A stretch of DNA of 64,000 bases, taken from positions 248,001 to 312,000 of the forward strand of contig NW_026570264.1 in NCBI RefSeq assembly GCF_019649055.1. Reading direction: 5' to 3'. A program made the translations under genes and the position numbers. Below are positions 1-64,000 of this stretch, piece by piece. Source of the stretch: Paramacrobiotus metropolitanus. Its lineage: Eukaryota > Tardigrada > Eutardigrada > Parachela > Macrobiotidae. Positions within the stretch are counted from its first letter, which is position 1. The number at the start of each line of letters is the position of its first letter. The notes below the pieces were generated by a model. It was not told the origin of the DNA, searched no databases, and saw nothing but the letters and a program-made list of their open reading frames with translations.

Positions 1-1490
1 CAGCATCATTTCCCACTGTAAAGAAGCAGAAAGCTGCGTTAACGCGTTATTGAGAGCTATATGTGGGACTACGGCAGCGAAAATTCGTAAGTGCGTCTGC
101 GGACCAGAAATTCGGTAATAACATCAATAAACACTGTGCAACAGGTCAACAGGAACCGCACCGAGTTTAATAAACTGGCAATGTTAGGCTCGAGCAGAGA
201 AACACTTTTTTCGCGCAAAATGTTTCCAAATAGATGCATCTATCTTTGGTGCTTTTATTTGATTGCCACTTAGACATTTCTCGCTTTCCAAACACTTGTA
301 TAATGCGGATTCGCAAACCGCACACCAGAAATGTATCTATCCTCTGCGTTGTTCCACATTAAACAATTTGTTGGTTTTTTTACTAATCTCATCTACATTT
401 ATCTATTTGTATAAAAACAGCTTTTATTAGGCAATCAGGTTTTGAGATATTTTTAATAACGCCGAGAAAACCGTGTCCCAGGAGCGAATCCACATTGAGA
501 TAATCTGTGGTGCAAAGTACCGTATTTACATAACGTCTAGAGACTAAGAATGAATGAGAATTATCCTGCCATTATGCAACTTTTGGCTTACTTACTTACT
601 TCATCATGAAGCTTAATAGTCAGCACGATGGGGACCAGCATGGACAGTATGCACAGTCCAATCACGACCACCGGAACCAGCGCTTTTGCCGACCCGCTCA
701 GTTCCGGATTGCGGAAGCTTTGCACGAAACCCAGCACCGTCAGACTGCTACAGGCAATATGCATGAGCAGTATGAGCGAGAACGCTTTATCCAGTGCATC
801 AATGTAGCTGCGCACTTCCATAACCTTTTCTCTGATACCATCGACCATGTCCTCGGTTTTCCGCGAATGCACCTCCCGAATCATCGCAATTCCTTCCACA
901 ATACGCGAACACACAGTAGCCATGACCAAATACGACAGAAGCTGCGGAACGCCTATAAAGGGATACAGGAGGCACTGCCATGCCCACAGCGGCATAGTCA
1001 AGCCCATCACGCGGAAGTAGTTATCATCCATGGTCCGCGGCAGCGTGCTTAATGAATACTCGTAAAACGCCAATATCTGCTGTGAAATCTGGAGCAACGT
1101 GAAAAAGATAGTAAAGAACTCCAAACGCGACCCTCCCGCCCGCCGGGTGCAGGTAGCGTGGAACGCTTGCTGCTTGCAGACGAAGGCGGTTAAGATCAGC
1201 GCCGCGGCTTCGTAGGTGAACGCGTAGCGGCCAAACTCGATCAGGATGAGAATCCCCAGGGAAACTGTGGCGTGCGCCATGACCAAGGTGCTGAACAGGA
1301 GTAACAGGGTGACGCACAACCAGTAACAGCGTTTTAAGGCCTTAAGCACAGTGGTGCGAATCTTTCTGGAATGATGGTGGTGATGTTCTCCGGTGTCCTG
1401 GTCGCAACGCTGTGCGGCATTAAGGAACAAGAAGGCGCGCAAAACACTGTAGACACAACCATGGTTGCCTAGATTCGGCATTTTGTTCAA
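1..1490 (-). CDS. Gr1: gustatory-receptor-like 7TM protein, partial (runs off the left edge)
   Basis: A membrane receptor of the invertebrate gustatory-receptor-like type. One long exon (600-1490, 297 codons) starts at ATG 1490 and ends at GATGAA followed by a strong GTAAGTAAG donor. The next exon begins at position 15 after a TTTACAG acceptor and continues outside the window. Six hydrophobic segments are visible, with a FWAWQ-like signature (PLWAWQCLLYP) before one of them, as in Gr3 at the right end. Exons 1 and 2 of Gr3 are fused here: the intron Gr3 has between them is absent. A HHHHH run lies in the N-terminal cytoplasmic part. No disabling mutation is visible in the part that can be read. 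The family call rests on Gr3, which shows the complete C-terminus; chemosensory function is inferred. Confidence 0.72.
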
Positions 1491-1689
1491 CAGGAAGAAA
1501 ACAAATGCCTTTTTTTATATTATAAAAACAGCGACGCAGAAGACAGACTCATGTAGATCCCGCAAAACATGCGACCATTGAGTATACAACATGCATGGGG
1601 TAGTGAACGCTGATGAGTGTCGTATAGTTTTGATAAAACGATGAACGCCCTATCAGTCCGCCCACTCGTACTATGTAGAATACTTACTG

Positions 1690-1910
1690 CATCAGCGGAA
1701 TAGATTCATATACGCATGACAGCAAGGAAAAACAAACAAACCCGCAGTAATAAGGATTCCCCCTTTCTCATTGCTGAGCATGTCATAAACGCAGTTTATG
1801 GTAAAGTCCATCTGTACGTTTATCGATCGATCCCTTACTTTCGCTTCCGACGCATATAGAAAATTACTGCAAACTTCGCTTTCACACATTCAGCTTATGG
1901 TGCGTTGATT
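1690..1910 (+). promoter_or_regulatory. Conserved Gr intergenic block, copy 1
   Basis: This stretch aligns by eye over about 200 bp with 59190-59470, which lies directly upstream of Gr3, and in part with 43060-43115 between Gr2 and Gr2b. Shared words include AAACAAACAAA, GCAGTTTAT and ATCGATC, in the same order. It sits just upstream of Gr1 but in the orientation expected for a forward gene. That fits a shared region between two divergent Gr genes, the forward one lost here. Regulatory function is inferred from conservation only. Confidence 0.45.
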
Positions 1911-2551
1911 TTCGACCAAAGCTAACAATAAGCGCGAAGGTTCTCTGTTCAACCAAAACGGGATTTTTGTCGATCATGTCGCGGCCATGCTCAAATTTCA
2001 CACAAAATCAATTATTATTAATTCTTAAATTGTATTTGGTTTAAAAAATATAATTACAACACATATTCGAATGTAAATTTTTTAATATAATGTAATTTCT
2101 TTAGTACAATCGTTTAAAAAATAATTATTAATTTCAAATTTCTTTCGTGGGGCAATCTTTAAGCGAATGATAAGGTCCTTGAAGGGGACCGTCCATGAAT
2201 AAGAAAGCTTTGGGTGCAACGTCATCTGTCCGCTGGGATCATCGAAGAAGAATCATGGGTTAAGCGCGGTAAAAGTAATTTTAGCAGCCACAATAAAAAA
2301 ATGGACAGTGATAAAAAAAACATTATAAATCAGCTTAAGGCGCCGAAATTGGAAAACAAACCTTAGCACTGGCATTAAGAACAGAATTTACCGAACGAAT
2401 AAGAATAAAAGATTGATACCCAACATGGCTGTTCTTTGCGTACAGGTTGCGGCGCCCAGGGTCGCTTTCTACGAGATCGCCAAATCTTTATACACCATTT
2501 GCAAACATTGGTTTAGTGGGAAGAAAGCGTTAGAATAATTGGTTGCATTTT
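1911..2551. other. Gene-free AT-rich stretch
   Basis: About 640 bp between the Gr block and FAX-1 exon 4. It is AT-rich, with runs of ATAATTATTAAT near 2000-2130, and has no open frame of interest. In the duplicated-unit model a forward Gr gene would have stood here; I see no remnant of one. Confidence 0.5.
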
Positions 2552-5500
2552 TTACTGGAATCGCTGCAGGAATGACAATAAATACAGAGTCTGGGTTATC
2601 AGTTTGCGCTGTGGCGACTCGGTTAAAAGGGCTGCTCGAATGTCGGAAATGGTCCCGGGAGACGGACTGTTCCACCTACAAATAGTTCAGCAGTTTTATT
2701 TGAAGTGTACAGTACTTCGCAAGACTACATCGAATTAAGTTATGTGGACTGTTACTAGACAACGGTAAACCACTGCTTTGCACCGTAGTGGTTACGCTTC
2801 AAGGAAGTCGCTTTGTCGGACATTCGTGCATTACTCACAGCATAAAGGAGAGTCGCAGAAACGCCCATAGTAAATTTTCTGGCGCATGTTTGGGGAGTGG
2901 GAAAGCGTTTAACCCATCCAGCAGTCGTTCGAGCTTGCTGCTCTCCAGCTCGGGACAAAATACTTCGAACATGTGGAGAACAGACTCCGCATAATCCGCT
3001 TCCGCTGCTCCGACGAAACCGAATGACCACCTAATCACGCTGATCGAGAAGGTGTCCTCGTAGGAAAAGTACAGTTTGGCATCCAGCACATGCTGCACTC
3101 TTCCCGTAGCCGCATGGCAGATTTTCGGGAAATTCATGCACTTTTTGACATCAAACTCACAGTTTTGAAGCAGAATATTATCGCATACTGTTGCGAATTC
3201 CGGAGGCTTGTACAGGAACAGCTTATACACATCCGGTTCGATAAAATCCAGGTAGTAAGACGACTGAGGGAAGTTTATTAATTCTCCAATATACAGTTCC
3301 GTATTGTCAGTGACGACCAACCACTGAAGCTTCAGCGACAAGAAATTGAATAACTCGACCATAGAAAACAAGCAGAATTCCCACTTTCCGCATAGATACA
3401 AGGTACGGCACTGGTTTGTAACAGTTCGCGCCAGGTAATGGGCGCAGGCAAAATTTCCCTTCCAAATCCACGTACTGTACACTGATCCCTTGTCAGGATT
3501 CATCGTATCGTAGTCAGGACGCGTTGGCACAATGGCGCACGACTGGATCATGCTGGTGTTTAACAGGTGAAGAAATGTCCTACTTACCCTGTAATGCAAA
3601 GCAACATACAATAACCTTTTCAACAAGGACTCCTTAATTAACCCAGAATTATGACCTTGTAGGGTATCACCAGGTTTGTTGCTCTAAATGTGACTCGTAC
3701 AGGATAGAGGATCGCGTTAAAATCGGTATACAAAGTAAATCTGTGTAAAGGACCGCAAGATGACGCTAGTCCAGTAAATTCAGCTACGCAAATGTAGCAA
3801 AACCTGAATAATGCCGACCAAGAATGCATATGTCGAATAAAGCTGGAGAACCTTTCTACACTTTTATCGTCTACCTCTTGATGAAATTTTGGTGGAATAT
3901 GTCCAGATATGAAAAGACGACGACTTGAATTTCCAAGAATAGATTGCAGAAGCACGGCTCATCATCTCGAATCTCTACGAATTTAGGAAAAAAATTTGAA
4001 GGCAAGACGGCGACGTCGACACTGCTCAACAGGTGCCGACTTTTAATCTTGTAAATTATACAAGCACCTTGATGGCGCTGTGCAAGCTTGTCCCGTAATT
4101 TCTATCGTTAGGGTACAGATAGCATGTACCAAGTATTTAGCGCGAAAGTTGCGCTGTGATCGACTGCCACTAAACTACGCCTAGAATGACAAATTTATTC
4201 CTCTCTAGATTTAAGATCATTATAAGGGAAAAAAATAGTATTTTATAATTTTTACCGATAGTTTATAATTTAGACCGGTATTTGCTATACATCAGCTATG
4301 CCAGAAACATCTACAGTGTAAATAGTGTTGTGTGGCGTGCCGTGGTATAAAGTGTGGCGTAACCTGCAGATTTGTATTTGTTCGGTATGCTAATGCGATA
4401 GAAATTAGGGGGGCCGCTTGTACTAACAATAAACAGATGTTCATAGCAAATAAGTTTTCTTAGTACCGCCATGGTGCATTTTATGAACACCTGAAGTCGT
4501 GAACTATTCCGTGGTCCACACGTGAGCAGTTCTTCCTCATGTAATTTACCATATGAGGGGCTGCCGATCGCCAAGCGTTAAACGCTCTCTGTGTAATAGG
4601 TTAACAACTTTAAATTGAATGAAGAGCTGTCGCTCGATAACGGGGCGAGCGTTCGTTTAAATTACAGTACCTCCAAGGAGTAAAAATCAGTGTTTCGGCA
4701 CACCGACAATTTGCTGACCGCCACCTTGCTGACCAATAACTTGCGGACGACCTTTTGCTGAACGACAAAATGTTTGCCCGGCAATTTGTTGAAACGACAA
4801 CTTGATGATAGAAAGGAAAAGCGGCATGAGCCAAAAGGAATATGACTCATATGAGGACATGATAAAAATTTTAATACTAAGAAATCTAAAAAACCCAGTA
4901 AACGCGCTTAAGAAACAAAGAAACCAAAAAACCAGGCCAACACGCAAACTGTCGGTAACAAAAAAGTTATCGCAAAACGTCGGGCAGCAAAATTATAGGA
5001 AAGCGGATTGTCGGTCAGCAGTCTGTCGGTTAGCAGGTTGTGTTAATCCGCAACATGTCGATCAGTGAATTGTCGGGCAGCAGAACGGAGGTCAGCAAAT
5101 TGACGTGCTATCGCGTAGCTTAGCCGTCCTAAGTTCTCTCAGGTTTCTCAAGTTGTCTTAGGTTTCATAAGTTTTTTTTATAAGTCTTCCTACCTTTACA
5201 ATGCTGAACAGTGCAGCTCAAGCCATTCAGTATCTGGTCGACGGTCGAGCGCTGGATAATTAGCAAGCGTTCCACAAAATCCACTATCCATTTCTCCACT
5301 GGACAGCAGCGCTCATCGTCGACCCCGTCGTCTTCCTTCCCCACTGACTTGGGATATTCAGGGGAGAGCAGCACTTCTACATACTCATCGTGAACACTGA
5401 GTAGCATCCCGCTAGTTTTTCTCAGCCAGAAATCAGAAAATCGTGGAGACGAACATGCTGTTCTGAGCCAGCGGACTGAATGCGGATACTGTACGGACGC

Positions 5501-6043
5501 GTCGAACATCAACACGTGCGCTTTTTCAAACGCATCCCGTGGTACCAGTGGGCCGAGGCATCCGCGCTTGCGGATCCTCTGTGTCATCGCTGTTGGTCCA
5601 TCGATAATGGTGTAGCGAGCCGGCGTGGAATCCGGCTGGATGACCTCCACCGTGGCTATGGAAAACTGAAAACAACTGGACACGGAATTGTTCCCTTCCA
5701 TACCCGCACAACAAACGCTGTCAATCAACCCAGCTGGTGTCCAAGACGGTACGCCGCCGTCCCGGAGGGCGATGCGGACGTCAATATCGCCCGAATTCAA
5801 GCGGCTAGGTAATTCTTCGGGTTCTTCTTCCTTCACGCTCCATGCGCGACCAAACGGAATATGCTGCACTGTTTGGCCATCTAGTTTAACATAAAGGCCG
5901 TGTGCGTTCACATCGCAGACGTATCCTCGCATGAATTCACCTGCATCTCCCAGTACATCCACAACAAAGGGATCATACAGACCACGCGTCAATCGCATGG
6001 CATACTCCGGTTGGTGTATGGGGAATCCGAGGAAGGTCCCCAT
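2552..6043 (-). CDS. FAX-1: intact four-exon protein with FMRP-type Agenet-like modules and novel C-terminus (607 aa)
   Basis: Exons: 5194-6043, 3875-3974, 2839-3588 and 2552-2675; lengths 850+100+750+124 = 1824 nt, 608 codons including the stop. All junctions are GT-AG and phases match the other copies. Exon 1 has a first Agenet-like module (VDVLGDAGEF, RGYVCDV, then VPFGRAW at about residues 28-72). A second follows (SGDIDVRI, SWTPA, VATVEV, YTIIDGP, about 88-165). A region like the FMRP KH0 fold comes next (FWLRKTSGMLLSVHDEY). Exons 2-4 give an acidic helix, a long domain with IIQSC-like, WxWKG and LARTVT motifs, and a conserved tail SPQRKLITQTL. The Agenet match is from family knowledge; the exon 3-4 domain is unrecognised. 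FMRP-type Agenet modules bind methyl-lysine or RNA-protein partners; whether this one does is unknown. Confidence 0.8.
4685..5105. mobile_element. MITE-like foldback with TTGCTGACC-type subterminal repeats
   Basis: Inside intron 1 of FAX-1. The left part repeats TTGCTGACC / TTGCTGAACGAC words and the right part repeats the complement (GTCGGTCAGCA, GTCGGTTAGCAG, CGGGCAGCA). The two sides form an imperfect inverted repeat of roughly 110 bp with a spacer of about 170 bp. There is no coding capacity. Exact ends and target duplication are not clear. Confidence 0.5.
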
Positions 6044-8600
6044 GGGTCTGGGAGCAGGGATTCAGCTGCAGCTTCCCGACTGTCAGAGATTCATTATCTG
6101 CGTAGAATACAAAGGCTGCTCAACGGACACTGACTTAGAATTCAAAATTTATGTACTCAAGTCACCGAATTGTCAATCAAAAATTCGCATTGTCGTTGAA
6201 CGTACACTATAGACTATAGACAATTGCACCGCACTCGTATTTAAGTCAGGGAAGCAGGAATAGAATTGTATCTTGACGTGCATTCGGCGATGCACAGTGG
6301 CGTGCCGGTCCCGATCGATAATCAACGCAACATACGCACCCATGGGATTCAGTTTGCCTGCCAAAGCGATCAATAGTTTCGGTCACTCAAGTCACAATCA
6401 GCTATCACTACTGCTGTTATAGATGCGCCTGCTGATGAGTGAGTGAGCGACCCAACAACCACTATAATCTTGTGCGCAGTGCACACAGCGCGCCCGCCAG
6501 TAGAACGTTTCGTACCACAGAAAAAAACTTTTACTCTTCTTGTAGTCATCTGTAGATAACCTGTAGACACCCTGTAGACCACCTGAGATACCCTGTATAC
6601 ACCCAAAACGCCTAAGAACCAGGTGACGACAGTATGTCTACGGTGGTGTGTCTACGGGCTTTCTACAGATGACTACCGGTGTATGTATACAGGCAGAACA
6701 TCCAGTTGAATCCAGGAAGTGCTGCCTGTATACAGCGGTTGACACCTGTGGACAATCTGTAGGCACCGTTGTAGATAACGTGTATATATCGTAAGAAACT
6801 TAAGAATCCTAAGAATCCAGGTGGCTACCGATAGGACTACAAGGTGTTCACAGCTGTATCTACTGTGGCTACAAGAAGAGAAAAAACGATTCAATTTTTC
6901 CTTTGGTACGAAAGGTGCCAGGTGCGCCAGTTGTATGAGTGGCCGAACTACCAATGCGGTCCAATCGAATACATTCATTCGGATATGGACCACAAAAGAG
7001 TTAGAGACGAAGCCGGGACCGTTTTTGTATTTTGTGTGGCCTCGTTTATGGCAAGCGGGCGGCAGAATTTAACTCTTGAACGTTCAAGGTAAAGAAGGTA
7101 TCCTATCATGCAGTTTCTTCAGCTAAAAAAATTTGGCGATTTACTGAATAAATTCTTATTCTAAACGCCAATGTTTTTTTCAGCTTACTGCACTATTGTT
7201 GTTTTTCTTCGCATATTTTAACTTAGATCAGTTTGCAAAAGCAGTGCGGTTTAATGTAGGGTTGTCACCCCACCAAGGTTTTGGAGGTGGTATAGATGAT
7301 GGGAATGTGAACAGGGAGTGATGTGACTGGTGGGATAGATTGTTAATCTAATGATTGATTTCCGACATATTTTTCACAACAAAGTTTTTATGCTAGCTGG
7401 CATTTTTGCAGATAGTTTTACAAAATCAAATACTGTAACACCACATAAAAATGCCGGCATTAAAGAGCTGCAAGGTTTTGCAGTTAGAGTTGAACCACGT
7501 CACTCAAAGTTTACCTGAGTGAGTGACGGCGCAACTTTTTGCACGCTAGCATAAAACATACGTACACATACATAAACCATTAAGATGGCATATTCCATGT
7601 TAAAAATTTGCATATACGAGTCGATGATATTAGAATTATATATCGTTATGCGTACACTGTTACACAGCTTCCGCATGGTACGAAACACTACCGGATAGTG
7701 GTGTGCACTCCTTTTTGCGAGCAGTGTATCAGCGCCTTTACCGCTAACAAATGCTTCACTGTTGCTACTTGTACATCTATGCCGAGATTTAAAGTTTATT
7801 GAGTCTAGACTGATCTATCATACACAGATGCAGCCGCCTGTTTAGCTAGCTTGCAGATAATAATTATTATTAGAACATTAGCATGACTAACGTAAAACGT
7901 CATAACATGGAGTAACTAGCACCATATACGGAGCATGCAAGACGATGCAACATGCTAAGGATAAGCGTATGTTGAATGATATCCAACGAGTGCGTGACGG
8001 CAGCATAGCACTGTAAAATAGTGTAACTTCGAAGTGGCTGCAGCCTACAGGCTCCTTTTCATTCAGTTTAAAAATCTTTATTTTTGACGCTGACAGCGGA
8101 GTAACGATGATTTCTAAGTTCAGAACACTTTCAACTTTATTCAATATCGGCCGGTACGGCTGATCGGCGGGAGTGCAGACTGTAGCTGGTGTGAATGGCG
8201 TCCCCATTCTGGTGATTATATTGCCACAGTCCACACTGCGGTACGGAATTATAATAATATTCATAATTATTATTATGATTGCATAGTGCACTTTGAACTG
8301 TTGATGGCGTCGGTCCGTATGTGTCCAATAGAGTTTTGATCAGAACAGTGGTTTTGGCCTTTAGAACTATGTCCAGCAGACTTGACGAGCAGGAGGTTTC
8401 CAAAACCTCATTTAAAAGATGACCTGTCACAATGTTCTACATTTTTATTAGCAGTTCGCGGTCTTCAACTGATTTGCAAAAGACTGGGTAGGCACTTGTC
8501 TCCTGAACTCCTCCGTGTACAGTCGTGCTGACATCTAAGCGTTTTACGGTTATATACAATTCACACGGGACACATCGAATACAAAATTAATATTTATTGT
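6044..8600. other. Intergenic region with CTGTAGA word cluster; no gene recognised
   Basis: It holds the FAX-1 upstream region, then at 6540-6860 a cluster of CTGTAGA / TCTACAG words on both strands (at least eight, several in ACCTGTAGACACC-like context). From 6860 to 8600 there are only weak overlapping open frames. Minus-strand frames at 7887-8430 are the longest but show no recognisable motif or consistent splice phases. Confidence 0.4.
6305..6321 (-). promoter_or_regulatory. TTATCGATC upstream motif of FAX-1
   Basis: On the minus strand this reads TTATCGATCGGGACCGG, about 260 bp before the FAX-1 ATG. The same core is found before FAX-2, FAX-3 and FAX-5, each on the coding strand. See the other motif entries. 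Function as a promoter or enhancer site is inferred. Confidence 0.45.
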
Positions 8601-8619
8601 ACGGACGAGCAGCGCCTAA

Positions 8620-8958
8620 TCAGTTGCAAAACCCGCAGGGCGCCTCGTTTTGATGCTTACGAAAACGGCAAGAATCCGTTACGGTGCATAACCTCAAATG
8701 GATTCCGGCTAGTTTCCCCCAAAGCACATCGTTCTGCACGGGTTTATTAATCCATGGAATTACATTATGTGTTTCGCCTTGTACCCTGATTGATCGATGG
8801 GGTCCACGGAGCATGCGTTTGACACTACATGTATTCAAAAGGCTGGACCAACGATGCTGATTGGTGGAGTAGCATGTGGTTTGCTTGGCGTGTAAATTTT
8901 CTCTGGCAGTTAATAACCCTGTCCATACGCCAGCACGTGTGTAGGTGGGTGGGGTCAA
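8620..8958 (-). CDS. Unrecognised open frame with downstream poly(A) signal
   Basis: A 112-codon minus-strand frame ending at 8620, with AATAAA about 25 nt past the stop (8586-8591 on the plus strand, read in reverse). Its end is cysteine-containing (CTVTDSC, CGFCN). I do not recognise a family, and no convincing upstream exon was found. It may be a terminal exon or chance; the well-placed poly(A) signal is the main reason to list it. Confidence 0.22.
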   Translation of the reverse strand: MTPPTYTRAGVWTGLLTARENLHAKQTTCYSTNQHRWSSLLNTCSVKRMLRGPHRSIRVQGETHNVIPWINKPVQNDVLWGKLAGIHLRLCTVTDSCRFRKHQNEAPCGFCN

Positions 8959-10473
8959 CTGTCAAACTGACACCATCCAAAACCACCCACTAGGGCGTGG
9001 TGACACGTACGTATTGTCTACGTAGTGTCTGCGTGGACCATAACTAGTTATTTACCGTAGCTTCCCCTTCTTCGTGGACAAGCACCTAATGTAGGTAAGC
9101 TGCTGGCTTTTTATCTAATTGGCAAGCATTCATCTCGGTCCCTGTGCATTTGTGCATTCAGTGCCGATCACCGTCGGGACGAACACCACGTTATCCGTAA
9201 TCATTAACACGGAAGACCATCGCTACGAATCTGTCGATGAGAATTATTTGTAATAAAATGTTAAAAACTACCTGGCTACCACTCTCAAAAAAAATAGGAC
9301 CAATGGCAATAAGTATTATATCCCATTGAAATTATTAATGTTCGAATATAATAATGTAAAGTGTGTTCGAATATGTAAATAATAATACGTTCACATAGTA
9401 TTATATCCCATATTAATTCAAAATGGGTGCCTTTAATAAACCAGGGTTCTAGGGGGTCTAAAACGGTTTTCTATAAAATAAACTTGAAATAACTAACCAG
9501 TAAAGTTGTGTATTTCGGATGTTTATCATATAGATAAACAAACGAGTGCCCTGACAGTGGCCCCCTTATTTTCCTACTTTCGGATTCCGCTGCCAACTGT
9601 CAGATGTTCCTTCGGTCAACACAAGATGTTTCGACCAAAGGAACATCGGACAGTTGGTTTCGCCGCTGAAAAATGTACGCCAGAGGCCGTGGAAGAACTA
9701 GACGAAATAAACACTGATATGGCCTATTATCACGAACATTCCAACGGTCCAAATGTCCGCCGGACGTCTTGTCGTCAGGAAGTTGTTGTCGGTTACACAC
9801 GTGCATGCCTATGGAAAGTGGAGACAACCGCATGTCAATAACTTACAATTAACCGGCAGGCGCTAGTGGTTTCATGACGGCTCGTTGGCCTAAAAGTAGA
9901 TCTTTCTTGCTCTTCCGTCGAGACAAAGTGCTTCTCACGCAAAACTTGTCCAGAGTCTGTTCAAACAAATACCGCATAACCGGCGTTCTTATGTTTTACG
10001 GAAAATTTCCTGGTCGTCGAAAATAAAGCCAACGCCTTTCAGTTTCTTGCGCACTAAATTTCGCGCGACTTGTGATGTCAACGGTTGGGAGATATCTGAA
10101 CGCCACCCGGATCTGTGCATGCTGTTCTTGGGATAATTCTCTATCCATGTTCGCCAGTTAAAAATTTCGTGGAACATACGTCTCCCGCGGATTTTTCAAC
10201 TTGTGAACATGTATACTACGTTTCTACGAACGCAATCTGCGTACCATCGGCCTACAACACGCCGCATACGATGACAACGGTGGTCCGCTTACGCGCTCCA
10301 CAAGTTTGTTTTTGCCACGGAAATGAGTGGCAGTGGAATTGCGTATGTATTTTTTTAAACTGAAAACTACCCAATTTTCACAGTAAATAACTACGTGTCT
10401 ACGTATACAAACTTAATAAATCATATTTGTAGGCGGCCAAATCCTGTTGGTAAGGATGGATTCCAGTCCTTGA

Positions 10474-10515
10474 GTATTTTAGGTCGGTGTATTAATTATT
10501 ACACCGACCTAAAAT
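10474..10515. repeat. Perfect hairpin, about 19-bp arms
   Basis: The arms read AGTATTTTAGGTCGGTGTA and its exact reverse complement, with a short AT loop. It interrupts an otherwise open plus-strand frame and looks like a small foldback insertion. Confidence 0.7.
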
Positions 10516-11191
10516 ACTACCAGGAAGGGATTTATGGTCGGCATGATCCGCCAAATAGATGCCGGAAAAAGCAAGAGCGATCCTGGAAATGCAAAATTTT
10601 TAAGGGAGGCTGTCCATTGTTTATTTGAAGCTGATTATGTGGGTAGAGTTATGCGTTTTCGTCCAGATTGCGCGACTACGCAGTAGAAATCGGTTAACGA
10701 TAAATTATGCTCCTTACTATCAAATCGTGAGCTGAAAATAATAATTACCAGCTCTCCATAAAAGTAATAATAAAATAATAATTATCATTCTCTCCTTAAA
10801 ATATAATTACCAGCACTCTTTGGCAAGCTTAAATTATTAAATAAAAAATAACTCCGTATTCTTATGTTTGTGAAAGCACTTATTGATTGATGCCTGCAAG
10901 GCTGCACAGCATATCATTTTACTCGTACGTCAATTTTTTTAAGTAACAATTACTTATTACACAGTACACACTATTTTACACACCGTTTTTTTTCGCTGGT
11001 TGTAATTATTCCTGAAACAACTGTATATCGGGATGTAATTAAAGAAGCACTTGCTAGTAGGCCAACAGCGTCAAAAAAGACAAAAAAAAACAAAGTTAGA
11101 GAGTGAGAGTGGGTATCAGCCGAGCACTTCGCCCAAATCATATTCGCCCATCAATTCAACCCTCGACTCTCTTATGAACCTAGGTTCAAAA

Positions 11192-11293
11192 ACATTTTTA
11201 ACAATTTATCACCTTCGTTCATAACGTAGGCCATCACCTTCGTCCATAACGTAGGCCTACGTTATGAACGAAGGTGATAAATTGTTAAAAATG
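11192..11293. repeat. Inverted repeat, about 40-bp arms
   Basis: The arm from CATTTTTAACAATTTATCAC through ACGTAGGCC recurs inverted, ending in GTTAAAAATG. A second partial copy of the arm (CATCACCTTCGTCCATAACG) forms the middle, with its axis at GTAGGCCTAC (11251-11260). Foldback or MITE remnant. Confidence 0.75.
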
Positions 11294-11455
11294 TGTAGTT
11301 AAATAAAAGATTCCTTCGGAATTCAGTTTCCTATTGTGAGACGTGAAAGCTTTATCGGCTTTGGATCGTTATGCATGGTGGGAGTCCACGTTTTTGCCGT
11401 TTTGGAGCTTTCGTTGTGGTAGTTCCCTGTTCTGCTGTGAGATGACCTTTCACCC

Positions 11456-11915
11456 CGTCTAATCAAAGTTGTTAGCCTGCTGTGCCGATGCTGCTCAGAG
11501 CATCAGCCCGACTGTTAGAAGGTTTCTGTCCATGGTTTGCTTTGAGTGGATAAACCTTACTCACCAAGCATGTGTCGCTGTAATCCGTATTTCCCAGCTG
11601 CTTAATAAAATAATGTGAGCAGAAAAGCCCCAAGTACTCCTAGTAACGCAGTTGTATCTGTTTGCAGGTGGAGCACTTCGTCTTCCGATACAATTTCCGA
11701 TGTTCAAACAGGGAGCATCGCAGCGGAGTAATAACACACATTTTTCCCTTATTAACATTCTTCCAAAGGCTCCTAAAAAGGGGTGTTGGAGCGGCAGTAA
11801 ACGACACCCTGATCAGATTGATTGTTATTTTGCAATCCGAACACTGACGTCGCTATATACCTTCGTGCACTACAGATATGCACCACAAAAGTAGTACAAT
11901 CGGAGAACGACAATT
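11456..11915 (+). pseudogene. FAX-7: remnant of a FAX 3' end (intron 3, exon 4 and flank)
   Basis: Aligns by eye with 58440-58920, the intron 3, exon 4 and 3' flank of FAX-5. The exon 4 acceptor is still readable (TTTGCAG at 11661-11667), followed by GTGGAGCACTTCGTCTTCCG. The exon has internal deletions and no longer encodes the conserved SPQRKL tail. The rest of the gene upstream is gone. It shows that another FAX copy once stood before FAX-2. Confidence 0.65.
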
Positions 11916-12143
11916 AATTTACACAGTTGATAATCTAGAATGCTTCTAACGCACGACGTTCCCAGTGGGTGTCGGGCCAATGTCCGGCAGTTTGTACTGT
12001 ATAAGTCTTGAGTGCATTGAACAAATCTACAAAGTTATAGATAATTCTAGCTGAGCGTAGGATACGAGTCTACGACTTACTCGTATTCCCTTGCAAATAT
12101 TGATCGCTGTGGTATTATTAAAAGCGAAACTCTCGTAAGTGTG

Positions 12144-12166
12144 GGTTATCGATCGAATCGGTACGT
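12144..12166 (+). promoter_or_regulatory. TTATCGATC upstream motif of FAX-2
   Basis: Reads GGTTATCGATCGAATCGGTA then CGTG, about 500 bp before the FAX-2 ATG. The FAX-3 copy is nearly identical over more than 20 bases. Confidence 0.5.
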
Positions 12167-12669
12167 GAAATGTATCGGCAAACCGACGACAGGATCCTGT
12201 TAGCATGGAACGCTGCAAGCACATAACGTTTCTGTATAGTGTATACATACATGCATCCAAACCAGATATGTTTATTCTATTTCCGCGACCCCTAAATACA
12301 CACTATCCTACGCTGTACCTAGTCCACTCAGGGTCTGAATGGCTTGAAATACATTGTGACAAGTCGTACTCCTCTCATCTTTCAAGTGAGATTTTGTTAG
12401 ACAGCCTGGGCATCAAACTTGGATTCGTCGGAAAATCTGTGACTTCACTGACGCAGCCATACAGGTTGTTCACTGACGCATATTATTCACCTCTGGATAA
12501 AATATTTTTCTTTTGAATGAAAACTAACGAAATTGATGATAAATAACGAAATTGGGTTTTCAGTTTCCGTAGACACCATGTTTATTTTACGTTATTAACG
12601 AATTCCTGATTTGCTTCGTGCAGGAAGTATAAGGTTAAACTGCGTACCGTAATCGACATCACTGATACA

Positions 12670-15600
12670 ATGCCTATGGGAAAATGTCTTATGTTCCCTC
12701 TACACAGGCCAGAATACTCCTTACAATCTGAAAGTGGTCGGTATGATCCATTTGTTGTGGATGTACTGGGAGCAGCTGGTGAGTACATGCGAGGATATGT
12801 CTGTAATGTGGATGAACAGGGCCTGACGGTTAAGCTGGACGACCTTACGGTGCAGCATGTCGCTTATGGTCGCGTATGGAGTGTTAAAGAACCCGATTTC
12901 GGAGAATCAACAATGAAGCGGAACTCGGGTGATATTGACGTTCGCATCGACCCCACAGACAGTGGCGTGACGTCGTGGACCCCCGCTCGATTAGTTGACA
13001 GCATTCATTGGAGTAGGGAATGGTACCATGACTACCATCGTAGGTCTTGCCGGTATTCTGTAGTCACAGTGGAAGTGTCCCAACCGGATACAACCGTTGC
13101 GCAGTACACCGTCATTGATGGACCCACAGCGCTGACACAACGGGTGCGTAAACGCGGGGATCTCGGCCCAGTGGTCCAACGAAATGCCTTTCAGAAAGTT
13201 CTCGAGCCCATGTTCAATCCGTCAGAGAAATATCCGCATCCCGTGCGCTTTTTGAAAACAGCGTGTTCGTTCCCACGATTCCATACATTCTGGCTGAGAG
13301 ACACTCACACGATCTTACTTGGCCTTCATGATGAGTATATGGAGCTGCTGCTCTCCCCTGTGCGAGCTAAACTTTACAACATGTTGAAAGAGGACTACAT
13401 TGCCGGCAATGGCCGCAATGACGATTGTGCTCCAGTGCGGAAATCGATAGCGGATTGTGTGGAAGGCTTGTTCATTATGCAGCGTTGGACAGTCGACGAA
13501 ATACTTGGTGGATTGGTCTGCACTGTTCTACAGTCAGAAGGTATTACAGTAAAACATAGGAATACCAGTAACAAATATTCTATTTTATGGCTTCTCTAGA
13601 AACAGCGGAATCCATTCCCGCTCGGAATTAATGTGATCCTTCACTGCCAAAACCAGTAAAGGATCACTTCTTTACACATAATGTGCTTTGACAACGTTAC
13701 GATTTTGCAGAGTTTCGTGACGGTGAGCCATGCTTTAGTGAGCTAATCTTGGAAATTCAAACCCTGATCTACTCGAATCTGGACATATTCCATCAGAATT
13801 TATTTAAAAGGTAAACACACGGTGGTGCTTTGACGAATGTCTTAACAAATGCCGTCTAGATAGCGCAAGACAGTTTTCGCAGTATAATGCCTTGTTCGAA
13901 TTATCGGACCTACGTTCGTTACTAAATTTTTGAGTTACTCTTCTGTAATCAGTACATTAATCGCTCCAGCTGTAGTGGAGCCGTTGAGGGGCAAATACGA
14001 TTTTAACAATTCTTGGACATTTTCGTAGAAAATTGTGGTGCAGTCATACCTTAACATTTGACTAGAGAATTAAGGATTAAAAGTGTTATCTTTGCTTTCT
14101 GCCTATCTTTAGTCAAACAAAGTATGACCCGTGGTTCTATGGGCGAAGGAGGACATTTTTTTACATTTTGACGTCTCTTCCGTCATTGCCAGTACTTATC
14201 GTGCATGAAAAATAATTATTGTGCATGAAAAATTGATAACCAGGTTTTACGAACAGACAGTAAGGTTTCTTCAACAAAACTAAGGTGGTGGTAAGAACAA
14301 TTTGAATAAACGCTATCCTACCAGTCAATCGATTCTTTGTGGAAAACTGAACGAAGTGGCTATTTTGCCGCAGTGTTTGCGGCTAAATAGCCAGTTGGCT
14401 ATTTTGCCGCACTAGGGTGGGCGAAATAGCTTGTTGGCTATTTTACCGCACACTGCGTTAAAATAGCTGCTCAGCTATTTTGCCGCACTATGGTCGGCAA
14501 AATAGTCAGTTGGCTATTTTGCCACACCATTATCGCAGCCTGTCTCGCCGCACGCTTTCACACCTATAGCCCATTTCGTACCACGCTATAAAATGGGCCC
14601 GTCTTTTTGTTCCACGTAATCCAAGTATTCCTATGTATGCCACAAGTATTCTTCCCGTAGGCTGTCCGTGTTTATAAGCGCATTTTAGATTTCACAAAAC
14701 AAGTTCCGTCCAGTTCCACATTCGGGTAGAAGTTGGCGTTACGGGTTGATTTACGTCCGTTCGCGACGTAAGGCGCCGTAACCCAACGTCGTTGGCTGAC
14801 GCGTAAAAACTACCTGCCTTACGTGGATCTGTGCAACGGCTCAGCCTGACTGAGCGAGAAGGCAGCGTATGCTGCCTGTGGATCTTTGTTGTGTGCTCTA
14901 ACCGCCTCCCCGCGAGAAGGTTGGTCACGCTCTCGGCACTCTCGATTCGATTTGTGTTTCCAGCTGTACGTCACTGCAAGTGTGCATCCGTACAAGCATT
15001 TTAAACGCCGTTTTAATAGTCTGCTAACGTACTGTCTATCTGACGCGGTAGTTTCTAGTGAACGGAGCCTAAACCATGTGAAATCTAAAATTCCCTATAA
15101 TGTACTGTATTCTTCAGTGTATTTGAGTAGGTTTCTTAGCCTTCTTAGGTTTTGAACTACAGGGGTGCTGTGCCAAGTTCGGGCAGTTGCGTAAAATAAA
15201 TTATAAATATTCCCGTACGCCATTTTACTTTTGCTTCTTCACTTTTCCAGTATAACTTTTCCTTGCAAATCCAACAATTTCAAATGTTTAATCGTTTGAT
15301 TTGATAATAAGGAGCCAGCGGAACTTAAGGGGCTGAGGTGGAGGTAATTTTTCGGGGGCTTATAACTGGACCAATTCAAAATGTCTTAACAAATATTCTT
15401 GCGCGAACAATTTCGAAAACAGTTGAGTTACCCAGAAGTTTTCAAGGGTCGGCATAGGGACCTTGCAACATCAGAGCTCGAGGTGACCTCGGAACAAGGT
15501 GCATTTTCCATAGACTTGTATGTTAAAAAGTACCTACAGGGGAATGCGGCTGCCTAGAGCACCGATCCCATTAGGGAAGATTTTAGTGTTTAAACTGAAG

Positions 15601-18600
15601 GAACGGAAAGACCCTTAGAAAACACAGCACACACCTCGTAGTTCTTAGCCTCTACCAATTTTTAAATTTTCGTTGAAGGAACATGATTATTTTGTTCTAA
15701 GCAGTGCAATTTTTGCACAAAAAATGAAACTAGAAATTCGGCTCGTTGTCCTTGTACATCAGCGTTTTGCATAGAAGCAAAATTACCTAAGGTGGTCGAG
15801 GGTAAGAACTATTTTGTAAGAATAAACTAGGAAAATGCACTTCTTCGTGCATTGGTAGACCGGAGCGCAGCTTGGAGTGAGAAATAAAATTTTTGTTTAT
15901 TCGTAGTAATTTATTTTGATCTCACAAGCAACCGGCACGAATTAATGTAAAAACCAGTATTCATTAAAGGTTAATTTAGATCAGCGGTACGCATTGTTGG
16001 TCATTTCAAACGGTTCAGCCGTTGTTCTTCTTTTATACGTTGAATAGTGGTTCTTTTAGTTTTAATGCTAGTGAGCAATGAGAACGGAAATGTAGGCTCT
16101 AAAGCCAAACCCTTCCAAGACTTGACTCGGGACAGGGCAACGTAGATCAGTCCGGAGGCAATTAAAAATATTAGACTTAATTGGCAGAATCAGAGGAATA
16201 TTTGCAACTGCCCGAACTTGGCGTAGCACCCCGTAAAACAGCACGGAATACAGGCCGAATTCATGGGAATGCGATAAGATGTTGCAGGAACACAGCAGCC
16301 ACAAGTTCGAGATAAGAGAGTTGCATTTGACCTGAGATGGTTTAGTATCGCCCTATGCCATGGTAGCACCTACCACCGTCCGGTAGGCTCCCTCCGTTGG
16401 CTTCAATTTCGGTGCCGGGTGGTAAGATGGAATGCACTTCGTAGTCTACCGAACTCGTGGGCGCAGTGGTGCAACCAAGGCTGCGGCTTTCAGGTTTGCC
16501 GCAACTACTGGGCCACCGACATTATGACTCTGATGCCAGTTCACGTATTAAGCCCCGGTTCGAGTTACATGCCGGGTCAACGGTGGCGTACGCGCACTGC
16601 TGAGGTGATCCCCCACATGGCAGCGCTGGGAACGGCACAGCTGGGAACGGCACAGCCGGGAACGGCACAGCCGGGAACGGCACAGCCGGGAACGGCACAG
16701 CCGGGAACGGCACAGCCGGGAACGGCACAGCCGGGAACGGCACAGCCGGGAACGGCACAGCCGGGAACGGCACAGCCGGGAACGGCACAGCCGGGAACGG
16801 CACAGCCGGGAACGGCACAGCCGGGAACGGCACAGCCGGGAACGGCACAGCCGGGAACGGCACAGCCGGGAACGGCACAGCCGGGAACGGCACAGCCGGG
16901 AACGGCACAGCCGGGAACGGCACAGCCGGGAACGGCACAGCCGGGAACGGCACAGCCGGGAACGGCACAGCCGGGAACGGCACAGCCGGGAACGGCATAG
17001 CCGGGAACGGCACAGCCGGGAACGGCACAGCCGGGAACGGCACAGCCGGGAACGGCACAGCCGGGAACGGCATAGCCGGAACGGCACAGCCGGAACGGCA
17101 CAGCCGGGAACGGCACAGCCGGGAACGGCACAGCCGGGAACGGCACAGCCGGGAACGGCACAGCCGGGAACGGCACAGCCGGGAACGGCACAGCCGGGAA
17201 CGGCACAGCCGGAACGGCACAGCCGGGAACGGCACAGCCGGGAACGGCACAGCCGGGAACGGCACAGCCGGAACGGCACAGCCGGGAACGGCACAGCCGG
17301 GAACGGCACAGCCGGGAACGGCACAGCCGGGAACGGCACAGCCGGGAACGGCACAGCCGGGAACGGCACAGCCGGGAACGGCACAGCCGGGAACGGCACA
17401 GCCGGGAACGGCACAGCCGGGAACGGCACAGCCGGGAACGGCACAGCCGGGAACGGCACAGCCGGAACGGCACAGCCGGGAACGGCACAGCCGGGAACGG
17501 CACAGCCGGGAACGGCACAGCCGGAACGGCACAGCCGGGAACGGCACAGCCGGGAACGGCACAGCCGGGAACGGCACAGCCGGGAACGGCACAGCCGGGA
17601 ACGGCACAGCCGGGAACGGCACAGCCGGGAACGGCACAGCCGGGAACGGCACAGCCGGGAACGGCACAGCCGGGAACGGCACAGCCGGGAACGGCACAGC
17701 CGGGAACGGCACAGCCGGGAACGGCACAGCCGGGAACGGCACAGCCGGGAACGGCACAGCCGGGAACGGCACAGCCGGGAACGGCACAGCCGGTTCCAGT
17801 CGCCGGCCGCGAATCCAAACATTGCCGTCGCACGGTTCCACGGCATGCAGCAGTAGAACCGTGCGACGCGTTCATAGGAATACATAGGAACACTTGGAAT
17901 ACTTGGATTACGTGGAACAAAAAGACGGGCCCATTTTACGGTTCTACTGCTGCATGCCGTGGAACCGTGCGACGGCAATGTGCATGTTCCGTTCCCTGCT
18001 CGTTGTACCCATCCGCCATCTCCGTTCCCCAGCGTCGTGCCGGGCCAGGCCGATTCGTGCCCACTGGGCCTCCGAAGTTCTGGCCGACTATATTCCATCC
18101 CCCTCGATTGGCTCAGTTCTGGCCGAGCTAACCTCCGGCAAATCTGCCGGCTGGCTAATTTCCCTCCATATCCGGGCTTATGCCGTAGTTCCCGCACCAT
18201 CTTCCATTGCCTCTTCCATGCCTCCCTGCCTCCGGCGGGTTCGGTTGGGGCTGTCCGTACTGTGGCGGGGATGCAGGGCAAGGCCGAAAGGTGTCGAGTT
18301 TACGGCCAATGCGTGTCCGGGCGACGCGAATCCTTATTTCACTTACACAGGCCAGCACGAACATCACCTTTCCGGTAGGCGAATCGAGCCGTAAACTTGG
18401 CCATTCAGATATCGATCGGCCAACCGTCCTTTGGTTCTTCTGCCGTCGATTCCTAGCATTATTCCGCCACCCTAACCCTCTAAGTCGGAGCGCAGCCTCG
18501 CCTGGCACATTTGCCAGCAGCTGGAGAACAACGGCCAGCCTCGGTCGCACGACAACTGGAAGGTAAACCCTGCCAACCATAACGGACGGTGCGGTGGCCC

Positions 18601-21600
18601 ACGCTAGCGCGAAAACGACATCGGACCCAAGCCCGACATCAGCAAAACCCGTCGGAAAGTGACACCCGGACAACGGCGGCCAAGACTACAACGACCGACA
18701 TCGAGGATGATCCTTGCCGCCGACATAAACTAATCCGGCCTCGGCGAGACGCCAGAAATACGGCGCCGGAGTAACTGACGGAAGAAGAACCGCGGTAGTG
18801 ACGCGATCGACCGGGTTTTGCAGCAACCCACCGGAAAATCCGGGAGGCGCCGTGCCGGGCTGATATCAAAAGTTCATCCTGTCGGGTGTGCCGCAATCGT
18901 CCACCACGGCGATCAGGTTCCTCGTGTTAGGCTGTTTCTTCCGCCGGTCAGATCCATCGCTCAGGATGGTTCGTGCGGCCGTGGCGTTTGATCTTGAAGC
19001 CTCCTATCTGTCCCCGTCTGTTTAGACTGTCCGTCCGGCTTCGGTGGGTTTGTCCGCCTCGCCGCATCGGTAGTCTGGGGTGCCGTGCCGTTCAATCCCA
19101 CCGAACCGAGGAAACGCGAAGTAGCACTCCGCGGCGCCGATCTGTCGTCAGATTTGTCTCCAAACCGGCTACTCGTTTCTCAAGCTGTTCCGTTCGGTGT
19201 ATCATTGTTCCAAGTTCCTGTTCTAGGTTGACGTGTTTCAAAAAGACATGTGTCTGCTCCTTCGGATCTTTGACAATTCATGCGATGAACTCGGTTGACT
19301 TGACCAGAGATTTTTTGAGCTTTTCCTTGTACGCGTCCCTTCTTTTCTTGCCGTCCGAAGCTGTCGCTGTAGCATCTCTATTAAACGCTTCGGTTCTTTT
19401 GCTGCACTCCTGCCTAAGGTAGACGCTCTCGGTCGCGAAAATGTCCACCCGTTTTTGTAGTCGGTCGGTGACTTCTGCTATGTCCGCATTCTCCGTTCTC
19501 AGGGTGGTGATAGTTGCATACTTTTCCGCCAAAGTTGCCTTCTTCCGGTCCATCTTGTTCCGGGTGGCTGCTAACTGGACTACCAGATGAGCCGATTATC
19601 CGTTTATCGTGCCATCGGTGATCTTGTCCGGCGGTCCGCTAAGTTTCTGGAACTGATGGCCTTCCGGCGTCTGAAATACCGGTTCGTTCGGGTCGAGTTC
19701 TGTCCGCCCTCGGTGTTGATTCCGGGCTGCCGTCTGCCAGAAACAATGGAACAATTCCGGCTCGAACAGTGTTAACCGGCGACGGTATGGCCGACTCGCC
19801 CGTCAAGCGGTTGACTTAGCTCTCGGTCGAACTCTGCCGAGTGACCGTTGGTGCAAGCTGGTCCGCTCCAACCGGGCCGGGTGATCCGGCTGCCGTGCCG
19901 GGTTGCGATCCCCACTGCGGATTCCGCTACCCGTTTTCCGGATTGTGCGTTTCCCGGCTCGGTTTGGTCCGCAGTGTCCACCGGGACGCCGGGTAGCCGA
20001 GCGGGCGTGTGTGATGCTCGCCCTTCTTCAGAGTGCTGTCCATGCGTGTCCGGAGGGTGTTCCGTCCGTTTTGCTAAGTGCGGTCCGACTAAAGTGTCAG
20101 CTGGCTACAGACGTCTGCAACCGTCCAAAACGACCGGCGGTCGTCTCTAAGACGACCGCCGGTCGTTTTTGACGGTTACAGACGCGCACTACGCAAAATT
20201 CGCAATAAATGACTAATATCTGTCCGGTGTTAGTTCGTTATGGCAAACAAAATTATTCTGATAAATTTTCGGACACATAAAAACATTTCTTACCTTTGCC
20301 AAAATTTTAAATAACACCAACATTACTTTCCAGTCTAATGAAATCGACTTTTGATCGTAGGTGCACCTGAGGCGAAGGCGACAATGTCTTTTGTCTCGTC
20401 TATGTTAACGTAACCTTCTGTATAACCCAAAATTCTTTTTACTTGCATGAATATCCAAACTCGTAGCGTAGCTCGCACGCTCGTTACACGTTCTTTAAGA
20501 AATAGCAAATCCAAAAAAAATTGCCAGCACTAGTTGTTAGCCTATCATGTCGAGGGAACCGATAATTAGTGCGGGCATTTTAAAGAAATGTGTTGGCAGA
20601 GTTGCCTCTTATTACGGAGTGTTCCTTATTAAAATTATCCTATTCCCGTCCATAGTGCGGCAAAATAGCTAACGAGCTGTTTTAACGCAGTGTGCGGTAA
20701 AATAGCCAACAAGCTATTTCGCCCACCATAGTGCGGCAAAATAGCCAACTGGCTATTCCGACGCAGTGTGCGGCAAAATAGCCTGAGGGCTATTCAGACC
20801 TTATTGTTATGCTGCGGCAAAATAGCCATAGCCAAAACTAAATTTAGTACGCCAAAGCATGTAGTATAACTATACTGTACTTCAACTGGATAGGCGGACC
20901 TCCAGTCAAACTGACGAAATGACCGGTTCAGTTTGTCAGTTCGGGACACCAGTCGCTCCAGTAGAGGTGTTTCCATCAGCTTCTACTGAAGTGTACCATT
21001 TCCTTTATCATCATAACATGTCATAACTGCCGGTTGTTACGATACGTTGCTTTGCGTTACAGGGTATGTAAGGCAACTCAACACCTGCTAGACTCACGTA
21101 TAATCCAGTCGTGTGTCATTATGCCTACGCGGCCTCTCAGTGAAGCTCTGCATCCTGATGCTAAGACGTCAACATACAGTACCTGGATGTGGAAGGGAAG
21201 TTTCGCCTACACCCACTACCTGGCTCGAACTGTCACGAGCCACTGCCGTACTTTGTGCCTCGTCGGAGAAAGGGAATATTGCCTGTCTTTCTTGGTCGAC
21301 TTACTGAATTTCTTGTCACTGAAGCTAAAGTGGCTGGTCGTCACTGACAACGCGCAGTTGTACATCCATGAACTGTTTGATTTTCCTCAGCCGACCAATG
21401 TCTTAACCTTGACCAAGGCGGATGTGTACATGTTGTTTCCTTACAAGTCTCCAGAATTCCGAACAATATGCGATAATATCCTGCTGCGAAATTGTGTGTT
21501 CGATGCGAAGGAGTCCATTAACTTTCCTATAATATGTGACAACGGTAGTATGATGGACATTGACAACGAACTGTTCATCCGATACGAAGACACATTCTTG

Positions 21601-22617
21601 ATCAGCGTGGCTCATTGGTCGTTCAGTTTTGCCGGTACAACGAAAGCGGATTATTTGGCGTCAGTTCGCAGGATTTTCGAAGTAGGTTGTCCAGAACTGC
21701 AGACCACAAAGGTGTATCGTCTTCTGGATGGCTTAAACGCTTACCCTGTTCCCAAACATTTGCCAGAGGATTTACTGTGAGCGTTTCTAAGGGCTTCTTT
21801 TGTGCTGTAAGTCAATACTGATTCCTTGCCGTCCGTTTTGTGGCTTCTAGCAACTGTTTTTGCAGTAACGCAGCGTTAAAGTCAAAGAATTCATTTATAA
21901 ACCAAATTTTCTTTGCCAGTTGGTAGTCAAGCCAGTCAGCATTTCATTACGCAGATCTATATTTGGCGCTTAATGAAGGCTATATTAGCGCTTAGAACTA
22001 TATTTATCGTAATGAGAACTTGTGTTCTTTACGGCAGATCGTCCTTACTGCAGGGGCTCGTTCGACACCAATCTCCAAGCAATTCTGGTTATTCTTATTT
22101 AACAATTTAGTATTTTATAATTATTTGACAGGCATCAGCCATGCGAGATGCATGTAACGCGTAAGAGTATGGCGTGACGCGCCATTTTATAGGGTTTGGC
22201 GTAATATGTGAATGCAGGTACATCTTTCGCTCTCTTTAGGATAAAATAAATTAAAATTAAAGATCTGCAATTTGGATTTAACATCTTCTGCCGATTGTTC
22301 AAGTAGTAACTCCATATTGCAGTGTAATTAATTTTTGGACGGGCTCGCATACGTTACTAATAAGCACCGCAGTTTAAGCATTTGATGGAGAGCCGAGTTT
22401 CTCAGTCGTCGAAAATGAACTTCAAGAAGACAAGAACAGCAGCTCTATGAGTTCTTCGGCAACACTGGGTGCTCAGTAAAGTGGCTGTTGAACTATTTGT
22501 AGGTGGGACAGTCCGACTCCGAATACCATTTCTGACATTCGGACGGCCATTCTGACCGAGTCGCCTCAGCGGAAACTGGTGACCCAAACGTTGCATCTAT
22601 TACCATTCTTGCAATAA
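12670..22617 (+). CDS. FAX-2: FAX gene with a 7.25-kb intron and a late nonsense codon
   Basis: Exons: 12670-13540, 13711-13810, 21063-21806 and 22503-22617, all GT-AG with family phases. Exon 1 carries the Agenet-like modules (RGYVCNVDEQGLTVKLD, SWTPARLVDSI, YTVIDGPTALTQR). Exon 3 starts RVCKATQHLL and runs to PEDLL, where the tryptophan codon seen in FAX-1, FAX-3 and FAX-5 is TGA (21778-21780). The product would be 562 aa instead of 609, losing the last 47. Exon 4 itself is intact and still encodes SPQRKLVTQTL. Intron 2 is swollen by a composite insertion at 14358-20827. The gene may make a truncated protein or be newly inactivated. The start follows FAX-5 and FAX-3; an in-frame second ATG is two codons on. 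Confidence 0.7.
15159..16233. mobile_element. Tc1/mariner-like element, non-autonomous or decayed (1.08 kb)
   Basis: Terminal inverted repeats CAGGGGTGCTGTGCCAAGTT at the left and its near complement (AACTTGGCGTAGCACCCC) at the right, flanked by TA on both sides. That is the target duplication of Tc1/mariner. A relative with the same ends lies at 50427-51544. Internal words such as GGGGGCTTATAACTGGACC match the relative in inverted orientation. No intact transposase frame. It is nested inside the 6.5-kb element. Confidence 0.65.
16622..17790. repeat. 15-bp minisatellite (CACAGCCGGGAACGG), about 78 copies
   Basis: Almost perfect tandem array of a 15-mer. At least six units have lost one G (14-mers near 17070, 17085, 17205, 17264, 17457 and 17516), and CATAG variants occur near 16994 and 17069. 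Pairs of 14-mers are spaced 59 bp apart twice (17205/17264 and 17457/17516), showing block duplication inside the array. The unit has no stop in any frame, so very long frames cross it on both strands (pentapeptides GTAQP or AVPFP). They are a composition artefact, not genes. Confidence 0.95.
17819..17981. repeat. 43-bp palindrome arms beside the minisatellite
   Basis: 17819-17862 (CATTGCCGTCGCACGGTTCC onward) recurs as its reverse complement at 17938-17981. The spacer contains ACTTGGAATACTTGGATTACGTGGAACAAAA-type sequence that is found again, inverted, at about 14594-14640 near the left end of the large element. It looks like a foldback relative. Confidence 0.75.
17990..20220. other. GC-rich cargo segment of the large element; no intact gene recognised
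   Basis: Distinctly richer in G and C than the surrounding AT-rich DNA. Many overlapping open frames exist on both strands, as expected from composition. The one that reads most like protein is minus 19278-19577: a lysine/glutamate-rich coiled-coil-like stretch (ATLAEKYATITTLRTENADI), open from a TAA near 19592. It has no recognisable partner domains. This could be the decayed coding part of the element. Confidence 0.4.
20119..20177. repeat. Strong GC-rich hairpin (27-bp arms, 5-base loop)
   Basis: AACCGTCCAAAACGACCGGC... pairs with GACGACCGCCGGTCG...GACGGTT across TCTAA. It lies at the edge where GC-rich cargo gives way to AT-rich DNA, so it may mark an end of a nested element. Confidence 0.8.
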
Positions 22618-22629
22618 TTCCATAAAAGA

Positions 22630-22944
22630 GGCGTTAATTCTGCAGTAAAAGGAGCCTTGAAAATCTAGGTTGATTTATTGTTTTCTTCCATGAAAATTAA
22701 TTACGGCGCTACTGCCAGATGAATACATTGTATCGGCCCTTACAACTCTTTTGGTTTCATAAAGATGAAACTACTGCAAACCTTGCAGAGCAGCCTGAAT
22801 GCTGCTCATGCAAAATAAAAGGATCCGAACGTTTTTTCACAACTCTCAATGACTTAGTCGTAGAGCCACTATAACGAGAATAAAACTTATTTATCATCTT
22901 TCAATAATTAGATTCTCCACGTTGAAGCATTGATGTTAATTACC
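22630..22944. other. Conserved FAX 3' flank
   Basis: Sequence after the FAX-2 stop (GAGGCGTTA, TAAAAGGAGCC, ATTAATTACGGCGCTACTG) recurs after FAX-5 (58995-59080), after FAX-4 (40300-40390) and inverted after FAX-3 (29215-29260). It marks how far duplicated units extend past the gene. Confidence 0.55.
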
Positions 22945-23204
22945 GGTGCTTCTTTCAGTAGTTTCTTGACTAAAACAGCGTAGGTCGCAAAAATCCGGCC
23001 ATCTACGAACAAACATGCACACTGCATTCGTTAACATTGGTAAGTCCGTACACACAACTGATACAAGTTATGCACAACAACGGGCTACTAAACCGGTGGC
23101 ATTACCACTTTCCCATGGAAAAGGGAATTGTGTTTGGCGTGGGATATTACCTGTGTAACTGTGTTGATACTCTGCCTCCCGCTCGTATTTGAATCAGACT
23201 AGTG

Positions 23205-23494
23205 TAAAGGCCCGAGCGGCAGCTAACCACGTACGCCGAGCCGAGAAAGCAAGAAAGTACAGCTTCCTGTCGGGGTGATACGAGTTTACGGCTGTCGGCT
23301 TTGAGACTTTCGGTAGTTTTGGTACATCGGGCAAAAGATTTCTTAACGAGATTGGGAAGAGGGTTTCGCTACAAACCGGCGAGATTCGTAGCATAGAGTT
23401 TTTGAAACAGAACATCTCTTTAGACATTCAATGTGGTAATTCTGCATCGGTAATCGGTACCGTTGAAAATGCTGTATTGCTTAATCGTAATTAG
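23205..23494 (+). pseudogene. Reverse-transcriptase C-terminal fragment A
   Basis: Translates to the end of the same element family as the 36.2-kb and 40.7-kb fragments: KYSFLSG, stop, then VGFETFGSFG, TGEIRS, FLKQNISLDIQCGNSASVIG. It contains an in-frame stop and lacks the CCHC and RPD parts. A dead 5'-truncated insertion. Confidence 0.65.
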
Positions 23495-23552
23495 ATCTTG
23501 ATATTGTTATCGCGCTATTGAAATAAAGTACATTCTAAACCGCTCGCGTTTC

Positions 23553-24252
23553 CTTAAGGGATTTGGCCCGGTACATAGCACCAAATTCGTGTACATACAC
23601 GGGAACTTTCGTTGTCGCGCACTTCCAAACACTTTTTTGGGTCGTTTTTTGACATTGTGTAGCCAAATGATTTGTATACTCGTACATAGGCGTGAAATCC
23701 GTTTTTGCGCGCAACATCCGGTTCGGGATTTGTGGCTGTTAGAAAATTCCAAAAAGTTTAAATGCGTTCAGTTGTACCAGAAGTCTCATTATGGGCCGAT
23801 CCATTTCAAATTTTGCAGGTAAATGCGCGTAACCATGACGATCGTTCTTACACCGATTCACTGTTCTAGCATGCTTTTCAAATTTTATAATGAATTTCAA
23901 AAATTTTAAAATACATTTTAAAATTCGAAAAAAATTGTGGAAGTCTGGATCCGTGTAAGAACGATCTTCATGGTTATGTGCATTTACCAGCAAAATTTGA
24001 AATGGATCGGTTCATAATGAGACTTTTGGTACACCTGAACGCTTTTAAACTTTTTGGAATTTTCTAACAGCCATAAATCCCGAACCGGATGTTGCGCGCA
24101 AAAATGGATTTCACGCCTATGTACGAGTATACAAATCGTTTGGCTACACAATGTCAAAAAGCGACCCAAAAAAGTGTTCGGAAGTGCGCGACAGCGAATA
24201 TTCCCGTTTATGCACACGAATTTGGTGTTATGTACCGGGCCAAATCCCTTAA
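23553..24252. mobile_element. Foldback element FB1, copy 1 (about 300-bp arms)
   Basis: The left arm starts TTAAGGGATTTGGCCCGGTA and the right arm ends with its complement (TACCGGGCCAAATCCCTTAA). Arms match over about 300 bp, including GCGCGCAACATCCGGTT and CATAGGCGTGAAATCC, around a spacer of about 100 bp of AT-rich DNA. A second copy of the family lies at 34943-35887. No coding capacity. Confidence 0.85.
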
Positions 24253-24450
24253 TGCGGCTATTAACCCGCGGTCTAAAAAAAAAACGGTCCACTAATCAAC
24301 CGCGGCGGTAAGCACCGGACGGAGCGTAAAAAATTTCGCAGACATTCCATCTCCGATAAACTGTGTTCCGAGTACGTGTCGTGCCATTCCTCAGTGGCGA
24401 CAGAAATTCCTCCAGCATTATTTCCCAATGTGAAGAAGCACGGTTGTCCT

Positions 24451-25790
24451 TGAAGCGTGTTCCTAGTTTCGCAAGCACTTCAGAATGCTTCACCTTGCGA
24501 GGACTGAGGCCTTTAAATTTTTGCCATCACAATAATAACAGGGATACGATAAAAAGTAAAGATTAAAAAGTAAAAGGTTGTAAAGCAAATAAATTATGAA
24601 CTGCATTTACTTGCTGATTGATGTTATGCACTTGGATCGGCAATTCGTCCCATGCAGACCGGTACATTGGCTAATTCGTTCCAGATGACGGCAAGAAATG
24701 GACGATTAGCTACGAAATTTGGAGAACTGATCATTGTTAATTCGGCCTGGTAACCGGTGCACGGTGCCGATTTAATTCCGTATTCATCCAGTTCTGCAAA
24801 TACATGTAACGCTTTTGCCCGGGCTCCGAAGATGCGTAAAGCGAAGAAGCTAATTTTTATTATACTCCCATCGACTGCGTGTGGAGTTTTAGGTCGATAC
24901 CTTAACGCATGCGAAATCTGGGAAACACTGCATAAAAACTGTTGGAACGACTGGCCTGGGCAAGAGTGTTGTACGGAAAAATTTCAAAACGATTTCGACA
25001 ATTTTGCATGACAATTTTATGATTAAAAATATAAAAAAATGGCATGCTGAAATGCCGATGACAAAACCCCGGCCGAATTTTCTGCTGGTCGAATTTTTGT
25101 GTGGTTGAAGAGTCAGCAGAATTTCCCTACCCATACTTTGTACGGGAAACGAAAATTTTATGAAAAACCAATTTGAAATGATTTATACGTTGGCACAACT
25201 ACACCTTTTCGTTAGTTATTCGTATTGAAACATATGCAGACACGTACTAAGTTATCTCGTATCAGCCAAACGTTCGACAAATAGCAGTCAAAAATAACAC
25301 AAACGTGCTCAAAATTATTCAACTAGCAATAATAAAGCCGGCATTTTACGGTTATAAAACAACACAAAAATAATTTTACAGCGTGACATAAATGCCTTCC
25401 AGCCAACATTACGCCAATTCTAAATCATTTGGCCCTGGCTTTACCAGTTATTGTAATTCTGCCGGCGTTTTTGACCATAAAAAATTACTCGTAGGTCGGC
25501 AAAAAATTTTGTCGGCGTTTTGCCATCGAGCTACGCTGAAGTCAAAACACGAATATCAATCACGCTGCACGCATATTAGCTGGACCCAAACACACATGCA
25601 GGCTCCAAGTTCCGAAAATTTTTGTAGAAAAGTACTTTCAGTGTAATGCATAAAGTGGTATGCTTAACACATATTTTCATCGGCTGTGGTCAATAGGCCG
25701 TTGCCATACAAAAATTTAAATGATACATAGCAGTAACATGCTACGTATTAGTTATTACAGAACACTAGCAGCACAAGTTCATCCGTAATT
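24451..25790. other. Gene-free AT-rich stretch
   Basis: About 1.3 kb between the Gr remnant and the serpin. Only short open frames without recognisable motifs. GCCGGCATTTTACGG-type words near 25335 resemble words near 7450 and may be traces of another repeat. Confidence 0.45.
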
Positions 25791-27451
25791 TTACTTTGAT
25801 TTTATGGGCATTGCACTAGTGCTGGGATTATTGCGAAAAACCTTTGCCGCACATACTCTGTACTTCTTTATTTTTGCTTGGCCACACCCCACTGAACACA
25901 TCAGAAGAAATATTTTTAAGCATGCCACGACAGTATACTGCTTATTTTTTACTATTAATATTATTATTGTTATATCAAGAGCAGGCAACCCGATAAACGG
26001 AACAACTCTGTAACACAAGCTCTTCAGTTAGGGCACGTATTCACAATTCACAGGCCCGATTCATGATGGAACGAATCCATTACGTAAAGATACAGGTACT
26101 CTGGTAACGACGCGTCGACGCCTAAAACGATAGCCACTACACCCTCCGCTAGGTGTAACCCATTAATTCATATTTTTAGCTTTAAGCGCCTTTACGCAAT
26201 CAGTTTTGAGTCTGGCTTGTACATATACGTAGTTTATCAATCCAGTGTTCGTGATTCGAATTAATCCGTACCTATGGTCACTTCCTGTTTAAATTCGTCA
26301 ACTTTCACCGGTCCGTCGCTGCTGAGCATCCGCGAAAAACCATTGCTGGACGCTGCATACAGTTCTTGTAATCTCATCGACTGCGTGCATATTTTCAAAT
26401 CGGCACCGTAACGAATGCGAAATCGGGGAAGAACAATATAAAGACTGACGGTACACGACCGGCTCTTCTGTCGCCAGTCTAGCAGGTTCTCAATCGTCAG
26501 CGTCTTCTCCAACGCCACTATTCCGCCATTGCTTTCCCCCGGCAACACAATCATCACAGTGAAATGCCTTCCCACGACGTCCAGAATGAGCAGCTGCGGG
26601 TCTTCGTCGTGCACGGGACGGTTGTAGTACGGCGTGACGTTGTAGCAGCGACTGGGGCTGAACGTCTGCGTCATGAAGACCACCGTTTTCTCAGAACCAT
26701 CGGCGCAGCAGAACGTGCCACTTTCACTGTTTTCGGGGTGAAACGGCTCCTCCCATTGACCGGAAAATTCCACCCGGTTCAGCAGGACCAGCGTGGCATC
26801 CGGTCGGCGTTCGTCCAGCCAATGGTGAAACTTGCTCCCCGATCGCCCAAAACCAGACTCTTCGAGGGTGTCGACTGCTTTCTCGAAAGCATCGCGAAAA
26901 GGCGCTGGAATGAACTTCGACTGAAGGGACTTGTACTGCGTGTAATGCGGCTGCGCAGCGGAATATCTGTAGTCTTCATTGCTATCTAGATAGATTAGTG
27001 TCTCCCTTGTGTGATTCAAGGTGGACTTCTCCACTATGTCCCGATATTCCGAGACTAAACGGCAATTATCATCGTAAAACACAGTGCTAACACTGTTCAA
27101 TGCGCCGTTGGCGTTAACTTCGTCGAAGGATTCAATTAAATCCGCAAAGGATCGTCCGTTTAGGCACAAAAGATTCGCTAATGCCGAATAGACCTCCCCG
27201 TTAGTTCCGGGCAACAGGATAGCAAAGACGACTTGAGCAGCCTGCGGACTAACGGCGATGTTCCGATGGGGACTGTAAGAGGTTTCCACCAGCTTCTTAA
27301 ACAGTGCCACAGCAAACGAGTTATCCGAATTCACACTGAAGTCGGTCGTATGCGGCGGCGGAGGATATCCACGGGGTTGTGGCCGCGGCCGAGGGACTGG
27401 AGGCGGTCTTCTTCCAAGACACTGCTTAAAAAGTTCCAGTAAACTAGGCAT
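25791..27451 (-). CDS. Serpin-family protein with short reactive loop (about 497 aa, three exons)
   Basis: Exons 26272-27451, 26052-26148 and 25791-26007; introns of 123 and 44 nt. Exon 1 has the serpin core: FAVALFKKL, NIAVSPQAAQVVFAIL, STVFYD, LVLLNRVEFSGQWEEPF and VDEFKQEV at the start of the hinge strand. Exon 2 supplies a hinge-like EGVVA and then PEYLYLYV (strand s4B). Only about a dozen residues separate them, shorter than the loop of inhibitory serpins. Exon 3, reached through an intron with a CTAAC branch site, restores a VPFIG strand like the usual LFxGR end, then continues about 60 residues with a hydrophobic stretch. There is no signal peptide; the N-terminus is proline/arginine-rich (RPPPVPRPRPQPRG). 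The tail and stop are the least certain part. Confidence 0.75.
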
Positions 27452-28239
27452 TTGGTACGGAGGATAACTGACAGCTTTTACCAGCTGAATTTAACAAGGG
27501 AATCAACAGACAGATTCATTATTAAAACCGTCAGACCATTCCAATTTCCAACAATACTACTGTGCAGCAGATATGTGCTTAGTAGAGTAGCAGTATTTTG
27601 AGAAGGGAATTATTCACATAATCACATGCAAAATTATTTCAGTTGGTATACAATGCTTAAAGAGATTTCACAATTAGCTACGCAGCTGATTTGTAACGGT
27701 AATAACCGTCAAATACTCCACTGCTGTGCGTATATGTGCGGTAAGGAAAAACAATTCTGCCATAGCTCTTGCTAAGTTGCCGGCATTATCGACCGCTAAG
27801 CATGCGCGCATGCTTGGCGGTCGATACTGGTTGCGATTTGCCGGCAGTCTCTCCGGCGTTGCACAGTTATTGCACACTAACTGCATATTTTGTAAGTGTG
27901 CAACCTACTTTCATAACCCTACGAGTAGTGTATACTGTATAGCCTACACGCTACACCCGTCGCGTTCACTGCGCTAACACCGAGCTTAGTGTTTGTAACA
28001 TGTAATAATATTTAAATCAAAATGTGCTAAACGGCATGAAAATCCAGTTTCAATTCTTTCCAGTTCAGTAATGGTGGTAAGCACATGCACCCGGCTTATA
28101 GTCACTTCGATGAAATTTTAAATAAAAACTACAAGTATTGCACTTCTATTCTGCCTTCGTTTGGTGCATTCACTGCAATGTATGTACCATGCTTGTAGGA
28201 TTAACGGCGTACTATTACTAACAGCATCATAGATTGAAT
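27452..28239. other. Intergenic; palindrome and FAX 5' flank
   Basis: 27783-27822 holds a palindrome (TATCGACCGCTAAGCATGCG against CGCATGCTTGGCGGTCGATA). From about 27890 the sequence aligns with the region before FAX-5 (54960-55272), ending in GATTGAATACCTATG, and so belongs to the FAX-6 remnant. Confidence 0.55.
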
Positions 28240-28440
28240 ACCTATGAGAAACTCCTAGTATTCCCAATCTACCAGCCGGAGTATGCCACACACGGGTCTG
28301 GACGAGGTCTGTATGATCCGTTTGTTGTGGAATGTGGATGTATTTGGAGATTCTGGTGAATATCAACGTGGCTACGTGTGCGATGTGGGTGAAAACGGCC
28401 TATCCGTGAATCCGGACGCTCATACGGTACACTGTGTAGA
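28240..28440 (+). pseudogene. FAX-6: 5' fragment of FAX exon 1
   Basis: Reads LLVFPIYQPEYATHGSGRG then LYDPFVV, after a one-base shift at the start, followed by a 5-base insertion (GTGGAATGTGGATG). It continues as DSGEYQRGYVCDVGENGLSV and stops matching near 28440. Closest by eye to FAX-5. The remaining exons are absent. Confidence 0.75.
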
Positions 28441-28569
28441 TGCAGTTAGCTGTAGGGAAACCGTTAACAGATTCGTAATCGCATCAGGAAATCATCTTGA
28501 AATATGAGTATATGCTGGATCTTGTACTGTATCGAGGTTGCCCCTTCAATGAATTCATTGCAAACTATG

Positions 28570-29010
28570 GATATTTTTGGCTTCCAGGACATTTTTTGCT
28601 TCTTCACAGTGCGAAGTAATGCTGGAGAAATTTCTGACTATTTCTGTCGCCACTGGAATGGTACAACACACTCGGAGGACGAAATGTTTGTATCGTGAAA
28701 TTAAATGGGGGTCTATGAATTTTAAATTAATTTTGTTAGATTGTTGTCTCCTCTGTTTTCGAGCTGTTTAGAAAGTCATCGGAGACAGAATGTCTGTAAA
28801 ATTTTTTTTTATCCGTGCGATGCATGCCGCCACTCTTGACCGGTGGACGGTTTTTCTTGATTGACCACGGGTGATAACTACAGTGAGGAAATCCGCGATT
28901 TCCCTGTGGTCCTGTACATACGGTTTACGCTAATGCAGAGTCCCGTTTGTCTGTAGAAGGCAGAATTTTTTGCGACCTACGCCCCTTTAGTCAAAGAACC
29001 AACAGTTTTG
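28570..29010 (+). pseudogene. Forward Gr remnant (exons 3 and 4)
   Basis: Exon 3 begins after a CACAG-like acceptor at about 28608 with QCEVMLEKFLTISV, is interrupted by about 100 bp, and resumes as FFLSVRCMPPLLTGGRFFLI and DHG near 28800-28860. Exon 4 (about 28958-29000) reads FFATYAPLVKEP. It lies 3' of FAX-3 in the opposite orientation, as the Gr2 pseudogene does after FAX-4. Exons 1-2 are replaced by the FAX-6 fragment. Confidence 0.6.
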
Positions 29011-29444
29011 TCTTTGCCGTGCCGCTTGATCGATGAGAATTTTGCAGACAACGGAGAAAATTTCGCATGCATTATGATCAAGGAGCAGTCGTGCTGCTGT
29101 ACAACGTTCACTGTGGTAAGCTTTTTTTAGTAAAGAAAGTTTCGTTTTACGGAAGTTTCCTGGTTGCACCAACATTATCCACAAAAAGTCGTATGGTATG
29201 CCGGTAGAATGTATACAGAAAGCAGTAGCGCCGTAATTTATGTTCACGGAAGAACAAAATTGTCACGACGTGAATAAGCAGAAATATGTACTTGCTGGGT
29301 CGCTGACAAGCTGTCAGCGGATATATATGACAGTCATATCAACTGCTGCGTGAAAATTTCTTAACACGGCATACTCTGGCAAAAATAATCAGTCTCGAAT
29401 TTCAGGGTCCATTTCTTTGCAGTTACAACGTTTCTTAACTAGAA

Positions 29445-32400
29445 TTATTGCAAGAAAGGTAATAGATGCAGCGTTTGGGTCACCAGTTTCCGCTGAGGAG
29501 ACTCTGTCAGAATGGCCGTCAAAATGTCAGAGATGGTATCGGGAGGCGGACTGTCCCACCTACAAATCGTTCAACAGCCACTTTAGTGCTTTACCCTGCT
29601 GTACCCAGTTCGCCCGAAATGGGCTCATACTGTAGCGCTGCAGTTCTTGAGGCTGTCTAACGTTTTTGACGACTGAGAAATTCGGATCGCCATCATTGTT
29701 TAAACTGCGCTGCAAAAATCATGAACAAGCCCGTCCAACAATTTATTTCACTGCACTTATCCAATCGGCTGGAGATTTTAACTCTGAACTGCGGTCCAGT
29801 GATTTTAATTTATTTAATTTTTAAAGAAAGCGAAAATGTATCTAAATTCAAATATTACGCCGAAATCCATAAAACGGCGCATCACCCCATACGCTTTACA
29901 TGGCATGGCTGATGCCTGTCAAATATTGGGAAAATAGTCATATGTATTGTTAAATAAGAATAATCAGAATTGCTTACAGACTGGTGCTCGCGCTCGAACG
30001 ATATCCGCTGTAGTAAAGAACGAAATGCCGTAAAGAACCCAATTTTTCATCACGATAAGTAAAGTTACAAGCGCTAATATTGCCTTCATTAAGCGCAAAA
30101 TGCACACCTGCGTAGAAAATTGCTGAACGGGCTTGACTAATGACTACCAACTCACAATACAAGAAATTTGCGTTTACAAATGATTGGAGGGTCATATACG
30201 TCGCGCTACTGCAGAACCAGTTATCAAGAAGACACAAAAGAACGGCAGCACATCAGTATATACTACTTACAGTACAAAAGAGGCGCTTAGAAACGCCCAC
30301 AGTAAATTCTCTGGCAGATGTCTGGGAACTGGGAAATCGTTTAAGCCATCCTGCATACGGTGCAGCTTTGTGCCCTCCAGTTCCGGGCAACATACTTCAA
30401 AAATCCCGCGAACTGACGCCAAATAATCCGCTTCGTTGTATCGGCAAAATTGAACGATCAATGAGCCACGCCAATATAGAATGTGTCCTAATATCGGTCG
30501 TACAGATCGTTGTCCACACATTCCGTGCTACCGTTACGACATATTATAGGGAAATTAATGGACTCTTTCGCATCAAACACACAATTGCGAAGCAGGATAT
30601 TATCGCATATTGTTCGGAATTCTGGAGACTTATAAGGAAACAACATGTACACATCCGCCTCGGTCAAAGTTATGACATTGGTCGGCTGAGGAAAATCAAA
30701 CAATTCATGGATGTACAATTGCGCGTTGTCAGTGACGACTAGCCACTTTAGCTTCAATGACAAGAAATTCAGTAATCCGACCAAGGAGAACAGACAGTAT
30801 TCCCACTATCCAACGAGACACAAAATGCGGCAGTGGTCCGTGACAGCTCGAGCCAGGTAGTGGATACAAGCGAAACTTCCCTTCCACATCCACGTTCTGC
30901 ATGATGAGAGCTCATCAGGATTCACGGCATCATTAATAGGCCGCATCGGCATAATGACACACGACTGGATTATACTGGAGTTTAACAAATGTTGAAACGC
31001 CTTACTAACCCTGTAACGCAAGCAACATATCGTGGCAACCGGCAGTTATAACATTACCAAATTCTAATTAATTTTAACGGTTAAGAATCCGTTTATTAGT
31101 TTATTTTACCGTTTATCTGATTTTGTCTTCCCATTATTTAGTTTTGTAGAAGAAACGTTGCTTCCTAAAACCTGGTTACCTATTAATAATTTTTTATGCA
31201 CGGTAACGGCAGAGGCGGTCAGAATGAAGGCATCGGTCATGTTTTGTTGGACTAACAAAGTATGACCGCGCAACGCGCATTTGTTTTTTGATTTTTGAAG
31301 AATAGAGTCGAATTTTTAAGGATTCTGATGTTACCAAGTGAATGCTGATCCGACGTAAACGTGTTCGGGGAAGCCCCTTGTAAAAATAGGCAGGAAGCCA
31401 AGATAAAACTTTTAACTATGCCGTTAAATAGTAAGGTTTGACTGCACCATAATTTTGTATAAAACGTTTCAAGAATTTTTGAAACTTATTTGTCTCAACG
31501 ACTCCATTGCAGATGAAATGACTAATGTCCAGATTGTGTATAGTAGAATAATTAAAAAATTTAATGAACTGTGCAGCATTCACGAGATTCTGTGTTTCGT
31601 CCTTTCTGCTTCTTGGCTCCTTCTCTAATCCTATGTCTCTTCACATCACATCTTTACTGTTTCTCTAGCTACACTTCTTTACTTCTCAAGCTCAAGTTGG
31701 ATCTTGCTACGATCCCAAACAGCTATAAAGCTGCGCGTACAAGCTACCGACACTAACCTTACATAACCCAACGTAGGCCCGATAATTCGAACCAGACATT
31801 ATCTGTATATTGGACAAACTGCTTTGCGCTACCTAGAAAGCATTTGCTGAGACGTTCACTAAAGTACCGACGGTATACCTTTTAAATAAATTTTGATGGA
31901 ATATGTCCAGATTCGAGTAGATGAGGATTTGAACTTCCAAGATTAGCTCATCAAAGCATGGCTCATCGTCACGAAACTCTGCAAATCAGAAAGGCTTCGA
32001 AGCTAGTTACCTAGTGACCCATTTACTAATTTTAGCAGCGAAGGATCGCATCAATTCCGAGTTTCAGGAGCATCGTTTCTAGAGCGGAAAATATTTGTGG
32101 CTATTTCCTAGTGCTTGCATGTCTTCATACCTTCTGACTGTAGGACGGTGCAGGCCAGGCCACTGAATATTTCACCGACTGTCCAGCGCTGCATAAGGAA
32201 CAAGCCTTCCACAAAATCCGCTATCGATTTCCGCACTGGAAGATAATCGTCATTGTGGCCTTTGCCGGCAGTGTAGTCGTGTTTCAACTTGTTATAAAGT
32301 TCAGCGCGCTTAGGGGCGAGCAGCAGCTCCATATACTCATCGTGAAGGCCAAGTAACATTGTGTGAGTGTCTCTCAGCCAGAATGTATGGAATCGTGGGA

Positions 32401-32989
32401 ACGAACACGCTGTTCTCAGAAAGCGCACGGGATGCGGATATTCCTCTGACGTATTGAACATAAGTTCGCGGACTTTTAGAAAGGCATTCCGTTGGACCAC
32501 TGGGCCGAGATCTCCGCGTTTACGCACCCGCTGCGTCAGCGCTGTGGGTCCATCAATAAGGGTGTACTGCGCAACGGTTGTATCCGGAAGGGTCACCTTC
32601 ACGGTGACGACGGGATATCTGCAAGAACTACGGAGGTACCATTCCGTACCGGTACACCGAACGCTGTCAACCAATTGAGCAGGCGTCCAGGACGCTACAC
32701 CACTGTCCGTGGGGCTAATGCGAATGTCAGTCTCGCCCGAGTTTAGGTTCATAGTTGATTCTTCGAAAACAGGTTTTTTAACAATCCATACGCGACCATA
32801 AGGGATATGCTGCACCGTATGGGCGTCCAGCTTAACGGTCAGGCCCTGTTCGTCCACATCACAGACATATCCACGCACGAATTCACCAGAAGCTCCAAGT
32901 ACATCCACAACAAATGGATCATATAAACCGCATCCGGATTGTAAGGAGTACTCCGGCCTGTGTATAAGGAGTACGAGAAATTTTGCCAT
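29445..32989 (-). pseudogene. FAX-3: FAX gene with an intact first exon but disabled exon 3
   Basis: Exons: 32131-32989, 31879-31978, 30271-31010 and 29445-29559. Exons 1, 2 and 4 are open and keep their splice sites; exon 1 starts MAKFLVLLIHRPEYS. Exon 3 has TAG after LCLVG, a second TAG after the DLYDRY position, TGA in place of a tryptophan, and a one-base loss near the AKADY position. Exon 1 is very close to FAX-2, and intron 3 (about 710 bp) is shared with FAX-2 and FAX-4. The terminal tail reads SPQRKLVTQTLHLLPFLQ. A product of exons 1-2 alone would still contain the Agenet-like modules. Confidence 0.75.
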
Positions 32990-33416
32990 AGGTATGGTAC
33001 CTGTAATGGGGTATACGGTTGAACATTGTTCTTGTAAGGTGCAGACTATCACGAGTTCAGAGATGACTGAATTTTCCTAGCTGCTGCGCCAGTAAGGTCA
33101 CATATTTTCTTGTGCTAAGCGCTTAAATGCCGCAAAAGTAATCCTCGTGCTGTTTCACATAATTTCACTTTAGAGATGAGCGGATTAATAAGTGGCGCGA
33201 ATTTGCAATGGAATTCATCCCGTCGATTAGGCCCAGCAGAGCGTAAAATATTCGGTATCCAGGTCGCGGAACAGGCCAAAAATTACAACCTTTGGATGAA
33301 CTTAAATGCAAGCACTAAAACGTACTGTATGTAAGCACTGAAACTTTATGCATTTACAATTAATTTTACGTGCTAACAAGATTCTGTCGTGTATTTGACT
33401 ATCTGGCGCTACATTT

Positions 33417-33439
33417 CACGTACCGATTCGACCGATAAC
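33417..33439 (-). promoter_or_regulatory. TTATCGATC-type upstream motif of FAX-3
   Basis: On the minus strand GTTATCGGTCGAATCGGTAC then GTG, about 430 bp before the FAX-3 ATG. Nearly identical to the FAX-2 motif. Confidence 0.5.
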
Positions 33440-33674
33440 AGACTCAAGTTACTGTCGAGAGATCTGCTTTCTCTAATTCCTCTAATTCAATATTATCTTG
33501 AAGGGAGTACGACTGTATGAGTACGATACGTTATATATGGCGCTGTTTTGGAATATTATTATGATTTTGTAGATTTGAATTTAAAACTTAAATAAACTGC
33601 CGGACATTCACAGGGAATGGCTTAAGTTAAAAGCGTTCTAGACTATCAACTATGTGTATTAAAACTATTATCAT

Positions 33675-34232
33675 GGCAGTACTAAATAGAAGGCATAAGC
33701 GCGACACGCCTACTTCCGGTGCTACGTCACTAGAGGCAAGCCAGCCATCTGCACAATGCTTTATGGCTCGTAAGCTCCATGTTAAGCGATTTTAAATTTT
33801 AGAAGTTTGAAATGAGCGGGTTATAGCTTGAAAGAAAAAGGAAAAGATTCTAAGATTTTGGAGGTATAATCTGTGTGCAATTGAAGTTGAATAAATGTTT
33901 TAAAAAGCTCTCAAAATGTATGCAGTTAGCACGCAACGGTCGCGCGGTCTGGACCGACCGTTGCATTGACTTTGTATGCTAAGTCGGCTTACTTTCGAAG
34001 CTTTCTAAAAATCCCACTTTGCTTTTATTAATGAAGAAATTTGCATTATAAAACTTGAAATTTTTTCTCTTTCTTTTGAGCTGTAACTCGGTGATCTCAC
34101 AGCACGGGAAGTGAAATGCGTTTACCATAGCAGTCTATGGAGCCAACGAGCCTTAAAGCACTGCGCTAACGGGCTGCTTGGCTTACTGTGACGTCACCAG
34201 TGGCGCGCGTACGCCTTCTCTTTAGTACCGCC
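33675..34232. mobile_element. Foldback element with hAT-like 8-bp target duplication
   Basis: Ends GGCAGTACTAAATAGAAGGC and the complement of GGCGGTACTAAAGAGAAGGC, with similarity running about 110 bp inward. It is flanked by ATTATCAT (33667-33674) and ATTATTAT (34233-34240), seven of eight bases equal. A small palindrome (CAACGGTCGCGCGGTCTGGA) sits in the middle. No coding capacity. Confidence 0.65.
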
Positions 34233-34631
34233 ATTATTATGCAAGGGTTTGTATTGCATTTTGCAAAGAAGTATGGTGAAATCATTGCGAGCACTGGGTT
34301 CGTATTTTTATGACTCTGTATACAAATTACAAATACGCATAGATCTATACGTTTAAAGCGTTTTCGCAGTTACAATTGGCTGGCTCGCGCTACTTGTACA
34401 CATGACTATGCGTAACTTGTGTCACACCAGTAGAAAAACTCACTCGCCCAAAGTATCTAGCCGGTAGCATACATGTAATAGTATAAATGATTGTATCGTC
34501 TGCAAATTAACGTATGTGCGCCTTGTTATTATGATAAGAAAGTAAGTAAGAAAATGCAACATACCGTTCGTATGCAAGTAGAGCGATGTGGTTATTTGAA
34601 TTGGGAAAGCGAATCTCTCAGTGGTTGGGCT

Positions 34632-34656
34632 GGTTGTCGATCAGATCGTTATGTGT
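34632..34656 (+). promoter_or_regulatory. Displaced FAX upstream motif (probably of FAX-4)
   Basis: GGTTGTCGATCAGATCGTTA then TGTG, with the preceding ATCTCTC and GGCTG also matching 54865-54906 before FAX-5. FAX-4 starts 2.6 kb further on. The DNA between holds a foldback element and a reverse-transcriptase fragment, so the motif seems to have been split from its gene by insertions. Confidence 0.4.
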
Positions 34657-34942
34657 TACTGCGAATACGAGGACGCAGGAAGTTACTACATTCCTGGACA
34701 TCGCAAAAAAAATTCCATGGAGGACTGTGCTGTTGTCGTCACAACCAACACATATTCATGGCTGGGTAAAAGCTTGATGGACCTGTATGGACGCTGGAAT
34801 GGGTTAGTTGCACACAACCTACTTGTATTATTATGTCTTACAAAGCCAACAATAGCCCGGGAGGATGGTTTACGCAGTCCGGCAGGAAGGTTTACGCGGC
34901 TTATTTGATCGTAACCATTAACCCGTAAACTTTTCAGCCGTT

Positions 34943-35887
34943 GACACGCGCGCAACATCCGGTTGCCGAGATATGGCTTACTAAAATGGGCGAAAAGTTT
35001 AAATGCATTGTTGTGCACCAAAAGTCTGGTTATTACCCGATCTTCTTGAAACTTTGCTATAAAAGACACATAGCCATGAAGTCGAAAGTGAACCAATTTC
35101 AGGTCCGTAGCACTTTCCCATAATTTTAAAATGAATTTTAAAAATGCTGAAATTTATTTTAAAATCAGAAAAAAATGCTATGATCTGAAATTGGTTCACT
35201 TTCGACTTCATGGCCATGTGTCTTTTATAGTAAAGTTTGAATCGGGTCATAACCAGACTTTTAGTACTGTAGCCGCTAGATGAGGTGGCTCCACTTTTAG
35301 ATCCGGCCGCTGCCTGCCCCTGGCCGGTCATTGAGCACGAGCCTTCCTCCCACCGGGAGGCGCGCACTTTACTTTGCGATATTAGTACTAAGTTACTAAC
35401 TGTTCTCTGCCCCTGCCATGGGCACCCCAAAAACCACAACAAACCAGATTTATACATCGAAAACTGTCAGAGCTCTGACATTATGCACTTACAATAATTA
35501 TCGTACGTTGATAAGAATAAGAAAACTCAGTAAAACATGAAGAACGTCAGCATGAGAGTGAAAATTGTTTGAAATGAGAAACAATTCTGCACGGAGCAAT
35601 GTGTGTATATTGGGCCTGCATTTTCCCGTATACCAGACTCTGTGGAGCCACTTCATCTAGCGGCTACAGTATACAACAATGCATTTAAACTTTTCGCCCA
35701 TATTACTACGCCATATCTCGGCAACCGGATGTTGCGCGCGCAAACGGTTTTCAGAACAATGTATACAAATCATTTAGCTTTAGTATGATATAAAGTATTA
35801 CAAACAAGTGATTTGAAGTGCGAAAGCGATCGTTTTAGTGTATGTATCCCATTTTTGACGATATGTACCGGGCCATTGTCGTTAAGT
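34943..35887. mobile_element. Foldback element FB1, copy 2, split by a MITE
   Basis: The left arm (from about 34943) carries GCGCAACATCCGGTTGCCGA and GCGAAAAGTTTAAATGCATT. The right arm carries the complements at 35168-35264 and, after a nested MITE (35265-35671), at 35672-35887. The outer right end (GTACCGGGCCATTGTCGTTA) matches the ends of FB1 copy 1. The MITE is therefore the younger insertion. Confidence 0.75.
35265..35671. mobile_element. TACTGTAGCCG MITE, long copy (407 bp)
   Basis: Inverted ends TACTGTAGCCGCTAGATGAG and the complement of TACTGTAGCCGCTAGATGAA, with GTGGCTCCAC shared just inside. TA at both ends suggests a TA-target element. The interior shares TTTTAGATCCGG, CTGCCTGCCCC and CCCGTATACCAGACTC with the short copy at 52105-52260. 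Confidence 0.75.
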
Positions 35888-36050
35888 AAAAAATGCCGCA
35901 CTTCCATTATACTTAGTGTATGTATCCCATAAAGTATTACAAAAAAGTGATTTGAAGTGCGAAAGCGATCGTTTTAGTGTATGTATTCCATTTTTGACGA
36001 TATGTACCGGGCCATTGTCGTTAAGTAAAAAATGCCGCACTTCCATTATG
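35797..36050. repeat. Tandem duplication of about 135 bp
   Basis: The block containing GTGATTTGAAGTGCGAAAGC, GTACCGGGCCATTGTCGTTA and ATGCCGCACTTCCATTAT occurs twice in direct orientation (about 35797-35915 and 35932-36050), nearly identical. It duplicates the outer end of foldback FB1 copy 2. Confidence 0.85.
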
Positions 36051-36183
36051 CTTTCGATAGATGCAAATCGTGAATCTTGCAATGTGTATTTCACGTTTGC
36101 AGGAATAACAGGATCATACTGTAGATGTTGAACTTTATTGGTCAAATCTAACTTAAGGCAAAATAAAGAAAGAAACACAGAAA

Positions 36184-37213
36184 TTACAACAAGAAAATTT
36201 CGTTCAATTTATCCAGCCCTTCCATCGTGCCCAGCACAGACGCCGCATTACCCCGTTGAATTTCTATCGACAAACGCTGACGTAAAAATTCATGCGAGCG
36301 TGCTTCGCCGGTTTGCTGCTGAAGTCTTTTCCCCAGTTCTTTCACAAATGCGATTGCTGACGGCCCCCACGGGCCCAGGGTTTCAAGGGCGATTGGGACG
36401 AATAGGTAGCGGCTAAGCAGGTACAAATAAAGTCTGGACTTCTTATCCTCTGCTTGCACGGCGGCCGCTCCCGCTGTGGTCGAGGTGGCTTTGACATGTG
36501 ACGGCGCAACCGTGTCTACACATGTCACGTCCCATGCTAGGCACAATCCTCGTTTCCAGGCAAATGTCGTGCAGCCGTCCGGACGGCGTTCCGTGGTGTG
36601 AGATGTACCACGAGGCTCCAGTTTTGCGGGCACGCCGGCAGATACACATGCTCGACAAATTATGCTATTTAATCCGCCGTGGCGCGGGTGCCTTCCGGCG
36701 GAGAAGGCACATGACAGCCCATGATGCCCGTAACCGTCCACGCGTTTGAGACATTTAACGCAATCATGAGGTTCGCAAATCGTGGCGCCAAGGCGAAGAC
36801 CAACACTGATCTTGAGTTCGTCGTCTCCAAGCAGGTTGCCGATGTGGGCGGAAGGTAGGGCGTTCAACCAGATGCCGGCCTATGGCCTAGACTGGACAAG
36901 CAGGCGTGCTGTATTGACTTCATGGCCTTCGAACACCTGCAAGAGAGCAGAAAGGGAAACGTTACATAAAGGCAAGTCCCACGCCTTTTGAGACTTCCGG
37001 AAAACGGGTTCGGGAATTTCAGGCTGACGGGCTTTCAGTTTCCAGGACTCCACTGCGCCGGCGACGTCGATAACACCGTGGGTAGGCAGCAGCGCGGACA
37101 GCAAACCGGATACAGAATGAATCCAAGCCAGGAAGGCTGGTAGGGATAATTCTTCTGACCGGCGAATGCCAATTCCACCTCTGCTAACCGGGAGTGTTGC
37201 TTGAGGTAGGCGG
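36184..37213 (-). pseudogene. Reverse-transcriptase C-terminal fragment B (thumb, CCHC and endonuclease-like region)
   Basis: The longest of three fragments. From 37213 it reads LPQATLPVSRGGIGIRRSEE (RT thumb), then SLSALLQVFEGHEVNTARLL. A frameshift near 36870 precedes WLNALPSAHIGNLLGDDELK and VGLRLGATIC. A zinc-binding-like CVKC...HHGLSC motif (C-x2-C-x8-H-x4-C) follows, then RPDG...WDVTC, resembling the CCHC plus RPD/D endonuclease region of RLE-type non-LTR retrotransposons. The end is GEARSHEFLRQRLSIEIQRG and NAASVLG. No 5' polymerase domain remains. The element class is my inference from these motifs. Confidence 0.75.
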
Positions 37214-37275
37214 GTAGTCGTTAGTCGTTGTGGTTGGTCCGAACGTTCGACAGAATATCTGTAGATTGAATATCT

Positions 37276-40275
37276 ATGGACTATGGGAAAATTCCTTGTA
37301 TCTATATTCCCAATCCACCAGCCGGAGTATATCTCATACGGGTCTGGAGATGATCTATCTGATCCATTTGTAGTGGATATATGGGGAGATTCTGGTGAAT
37401 TCGAATGTGGTTAAGTGTCTGATGTGGATGAACACGGCCTGTCCGTTAAGCTGGACGGCCATACGATACGTTGTGTTCCTTTCGGCAGCGCATGGTGTTG
37501 AGAATAGGGATTTCCCAGAATCAGCTCTACCTTAACTCGCCCCCACCTATTTGGCCCCACCGACATGAGCGTGGCGTCGTGGACGCCAGCTCGGTTGGCT
37601 AACAGTATTTTGTGCGCGTGTACAGAAATGTACAACTGTAGCTCGTGTCCGTACTTTGTCGACACGGTTGAAGTGATTCAGCCGGGCACAACGCTAACAC
37701 GTTATACCGTTATTGATGGACCAACGGCACTGACTCAACGACTGCGCAAGCGTGGAGATTTCGGCCCACTCGTTTTTCAAAAGGTCCACATGCAAAAGTT
37801 CGACGCATCCACAGAATATCCGCATCCACAGCGCTTACTGAGAGCTGCACATTCATCTGAACGGTTCCGGAATTTTTGGCTGAGAGTAACCCGCACGATG
37901 TTACTTACCCTGCACGATGAGTATAAGGAAGTACATATGTGCTGTATATGGAATTATATAGGGAGAAAACGTAAACGCGTTCCACCGTTCCCCTGTATTG
38001 CTGCCGTCACCCGGCTGGAGTGTGACGTTACGGCAATTCATATGGCTAAATATGACGCGGTACATAAGCGCCATGTTTAGCCATAACGTTACACTGCAGC
38101 CGGGTGCCGGCAACAATACAGAGGAACGGTGGAACACATTTACTTTTTCCCCCTATACAGGTATAATATATGGAAGTATATGGATGTATAATTATATGTA
38201 CTGCGGCCCCCTGACTACGATAAGTATTGTTCGAGGGAGGATGACGGCAATTAGGGCGATGACCATTGCTGTCCGGTGTGGAAATCTGTAAGGGATTTCG
38301 TGGATCGCTTGGCACCACGAAAGAGGGTTAAATAATTTTTTTAAGAAATAAAACGCATGGACACAGTTTCTAAACAAGCTGGATCTAATGGCAATTTAAT
38401 ACCGTTTTTTTTTATTATGTTCTGGTTTTCCGATCTTGATGTCTCAGCTTTTTTGAAGTTATACTACACAGTAGATCTTGTTCCTGGATAAATACGTAGC
38501 AATACTTCACACATGAAACTGATGAAAGTGATGAAACTATTAAAACCGTGGGAAAACAAAATCTGATAAACGCTATCCTACCAGGTCAGTCGATTCTTTA
38601 CGGTAAAATAGACTGGGTACTTATCGGTAAATGATAAGTCTGGTACACCATAGTATGTTATAACTTTCGCTTGTTGCTTTCGATACGTTGCTTTGCGTCA
38701 CAACGTAAGTAAGGCGTTGCAACATCTAAACTCCAGTTTAATCCAGTTGTGTGGTATTACTATTACGCCGACGCAGCCTATGCATCCTGATGATAAGAAC
38801 TCAGCCTACGGTAACATCTATGTGGAAGAGGAATTTCGGTGGCATCCACTACCTGGCTCGAACTGTCACGGACCACTGCCGTATTTTGTGAGAGTGGGAA
38901 TACTGTCTGTTCTCCTTGGTCGGATTACTGAATTTCTTGTCATTGAAGCTAAAGTGGCTAGTCGTCACTGACAACGCGCAATTGTACATCCATGAATTGT
39001 TTGGTTTTCTTCAGCCGACCAATGTCTTAACCTTGACCGAGGCGGACGTGGACATGTTGTTCCCTTACAAATCTCCGGAATTCCGAACAATATGCGATAA
39101 TATCCTGTTGCAAAATTGTGGGTTCAATGCGAAGGAGCCCATTAATTTTCCTATAATATGTGGCAACGGTAGTATGATGGACGCTGACAACGAACTGCTC
39201 ATCCGATACGAAGGCACATTCTTTATCAGCGTGACTCATTGGTCGTTCAGTTTTGCCGGTAAAACGAAAGCGGATTATTCGGCGTCGGTTCGCAGGATGT
39301 GCGAAGTATGTTGTCCACAACTGGAGGACACAAAGCTGCACCGTCTGCTGGATGGCTTAAATGCTTTCCCACCCCCCAGACATCTACTTGAGGATTTACT
39401 GTAGGCGTTTCTAAGCGCCCCTTTTGTGCTGTAAGTAGTAAGTATTGATCCGCTGCCGTTCGTTTTGTGTTTTTTCAATGACGTTTGTGTGTCCACAGTA
39501 ACGCAACGTCAATGGCCCTGAAATTACGAGTATTGGTGAACCAAAATTTTTTTTATAGTACTAGCGTGGATTAAGACTTGGAAGTCAAGACTCAAGCCCG
39601 TTCAGTATTTTATTACGCAGATGTACATTTGGCACTAATGAAGGTTATACATGTATTATTGCTTAAAATTAAACTTTTCCTAATGGGAGATTGTATTCTT
39701 TACGGTAACGGGCAGATCGTTCTTAACTTCAGCGGCTATCGTTCGAGCACCAATCACCAAGCAATTCTGCTCATTCTACAAAATGCTTACAAAATGCAAT
39801 TGTTTTGAGTAAAGCCATCGTGCCGTGTTACGGAGTTCGGCGTAATATGTGAGTTTATGTATATTTTTCGCTCACTTTAAAAATTAAATTAATTAGAATT
39901 AATTGAATGCAATTTGGAGTTAGCATCTCCTGCCAAATTGATAAGTGGTAACTCGGTGTAACGATATAGCAGCGTAATGAATTGTTGGACGGAATTGTAT
40001 ATGTTTCATGAACACAATGCAGTTTACATGTTTGATGGAGAGCCGAGTTTCTCAGTCGTCGAAAACATTAGACAGCTTCGAGAACTGCAGCTTTAAATTA
40101 GTCTACAAGCCGTTTTAGGCAGCACTAGGAGCACGGTAAAGTGGCTGTTGAAATATTTGTAGGTGAAACAGTCCGCCTCCCGATACCATTTCTGACATTC
40201 GGACGGCCCTTCTGACAGAGTCGCCTAAGCGCCCAGCGGAACCTGGTAATCCCAACGCTGCTTTTATTACCATTC
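37276..40275 (+). pseudogene. FAX-4: mosaic FAX pseudogene
   Basis: Exon 1 (37276 to about 38330) resembles FAX-5 (SCPYFVDTVEVIQPGTT, TVIDGPTALTQRLRKRG) but has early frameshifts, a TAA near 37412, and a foldback insertion at 37936-38198. No exon 2 was found. Exon 3 (about 38704-39444) resembles FAX-2 (DNAQLYIHELFGF, TEADVDMLFPYKSPEFRTIC). Its acceptor AG is changed to AC, there is a frameshift before MVGLLNF-like sequence, and TAG replaces the tryptophan after EDLL. Exon 4 is degraded (about 40148-40275). Exon 1 and exon 3 therefore come from different subfamilies. Confidence 0.8.
37936..38198. mobile_element. Foldback MITE inserted in FAX-4 exon 1
   Basis: The exon is colinear with FAX-5 up to GAGTATAAGGAAGT and again from CTGCGGCCCCCTGA. 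The insert between them is palindromic: AACGCGTTCCACCGTTCCCC, GCCGTCACCCGGCTG and TATAGGGAGAAAA on the left recur as complements on the right (GGAACGGTGGAACACATTTA, CAGCCGGGTGCCGGC, TTTTTCCCCCTATA). Confidence 0.8.
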
Positions 40276-40734
40276 TTGAAAACAATTCCTGTAAACGGAC
40301 GTTAGATCTGCAATGAAAGGGACCCTGGAATTCTAGAATGTTTTATTATTTCTTCCGTGAACATTAATTATCCTAATTATGGCGGTTCTGGCATTGTATA
40401 CAACGTACCAGCCTACCTTACGACTCCTAGTGGATAGTGTTCGTGTGTGGCACATTCGTGCAATCGCGAAGCTTTCAGTAAACGGAAGCTCTCTTTGTTC
40501 CATGATGAGGGACCACTGTAAACCTTGCTTGGTAGCGTGAATGTTGCTGGTTCCTCTTGCAAAATAATAAAATCCCACCGTCTTTTTCACAGTTCTCATC
40601 GATCCAGCGACACGGCAACGAAAATAAAACTTTTTTACCATCTTTCACTAGTTAGATACTCCACGTTGTAGCATTGGCATTAATTTTGGGGTGTAGTTTA
40701 ACTTCCAATAGAGTGATAACAATATTATCAAGAT

Positions 40735-41193
40735 TCAGTTACACTTAAACAAAACACCACTTTCCACAGTACCAATAATAGAAGCGGCATTTCCTCTTTG
40801 GATGGCTAAAGAAATGTTCTGCTTTAAAAACTCATGGCTGCGAATCTCGCCTGTTTGTAATTCATTCAACCTTCTTTCCGACTTCTTTAGCCAGTTTCTT
40901 GGCTGATGAACCAAAACTACCAAAAGTTTCGAATCCAACAGCAGCGAACACATATCGTCCTGACAGGAAGCTGTATTGTGCACTTTTTCGGCTTCTGCCT
41001 GGTCGGCTGCCGCTCCGGCCCTTAAGCTGGTGTGATCCAAATATGAGCGCGCGACGGTGTCCCCACAGGTTACATCCCAGGCTAAACACAGCCTTTTCGT
41101 CCAGGGGAAAGTAGTGATTCCGTCTGGGCGTGTGTCGTTTTCGTGGTACATGCCTCTAGGTTCCGTTCGCGCCACGATGCCTGCCAAAACCAC
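40735..41193 (-). pseudogene. Reverse-transcriptase C-terminal fragment C
   Basis: Same family as fragment B: TRPDGITTFPWTKRLCLAWD, VTCGDTVARS, RAGAAADQAEAEK, then a frameshift near 40930 (the frame VGFETFGSFGSSAKK is correct there), GEIRSHEFLKQNISLAIQRG and NAASIIGTVE. The CCHC part is missing. It directly abuts the Gr2 exon 4 remnant. Confidence 0.7.
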
Positions 41194-41204
41194 AGCTCGT
41201 CGGC

Positions 41205-42960
41205 ATTAATTATTGGTGCGTCTTTCAGCAGTTCCTTGGCTAAAATGGCGTACGTTGCAAAAAATCCTGCCCTCTACAAATGAACGAGTACAGTGCATTC
41301 GTGCGCTAGCATACATACTGTACTCATAAAACAGGATACAACTACAGGTCAACCAAGCATTTCCTTGCTGCGGCTATCAACCCGCGGTCGAACAAGAAAA
41401 ACCCTCCACCGGTCAACAGCGGCGGCAACCATCGCACGGAGCGCAAAAAATTCCGCAGACACTCCGTCTCAGATAAACTGTGTTCCGAGGAGTGCGTATC
41501 ATGTCATTCCCGTGGCGACAGAAGCTTCTTCAGCATTATCTCCCACTGTGATGTAGCAAAAAATTAATGTCTTTAAAACGTTGTTAATATTTTCGCAAGT
41601 ACTGCAAAATGATTCATCTTCGTCTGCATCAAGGAGAATTTATACTGTGGTAGCAAGACTGAAAATGAAATTTTTGAAATTCGTCAGTGTAATAATAATA
41701 GTTAGTATTAGTTACATCTATCACTGGGCGAAAGTTGAGTAAATTCAGGTGGCAACGAAAAAAGTTATTGATGTTTTTTCGTTGCCGACCATGAGCGATT
41801 CGGCGGGCTAGTGTCATGTCAAATGTGTGGTTTTGATGCAGCTCAATTGAGCCAGTGAGAATAGTCAAAAAAGGTCGAAACCGGTATAATCTCTTCTGAA
41901 ATTTGCTGAAGGAGACACCATCATTCAATACAGAGTACATGGTCCAGAGGTCGTATTTCAAGATAATTTCGTGATATGTTGACGAATGTTGTACTGTTGT
42001 TAACGATTTCCGTACAGCTAACTGTACCTGTAATGTGGGCTAAGAAGAATGTATCATATTGCACGAACATGAGTTTATGTGCTGGAACCCAGAGCTGGGT
42101 TCCAGCTCTGGGTTTTTGGTTGTATAGTTAAATTTCTGAACCACTAACACACCAGCCGCTTTCATCGTCTTCTGCGCTGCATTTTACCTCAAAATGGAGC
42201 TTGATAGACAACACGATTGGCAACAGCATCGACAGCATACAAAACCCAATCACAATCACCGGTATCAGCGCTCTCACGGACCCACTGAATGCCGGATTGC
42301 AGAAACTCTGCACGAAGCACATCCTTAACCTACTGCAGCCAATATGAAACAGAACTATCAGCGAGAACGCTCTGCCCAACGCATCAATGTAGCTGCGCAT
42401 TTTCATAACGCTTTCTTGAACAACCTCAGGCATGAACTCTTTTTTTCCGCAAATAGGCATCTCGCATCATAGCAATTCCGTCCAGAATACGCTTGCACAT
42501 AACGGCCAGAACTAAGTAAGACAGCATCTGCGGCACGCCCATCAGCGGATACACGGCACACTGCCACGCCCACAGCGGCATGATGAATTCGCCCATCACT
42601 TGGAAGTAGTTAGCATCCATGGTCCGCGGTAGTGTGGTTAGAGAATTCTCGAACAATATCAGTATTCGTTGCGTAATCCAGCGAACCGTAAAGAAAGTTG
42701 TAAAGAACTCCACACTAAAATTGTTGCCGGCCGCGAGATACATGTAGCATTGAATACTTTCTGTTTGAAGACGAAAGCAAATACTATCAGCACCGCGGCT
42801 TCGTATATAACAGCTGAATGGCAACGGCTATATTTAAATTGGATAAGAAAAGGGCATGGAGACATCCGGCATGATGAAGGCGCTGAGCACCTGAGCATAC
42901 CGCCCCATAACTAACAGCAGCTTTTAACGGCTTTGAACACAGTGAGTGGCTTATGCTGCA
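41205..42960 (-). pseudogene. Gr2: reverse-strand gustatory-receptor-like pseudogene
   Basis: Exon 1/2 region 42188-42960 matches Gr1 (EAAVLIVFAFVFKQKVFNAT, LPRTMDANYFQVMGEF, PLWAWQCAVYPLMGVPQML, LIVLFHIGCSRL). It has a stop near the N-terminus and frameshifts near 42735 and 42435; the GAG/GTAAAA donor persists. Exon 3 (about 41395-41566) reads WEIMLKKLLSP, a TGA, then CLRNFLRSVRWLPPLLTGGG and FFLFDRGLIA. Exon 4 (41216-41262) reads GFFATYAILAKELLKDAP. The order and orientation of all exons are preserved, so this was once a complete gene. Confidence 0.75.
42083..42113. repeat. Short perfect hairpin
   Basis: AAC CCAGAGCTGG pairs with CCAGCTCTGGGTT across a few bases, just 3' of the Gr2 exon. 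Too short to classify; possibly a foldback remnant. A similar hairpin around GGCAACGAAAAAA/TTTTTTCGTTGCC lies at 41750-41793. Confidence 0.6.
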
Positions 42961-43059
42961 GGGTACAACCTACTTCATTTACATGCCCATTAGCAGATTT
43001 TACTTCACCAGAGGAAAAAAATTATTTGTTTGTGAAGCAATACAAGCGAACAAATCTGT

Positions 43060-43115
43060 AACACTCAGGATCTTCCGCTTCTGATTGCTGAGCAAGTCAT
43101 AATCTTACTGCAGAA
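43060..43115 (+). promoter_or_regulatory. Conserved Gr intergenic block, copy 2 (short)
   Basis: AGGATCTTCCGCTTCTGATT and GCTGAGCAAGTCATAAT match the block before Gr3 in the same orientation. Here the block lies between a reverse Gr (Gr2) and a forward Gr (Gr2b), the arrangement expected for a shared divergent promoter. Confidence 0.4.
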
Positions 43116-43339
43116 TTTTTGTCACTTTATTGTAAAGCATTCGTGCAAATCTTCCCATCGATTGGATACCTTGTACCTGCTTCTCGCTGCTATGTCGAGA
43201 ATCGTTGTGAATATCGTTCGACACGCTTAAACCAATAACTGTGTACGTGAAGCCATGAAGCATTGCACTGACAAACTTACATCTTTCTACGCCATTTCCA
43301 GCTTTCGCCGGTAGAATCCCGTACCAATACCCGTTGAAG

Positions 43340-45370
43340 CGCACCGTTCCAAACCTTTCGGGGTCATCAGTACCTGACGACCGTCCTCTAGTGCTTCTAG
43401 TGGGCCATTATTACCCTGATCACTATCCTCACCGCCATGGCCATGATTTCCGCCACCCTGTCCCTGAAAATCCTGACCTTCTGGCTTTTGCGCAGTACAC
43501 CCAAAAGTGCACCTAGCTGATTGTCACAATTTTGACCTTTAACCCTCCAGCGCTCACTACTCGAACGGGTGGGAGTTTCTTTGTGAAAACCTGGATTTTA
43601 CGATAAAAAAATTCAATTAAGAAAGGGAATTTTTTGTGTGCTTGTACTGACCATAGGTCACCGGCGGTGACATGGGTGATTAGCAACACCATTGGGCGCA
43701 GACGATTCTAGCCATGAAAACGTTTAATTCTATAATAATTCGGCGAACAACACCTGACAGAAACAAACGTTTATCGTACAGTTCATAAAGAGGGCTTCAA
43801 AACAAGGGCATTGCAGTGGTCAATAAACTGACCATTGGTCAGCAAAACTGGAAAATAAGCACAACGGTTTTTGCATGATGTATAGTAATTGGTGGATAAC
43901 CGGACACAATAAGTACAGCGATTATCAACAATCCATCTATCAAATTAGCGTTACTTTTTAATTTTTATACAAGACATCGCGTAACAGTCTTCATGCCACG
44001 CTGAGCTGCTTTTACACTGCGTGCATGGTGCATGATTTAACTTTTATGGCCATGGATGTAGCCGCAGCGTTTGGATCGGAAATCAGCGATGACGGTACAG
44101 TAGCACGTGCGGTAGTGATGCGCTGAAGTTCACATCAACAGTTCTGGAAGCAGCAGCCGCCATCATGAACTCAGCATCGGCCGAATGTTATTAATACACC
44201 TGGCGCAAAGGTCACTACTCACTATCGACCATGTGCTTATTGGAGCTGTTATCATCCACACCTGCAGAAGACCGACATATTTTTTTCCTGCTCGCATACA
44301 CCGCTGTAATGTCCGCTTCGTTTAAACTGCAGTAGATCGCACAAGGCGCAAGGCAGACTGCAGGATTGTAATGCCGATTACAGTGGAATTGCACTACTGC
44401 AGATTACGAAACAAGGTTACCACGCTCGGCTACCTTGAAGGCTTGGTTGTCCAGAAACGACCAACGATTCATTCGTTTGAGTGCCATTGCCGACCGCCCA
44501 GGGTGCCGCCCAACTAAATCGTTTTTGAAAGAGTTCCGGCAAGCAGAACCACGTGGATCGTGTTACGGTAGAGGTCCGAACCAACAAGACCTTATCCGAT
44601 TTACATAATTATAAAAGTTTCGAAATTGCGACCGCCCGTACTTCAGGACCATACATGCCCAATGGTGTCTGCACGCAACACGAGTTTTCGATGGAGTGTG
44701 GCCATCTACTGTTTAACTTTCAGAACCGATGCTTGTTATTTTCTAATAAAGCATCACTGATATTACATTATTGAATTATCTCAGATTAATTTACTCTGTG
44801 ACTACTTAGTTAATTAGCAGGACCTTCGGGAGGTCAGAAAGTTCGAAATTAGCGACTTTCGCGATCTCGTGGTTTTTGAGGGACTCAAGATTCCAGTTTG
44901 GCTTGTGTTTTTATTGCTGCTGTTAGGTCTCGTAACGCTGATTACGCTTTCAGATATCGGTTAATTGCTGTTGTTCATTACGAAAAACATTTTGAAGACC
45001 CTGTTGCGCCCCAACACCAATGGGCGTCAGCGGGTTAATCAACGGACCAGTCTGCGGAGACAAAACTGTTGTGTCAGCGTCCACGTCGGTGAACTTTGCT
45101 GCACGGAAGTACTGGTGTTGATCGTTTACATCGCGCTGCATTTAAGTACTCTGTGGATGTCATATTCACCGGAGAGTATAAAAAAAATTTGTTCTTATTC
45201 CAGTAGCACTCCCCGCGTAACGAGTTTTCATTATAGACCGCGATGATGCTGCTGGCATAAGCCCGCTCGCCAAAATGTGGCGTGGATTTTTTTTATAATC
45301 TGCACTTAATTTTGCGGTTATAGGATTCTTTGCAACTTATGCCGTGCTCATGAAACAGCTTTAGTGTAAC
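43340..45370 (+). pseudogene. Gr2b: forward gustatory-receptor-like pseudogene, split by about 1.3 kb of other DNA
   Basis: N-terminal part at about 43370-43530 reads WAIITLITILTAMAMISATL then SLKILTFWL, almost as in Gr3, and hits a stop at LRSTPKSAPS. Further parts are CCTEVLVLIVYIALHLS (45095-45145), an exon 3 end VFIIDRDDAAG (about 45215-45260) and exon 4 GFFATYAVLMKQL followed by stop (45331-45364). Middle parts are missing or replaced by unrelated sequence (about 43540-45050). Confidence 0.65.
43540..45050. other. Unrelated DNA inside the Gr2b pseudogene
   Basis: It begins TTTAACCCTCCAGCGCTCAC and contains GACCATAGGTCA and CTGACCATTGGTCAG motifs. A TTAA next to CCCT would suit a piggyBac-type end, but no matching right end was found. 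A plus-strand frame at 44826-44962 (LREVRKFEISDFRDL, then KIPVWLVFLLLLLGLVTLIT, stop) has one strong transmembrane helix and an acceptor-like TTAGCAG before it. It could be a stray terminal exon. Confidence 0.3.
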
Positions 45371-47281
45371 TGCAGTTAATGGTTTGCTGAACGTTTCAGA
45401 TGACGGACAGTTAATTTAAATTGCTCTTCTAGTGGTACCCGGCACTGCAACACTAATACGGCTATATGTGGCTTACTTAAATCAGTTAGAGGTGACCGTT
45501 CCGATGAATTAATCACGATGCGAAATATGTGGACGTACTCGGTTGTCGCTACTGAGTTGACTTAGCAATACAAGAATAAGCGTACATATAGTGTGTATGC
45601 GTTAAAAGTGCGTTGTTACTTTATTGTTCTTCCTTCGACACGATTCGTTTTAATAAAAAAACACGAACATATAAAAGGCACGACACAGCAATGGTGGCTA
45701 CAACAAGGTTCGATTACTCGGGAACATCTTCGTTCCGTGGCCAATTATTTCTCATCCTTTGAACTGCGAGGGTTCGGGGTGCGCGATCGTGACCGTTTAT
45801 CGCGATTGCGCTCGTGCACCTGGCTCCCGGAAAGTACCTCCCCGCTTGAATCCAGAACTTGGCTTGAGTTCATCCCGGTGGTCCGCATCTCAAAATTGCT
45901 GGAGCCAGCCTTTCCAGCGCGCGTGTCCTTCAACAACAACAGTAAAATTACAGACAAAACACCGTTTAAATTAGGAAGTTCCTAATTAGGTTCGTGCCTA
46001 GCGATAATGCCGATAAATAATTATAAACGAGAGTCTCAACGTAATAAAAGAGTCAATAGTGACCGCCTGCCGATACCAGCAGTTTACGCCAAAGACCTCG
46101 AAGACCGGGTTATGCTGCCGTAATGTTCAGGTGGACGGTTACCCCTTTTCTCTACGATCGGATGGCAGTCTTACAGTTTCTTCAAAAAATACGGCAAACA
46201 AGCGGCAACGGTAGAGAGTTTGCGGAACGATAGCTGAATTCGACCCACGCAGGGTCCTTTCAACACAAGCACGATCGAAACTATGTCCAGTTAGTCTCTA
46301 TAGGGTTGCGCATTTTCGTTTCACTATCAAATGACGTTCGTAGAAGTATCTTCTGCCTAGCGGCTACAGTTATCGTATTCGCCTGATTGGCACGTGTCTT
46401 CCCGCTGATGACTGCTGCTTAAACGGACCCCGGTCCACACCTTATTACGGAACTGGCGCTCATCGCCTTCCATTGGCCAGACGTGACCGGCACTTCGTAT
46501 ACCGAACAGCGGCAAAGTGCAGGCTGGTGCACGGCAAGGCGACCAAACTCTCGAGATTTCGGTCGCATGACACCATATAAGCATTCACAATGAGTAGCTG
46601 TGAGCGGTGATGGTGTTTAGTGAGAAACTCCTAGATCCCAAAACGGAAGTGCAAAGGCTAGTGCAATGGTGAAGCTCAATGCTATGTCGGCTTATGCATT
46701 GCGCTGCCACTGTCGATGTCGAAGTTTCTTGCAGCGGCCCGACTCACAGAAGAACTCGAACGACATAGCACACAGTCAACTCGCACATGACGTTGTGCAT
46801 CGGTTTCGTTATCCTGATGCTGATGTCGGCACTCCATATTAAGCGTTAGGCAACTTAGGCTATTGCAGTAGTGGGCATGACTTCGCATGTGGGCAGCCAA
46901 TTTCAAAAGAAAGATATCACAAGATCATCGACCAAAATTAATTTTTTATAAATCCCAACGATCGGTGTCGTATCATTTCAACAACCTCAAAACAAAACCA
47001 TTAGCGAAAATTTATAACTATGTATGAACCCTTGATCATGAAAACCTTCAGTTAGGAATCGATGCTTCTGTTAAAAATTAACTTTGTTTCGGGTTCACCC
47101 GTTGCTGACCATTGAGCGTGCATGACCAAAGGCGTCTGTGCAGCGACATCGGAAGAAATGTTTTCAATTTATAACGGAAGACTGGATCTGTTCTGTTTAA
47201 TTTTTTTTAGTAAATCAAGGACTAACTGACAGGATAGAAATCATGTGTGAATGCGAGAGCGGTAACTAACCGAATTCTAGA
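45371..47281. other. Intergenic; no gene recognised
   Basis: An open plus frame at 45593-45985 and an opposing minus frame with an arginine/serine-rich end (RDKRSRSRTPNPRSS, 45745-45957) overlap. Neither has a recognisable family. CTAGCGGCTACAGT near 46357 is one end of the TACTGTAGCCG MITE; the other end was not found. Confidence 0.35.
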
Positions 47282-47988
47282 TCAGTATCTACGTACAGTA
47301 TTTATCTCTCTTCTGAAATATTTGTTGCACAGCAGCTGTACAGGAAAATGGGGTAGCAAGGCTGCTCAAGACTGAAGTTAATTTTGGAAAATACTAGCTA
47401 CAGGGAAAACTTACAACGTCAGTTTCCAACCAAAGATCCCGGTTTCGCAGTTTATCCCATTCGCGGATAGTTTCCGTCATGAACTTGCGCGTAATCCCAT
47501 GTTCGGTCGAAATGCGAGTTTTCGAAAATCCTTCGATAACTGTATGCTCACGCCAGGCCTCGGGCCCCGATCTACAGCATACAGGAAAATTCAGGCAAAA
47601 CTCGCAGTGCGACCAAGGCGAAAAGAACAGAAAATCAGAGAGCGAGAAAGATCTATAATACAGCCACTTACAACAACGCCGTAATCCCCTGCACCGCCTT
47701 CTTCAGCGATTTTTCATAGTGGCAGCCGAGAATTACGCACACGTCCGGGAGCCCGCTCCCTGGCAAAAATTTGCTGCGGCCCTTCACGTCTCGCAGCTCG
47801 TATTTCTTGTGTAACATAACCTTCGTCAGGCGCTTTTCGACGCGCTTGTCTGTAATATTCAGACATAAGGAGCCGTTTGCTTTCAGCGACTAAAATGTTT
47901 AAAAAATCATAATAATAATTATAATCATAATAATTACATCGTGTTCCGCTGAGTTTGTGCAAGATAAGCAAAGCAACGAAATAATCAT
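47282..47988 (-). CDS. Small predicted secreted protein, four exons, 159 aa, family unknown
   Basis: Exons 47938-47988, 47672-47889, 47415-47571 and 47282-47335 (51+218+157+54 = 480 nt, 160 codons). Introns are 48, 100 and 79 nt, all GT-AG, all phases consistent, ending in a stop. The start MIISLLCLSCTNSAEHD looks like a signal peptide with a cut after NSA. The mature part is basic, with four cysteines (LCLNI, VCVILGCHYE, LLCNKYF). Motifs are KYELRDVKGRSKFLPG, GITRKFMTETIREWDKL and RDLWLETDV. I do not recognise the family. The first exon could extend upstream in the same frame (WQTVVSESSK...), but the ATG at 47988 is preferred because it yields a signal peptide. Confidence 0.65.
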
Positions 47989-48550
47989 CAGAATACGGGT
48001 CCTGATCTTCGAGGATTCGGAAACCACGGTCTGCCATGATGGAGATGATGCTCTCAAACAAAACACACACTGATGAATTTACAGAAAAACGAAGAACTTC
48101 GCACAAATCGTGGAGCACTACAATCGTACAGACCATGAGAAAACAAAAACGGAGTCTACAAACGAAAACTAAAAGTTTGTTGGGAATAAGAGTTACCTTT
48201 TGTAGATTTATGCTTAGAAGTTAAATCTGATAAAGCTCAAACAGTGAATACCAAGAACAATATTGAAAATCTCGTTTGATTACGAGTGTGCGAGTGGGAT
48301 CTTCCGTCTTTGATAATAATTAATAATAATAACACTGTCGCAGTTATTCGTCAGAACATGGCGCTCCAGACTGTGAAGATACTTAGTACTGCTGCAGTGC
48401 CACACTTACAGGGTTTTCATTAGAGTGGCATTATTATTTGGCTCGGGAAATTGCTGATTAAGTACAGTAATTGTGCAGTAATGATGCTAATGGTAAGCGC
48501 AACCGAATGGACAGTACAGTACGAGCCGAAGTATTGGGTTCGGTTGCTGA

Positions 48551-49286
48551 CCAGTAAAGTTGAAATCGGCGCATATTGACCAAAATATGAGACTTATACC
48601 ACCTTGTAGTATAAAATCTGCACTATTTGGATAAATTTTTTATATTCCGGTAAGTATTATTAATTTCGTGTAATAATCATCCAAAGTAAGTATGAGAGAA
48701 CGTTCGGTGACGTCTACTCGCGCACATCAAAGATGCCGCCCATCGCGTACCTGAGATACGGATCTTCTCAAATGCTGATCGCGGATATGCTGCATCGCCT
48801 GGTTATCAGTTGGCAGATCATATCCGCGGATTCAGTGCGAGCTGAAGTGAAGTCAGCTGTATCGTCTGAGCACTGAACGGCATAATTTTTGTTTCTGGTT
48901 CTACGAACCAGAAAAATTGCAATTCAAACTTTCTAGATTTGAAAACTTACGAAAATAATAGTATTCCGTCGGCGCTCTATGTAAATCGAAAATTAGAGCG
49001 AATAATAAATTTTCTTTTATCGTTAACGTAGCTGCTGTACAGACTGGCCAGCGCTGAAGATCGGAGTAAAGATCCGTATCTCAGGTGCGCGATGGGCGGC
49101 ATCTTTGATGTGCGAGCGTAGACGTCACCGAACGTTCTCCCATACTTACTTTGGACGATTATTACACAAAAGTATTAATACTTACCGGAAAATAAAAAAT
49201 TTATCCAGATACTACAGATTTTATACTACAAGGTGGTATAAGTCTCATATTTTGGTCAAAATATGCGCTGATTTCGACTTTACTGG
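48551..49286. mobile_element. Foldback element with about 215-bp inverted ends (736 bp)
   Basis: Ends CCAGTAAAGTTGAAATCGGC and its complement (CTGATTTCGACTTTACTGG). The arms match over about 215 bp, including GAACGTTCGGTGACGTCTAC and AAAGATGCCGCCCATCGCG. It is flanked by TGA on both sides, a possible 3-bp target duplication. The spacer holds its own small palindrome (GCGGATATG...CATATCCGC). No coding capacity. Confidence 0.85.
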
Positions 49287-49539
49287 TGAGAGCCCGAACT
49301 CAAGCTCGGATCTGAACTCAGACTTGGACTACTAAATTCAGACTACACTTACGCTTTGACTAGCACGTTTCTTGTTTTCTTATGTCTTCCTATCCATCCA
49401 GTACGAGTATATATTAAAGCAGGACTCTCTGTTCGAACAGATCCCGCCTCCAAGCTGTTCTGATTGTCCAGAACCAGCCTTTCGGCTTTCAAGCTTTTAG
49501 CTATAAGCTTTCGAAACCTTAGTGCCTGTTCCAGCCTTT

Positions 49540-49720
49540 ATTTGATCAGCCAGAACTACCGGGTTTGATAGATAAATCAGAACTGCCGGATAAAACAGAG
49601 CTACCAGAGCAGCCAGATAAACCAAAACTAACAGATCAGCCAAAACTGACAAATCTGCCAGATCAGCCTGAACTGCCAATTCTTCCAGAAGTGAAGTTTC
49701 CAAACACACTAAACTTTTAA
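49540..49720 (+). repeat. Short proline-rich coding-like repeat (DQPELP)n
   Basis: The plus frame reads DQPELPGLIDKSELPDKTEL, then PEQPDKPKLTDQPKLTNLPD and QPELPILPEVKF before a stop. This is an imperfect repeat of 15-21 bp. It might be an exon of an unseen gene or a degenerate minisatellite; no flanking exon was found. Confidence 0.3.
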
Positions 49721-49789
49721 AGTTTAACAAAGCTAAGCTTTAGGAAGATTAGTACGACTAGGCTTTGGAAAGCTTAGTAAATTAATAAA

Positions 49790-50003
49790 CCCAGAAACCT
49801 TGTAACCGTAGGCCACGCGTGGGTATCCACCTTTTTAAGCCTTTTGTACCCGAAAGCCACGCCTGTGGTACCCACGTTTTTAATCTTCGGTCACCGAAGG
49901 CTTTTTAAACCTTTGGTAACCTATGGCCTTTTAAACCTTTTGTCACCGAAAGCCACGCGTGCGGTACCCGCCTTATTAAGCCTTTGGTCTCCGAAGGCCA
50001 GTA
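49790..50003. repeat. Degenerate tandem repeat, unit about 50 bp
   Basis: Four or so copies of AACCTTTTGTCACCGAAAGC-CACGCGTG-GGTACCC-CTTTTTAAG with many changes. AT-rich flanks. No coding meaning seen. Confidence 0.6.
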
Positions 50004-50147
50004 CTTTAAAAATTTTAAACGGGAGCACTGTTTAAATTCGTAACCGGTTTTGCAAAAGACTGAAAAATTACTTTACTATTTCTGTTTTCGAACAAAGCTC
50101 GTTACTGTACTTTATTAACCAGTTTAAAAACCTAAACTCAAAACATG

Positions 50148-50310
50148 AAGTATAAAATACTGGCAGTACTTTACATAAAATACTGACTTTATGTAAAGTA
50201 CTGACTGTTCACCGATTCATGGATTCACGGCATGCGGGAAGTATAAAGTATTGGCAGTACTTTAAATAAAATACTGATTTTATGTAAAGTACTGACTTTT
50301 TCACCGATTT
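50148..50310. repeat. Direct duplication of a palindromic segment
   Basis: AAGTATAAAATACTGGCAGT...TTATGTAAAGTACTGAC and a following TTCACCGATT occur twice (about 50148-50219 and 50238-50310). Each copy contains inverted ACTTTAYATAAAATACTGA / TTATGTAAAGTACTGA parts. Confidence 0.7.
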
Positions 50311-50426
50311 ACGGAATTTAGTACATGTGGATGGATACACCGCTGTGCAGTACTTCACACAATCCCGGCATAGTGTGAAGGAATTTAACATGAGGCGCGA
50401 AAGAAAAGCTATTTTTGTTTGTCGTA

Positions 50427-51544
50427 CAGGGGTGCCGCGCCAAGTTCGGACAGTTTATCTTAAAAATCACTTTAGGTCACCCACCAACAAATTACTAGTT
50501 ATTGAATTTTTCTATTATTACTGTATGTGTCATGCATCTTTTTCACTATGGGTCGCGAAGCTGAGGGCGTGGCTTGCAATACAGCGAGATTTAAAGTAAA
50601 GCAGACCAGAGTGAAAAAACGATTCGACCCAACGACCATCCTAGTCTCCCTCCTGTTTAAAATTTGTTAAGAAATTCCACTGATGCTAGAGTCCAAAAAA
50701 GTGTATGCTGGACTGTTTGCCATTCAAAGCCGTTGCTAAATTCGTCTGACTTCATTCCATTTCAATAATGGCGACGTGACCTTTGCAATATTACTGTAGG
50801 CACTTGCAGAATGGTGGATGGTGCCCTTTGAGAGCTCGCACAGGAATCGCAGTAGGTGGGATGTGTCAAGTATGTACAAAAAACTCGTTGGCAAAGCACC
50901 GAGCAACATTTTAAGCTTTTGTTTTTGCCCAAAAGGCCTGCGACATCCCATTTCAGCACGTTTTCGCACCATCGAAAAATTTGTCTGGCCACTGCTGTGT
51001 CGGTGTTTTCTCCGATCCTTCTGCCACCCATGTCTTACTGCATGCTTGGTAGATAACAGATGGAATGCAAAAATCCTCTACTTTGATGCATGTCTCATTC
51101 TTGGGAAACATCTTCTCGAAGTTGTGTATCTCGGCGCGCTAGGCAACTACATTCTTCCGGAAGCACTGTTTAACATACAAGTCTATGGGAGGTGCATCTT
51201 CATTCTGGGTTACCTCGAGCACCATCCACAAGGAAGTTTTTGCTGACCCATACCACTTACTTACCTTTAAGGCCACTCAACAATTCAGAAAAATGTCCAT
51301 CAAAGAATGTCACGTGGGGAATTTTCTAGAAGGTCAGTTATAAGCCCCCTGGAAATGACCACTACCCCATCCTGGTTTTAATCGGCTTACTACTTATTAC
51401 CCCATTTAGCATTTCAAATTTTAGCATACTCAGATCCGCATTAAAAATTACACTAGAAAAGTGCAAAATAAAAAGTGAAACCAAGTATGCTAATATTTTT
51501 AAATTTAATTTTCGCAACTGTCCGAACTTGGCGCGGCACCCCTG
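50427..51544. mobile_element. Tc1/mariner-like element, decayed (1.12 kb)
   Basis: Ends CAGGGGTGCCGCGCCAAGTT and the exact complement at the right (AACTTGGCGCGGCACCCCTG), flanked by TA on both sides. Family mate of 15159-16233. Open frames on both strands (for example 50818-51246 plus, 50762-51031 minus) are disrupted, and I could not identify a DDE signature. Confidence 0.7.
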
Positions 51545-51546
51545 TA

Positions 51547-51901
51547 CTTACAGTTAATATAATATTATTATTATTACAATGTACGATCGTCGTACGTGAA
51601 ATCCGGGTTCGTACCTTTTCTATATACCAAATTTTGACGTACTAAAGTTTCCTATAATTACAAAACTCCTGCGCATAGCTGTGACCTTGTATGTCGAACA
51701 TCATCAGTCAAGCAAAACATTTTTAAAAAGGTCAAAGCTATGCGCTGGAGTTTTGTAATTATAAGAAACTTTAGTAAGTCAAAATTTTGTATATAGAAAA
51801 GGTGCGAACCCGGATTTCACGTACGACGATCTTACATTGTAATAATAATAATATTATATTAACTGTAAGTTGTTTTGCTTGACTGATGATGTACGACATG
51901 T
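51547..51901. mobile_element. Foldback element with a re-inverted loop
   Basis: Arms 51547-51693 and 51730-51869 are inverted copies (CTTACAGTTAATATAATATT to its complement; GGGTTCGTACC against GGTGCGAACCC). The loop sequence GAACATCATCAGTCAAGCAA (51698 on) occurs again, inverted, just outside the right arm (51873-51901). It abuts the Tc1/mariner-like element. Confidence 0.85.
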
Positions 51902-52104
51902 TCAGCAGTCATCCGCATGTGTATAGAGTAGATACAGTTGTAGAATCTGTATTTACGTATAACGTCACTCTAAATTCCGAAATACTGTAGAAAAATCGGA
52001 AAGTTTGGAGGCTACAAAGCGAATGATTAAACATTCCTTTTCAAATAGAACTACCATTAAGTAGTATCAAGATTTCAAGTATTGCAGTATATACGCGTAA
52101 TACA

Positions 52105-52260
52105 TACTGTAGCCGCGCGATGAGTTTGCACCGCAGAGTCTGGTATACGGAAATCGTCATACACGCTGCAGCATGTTCTACGTAACGTGTGCGCTGTCCG
52201 ATCGGGGGCAGGCAGCGCCCGGATCTAAAAGTGGTGCAAACTTATCGCACGGCTACAGTA
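52105..52260. mobile_element. TACTGTAGCCG MITE, short copy (156 bp)
   Basis: Inverted ends TACTGTAGCCGCGCGATGAG and the complement of TACTGTAGCCGTGCGATAAG. Interior words (AGAGTCTGGTATACGG, GGCAGGCAGCGCCCGGATCT) are shared with the long copy at 35265-35671. TA at each end. Confidence 0.8.
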
Positions 52261-53920
52261 TTACATACGTACGTAATGTGCTTTCGCGTAATACGTAATA
52301 CACGTATGCACATCCCTTTATTCTGATGGCTTTTGCCCAGTAAACATACGAGTATATAACATTCCTTCTGCGAAGCACAAAATTAATTTATTGGGCAGGG
52401 TATTGGCAGCCACCTTGCGCTGTGCGTTCAGTGAGATGGAAACTGGCGTCTTGCATAAAAGTCGTTTTGTGTGTGGGTTTGATTATTGTAGCACACGTGA
52501 CCTTAGTTTTACTTTACAACGGTTTGATTGAGTATGCTTGAAGCAGCATATTTTAACTTCTTAAGAGCTCGATAAAAAGAAAATAACAAAATAAAAGAAT
52601 TTAATTACAATTACAGAGACCCCTGTTTAGGTTTTCAATTATAATAATAGTTTATATCGCAAGAATAATGCACTACGCTTACGTTTGCGTATCACGCAGT
52701 GTAGAAATTTAAAGCGATGGTGTTAGAACAACTCAACACAAATTTGGCTGCGGCTCCTAGACTAAAACCAGAACAACAGAGCGGTATACATATATACGCA
52801 TTCAGTTTTTTGAATATACTATATTTGTTTTACTTTTACGTCGGTCTGCACACAGATGCAGACTTAACACTATGTATGAAAAGAAGAAGACTAGTCTTCG
52901 CATAGGAATAGTGTTAACGTCTTGTTTTTGCTTTGTCTATGGAGATTTGTAACCAAAATGTTACACGCCTTTGATTCGCCCATTTTCGGGGAATGGTTTA
53001 GTATTTTCCGGAGGGCAAAATCCTGCAGAGCGCAGTGAGTTATCCATACATAAAGACACTGTATACGTTATGCATACAAAGACTAAGTATATACGGCTTG
53101 TTTTTGAACGGTTAATACTTTTTAAGAGAGTAGTTTAGCATTGCTGGCAGTGTAACTGTGCAACCATCCACAGTTGGTTTAGTTACTCAAGTAAGCCGCT
53201 GACCGCTGGTTGCGTTCCAGACTCCATCGAATGAAACGCTAGCTTTGTGTGTTATCGACTCATTCAATTTTGCTGAATCACCCAAGCATGGAGTTTGTAA
53301 GGATATTAGCAGTTACATTTAACGCAAAAGCCAAAAACATTTAGCTTTTTTTCTAATTCAGAATTTGTTTTTGCTGAGTGTTTTCAGAACATGCTGAATT
53401 TCTAATTTTAAATTTTCTAATTTAGAATTTGCTTTTTCATTTAAAACCGGTCAAGGGAAAATTCTGGTTGCCGGTTCCCGAGCACCACAAAAACTGAAGG
53501 CGGCGGCTGTGGAGTGTGGAGTAAAACGTACAAAGTCGATTTTGCATTCTTATCACTTACTTAAAATGAACTTAAACGTTTCATAAGCGTGATTCCGCAT
53601 GTATTGAAATTTCTTGGCAGCGACAAAAGGTGTCACAGAAAGCAGCATGTTCTAAATTTTTGAAGTTGGTTTGTTTTATACAATGACTGATCGAGCCACA
53701 AGAGTTGGAGTTATCTGGGCAAGTCCAAGAAAAACGACCAGCCGTGAGAAACTGCATTAAACCGTCGCCTGTTTGCGATTGCATCGGTTACAGTGCACCT
53801 GTTAACGTGTTTTTTCAAAACATCAAATTTTTTAATTTTGGTTCAATCCACACCTAAGGGACTAATTTCAATATTTCAGGCAGGAAATGGGTGCTAAAAT
53901 GTGCACATTCCCATTCCAGC
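52261..53920. other. AT-rich intergenic DNA
   Basis: Only short open frames. 53340-53440 is low-complexity (repeated TTCTAATTTAGAATTTG words). Confidence 0.5.
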
Positions 53921-54308
53921 AGCACGCTGCTGAAATGAAAATCTTTGAAAATTCGTAACTTTGTTATTTTCCGTGCTGAATTTTTTTATATGCGCTTAAA
54001 AAATATAAAATAATATATACTATTAGGAAGAATAACTGATTTTCTGGTTTGGTCTCAAGGTTTGGCACTCAGAGCATACGTGCTTAGCATAGCCGCCTAT
54101 GAGAAATCTCGAATGAGTCTTCCATAGACAGGTACTTCTGTTAACAGCAAAGGCTCACAGTGAATAACCCGGAATTAAAAAACTGAGAATCAGTTTTTTT
54201 GCCTAACGGTATGCGTTATTTTGTATTTTTTAAGCTTATACAAAAGAATTTAACAATAAAATTTACAAAATTACGAATTTTTGAAGATTTTTATTCCAGC
54301 AGCGTGCT
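53921..54308. mobile_element. Foldback MITE (about 390 bp)
   Basis: AGCACGCTGCTGAAATGAAA-ATCTTTGAAAATTCGTAA at the left recurs inverted at the right (TTACGAATTTTTGAAGATTT-TTATTCCAGCAGCGTGCT). Arms about 45 bp. No coding capacity. Confidence 0.7.
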
Positions 54309-55272
54309 CCATGGGCCACCGCACGCGTACATCAGCTATGTTGCTGCTAGACAGCTGGCAAAATTTTGCCAGCGGCCCAGCAGTATTGCAAACAAAATCG
54401 ACAATAAATTTAAGAAATAAGAATGGACTGCCTTGTAAATAGTATGCTCTCGTCGTACATTGTATAGTACTTAACTATCCTCCAAAATTGTTGCAAAACA
54501 GGTGCGTGTCACAGTTTGGTTACTGACTCTCGTTTCACTGTTCAGAAACAAGCCGTATAATTATAGACTATAGAAAGTCTCATGTATTCTCGATATATAC
54601 CACGACCGACGGAACTATTTCCGCGAGGAAATGCCACGAAGTGTTTTTGCAAATGCGCAGACCGAAGACGACAGAGTACGATATTCCAAGATCCTTTTCA
54701 TATTAAATTTTGAGGTATTTCCCCGCGAGTGTTGCATAGTCTGCCCAAAGGCCGTAGAACATTCTAGACTTTTGTCTGCCACATGAACAAGCCCTAGTAG
54801 TATGCCTTCTGTAAGTAGTAAGTACATATTGATCGGTGTTGTATAATTTTATGTGAAAGCAGATCTCTCGGAGGCTGTGCTGGTTATCGATCAGATCGGT
54901 ATGTGAATCGCCTACTTAGTGCGCCTTTCTCACTCTGAACTGATTACCGAAAGCTCTGTATTTGTAAGTTTGTAACCTACTTCATTAACCATATTGCATA
55001 TTATCACAGTCTCCAGTTCTACGTTCTACCACTAGTGTTCTCTGCTAAAACTGTGTTCCGCGCTTTGTAACACGTAATGCTTTTGTGTTAAACGGTATAA
55101 AAATCCAGCTTTAATCCTTTGCATTTTCATAATAGCGGTTAAATATTTGGCTTACAGTCGCTTAGTTAAAATTCAATAATTGTTACACTTCTACTATGTT
55201 TTCGTTAGGTGCATTGTATATTTTACATTTTCAGGTTAACGGCAGAGTAACTGCATCATAGATTGAATATCT
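54309..55272. other. FAX-5 upstream region
   Basis: Gene-free. From about 54960 it aligns with 27890-28239, the 5' flank of the FAX-6 remnant. TTTTCAG at 55227-55233 before GTTAACGGCAGAGTAACTGC could be a 5' UTR acceptor. Confidence 0.4.
54882..54906 (+). promoter_or_regulatory. TTATCGATC upstream motif of FAX-5
   Basis: GGTTATCGATCAGATCGGTA then TGTG, about 370 bp before the FAX-5 ATG. Confidence 0.5.
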
Positions 55273-58200
55273 ATGGAAAAGTTCCTTATATTCCCAATTC
55301 ACCAGCCAGAGTATGCCACACACGGGTCTGGAAATGGTCTTTATGACCCATTTGTTGTGGATATATGGGGAAATTCTGGTGAATTTCAGCGTGGTTACGT
55401 GTGTGATGTAGATGAACACGGCCTGTCCGTTAAGCTGGACGGCCATACGGTACAACGTGTTCCTTTCGGTCGCGCATGGCTTGTTAAACAACAAGATTTC
55501 CAAGAATCAGCTATCCATCTAAATTCGGGAGACGTTGATGTTCGCATCAGCCCCACCGACATGGGCGTGGCGTCGTGGACGCCAGCTCGGTTAGTAAACA
55601 GTATTTCGTGCGCGAGTACGGAAATGTACAAGTGTAGTTCGTGCCCGTATTCTGTTGCCACGGTGGAAGTGATCCAGCCGGGCACCATGGCAACACGATA
55701 CACCGTTATTGATGGACCAACGGCACTGGCCCAACGACTGCGCAAGCGCAGAGATCTCGGCCCACTCGTCCCACAGAAAGCCTTTCAAAAGGTCCACATG
55801 CGAATGTTCGACGCATCAGCGGAATATCCGTATCCAGAGCGCTTAATGAGAACTGCACGTTCATCTCCACGATTCCAGAATTTCTGGCTGAGGCTCACCC
55901 GCACGATGTTAGTTAGCCTGCACGATGGGTATACGGAAGTGCTGCTACCCCCTGATTTCGAGAAATATTGTTCGAGGGAGGATGACGACAACGAGGGCGA
56001 TGACCATTGCCGTCCGGTGTGGAAATCAATAGGGGATTTTGTGGATCGTTTGCTCGTAATGCAGCACAGGACCGTCGACCGAATACTGGACGGCTTGGTT
56101 ATCGCTCTTCTGCAATCACACGGTAAGAAGACTCCAAGCAGTAAACACCGTTACAACTTTCATTTAGTTGACACAGTCAGCAGAATAAAGTTCGACAGAT
56201 ATTTGATGTACAGTATATGCCGACAACGTTCATAATCAGTAATACGACTTCATGGGGCGTGTCAGGACGAGAACGAGGCCGGTCGCAAGTTCACTGCCAT
56301 TTATAATGGGGACAATGCGCAGCAGCAGGAAGATGGTCACACTGGCGGCAAAAACAATTATCACAAAAATCCTGAAGGTGCTAAATTTAATAATGGGGCT
56401 GAATATTTGCGATGTTTCAAGTGTTTGTTAACCTTTGCTTGGCACATTGCGGCTTGCCCTGCCGATGATTGCCGCCTAGTCGAAACCGAATGGAAAAGAG
56501 CAGCTCGTGGTAAAACTAAAATCAGTGAAGTGGATGATGGCGGTAATAGCCAAAAGGGGAAATGGAAGGGAGTTACAACAGTTAGTGGGAGTGCTTGTTT
56601 TATCATTTTATAAAAGGGGTGATAGAGGGCGGCAATAGTAGAAGCACACTCCTCATTAAAAATCTTAACAAATGTTTGAACACACCTAAATTTGTAAACA
56701 GGACAAAATGGAAAACCACGAAAATAAATTTATTCGTTCAACGTTGTAATTGCTACTAAAAGTTTTTTGACTATTACAAATAGAGAATGTTCACGTATAA
56801 CATCACTAAAGAAAAAAATAAATATTTTACCTGTTGGATTTACATATTTGAAAGCAATCCTGATTGAAAATGAAGATAACGAGATTCAAATTATGAATGG
56901 GGAATCATCCATTCAAACCGGCTTTGCTGATGCGCTCACTGTATCCTGTATTTCCGATCCTATTGCCCCTGTGATTTAGCAAGTGGGTTTGTGCACATCT
57001 GGACTCCGAAGCCCTTTAATATCCTTGTGCACTGCAGCACTATAAGAGATTTTTAAATGGAAAGCGATTTTTAATCGTAACCAGTACATGGCTAAAAGTA
57101 ACAGACTCATTAGCAACCTTGCATCGACGATTTCCTGATTTACAGAGATTCATGACAATGAGCTCTGCTTCGATGAACTATTCTTCGAAATCCAGCTATT
57201 TGTCTACTCATATCTGGATATATTCGACCAAAATTTAGTTAAAAGGTATGGAAATGGAAGTTCGGGTGATATTTTATTTCCACCAGTCTCAGACAAATGT
57301 TGTCTACTTGCCACAGTGTAATTTCTGCAATTTTGATTTACCGTGTGCATTATCTTTAACGTGGAATCGCATGCACCTATAAAAACTTACTTTTACTTTC
57401 ATGCTTTCATGCTTTTACTTGCTTTCGCCTATAGTGTAGAATATAGAACACAAAGTACAGAACACAGTACAAAATAAGAAAGTTCCTGTACATGTAATAC
57501 ATAATTAAGCTTTGATTATTGACAATACTCAAGAGCAATGGTTTTTGAACAGCTAATGCATTATTAATATCAGTCATTTAAGAAGATCTTGCTGGGAAGG
57601 TTACAATACGTCGATTGACATTATCAGGGTGAGCAAAACGTCTTTTAGCCTGGTCAACAGCAACATAATTCAGTCCTGCGTCAATGTGCCAACGCGCCCT
57701 ACCTTTGACGCCGTGAATCCCGACATTGCTGGATCAACACGCAGTCCCTGGATGTGGAAAGAAAGTTTCGCCTTTGCCCACCTCCTGGCTCGAACTGTCA
57801 CAAGACACTGTCGTATTCTGTGCATAATCGGGGAGTGGGATAATTGTCTGTTTTCCTTGGTGCAATTACTGAATTTCTTGTCGCTGAAGTTAAAGTGGCT
57901 GGTCATCGCTGACAATGCGGAACTGTACATTCGAGAGTTCCTAGATTTTCCTAAACCGAATAATGTCTTAAATTTTTCCGAACCGGATGTGTATACGGTT
58001 ACCTTTTACGAGTCGCCGGCATACGGAACAATTTGCGATAATATTCTGCTTCGAAATTGTGTGTTTCCTGTGCAAAATTCCATTACCTTTCCCGGTGTGC
58101 TCCATGAAGAGAAGATGCGTATCATTGACTGCCCACTGTACTTCCGCTACACGGACACGTTTTCTGTCAGCGTGACGAGTTATTCATTCAGTTTTATCGG

Positions 58201-58784
58201 CACAACGAAGGCGGATTATCTGGTTTCTGTTACCCACATGTTCGAAGTATTTTGTCCGGAGCTGGAAAGCATAAAACTGGACCGTCTGTTGGATGGCTTG
58301 AGCATTTTTCCCCTTCAAACACATCATCAAGGGCTATTGCAATGGGCGTTTATGCGAGCCTCCTTTATGCTGTAAGTAATGCACCACTATCGATTATTTT
58401 TATGGGTTTTTGACGTTCATTTGACCTTGCTGCACGGCTAATCGAAGTTAGGCTGTTGCATCTGTGCTGCTCAGAGTCTCAGCGCGACTGTTAAAAGCTT
58501 TCTGTCGAGGGGTTAGCTTTCAATAGACCTAACACCCAAGCTTCTGTCATTGCATCACAATACTTCCCGGCGGCTCGATAAAATAATGTCAGCAGGCTGT
58601 GAAAAGTCCCAGTACTTTTCTCATAGTAAAGTATCTAAAGTTGTTGGATCCGCTTTCTAGGTGGAGCAGTCCGTCCCCCGATACCATTTCCGATATTCAA
58701 AATGCCATCGTAAAGGGAGCATCACAGCGCAAACTTGTGACACAGACTCTGCATTTGTTAACATTCCTGCAGAGGCCCTTATAG
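55273..58784 (+). CDS. FAX-5: intact four-exon FAX gene (605 aa)
   Basis: Exons 55273-56122, 57146-57245, 57628-58371 and 58661-58784 (850+100+744+124 = 1818 nt, 606 codons with stop). It starts MEKFLIFPIHQPEYA. First Agenet-like module: VVDIWGNSGEFQRGYVCDVD, then HGLSVKLDGHTVQRVPFGRA. Second: NSGDVDVRISP, SWTPARLVNSI, VATVEVIQPG, YTVIDGPTALAQRLRKR. A KH0-like part carries NFWLRLTRTMLVSLHDGYTE. Exon 2 encodes HDNELCFDELFFEIQLF. Exon 3 starts RVSKTSFSLVNSNIIQSC and ends LLQWAFMRASFML. Exon 4 encodes SPDTISDIQNAIVKG and QRKLVTQTLHLLTFL. AATAAA lies 17 nt after the stop (58801-58806). No disabling change is visible. Cellular role unknown; an RNA- or chromatin-binding role is suggested only by the Agenet resemblance. 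Confidence 0.85.
56255..56613 (+). pseudogene. Zinc-knuckle-like retroelement remnant in FAX-5 intron 1
   Basis: An open plus frame with NDE-, Q- and G-rich sequence (NGDNAQQQEDGHTGGKNN), then RCFKC...WHIAACP-ADDC. This looks like a gag-type CCHC knuckle spoiled by a short insertion between its second and third ligands. It ends at a stop at 56611. AT-rich open sequence continues to about 56980. Probably a decayed gag. Confidence 0.4.
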
Positions 58785-59189
58785 AAGGGCGCTGGAGCCG
58801 CAATAAAAGACACCCCAAACGGATTGATTGTTATCTTTGCTACCGGAACACGGTCTTCCCAACATATATTCGCGCTTTTTGCACCACAAAAATTATACAA
58901 TCGGAGAACGATAGCCAGAATTCATGACTAATAGCCGGAAACGGGTGACCCAAAAGCTGCAACAGATACCATTCTTACAGTAATTTCTGCAAAGAGGCGT
59001 TAGACCTGCAATAAAAGGAGCCATGGAGTGCTTGACTGATTTATAATTTTCTTCCATAAACATTATTTACGGCGCTACTAGTATTTGTATACTTTGTACC
59101 GGTCCACCTTACGACTCTTGCGTTATTAATGTTCCAGCAATCAGGAAGTATTTGTATCCCGTAAAATGTGTACTGTATGACTATGGTAA

Positions 59190-59470
59190 AGAGAAGAATA
59201 TCCCATCTGTCCGCCTACTCGCAGACTGCAACACCAGCCGAGTAGCAGAATAAAATCATTTCCCATGTGACGGCAAGATAAACAAACAAATCCGCAAATA
59301 ATCGGGATCCTGCGCTTCTCAGTGCTGGGCGAATCATAAATGCAGTTTATTGTCAAACACCATCTGCACCTCTACATCAATCGATCACTTTTCTTTCTTC
59401 CATCACGATTCACATGTTGAATATTACTGCGAACATCGTTTTCGTACATTTAACTTATGGTCTGTTGATT
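59190..59470 (+). promoter_or_regulatory. Conserved Gr intergenic block, copy 3
   Basis: Aligns with 1690-1910 and partly 43060-43115. It ends about 35 bp before the Gr3 ATG and contains ATCAATCGATCAC and ACAAACAAATCCGCA. Confidence 0.45.
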
Positions 59471-59505
59471 AAAATGACCGTGATAACGTCTTTATCCATT
59501 GAACC

Positions 59506-61285
59506 ATGAAGCCGACAGCACACGGACCGACATATTCGTTCCTACGCTTTTTTCTTCTACTGCCTACGGAGTGCACCGACGCTTCTCGTTCCACCGGCCT
59601 GTTCCGAATCTGCCAGGGCCGCAACCGCTTGGCAACCGCCCTAAAATGTCTTTACTGGGCTATTATTTCTCTGATGACCATTCTCACCGCCATGGCCATG
59701 ATTTCCGCCACCCTGTCCCTGGGTATCCTGACTTTTCTGGCGTTTGCGCGGTATGCCATAAAGACCCAGTGCTATCTGCTGATTGTCATCGTCTTCACCT
59801 TCAAACAACGCTGCTTCCATGCACTTTGCGCGGAGACCGCCCTTCCTTTTGTCACTCCACCGCGGCGAGCCCGTTGTAATGTGGAAGTACTGCTGATGGT
59901 CGTATACGCTGCGCTGCACGTGAGCGGATACGTCCTGATAACCAGTGAATACTATTTGGTAAATCACCATAACGCCTGGCTGACCGAGTTCAGCCGGTTT
60001 GATCCGGTGGGCACGATGAATATCCCTTTCTGGGCATGGCAGCTGGTGTCCTATCCGCTCACCGTGATGCCCACGCTGATGGCCGATTATGTCATCGCGC
60101 TAATGGTGCTGGGTGTGTACAAATGCACAAGGGCGGTGCAGTCGTTAAGGTGTGTTTGTAAACTGGAATGTGGTTGAGTAGGTTTGCTGTGACATTTAAA
60201 CCTTTCGAAATATAGCATGTATTTCTCAGGTAATCCGTAGTATTTAACTAAGGATTATCTGAGAAAGGAACACATTGTACAGTAATAAATGTGTGGCTCA
60301 TTTTTTAAATTTTTTTAAGTAGCTTTCTAACATTTTTTAGACTTGGTTAGCAGGAATTTAGTATATCAATACAGTTCAAATCACTTCAAGAACGCGAAGG
60401 CCTATTTGATTTTTTAAGTCCTTTTGCCCTGACGTCGAAATTTATAATCGTGAAAGTTTGACGTAAGTCTTACTTTAAGGCATAGTGGAGGCGCTGATAA
60501 CACGGATTTGGACGGAGTTAAGCTGTCTGTGCTGCGGATTCGCGAGTACATCGCCAATCTGGAAAGGTGTTTTTCGTTGGTGTTATTGCTGCACTGTGTG
60601 GCCAGCTGTTTGACCATTCTGGGCTGGGTGCAGTGTATTCGCATGCCGGATGGCAACGGTCTGGTCAGCATGTTGGTGGTGCTGATTCAGTCGACGCTGG
60701 CCACATGGAATGCCGTGTCTATACTGATTCCTGTCGGTTTTATTATTCTGCTGCAAGATGAGGTAAAGCCGCGCTTCGATAGCGACAATATGCGGCGGAA
60801 GCCGAATATTGCCCTACATTGCACCTGCCAGCTTCGTATGGTCCTGCCCAACTAATGATAATTACCAATTTCCGGCGTTGCCTTGCTTTCAAACAACGCT
60901 TTTCACAAATTTATGAAATTAATAGTTGTGCTGCTACTTTAGCTGGATAAGATGATCGATACGTTCTTACTCCCGCTGGAGTCACCGTATCCCGCCGATT
61001 ACTCCGACCGACAGATCTTGATGACGGAAAGCTTCAAGCAGTCCCTCAACGCGATGCGACTAATTCCCGTGCGGCTTACCGCGGGACGCTTCTTCATTAT
61101 CGACCGCGGCTTTATTGCTGGTGTAAGCTGCACTTTGAAAATGTAGTCCGGTATGTTTATACAATTCCATTTTATAGTTAGTGGGATTCTTCGCAACGTA
61201 TGCCGTGCTGGTGAAAGAACTTCTGAAGAACACTTCCACTTATGGCGCGTACAACGTTTCCGTCGTTTCGGAATCGAGTCAGTAG
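59506..61285 (+). CDS. Gr3: intact gustatory-receptor-like 7TM protein (402 aa)
   Basis: Exons 59506-60149, 60486-60762, 60943-61122 and 61178-61285 (644+277+180+108 = 1209 nt, 403 codons). All GT-AG with matching phases. Hydrophobic segments include WAIISLMTILTAMAMISATL, YLLIVIVFTF, VLLMVVYAALHVSGYVLI, PFWAWQLVSYPL and LATWNAVSILIPVGFIILL. Exon 3 gives FKQSLNAMRLIPVRL and FFIIDRGFIAG. Exon 4 gives LVGFFATYAVLVKELL, the position and pattern of the TYhhhhhQF end typical of arthropod-type gustatory receptors. Length and seven-helix layout fit the family. It is the only complete Gr copy in the window; Gr1, Gr2 and Gr2b share its sequence and splice sites. Confidence 0.8.
60226..60266. repeat. 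Small hairpin in Gr3 intron 1
   Basis: TCTCAGGTAATCC pairs with GGATTATCTGAGA. Short and imperfect. Confidence 0.5.
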
Positions 61286-62066
61286 CTACTAGCTAGTTGG
61301 ACGGTTAATTTAGGTTGTGGTGCATGCAACCCGGCACTGCAATGAATCCAGTGATATCGGCAGCTTGTAACCGTCGTGCTTCTTCACACGGTACACGGTA
61401 CACCGTACTTCGTGCTTGAAATTGCCGTGAATCTGATAAATCTAAGGGAATTTTGTTTTCATGTTTGTACTCTTTTCAATAAAGAAGGCGTAAGAACTAA
61501 TTTGATTGAACGGCTGTAGACTTGTAAGTTGTAAGTACTAAATGTCTGGTTTGTCACATCGCGTACGACAGTTCCTAAGCACTGGTAATGTTCTTTACGT
61601 AATTCGTTCCACTGCACTGCATGGATGACACATACACTGCATTCCATGACGCTCTGTTGACGTAATAAGATGTCAGCGACAGCGGCCCGTGCCAGTGACA
61701 TACAAATATTGTGCTGCCGAGGCGGCGACGCACTATAGGGGCGGGCAGAGCGGATATATATCCGTAATGAACCGGAAATGTCTCATTGTGTCATCATCAC
61801 CAATCATGTGTGTGCCTGTCTGCGCCTCCGCTGTAAGTACTTTTTATCGCATCAGTCATCACCTGTAGATATTTATGGCTCTATCAGGCAGTACAGTACC
61901 GTTATCAGTAATAATGATGGACTTAAGCATAGCCTAGAACAAACAACAATATCTGTATATAGTAATTATAATAGTATCGGTATCCTCGCTGTGTTACAAA
62001 GCGTTTCTCGACGAACGATCTACTGCATGTGTTTATCCATTTGGCATGAAGGTTAGTTAAGTCTGC
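61286..62066. other. Intergenic; no gene seen
   Basis: Between Gr3 and the DXO-like gene. An AATAAA at about 61478-61483 may end the Gr3 transcript. No convincing open frame. Confidence 0.45.
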
Positions 62067-63737
62067 ATGACGGCGCACAGTGAACCGCACGAGATCGGCT
62101 CGTTTTCCTGGAGCACCGCGCCATCTGTGCAGCATCTACTCTATCACGACGACCGCAGTGGTCTAAGGGAGCTGCATCGTCGCGGCCGACCGGGACAGAC
62201 CCTGGTTGAGGAACTGTTTATTCCGCTCGATAAGGGGCGCCCAACCGAATCAATCCAAAAGAATCCCGGGCCCGGTTTGGAGCTGTTGCTACACTGGATG
62301 CAGCGTCATCCCCACAGTGTCGTTAAACATTCGTAAGAACACTGCTTTGTGCTTGGTGACGCTGTTCTGTTTGGAACTGGAAGTTGGTTGTACTTTAGGT
62401 GCCATGCAACGATCATCTGCTGGCGTGACGTTCTACACAAAGTTATAGTGACACCATACGAGAGACTGAAAGGTAATGCAAGACTTTACATTTCGGCAAT
62501 AACGAAAAGTCTTTACGATATTCTACTATCTGGTGGGGGCAGGCTGGATAATTTACGCATGCAACGTCGATGGCCAAATCTACCTGTCTCTCAAGGAACC
62601 GGGCCTTACTGCAGCCCGGAGTGGTCAATCCCGAGATGCTCACTGGTACGTCAGCTGCAGCAAATCTGATTGGTTATTTGGACACAACTTTACAACTTAT
62701 GCCACTATTCCCTTGCGTCACATTAAATGTTATTGTTCTATTAAGAGCAGTTTACGTGTTTTTGTATTTAAACGAGCATGCGGGTATCAGAATGAATGCG
62801 AAGACTGAACACGGTTTTATCTTGTGACCTTAGTGTATGCGAGCTTGCAAATCACTAAAATTTTGGTCCGCTAGTCTGTCTGTTCAGCGGTCCCACGGAA
62901 CGGGAGTTAGGCAGGCTGATATTCTACTGGAGATTTTTAAAGCTATGTACCGGGATAGTTAACTTAATGTTTGGGTGCTGTAGTCTTAAAATCGAAGACA
63001 GCACGACATAAAGTTTTCGATGCGGACCTAATTTCAGGCAGCGCAGTTTCCAGCATTACATGACCAGTCCACCGCAGCGTCCCGAATCTCTCCCGGCATC
63101 TCCCTCCACCCGGCATTTTTGCTCCGTAACCAGCACAACAGTCGGTAGCACGACGGTAATTTCCGGTGGCGTGGTGGTCTGCTTCGATCCCGGCAAACTG
63201 CACATTTCTCCGCCGCAGTGCTACGTCCAGTTGCATATCGAGCAGCGAGCGGATGAAGAGAATCTCTGGCGCAAACTGTGGTCAGTGAAGTAATAATTAT
63301 TATTTCAGTTTGGCTATTCCGGCGCGTTTGTGCAAGGATCTTTGTTAACCGGTTCTGTATAGGGACCATAGTATGCGCTCCATATGGGCGGAATGCTTTC
63401 TGTCCGGCACACCAAAGGTCATCATCGGCTACCATGACCAGCTGGGACATGTGTCCATGACAGAGGAACTGCGGACGGCCAAAATTCCGGCTTTGACGAA
63501 ATGCCACAAAGTCGGTAGAATATATGTATCAAGACATATACATATTGTGTGTGTAGAACATATATGTATATGTTGTTTCAAGACAAGGAACAACAAACGC
63601 TTCAAACTGAATTTTAGTACAGTAATTTACGTTTACAGCAAAAAGAAAACACCTGGTCGGACTCCGTGTGTCTGGGCTATCTGCGGACCTTTGCAGATTT
63701 GGTGACGCAGACGGTTACCGACGACTACAATGAGTAA
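62067..63737 (+). CDS. DXO-like: DXO/RAI1-like protein with substituted catalytic residues (307 aa, six exons)
   Basis: Exons 62067-62332, 62399-62472, 62543-62645, 63038-63280, 63372-63510 and 63639-63737 sum to 924 nt, 308 codons. Phases agree throughout; the exon 5 donor (GTCGGT) is weak. Family landmarks in order: EIGSFSW near the start, CWRDVLHKVIVTPYERL, GWIIYACNVDGQIYLS, RSFQHYM, FCSV, SGGVVVC, PPQCYVQLH, CFLSGTPKVIIGY, and W-SDSVC-LGYLRTFADL. DXO/RAI1 enzymes remove faulty mRNA caps and degrade the RNA, using acidic residues in KFE, GEVD and ELK motifs. Here these read SFQ, GVVV and QLH, so every catalytic acid and the lysine are changed. Shorter than typical (about 390 aa). Likely a pseudoenzyme or non-functional paralogue. 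Confidence 0.78.
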
Positions 63738-64000
63738 GCGGCAGTTACGACACCGGTTAATATTTAAGACATAATTAATAACTAAGTACCTAATATCCGT
63801 CAGTAATCAAGAATTATTTTGTGGGTCCACATTACGCCATAGCATAAAAGTGTCCAGCTTGCAGCAGTACAGAATTACAGTAGTTAGAGGCTAGAGCAGC
63901 ATTTCATAATTTTTGTCAGAATTTAGTTAATTCGGGAATAAATATAAATTCGAAGATACGCTAAAAATCAGCAGAACAAACATATATCAGTTTGTTTACA
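63738..64000. other. 3' flank of the DXO-like gene
   Basis: AT-rich. AATAAA-type signals occur at about 63939. No further feature. Confidence 0.4.

What the first reader, a model, noticed from the sequence alone, without database searches (positions are those of the whole stretch)
2552..6043. A multi-copy gene family fusing FMRP-type Agenet-like modules to an unknown C-terminal domain
Seven traces of one four-exon gene occur in 64 kb, two of them fully intact (607 and 605 codons). The exon phases and the 100-nt second exon are identical in all complete copies, so the model is solid. The first exon matches the pattern VxVxGxxGxFxRGYVxDVxEHxLxV...VPF of FMRP/FXR Agenet 1, followed by a second SGDxxV...SWxPA module. 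Exons 3-4 (WxWKG...LARTVT, SPQRKLVTQTL) match nothing I know. A tandem-Agenet head on a new body, expanded in one lineage, could be an undescribed protein class.
Basis: partly seen in the sequence, partly recalled or inferred. Interest (0 to 1): 0.82.

Follow-up and report, generated by a model that had tools for sequence, protein, structure and literature searches.

The report
Fragile-X-like F-box gene family in tardigrade
This tardigrade genome carries hundreds of copies of an exon that resembles the front part of the fragile X protein, many of them joined to an F-box, the part that plugs proteins into the cell's protein-destruction machinery; the fusion looks undescribed and may be a large set of target-recognition proteins.

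Summary
The gene is real. Window 6043-2552 (-) has four exons (850/100/750/124 nt, 607 aa); a second intact copy at 55273-58784 (+) encodes 605 aa in the same phases. I find six traces, not seven.

Exon 1 is more than tandem Agenet: its AlphaFold2 model matches the whole FMRP N-terminal domain, Tudor1-Tudor2-KH0 (Foldseek E 7.8e-9; Z 11.6 over FMRP 2-199). Profile searches of the PDB agree for the Tudor part. The "unknown" body starts with an F-box rebuilt across the exon 2/3 junction (15 of 17 family segments, best E 1.1e-6), followed by a family-specific domain without a significant structural match.

The host is a eutardigrade, very probably Paramacrobiotus. At least 346 exon-1 places were found, broken copies included; three divergent members carry head and F-box in one open frame. 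The genome keeps a normal FMR1.

Likeliest role: substrate receptors of SCF ubiquitin ligases, multiplying by birth and death. The architecture rests on sequence and prediction; the function is inferred. I found no report of it in the library searched.

The parts
5194..6043 (-). copy 1 exon 1 (850 nt): FMRP-like N-terminal domain, Tudor1 (res ~25-70), Tudor2 (~85-160), KH0-like (~172-282)
3875..3974 (-). copy 1 exon 2 (100 nt): first part of the F-box
2839..3588 (-). copy 1 exon 3 (750 nt): end of the F-box, then family-specific C-terminal domain
2552..2675 (-). copy 1 exon 4 (124 nt) with stop codon
   Evidence: homologous exon-4 pieces near c2-c5
55273..56122 (+). copy 5 exon 1 (850 nt), intact gene of 605 aa
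57146..57245 (+). copy 5 exon 2 (100 nt)
57628..58371 (+). copy 5 exon 3 (744 nt)
58661..58784 (+). copy 5 exon 4 (124 nt)
12676..13540 (+). copy 2 exon 1, open
13711..13810 (+). copy 2 exon 2 (100 nt)
21063..21806 (+). copy 2 exon 3 with one in-frame TGA near its end (end placed by homology with copies 1 and 5)
22504..22623 (+). copy 2 exon-4-like match
32131..32989 (-). copy 3 exon 1, open
31879..31978 (-). copy 3 exon 2 (100 nt)
30270..31010 (-). copy 3 exon 3, interrupted by stops and a frame change
29466..29558 (-). copy 3 exon-4-like match
37283..40232 (+). copy 4, broken remnant (exon 1 pieces, exon 3 pieces, exon-4-like match)
28246..28438 (+). fragment of exon 1 in two frames

Best explanation
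The gene encodes a substrate receptor of an SCF (SKP1-CUL1-F-box) ubiquitin ligase of a new domain architecture: FMRP N-terminal domain (Tudor1-Tudor2-KH0), then an F-box, then a family-specific C-terminal domain. Shown on sequence or by prediction: the exon structure, the FMRP-like fold of exon 1 (model), the F-box, the fusion in single open frames elsewhere in the genome, the conserved C-terminal domain and the large expansion. Inferred: the F-box docks on SKP1/CUL1; the FMRP-like head and/or the C-terminal domain hold the target; the target is ubiquitylated. Because copies multiply and decay in clusters, targets are probably varied or fast-changing (foreign or selfish proteins, or RNP components) and not one conserved housekeeping substrate.
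For: Exon 1: profile A1 against the PDB gives FXR1 3kuf E 1.1e-5, then FXR2 and FMRP; AF2 model pTM 0.76, pLDDT 76.5; Foldseek ranks 1-10 all FMRP/FXR, best E 7.8e-9; VIA Z 11.6, 194 aligned residues, rmsd 6.4, against 4ova Tudor-Tudor-KH0, first non-FMRP/FXR row Z 7.7. A second, divergent set gives FXR1 E 4.2e-8 and FMRP 4qw2 8.2e-7; hhalign to FMRP E 8.1e-8 (A1) and 8.7e-12 (A4). FMRP W79 is conserved in 25 of 25 family rows. F-box: 15 of 17 rebuilt class I segments match PF00646 at E <= 0.1, best 1.1e-6. Single open frames with head and F-box above cut-off: L042, L063, L064 (the head of each is a match, E 7.8e-30, 3.2e-28 and 1.0e-23). Association: of 150 F-box places listed, 56 have a listed FMRP-like exon within 1.5 kb upstream on the same strand, against 0, 0 and 0 in the other three orientations; within 3 kb, 58 against 9, 4 and 1. 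Of 20 F-box loci I picked, 15 carry it upstream (leave-one-out E <= 5.7e-6; shuffled frames 0 of 20; opposite strand 1 of 20 at that level, L056, which looks like another gene copy). SKP1: four PF01466 matches over cut-off. Selection: dN/dS 0.22-0.38 in 11 comparisons.
Against: In the window copies the F-box scores below Pfam's cut-off (E 2.3 and 0.11 in the whole proteins; 0.0029 for the c1 segment) and lacks the proline near its start (5 of 17 class I rows have it; 12 of 14 class II rows do); its weight for SKP1 binding is recalled, not tested. The profile of the class I F-box reaches PDB F-box proteins only at E 0.84 and 1.5. Pfam finds no Tudor_FRX1 in L063 and L064 and only E 0.11 in L042. 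phmmer with L063 finds nothing in the PDB. The last helix of the KH0-like unit has low confidence (block means 50-75). SKP1 is not expanded (4 loci). Splicing rests on conserved signals, not on RNA reads. Overall purifying selection gives no sign of an arms race at this resolution. 13 of 53 class I exon-1 places have no listed exon 3 downstream, and 27 of 67 exon-3 places no listed exon 1 upstream. Genome-wide counts come from six-frame matches, not curated genes, and include broken copies.
Confidence: 0.75

Rival explanations
1. The window genes are F-box-derived proteins that no longer bind SKP1: the F-box is vestigial and the protein works as an FMRP-like decoy or scaffold in RNP granules.
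For: Window-copy F-boxes are sub-threshold and lack the proline near the start; the FMRP-like head is kept, dN/dS 0.27-0.37.
Against: The F-box part is recognisable in 15 of 17 class I segments and often strong in class II.
Confidence: 0.15
2. Methyl-mark reader that brings the ubiquitin ligase to methylated histones or methylated RGG proteins, as FMRP's tandem Agenet is proposed to bind.
For: Same Tudor-Tudor arrangement; in class II an aromatic residue sits at the F32 position in 8 of 11 rows and at Y96 in 5 of 11. FMRP F32L and/or Y96L weaken such binding (PMC5430443, passages).
Against: All 14 class I rows, including the window gene, have an aliphatic residue at F32 and none has an aromatic at Y96; the genome's own FMR1 has Ile at 96.
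Confidence: 0.1
3. Two neighbouring but separate gene families (FMRP-like exon genes and F-box genes) that are only amplified together.
For: In the loci other than L042, L063 and L064 that I looked at, head and F-box lie in different frames or exons; no RNA evidence was available.
Against: Three loci carry both modules in one uninterrupted frame of 362-478 codons. A phase-1 G|GT donor lies at the exon-1 end in 12 of 12 class I loci (I had set the ends by hand, so this is partly by construction), and exon 2 opens in the compatible phase in 13 of 15.
Confidence: 0.04
4. A mobile element or its domesticated remains.
For: Multi-copy, with broken copies; retroelement-like frames nearby by eye.
Against: Introns at conserved positions in divergent copies, no Pfam transposase or polymerase domain in the proteins scanned, purifying selection. 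No viral contigs relative for one exon-1 query.
Confidence: 0.02

Closest known systems
FMRP / FXR1 / FXR2 N-terminal domain (Tudor1-Tudor2-KH0)
   Same: Predicted fold, order of the three domains, and profile similarity in Tudor 1-2; FMRP's KH0 also lacks the GxxG motif (PMC9603430, abstract and passages).
   Different: No KH1, KH2 or RGG follows; an F-box does. Sequence identity to FMRP in the structural alignments is 13-16%. Class I lacks the putative methyl-pocket aromatics. The genome has a separate, complete FMR1 (L021).
Lineage-expanded F-box families of Caenorhabditis (F-box with FBA_2 or FTH)
   Same: F-box followed by a divergent domain of 200-300 aa, tandem duplication, gene loss, tens to over a thousand copies (PMC8665587: 377 F-box genes in C. 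elegans, 1426 in C. remanei; abstract and passages).
   Different: Those carry the F-box at the N-terminus; here it is internal, after a complete FMRP-like N-terminal domain, and Pfam finds neither FBA_2 nor FTH in the two window proteins.
Plant Agenet proteins
   Same: Tandem Royal-family barrels; ADCP1 Agenet 1-2 is the next-best fold (Z 7.7).
   Different: PF05641 has no match at E <= 0.001 in the genome; FMRP fits clearly better.

Membership tests
FMRP/FXR family | N-terminal Tudor1-Tudor2-KH0 | tested here: met
   (KH0 by predicted fold only)
FMRP/FXR family | KH1-KH2 tandem and RGG region after the N-terminal domain | tested here: not met
   Pfam scan of the 607- and 605-aa proteins to E 10 gives only Tudor_FRX1 and F-box; the genome's own FMR1 has KH1-KH2 by sequence match and RGG by eye. 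Hence not filed as an FMRP family member.
F-box proteins | F-box motif | tested here: met
   15 of 17 class I segments at E <= 0.1, best 1.1e-6; L040, L042, L063, L064 over cut-off; window c1 segment E 0.0029, below cut-off
F-box proteins | binding to SKP1 and assembly into SCF | not testable with these tools
   needs biochemistry; SKP1 genes are present
F-box/LRR (FBXL) proteins | leucine-rich repeats after the F-box | tested here: inconclusive
   exon-3 model pLDDT 67, pTM 0.66; Foldseek best E 0.34; best VIA Z 4.9 (1ft8, TAP), with a ubiquitin ligase complex (4i6j chain B, FBXL3 by recall) at 4.0 and TIR1 at 3.4-3.6 among unrelated rows
Caenorhabditis FBA_2 / FTH F-box proteins | FBA_2 or FTH domain after the F-box | tested here: inconclusive
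   no Pfam match to either up to E 10 in the two window proteins; HMMER filters can drop weak matches
Plant Agenet family (PF05641) | Agenet Pfam model | tested here: not met
   0 matches at E <= 0.001, 7 candidates scored
Methyl-lysine-reading Royal family | aromatic residues at FMRP pocket positions F32 and Y96 | tested here: not met
   window gene and class I: 0 of 14 at either position; class II keeps them partly, 8 of 11 at F32 and 5 of 11 at Y96

The most novel reading that the evidence does not exclude
Tardigrades (at least this lineage) built an intracellular recognition repertoire of several hundred SCF ligase receptors by joining an FMRP-type RNP/chromatin-docking domain to an F-box, so that a fragile-X-like head selects what is destroyed: for example parasite, virus or transposon RNP proteins, or components of stress-induced RNP granules during desiccation. 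It would be an animal counterpart of the giant plant and nematode F-box repertoires, with an RNP-directed head.
Probability: 0.3. Interest if true: 0.87.

Novelty: new variant of a known kind. Interest (0 to 1): 0.74.

Why it matters
FMRP's N-terminal domain is medically important and, as far as I recall, known only in the small FMR1/FXR family. Here a module of that kind is found at no fewer than 346 places (broken copies included) and is joined, where examined, to the ubiquitin system. I found no report of the combination: 'tardigrade + F-box' gave 9 papers, none about a tardigrade F-box family by title and start of abstract; 'F-box, Tudor, FMRP, gene family expansion', three of four terms, gave 9, none on it by title and start of abstract; 'tardigrade, fragile X, FMR1, Agenet' gave 5,185 with the 10 listed all about fragile X, so it tells little. 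If true, it puts tardigrades beside nematodes and plants as lineages with exploded F-box repertoires, supplies natural variation for asking what each residue of the FMRP head is for, and gives testable candidates for tardigrade innate immunity or stress biology.

Tried and rejected
Plant-type Agenet: rejected, PF05641 found nothing at E <= 0.001. Exon 3 as a known fold: Foldseek and VIA gave nothing significant; TIR1 and 4i6j chains appear at Z 3.4-4.0, which means little. A tree of exon 1 (27 rows) puts class I, class II and FMR1 each on one side of a branch, but is unrooted and cannot say whether the fusion arose once. The class I F-box profile reached PDB F-box proteins only at E 0.84 and 1.5, and phmmer with one single-frame fusion gave no PDB match. 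Viral and prokaryotic collections with one query each: no relative. Exon 2 was not found by my scan in 2 of 15 loci (L030, L035). My first guess for exon 3 (a frame at 3913-3641) matched no other copy and was dropped. Presence in other tardigrades could not be tested: no other animal genome is held.

Selection of rows: the 20 F-box loci and the 20 loci were picked by me, not at random. Without an upstream match: L043, L044, L054, L058, L061; for L054 one search lists an exon-1 match 2.45 kb upstream, beyond the stretch fetched. Eight of the 11 rows of profile A4 come from those F-box loci, which is why I left each out in turn. In one search the opposite strand gave L056 (5.7e-41) and a weak L050 (0.21). 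Scoring is capped at 150 candidates (of 1080, 1064 and 831; one search reports 162 matches and lists 150), so counts are lower bounds; the 346 places include fragments and copies with stops. For the F-box rows, L053 was dropped because my pattern did not place it.
Full report
OBSERVATION. The gene at 6043-2552 (-) was rebuilt from the sequence: exons 6043-5194, 3974-3875, 3588-2839 and 2675-2552, introns GT-AG, 607 codons. The copy at 55273-58784 (+) has exons of 850, 100, 744 and 124 nt in the same phases and 605 codons. tblastn and profile searches of the window show six traces: the two intact genes, three interrupted copies and one fragment; I did not find a seventh. dN/dS is 0.27-0.37 in seven exon-1 comparisons and 0.22-0.38 in four exon-3 comparisons, so these are, or were until recently, real protein-coding genes.

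WHERE IT IS. The window is contig C44 of a 169.8-Mb assembly in 533 contigs. Size and longest contig (C1, 4,484,719 bases) fit the published Paramacrobiotus sp. TYO assembly (170,483,395 bases, longest scaffold 4,484,941; PMC8277472, passages), although that has 684 scaffolds. The genome holds an FMR1 gene with the N-terminal domain and KH1-KH2 by sequence match and an RGG-rich tail by eye (L021), so the family is not a mis-annotated FMR1.

EXON 1. A profile of 14 exon-1 proteins from the genome (A1) finds FXR1, FXR2 and FMRP first in the PDB (E 1.1e-5 to 0.0019, over the Tudor 1 to start of Tudor 2 region; the next rows are L-seryl-tRNA(Sec) kinase at 0.014-0.015). The AF2 model shows two five-stranded units and then strand-helix-helix-strand-strand-helix; the last helix is of low confidence. 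Foldseek ranks FMRP/FXR structures 1-10, and VIA-align covers model residues 22-264 against FMRP 2-199, the structure titled Tudor domains plus KH0 (Z 11.6; the FMRP N-terminal domain entries 11.2 and 11.0; Tudor-only FXR entries 8.9-9.6; first non-FMRP/FXR row 7.7). The rmsd is large (6.4 A), as expected if domains sit at different angles, so the KH0 assignment rests on topology and order more than on close superposition. A second set of divergent exon-1 proteins (A4, 11 rows) gives FXR1 at E 4.2e-8 and FMRP at 8.2e-7, the next rows being ribosomal protein uL24m at 0.46; hhalign joins A1 to A4 (E 1.8e-12), A1 to FMRP (8.1e-8) and A4 to FMRP (8.7e-12). FMRP Trp79 is conserved in all 25 family rows; the pocket positions F32 and Y96 hold no aromatic residue in the 14 class I rows and partly do in class II (8 and 5 of 11).

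EXONS 2-3. The junction of exons 2 and 3 rebuilds an F-box. In the window proteins it is weak, but in 13 of 15 class I paralogues exon 2 could be placed, and of the 17 joined segments 15 match PF00646 and 12 match F-box-like at E <= 0.1, best 1.1e-6 and 4.9e-7. More divergent members (class II) have stronger F-boxes, and three carry head and F-box in one uninterrupted frame: L042 (478 codons, F-box 1.2e-4), L063 (362 codons, 1.4e-9) and L064 (395 codons, F-box-like 5.3e-9). Their heads are matches of the exon-1 search (E 7.8e-30, 3.2e-28, 1.0e-23); Pfam's Tudor_FRX1 is weak in L042 (0.11) and not reported in the other two. This supports fusion without relying on splicing. The C-terminal domain is conserved across class I (17 rows) and distantly shared with class II (hhalign probability 91%, E 9.7e-7, partly through the F-box end). 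No solved structure matches it significantly.

HOW MANY. Exon-1 searches with three queries list 55, 150 and 150 matches (the last two capped; one search reports 162), merging to 346 separate places on 96 contigs, broken copies included. Class I exon 3 has 65 and 68 matches with two queries at E <= 0.01, and 40 of 53 class I exon-1 places have an exon 3 within 10.5 kb downstream on the same strand; 27 of 67 exon-3 places stay unpaired. The F-box model had 1080 candidates; the 150 scored all passed its cut-off. Of these 150, 56 have a listed FMRP-like exon within 1.5 kb upstream on the same strand (median 455 bases) and none in the other three orientations; within 3 kb the numbers are 58 against 9, 4 and 1. 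Both lists are capped, so 56 is a lower bound. In 20 F-box loci that I chose, 15 show the head upstream by leave-one-out profiles. SKP1 itself has only four matches.

MECHANISM. The best reading is an SCF substrate receptor: F-box to SKP1/CUL1, FMRP-like head and/or C-terminal domain to the target. The step from F-box to SCF follows from the established role of F-box proteins and is inferred here. Clusters, many copies and broken copies resemble the nematode F-box families, for which recognition of foreign proteins in innate immunity has been proposed (PMC8665587, passages); I regard a defence or genome-conflict role as plausible, not shown. A curiosity from the literature is that human SCF-Fbxo4 binds FMRP/FXR proteins and has FXR1 as substrate (PMC5688124, search listing with start of abstract); here the two modules are in one chain.

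VERDICT. Both domains are known; the architecture and its scale are, by the searches named, undescribed: a new variant of a known kind, with high interest.

Noticed in passing
G000 genome-wide: The F-box repertoire as a whole is very large: 150 of 150 scored candidates pass the cut-off, 1080 candidates in the first look. Some sampled F-box loci (L043, L044, L058, L061) showed no FMRP-like exon within the stretch fetched.
   Followed up: partly
G000:C106:65813-65929, C209:97496-97603, C106:35488-35625: Tudor_FRX1 matches over the cut-off in short frames (94-102 codons), possibly a further FMRP-Tudor group with another gene structure.
   Followed up: no
window 591-1514 (-) and 59503-60174 (+): Two paralogous, hydrophobic (by eye multi-pass membrane) proteins flank the cluster; 31% identity, E 6e-24, no Pfam match at E <= 0.1.
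   Followed up: partly
window 26264-27490 (-): Serpin frame inside the array, Pfam E 7.6e-39.
   Followed up: partly
window 16628-17793: Minisatellite of 78 units of 15 bp (98% matches) inside the 7.2-kb intron 2 of copy 2, open in several frames.
   Followed up: partly
window 36187-36879 (-) and 40738-41205 (-): Similar cysteine-containing frames that look by eye like the end of a retroelement polyprotein, on both sides of broken copy 4; no Pfam match at E <= 0.1 for the first, the second not scanned.
   Followed up: no
G000:C36:17448 and C36:341041: Two nearly identical class I exon-1 copies about 324 kb apart (dS 0.005): a very recent duplication or an assembly effect.
   Followed up: no
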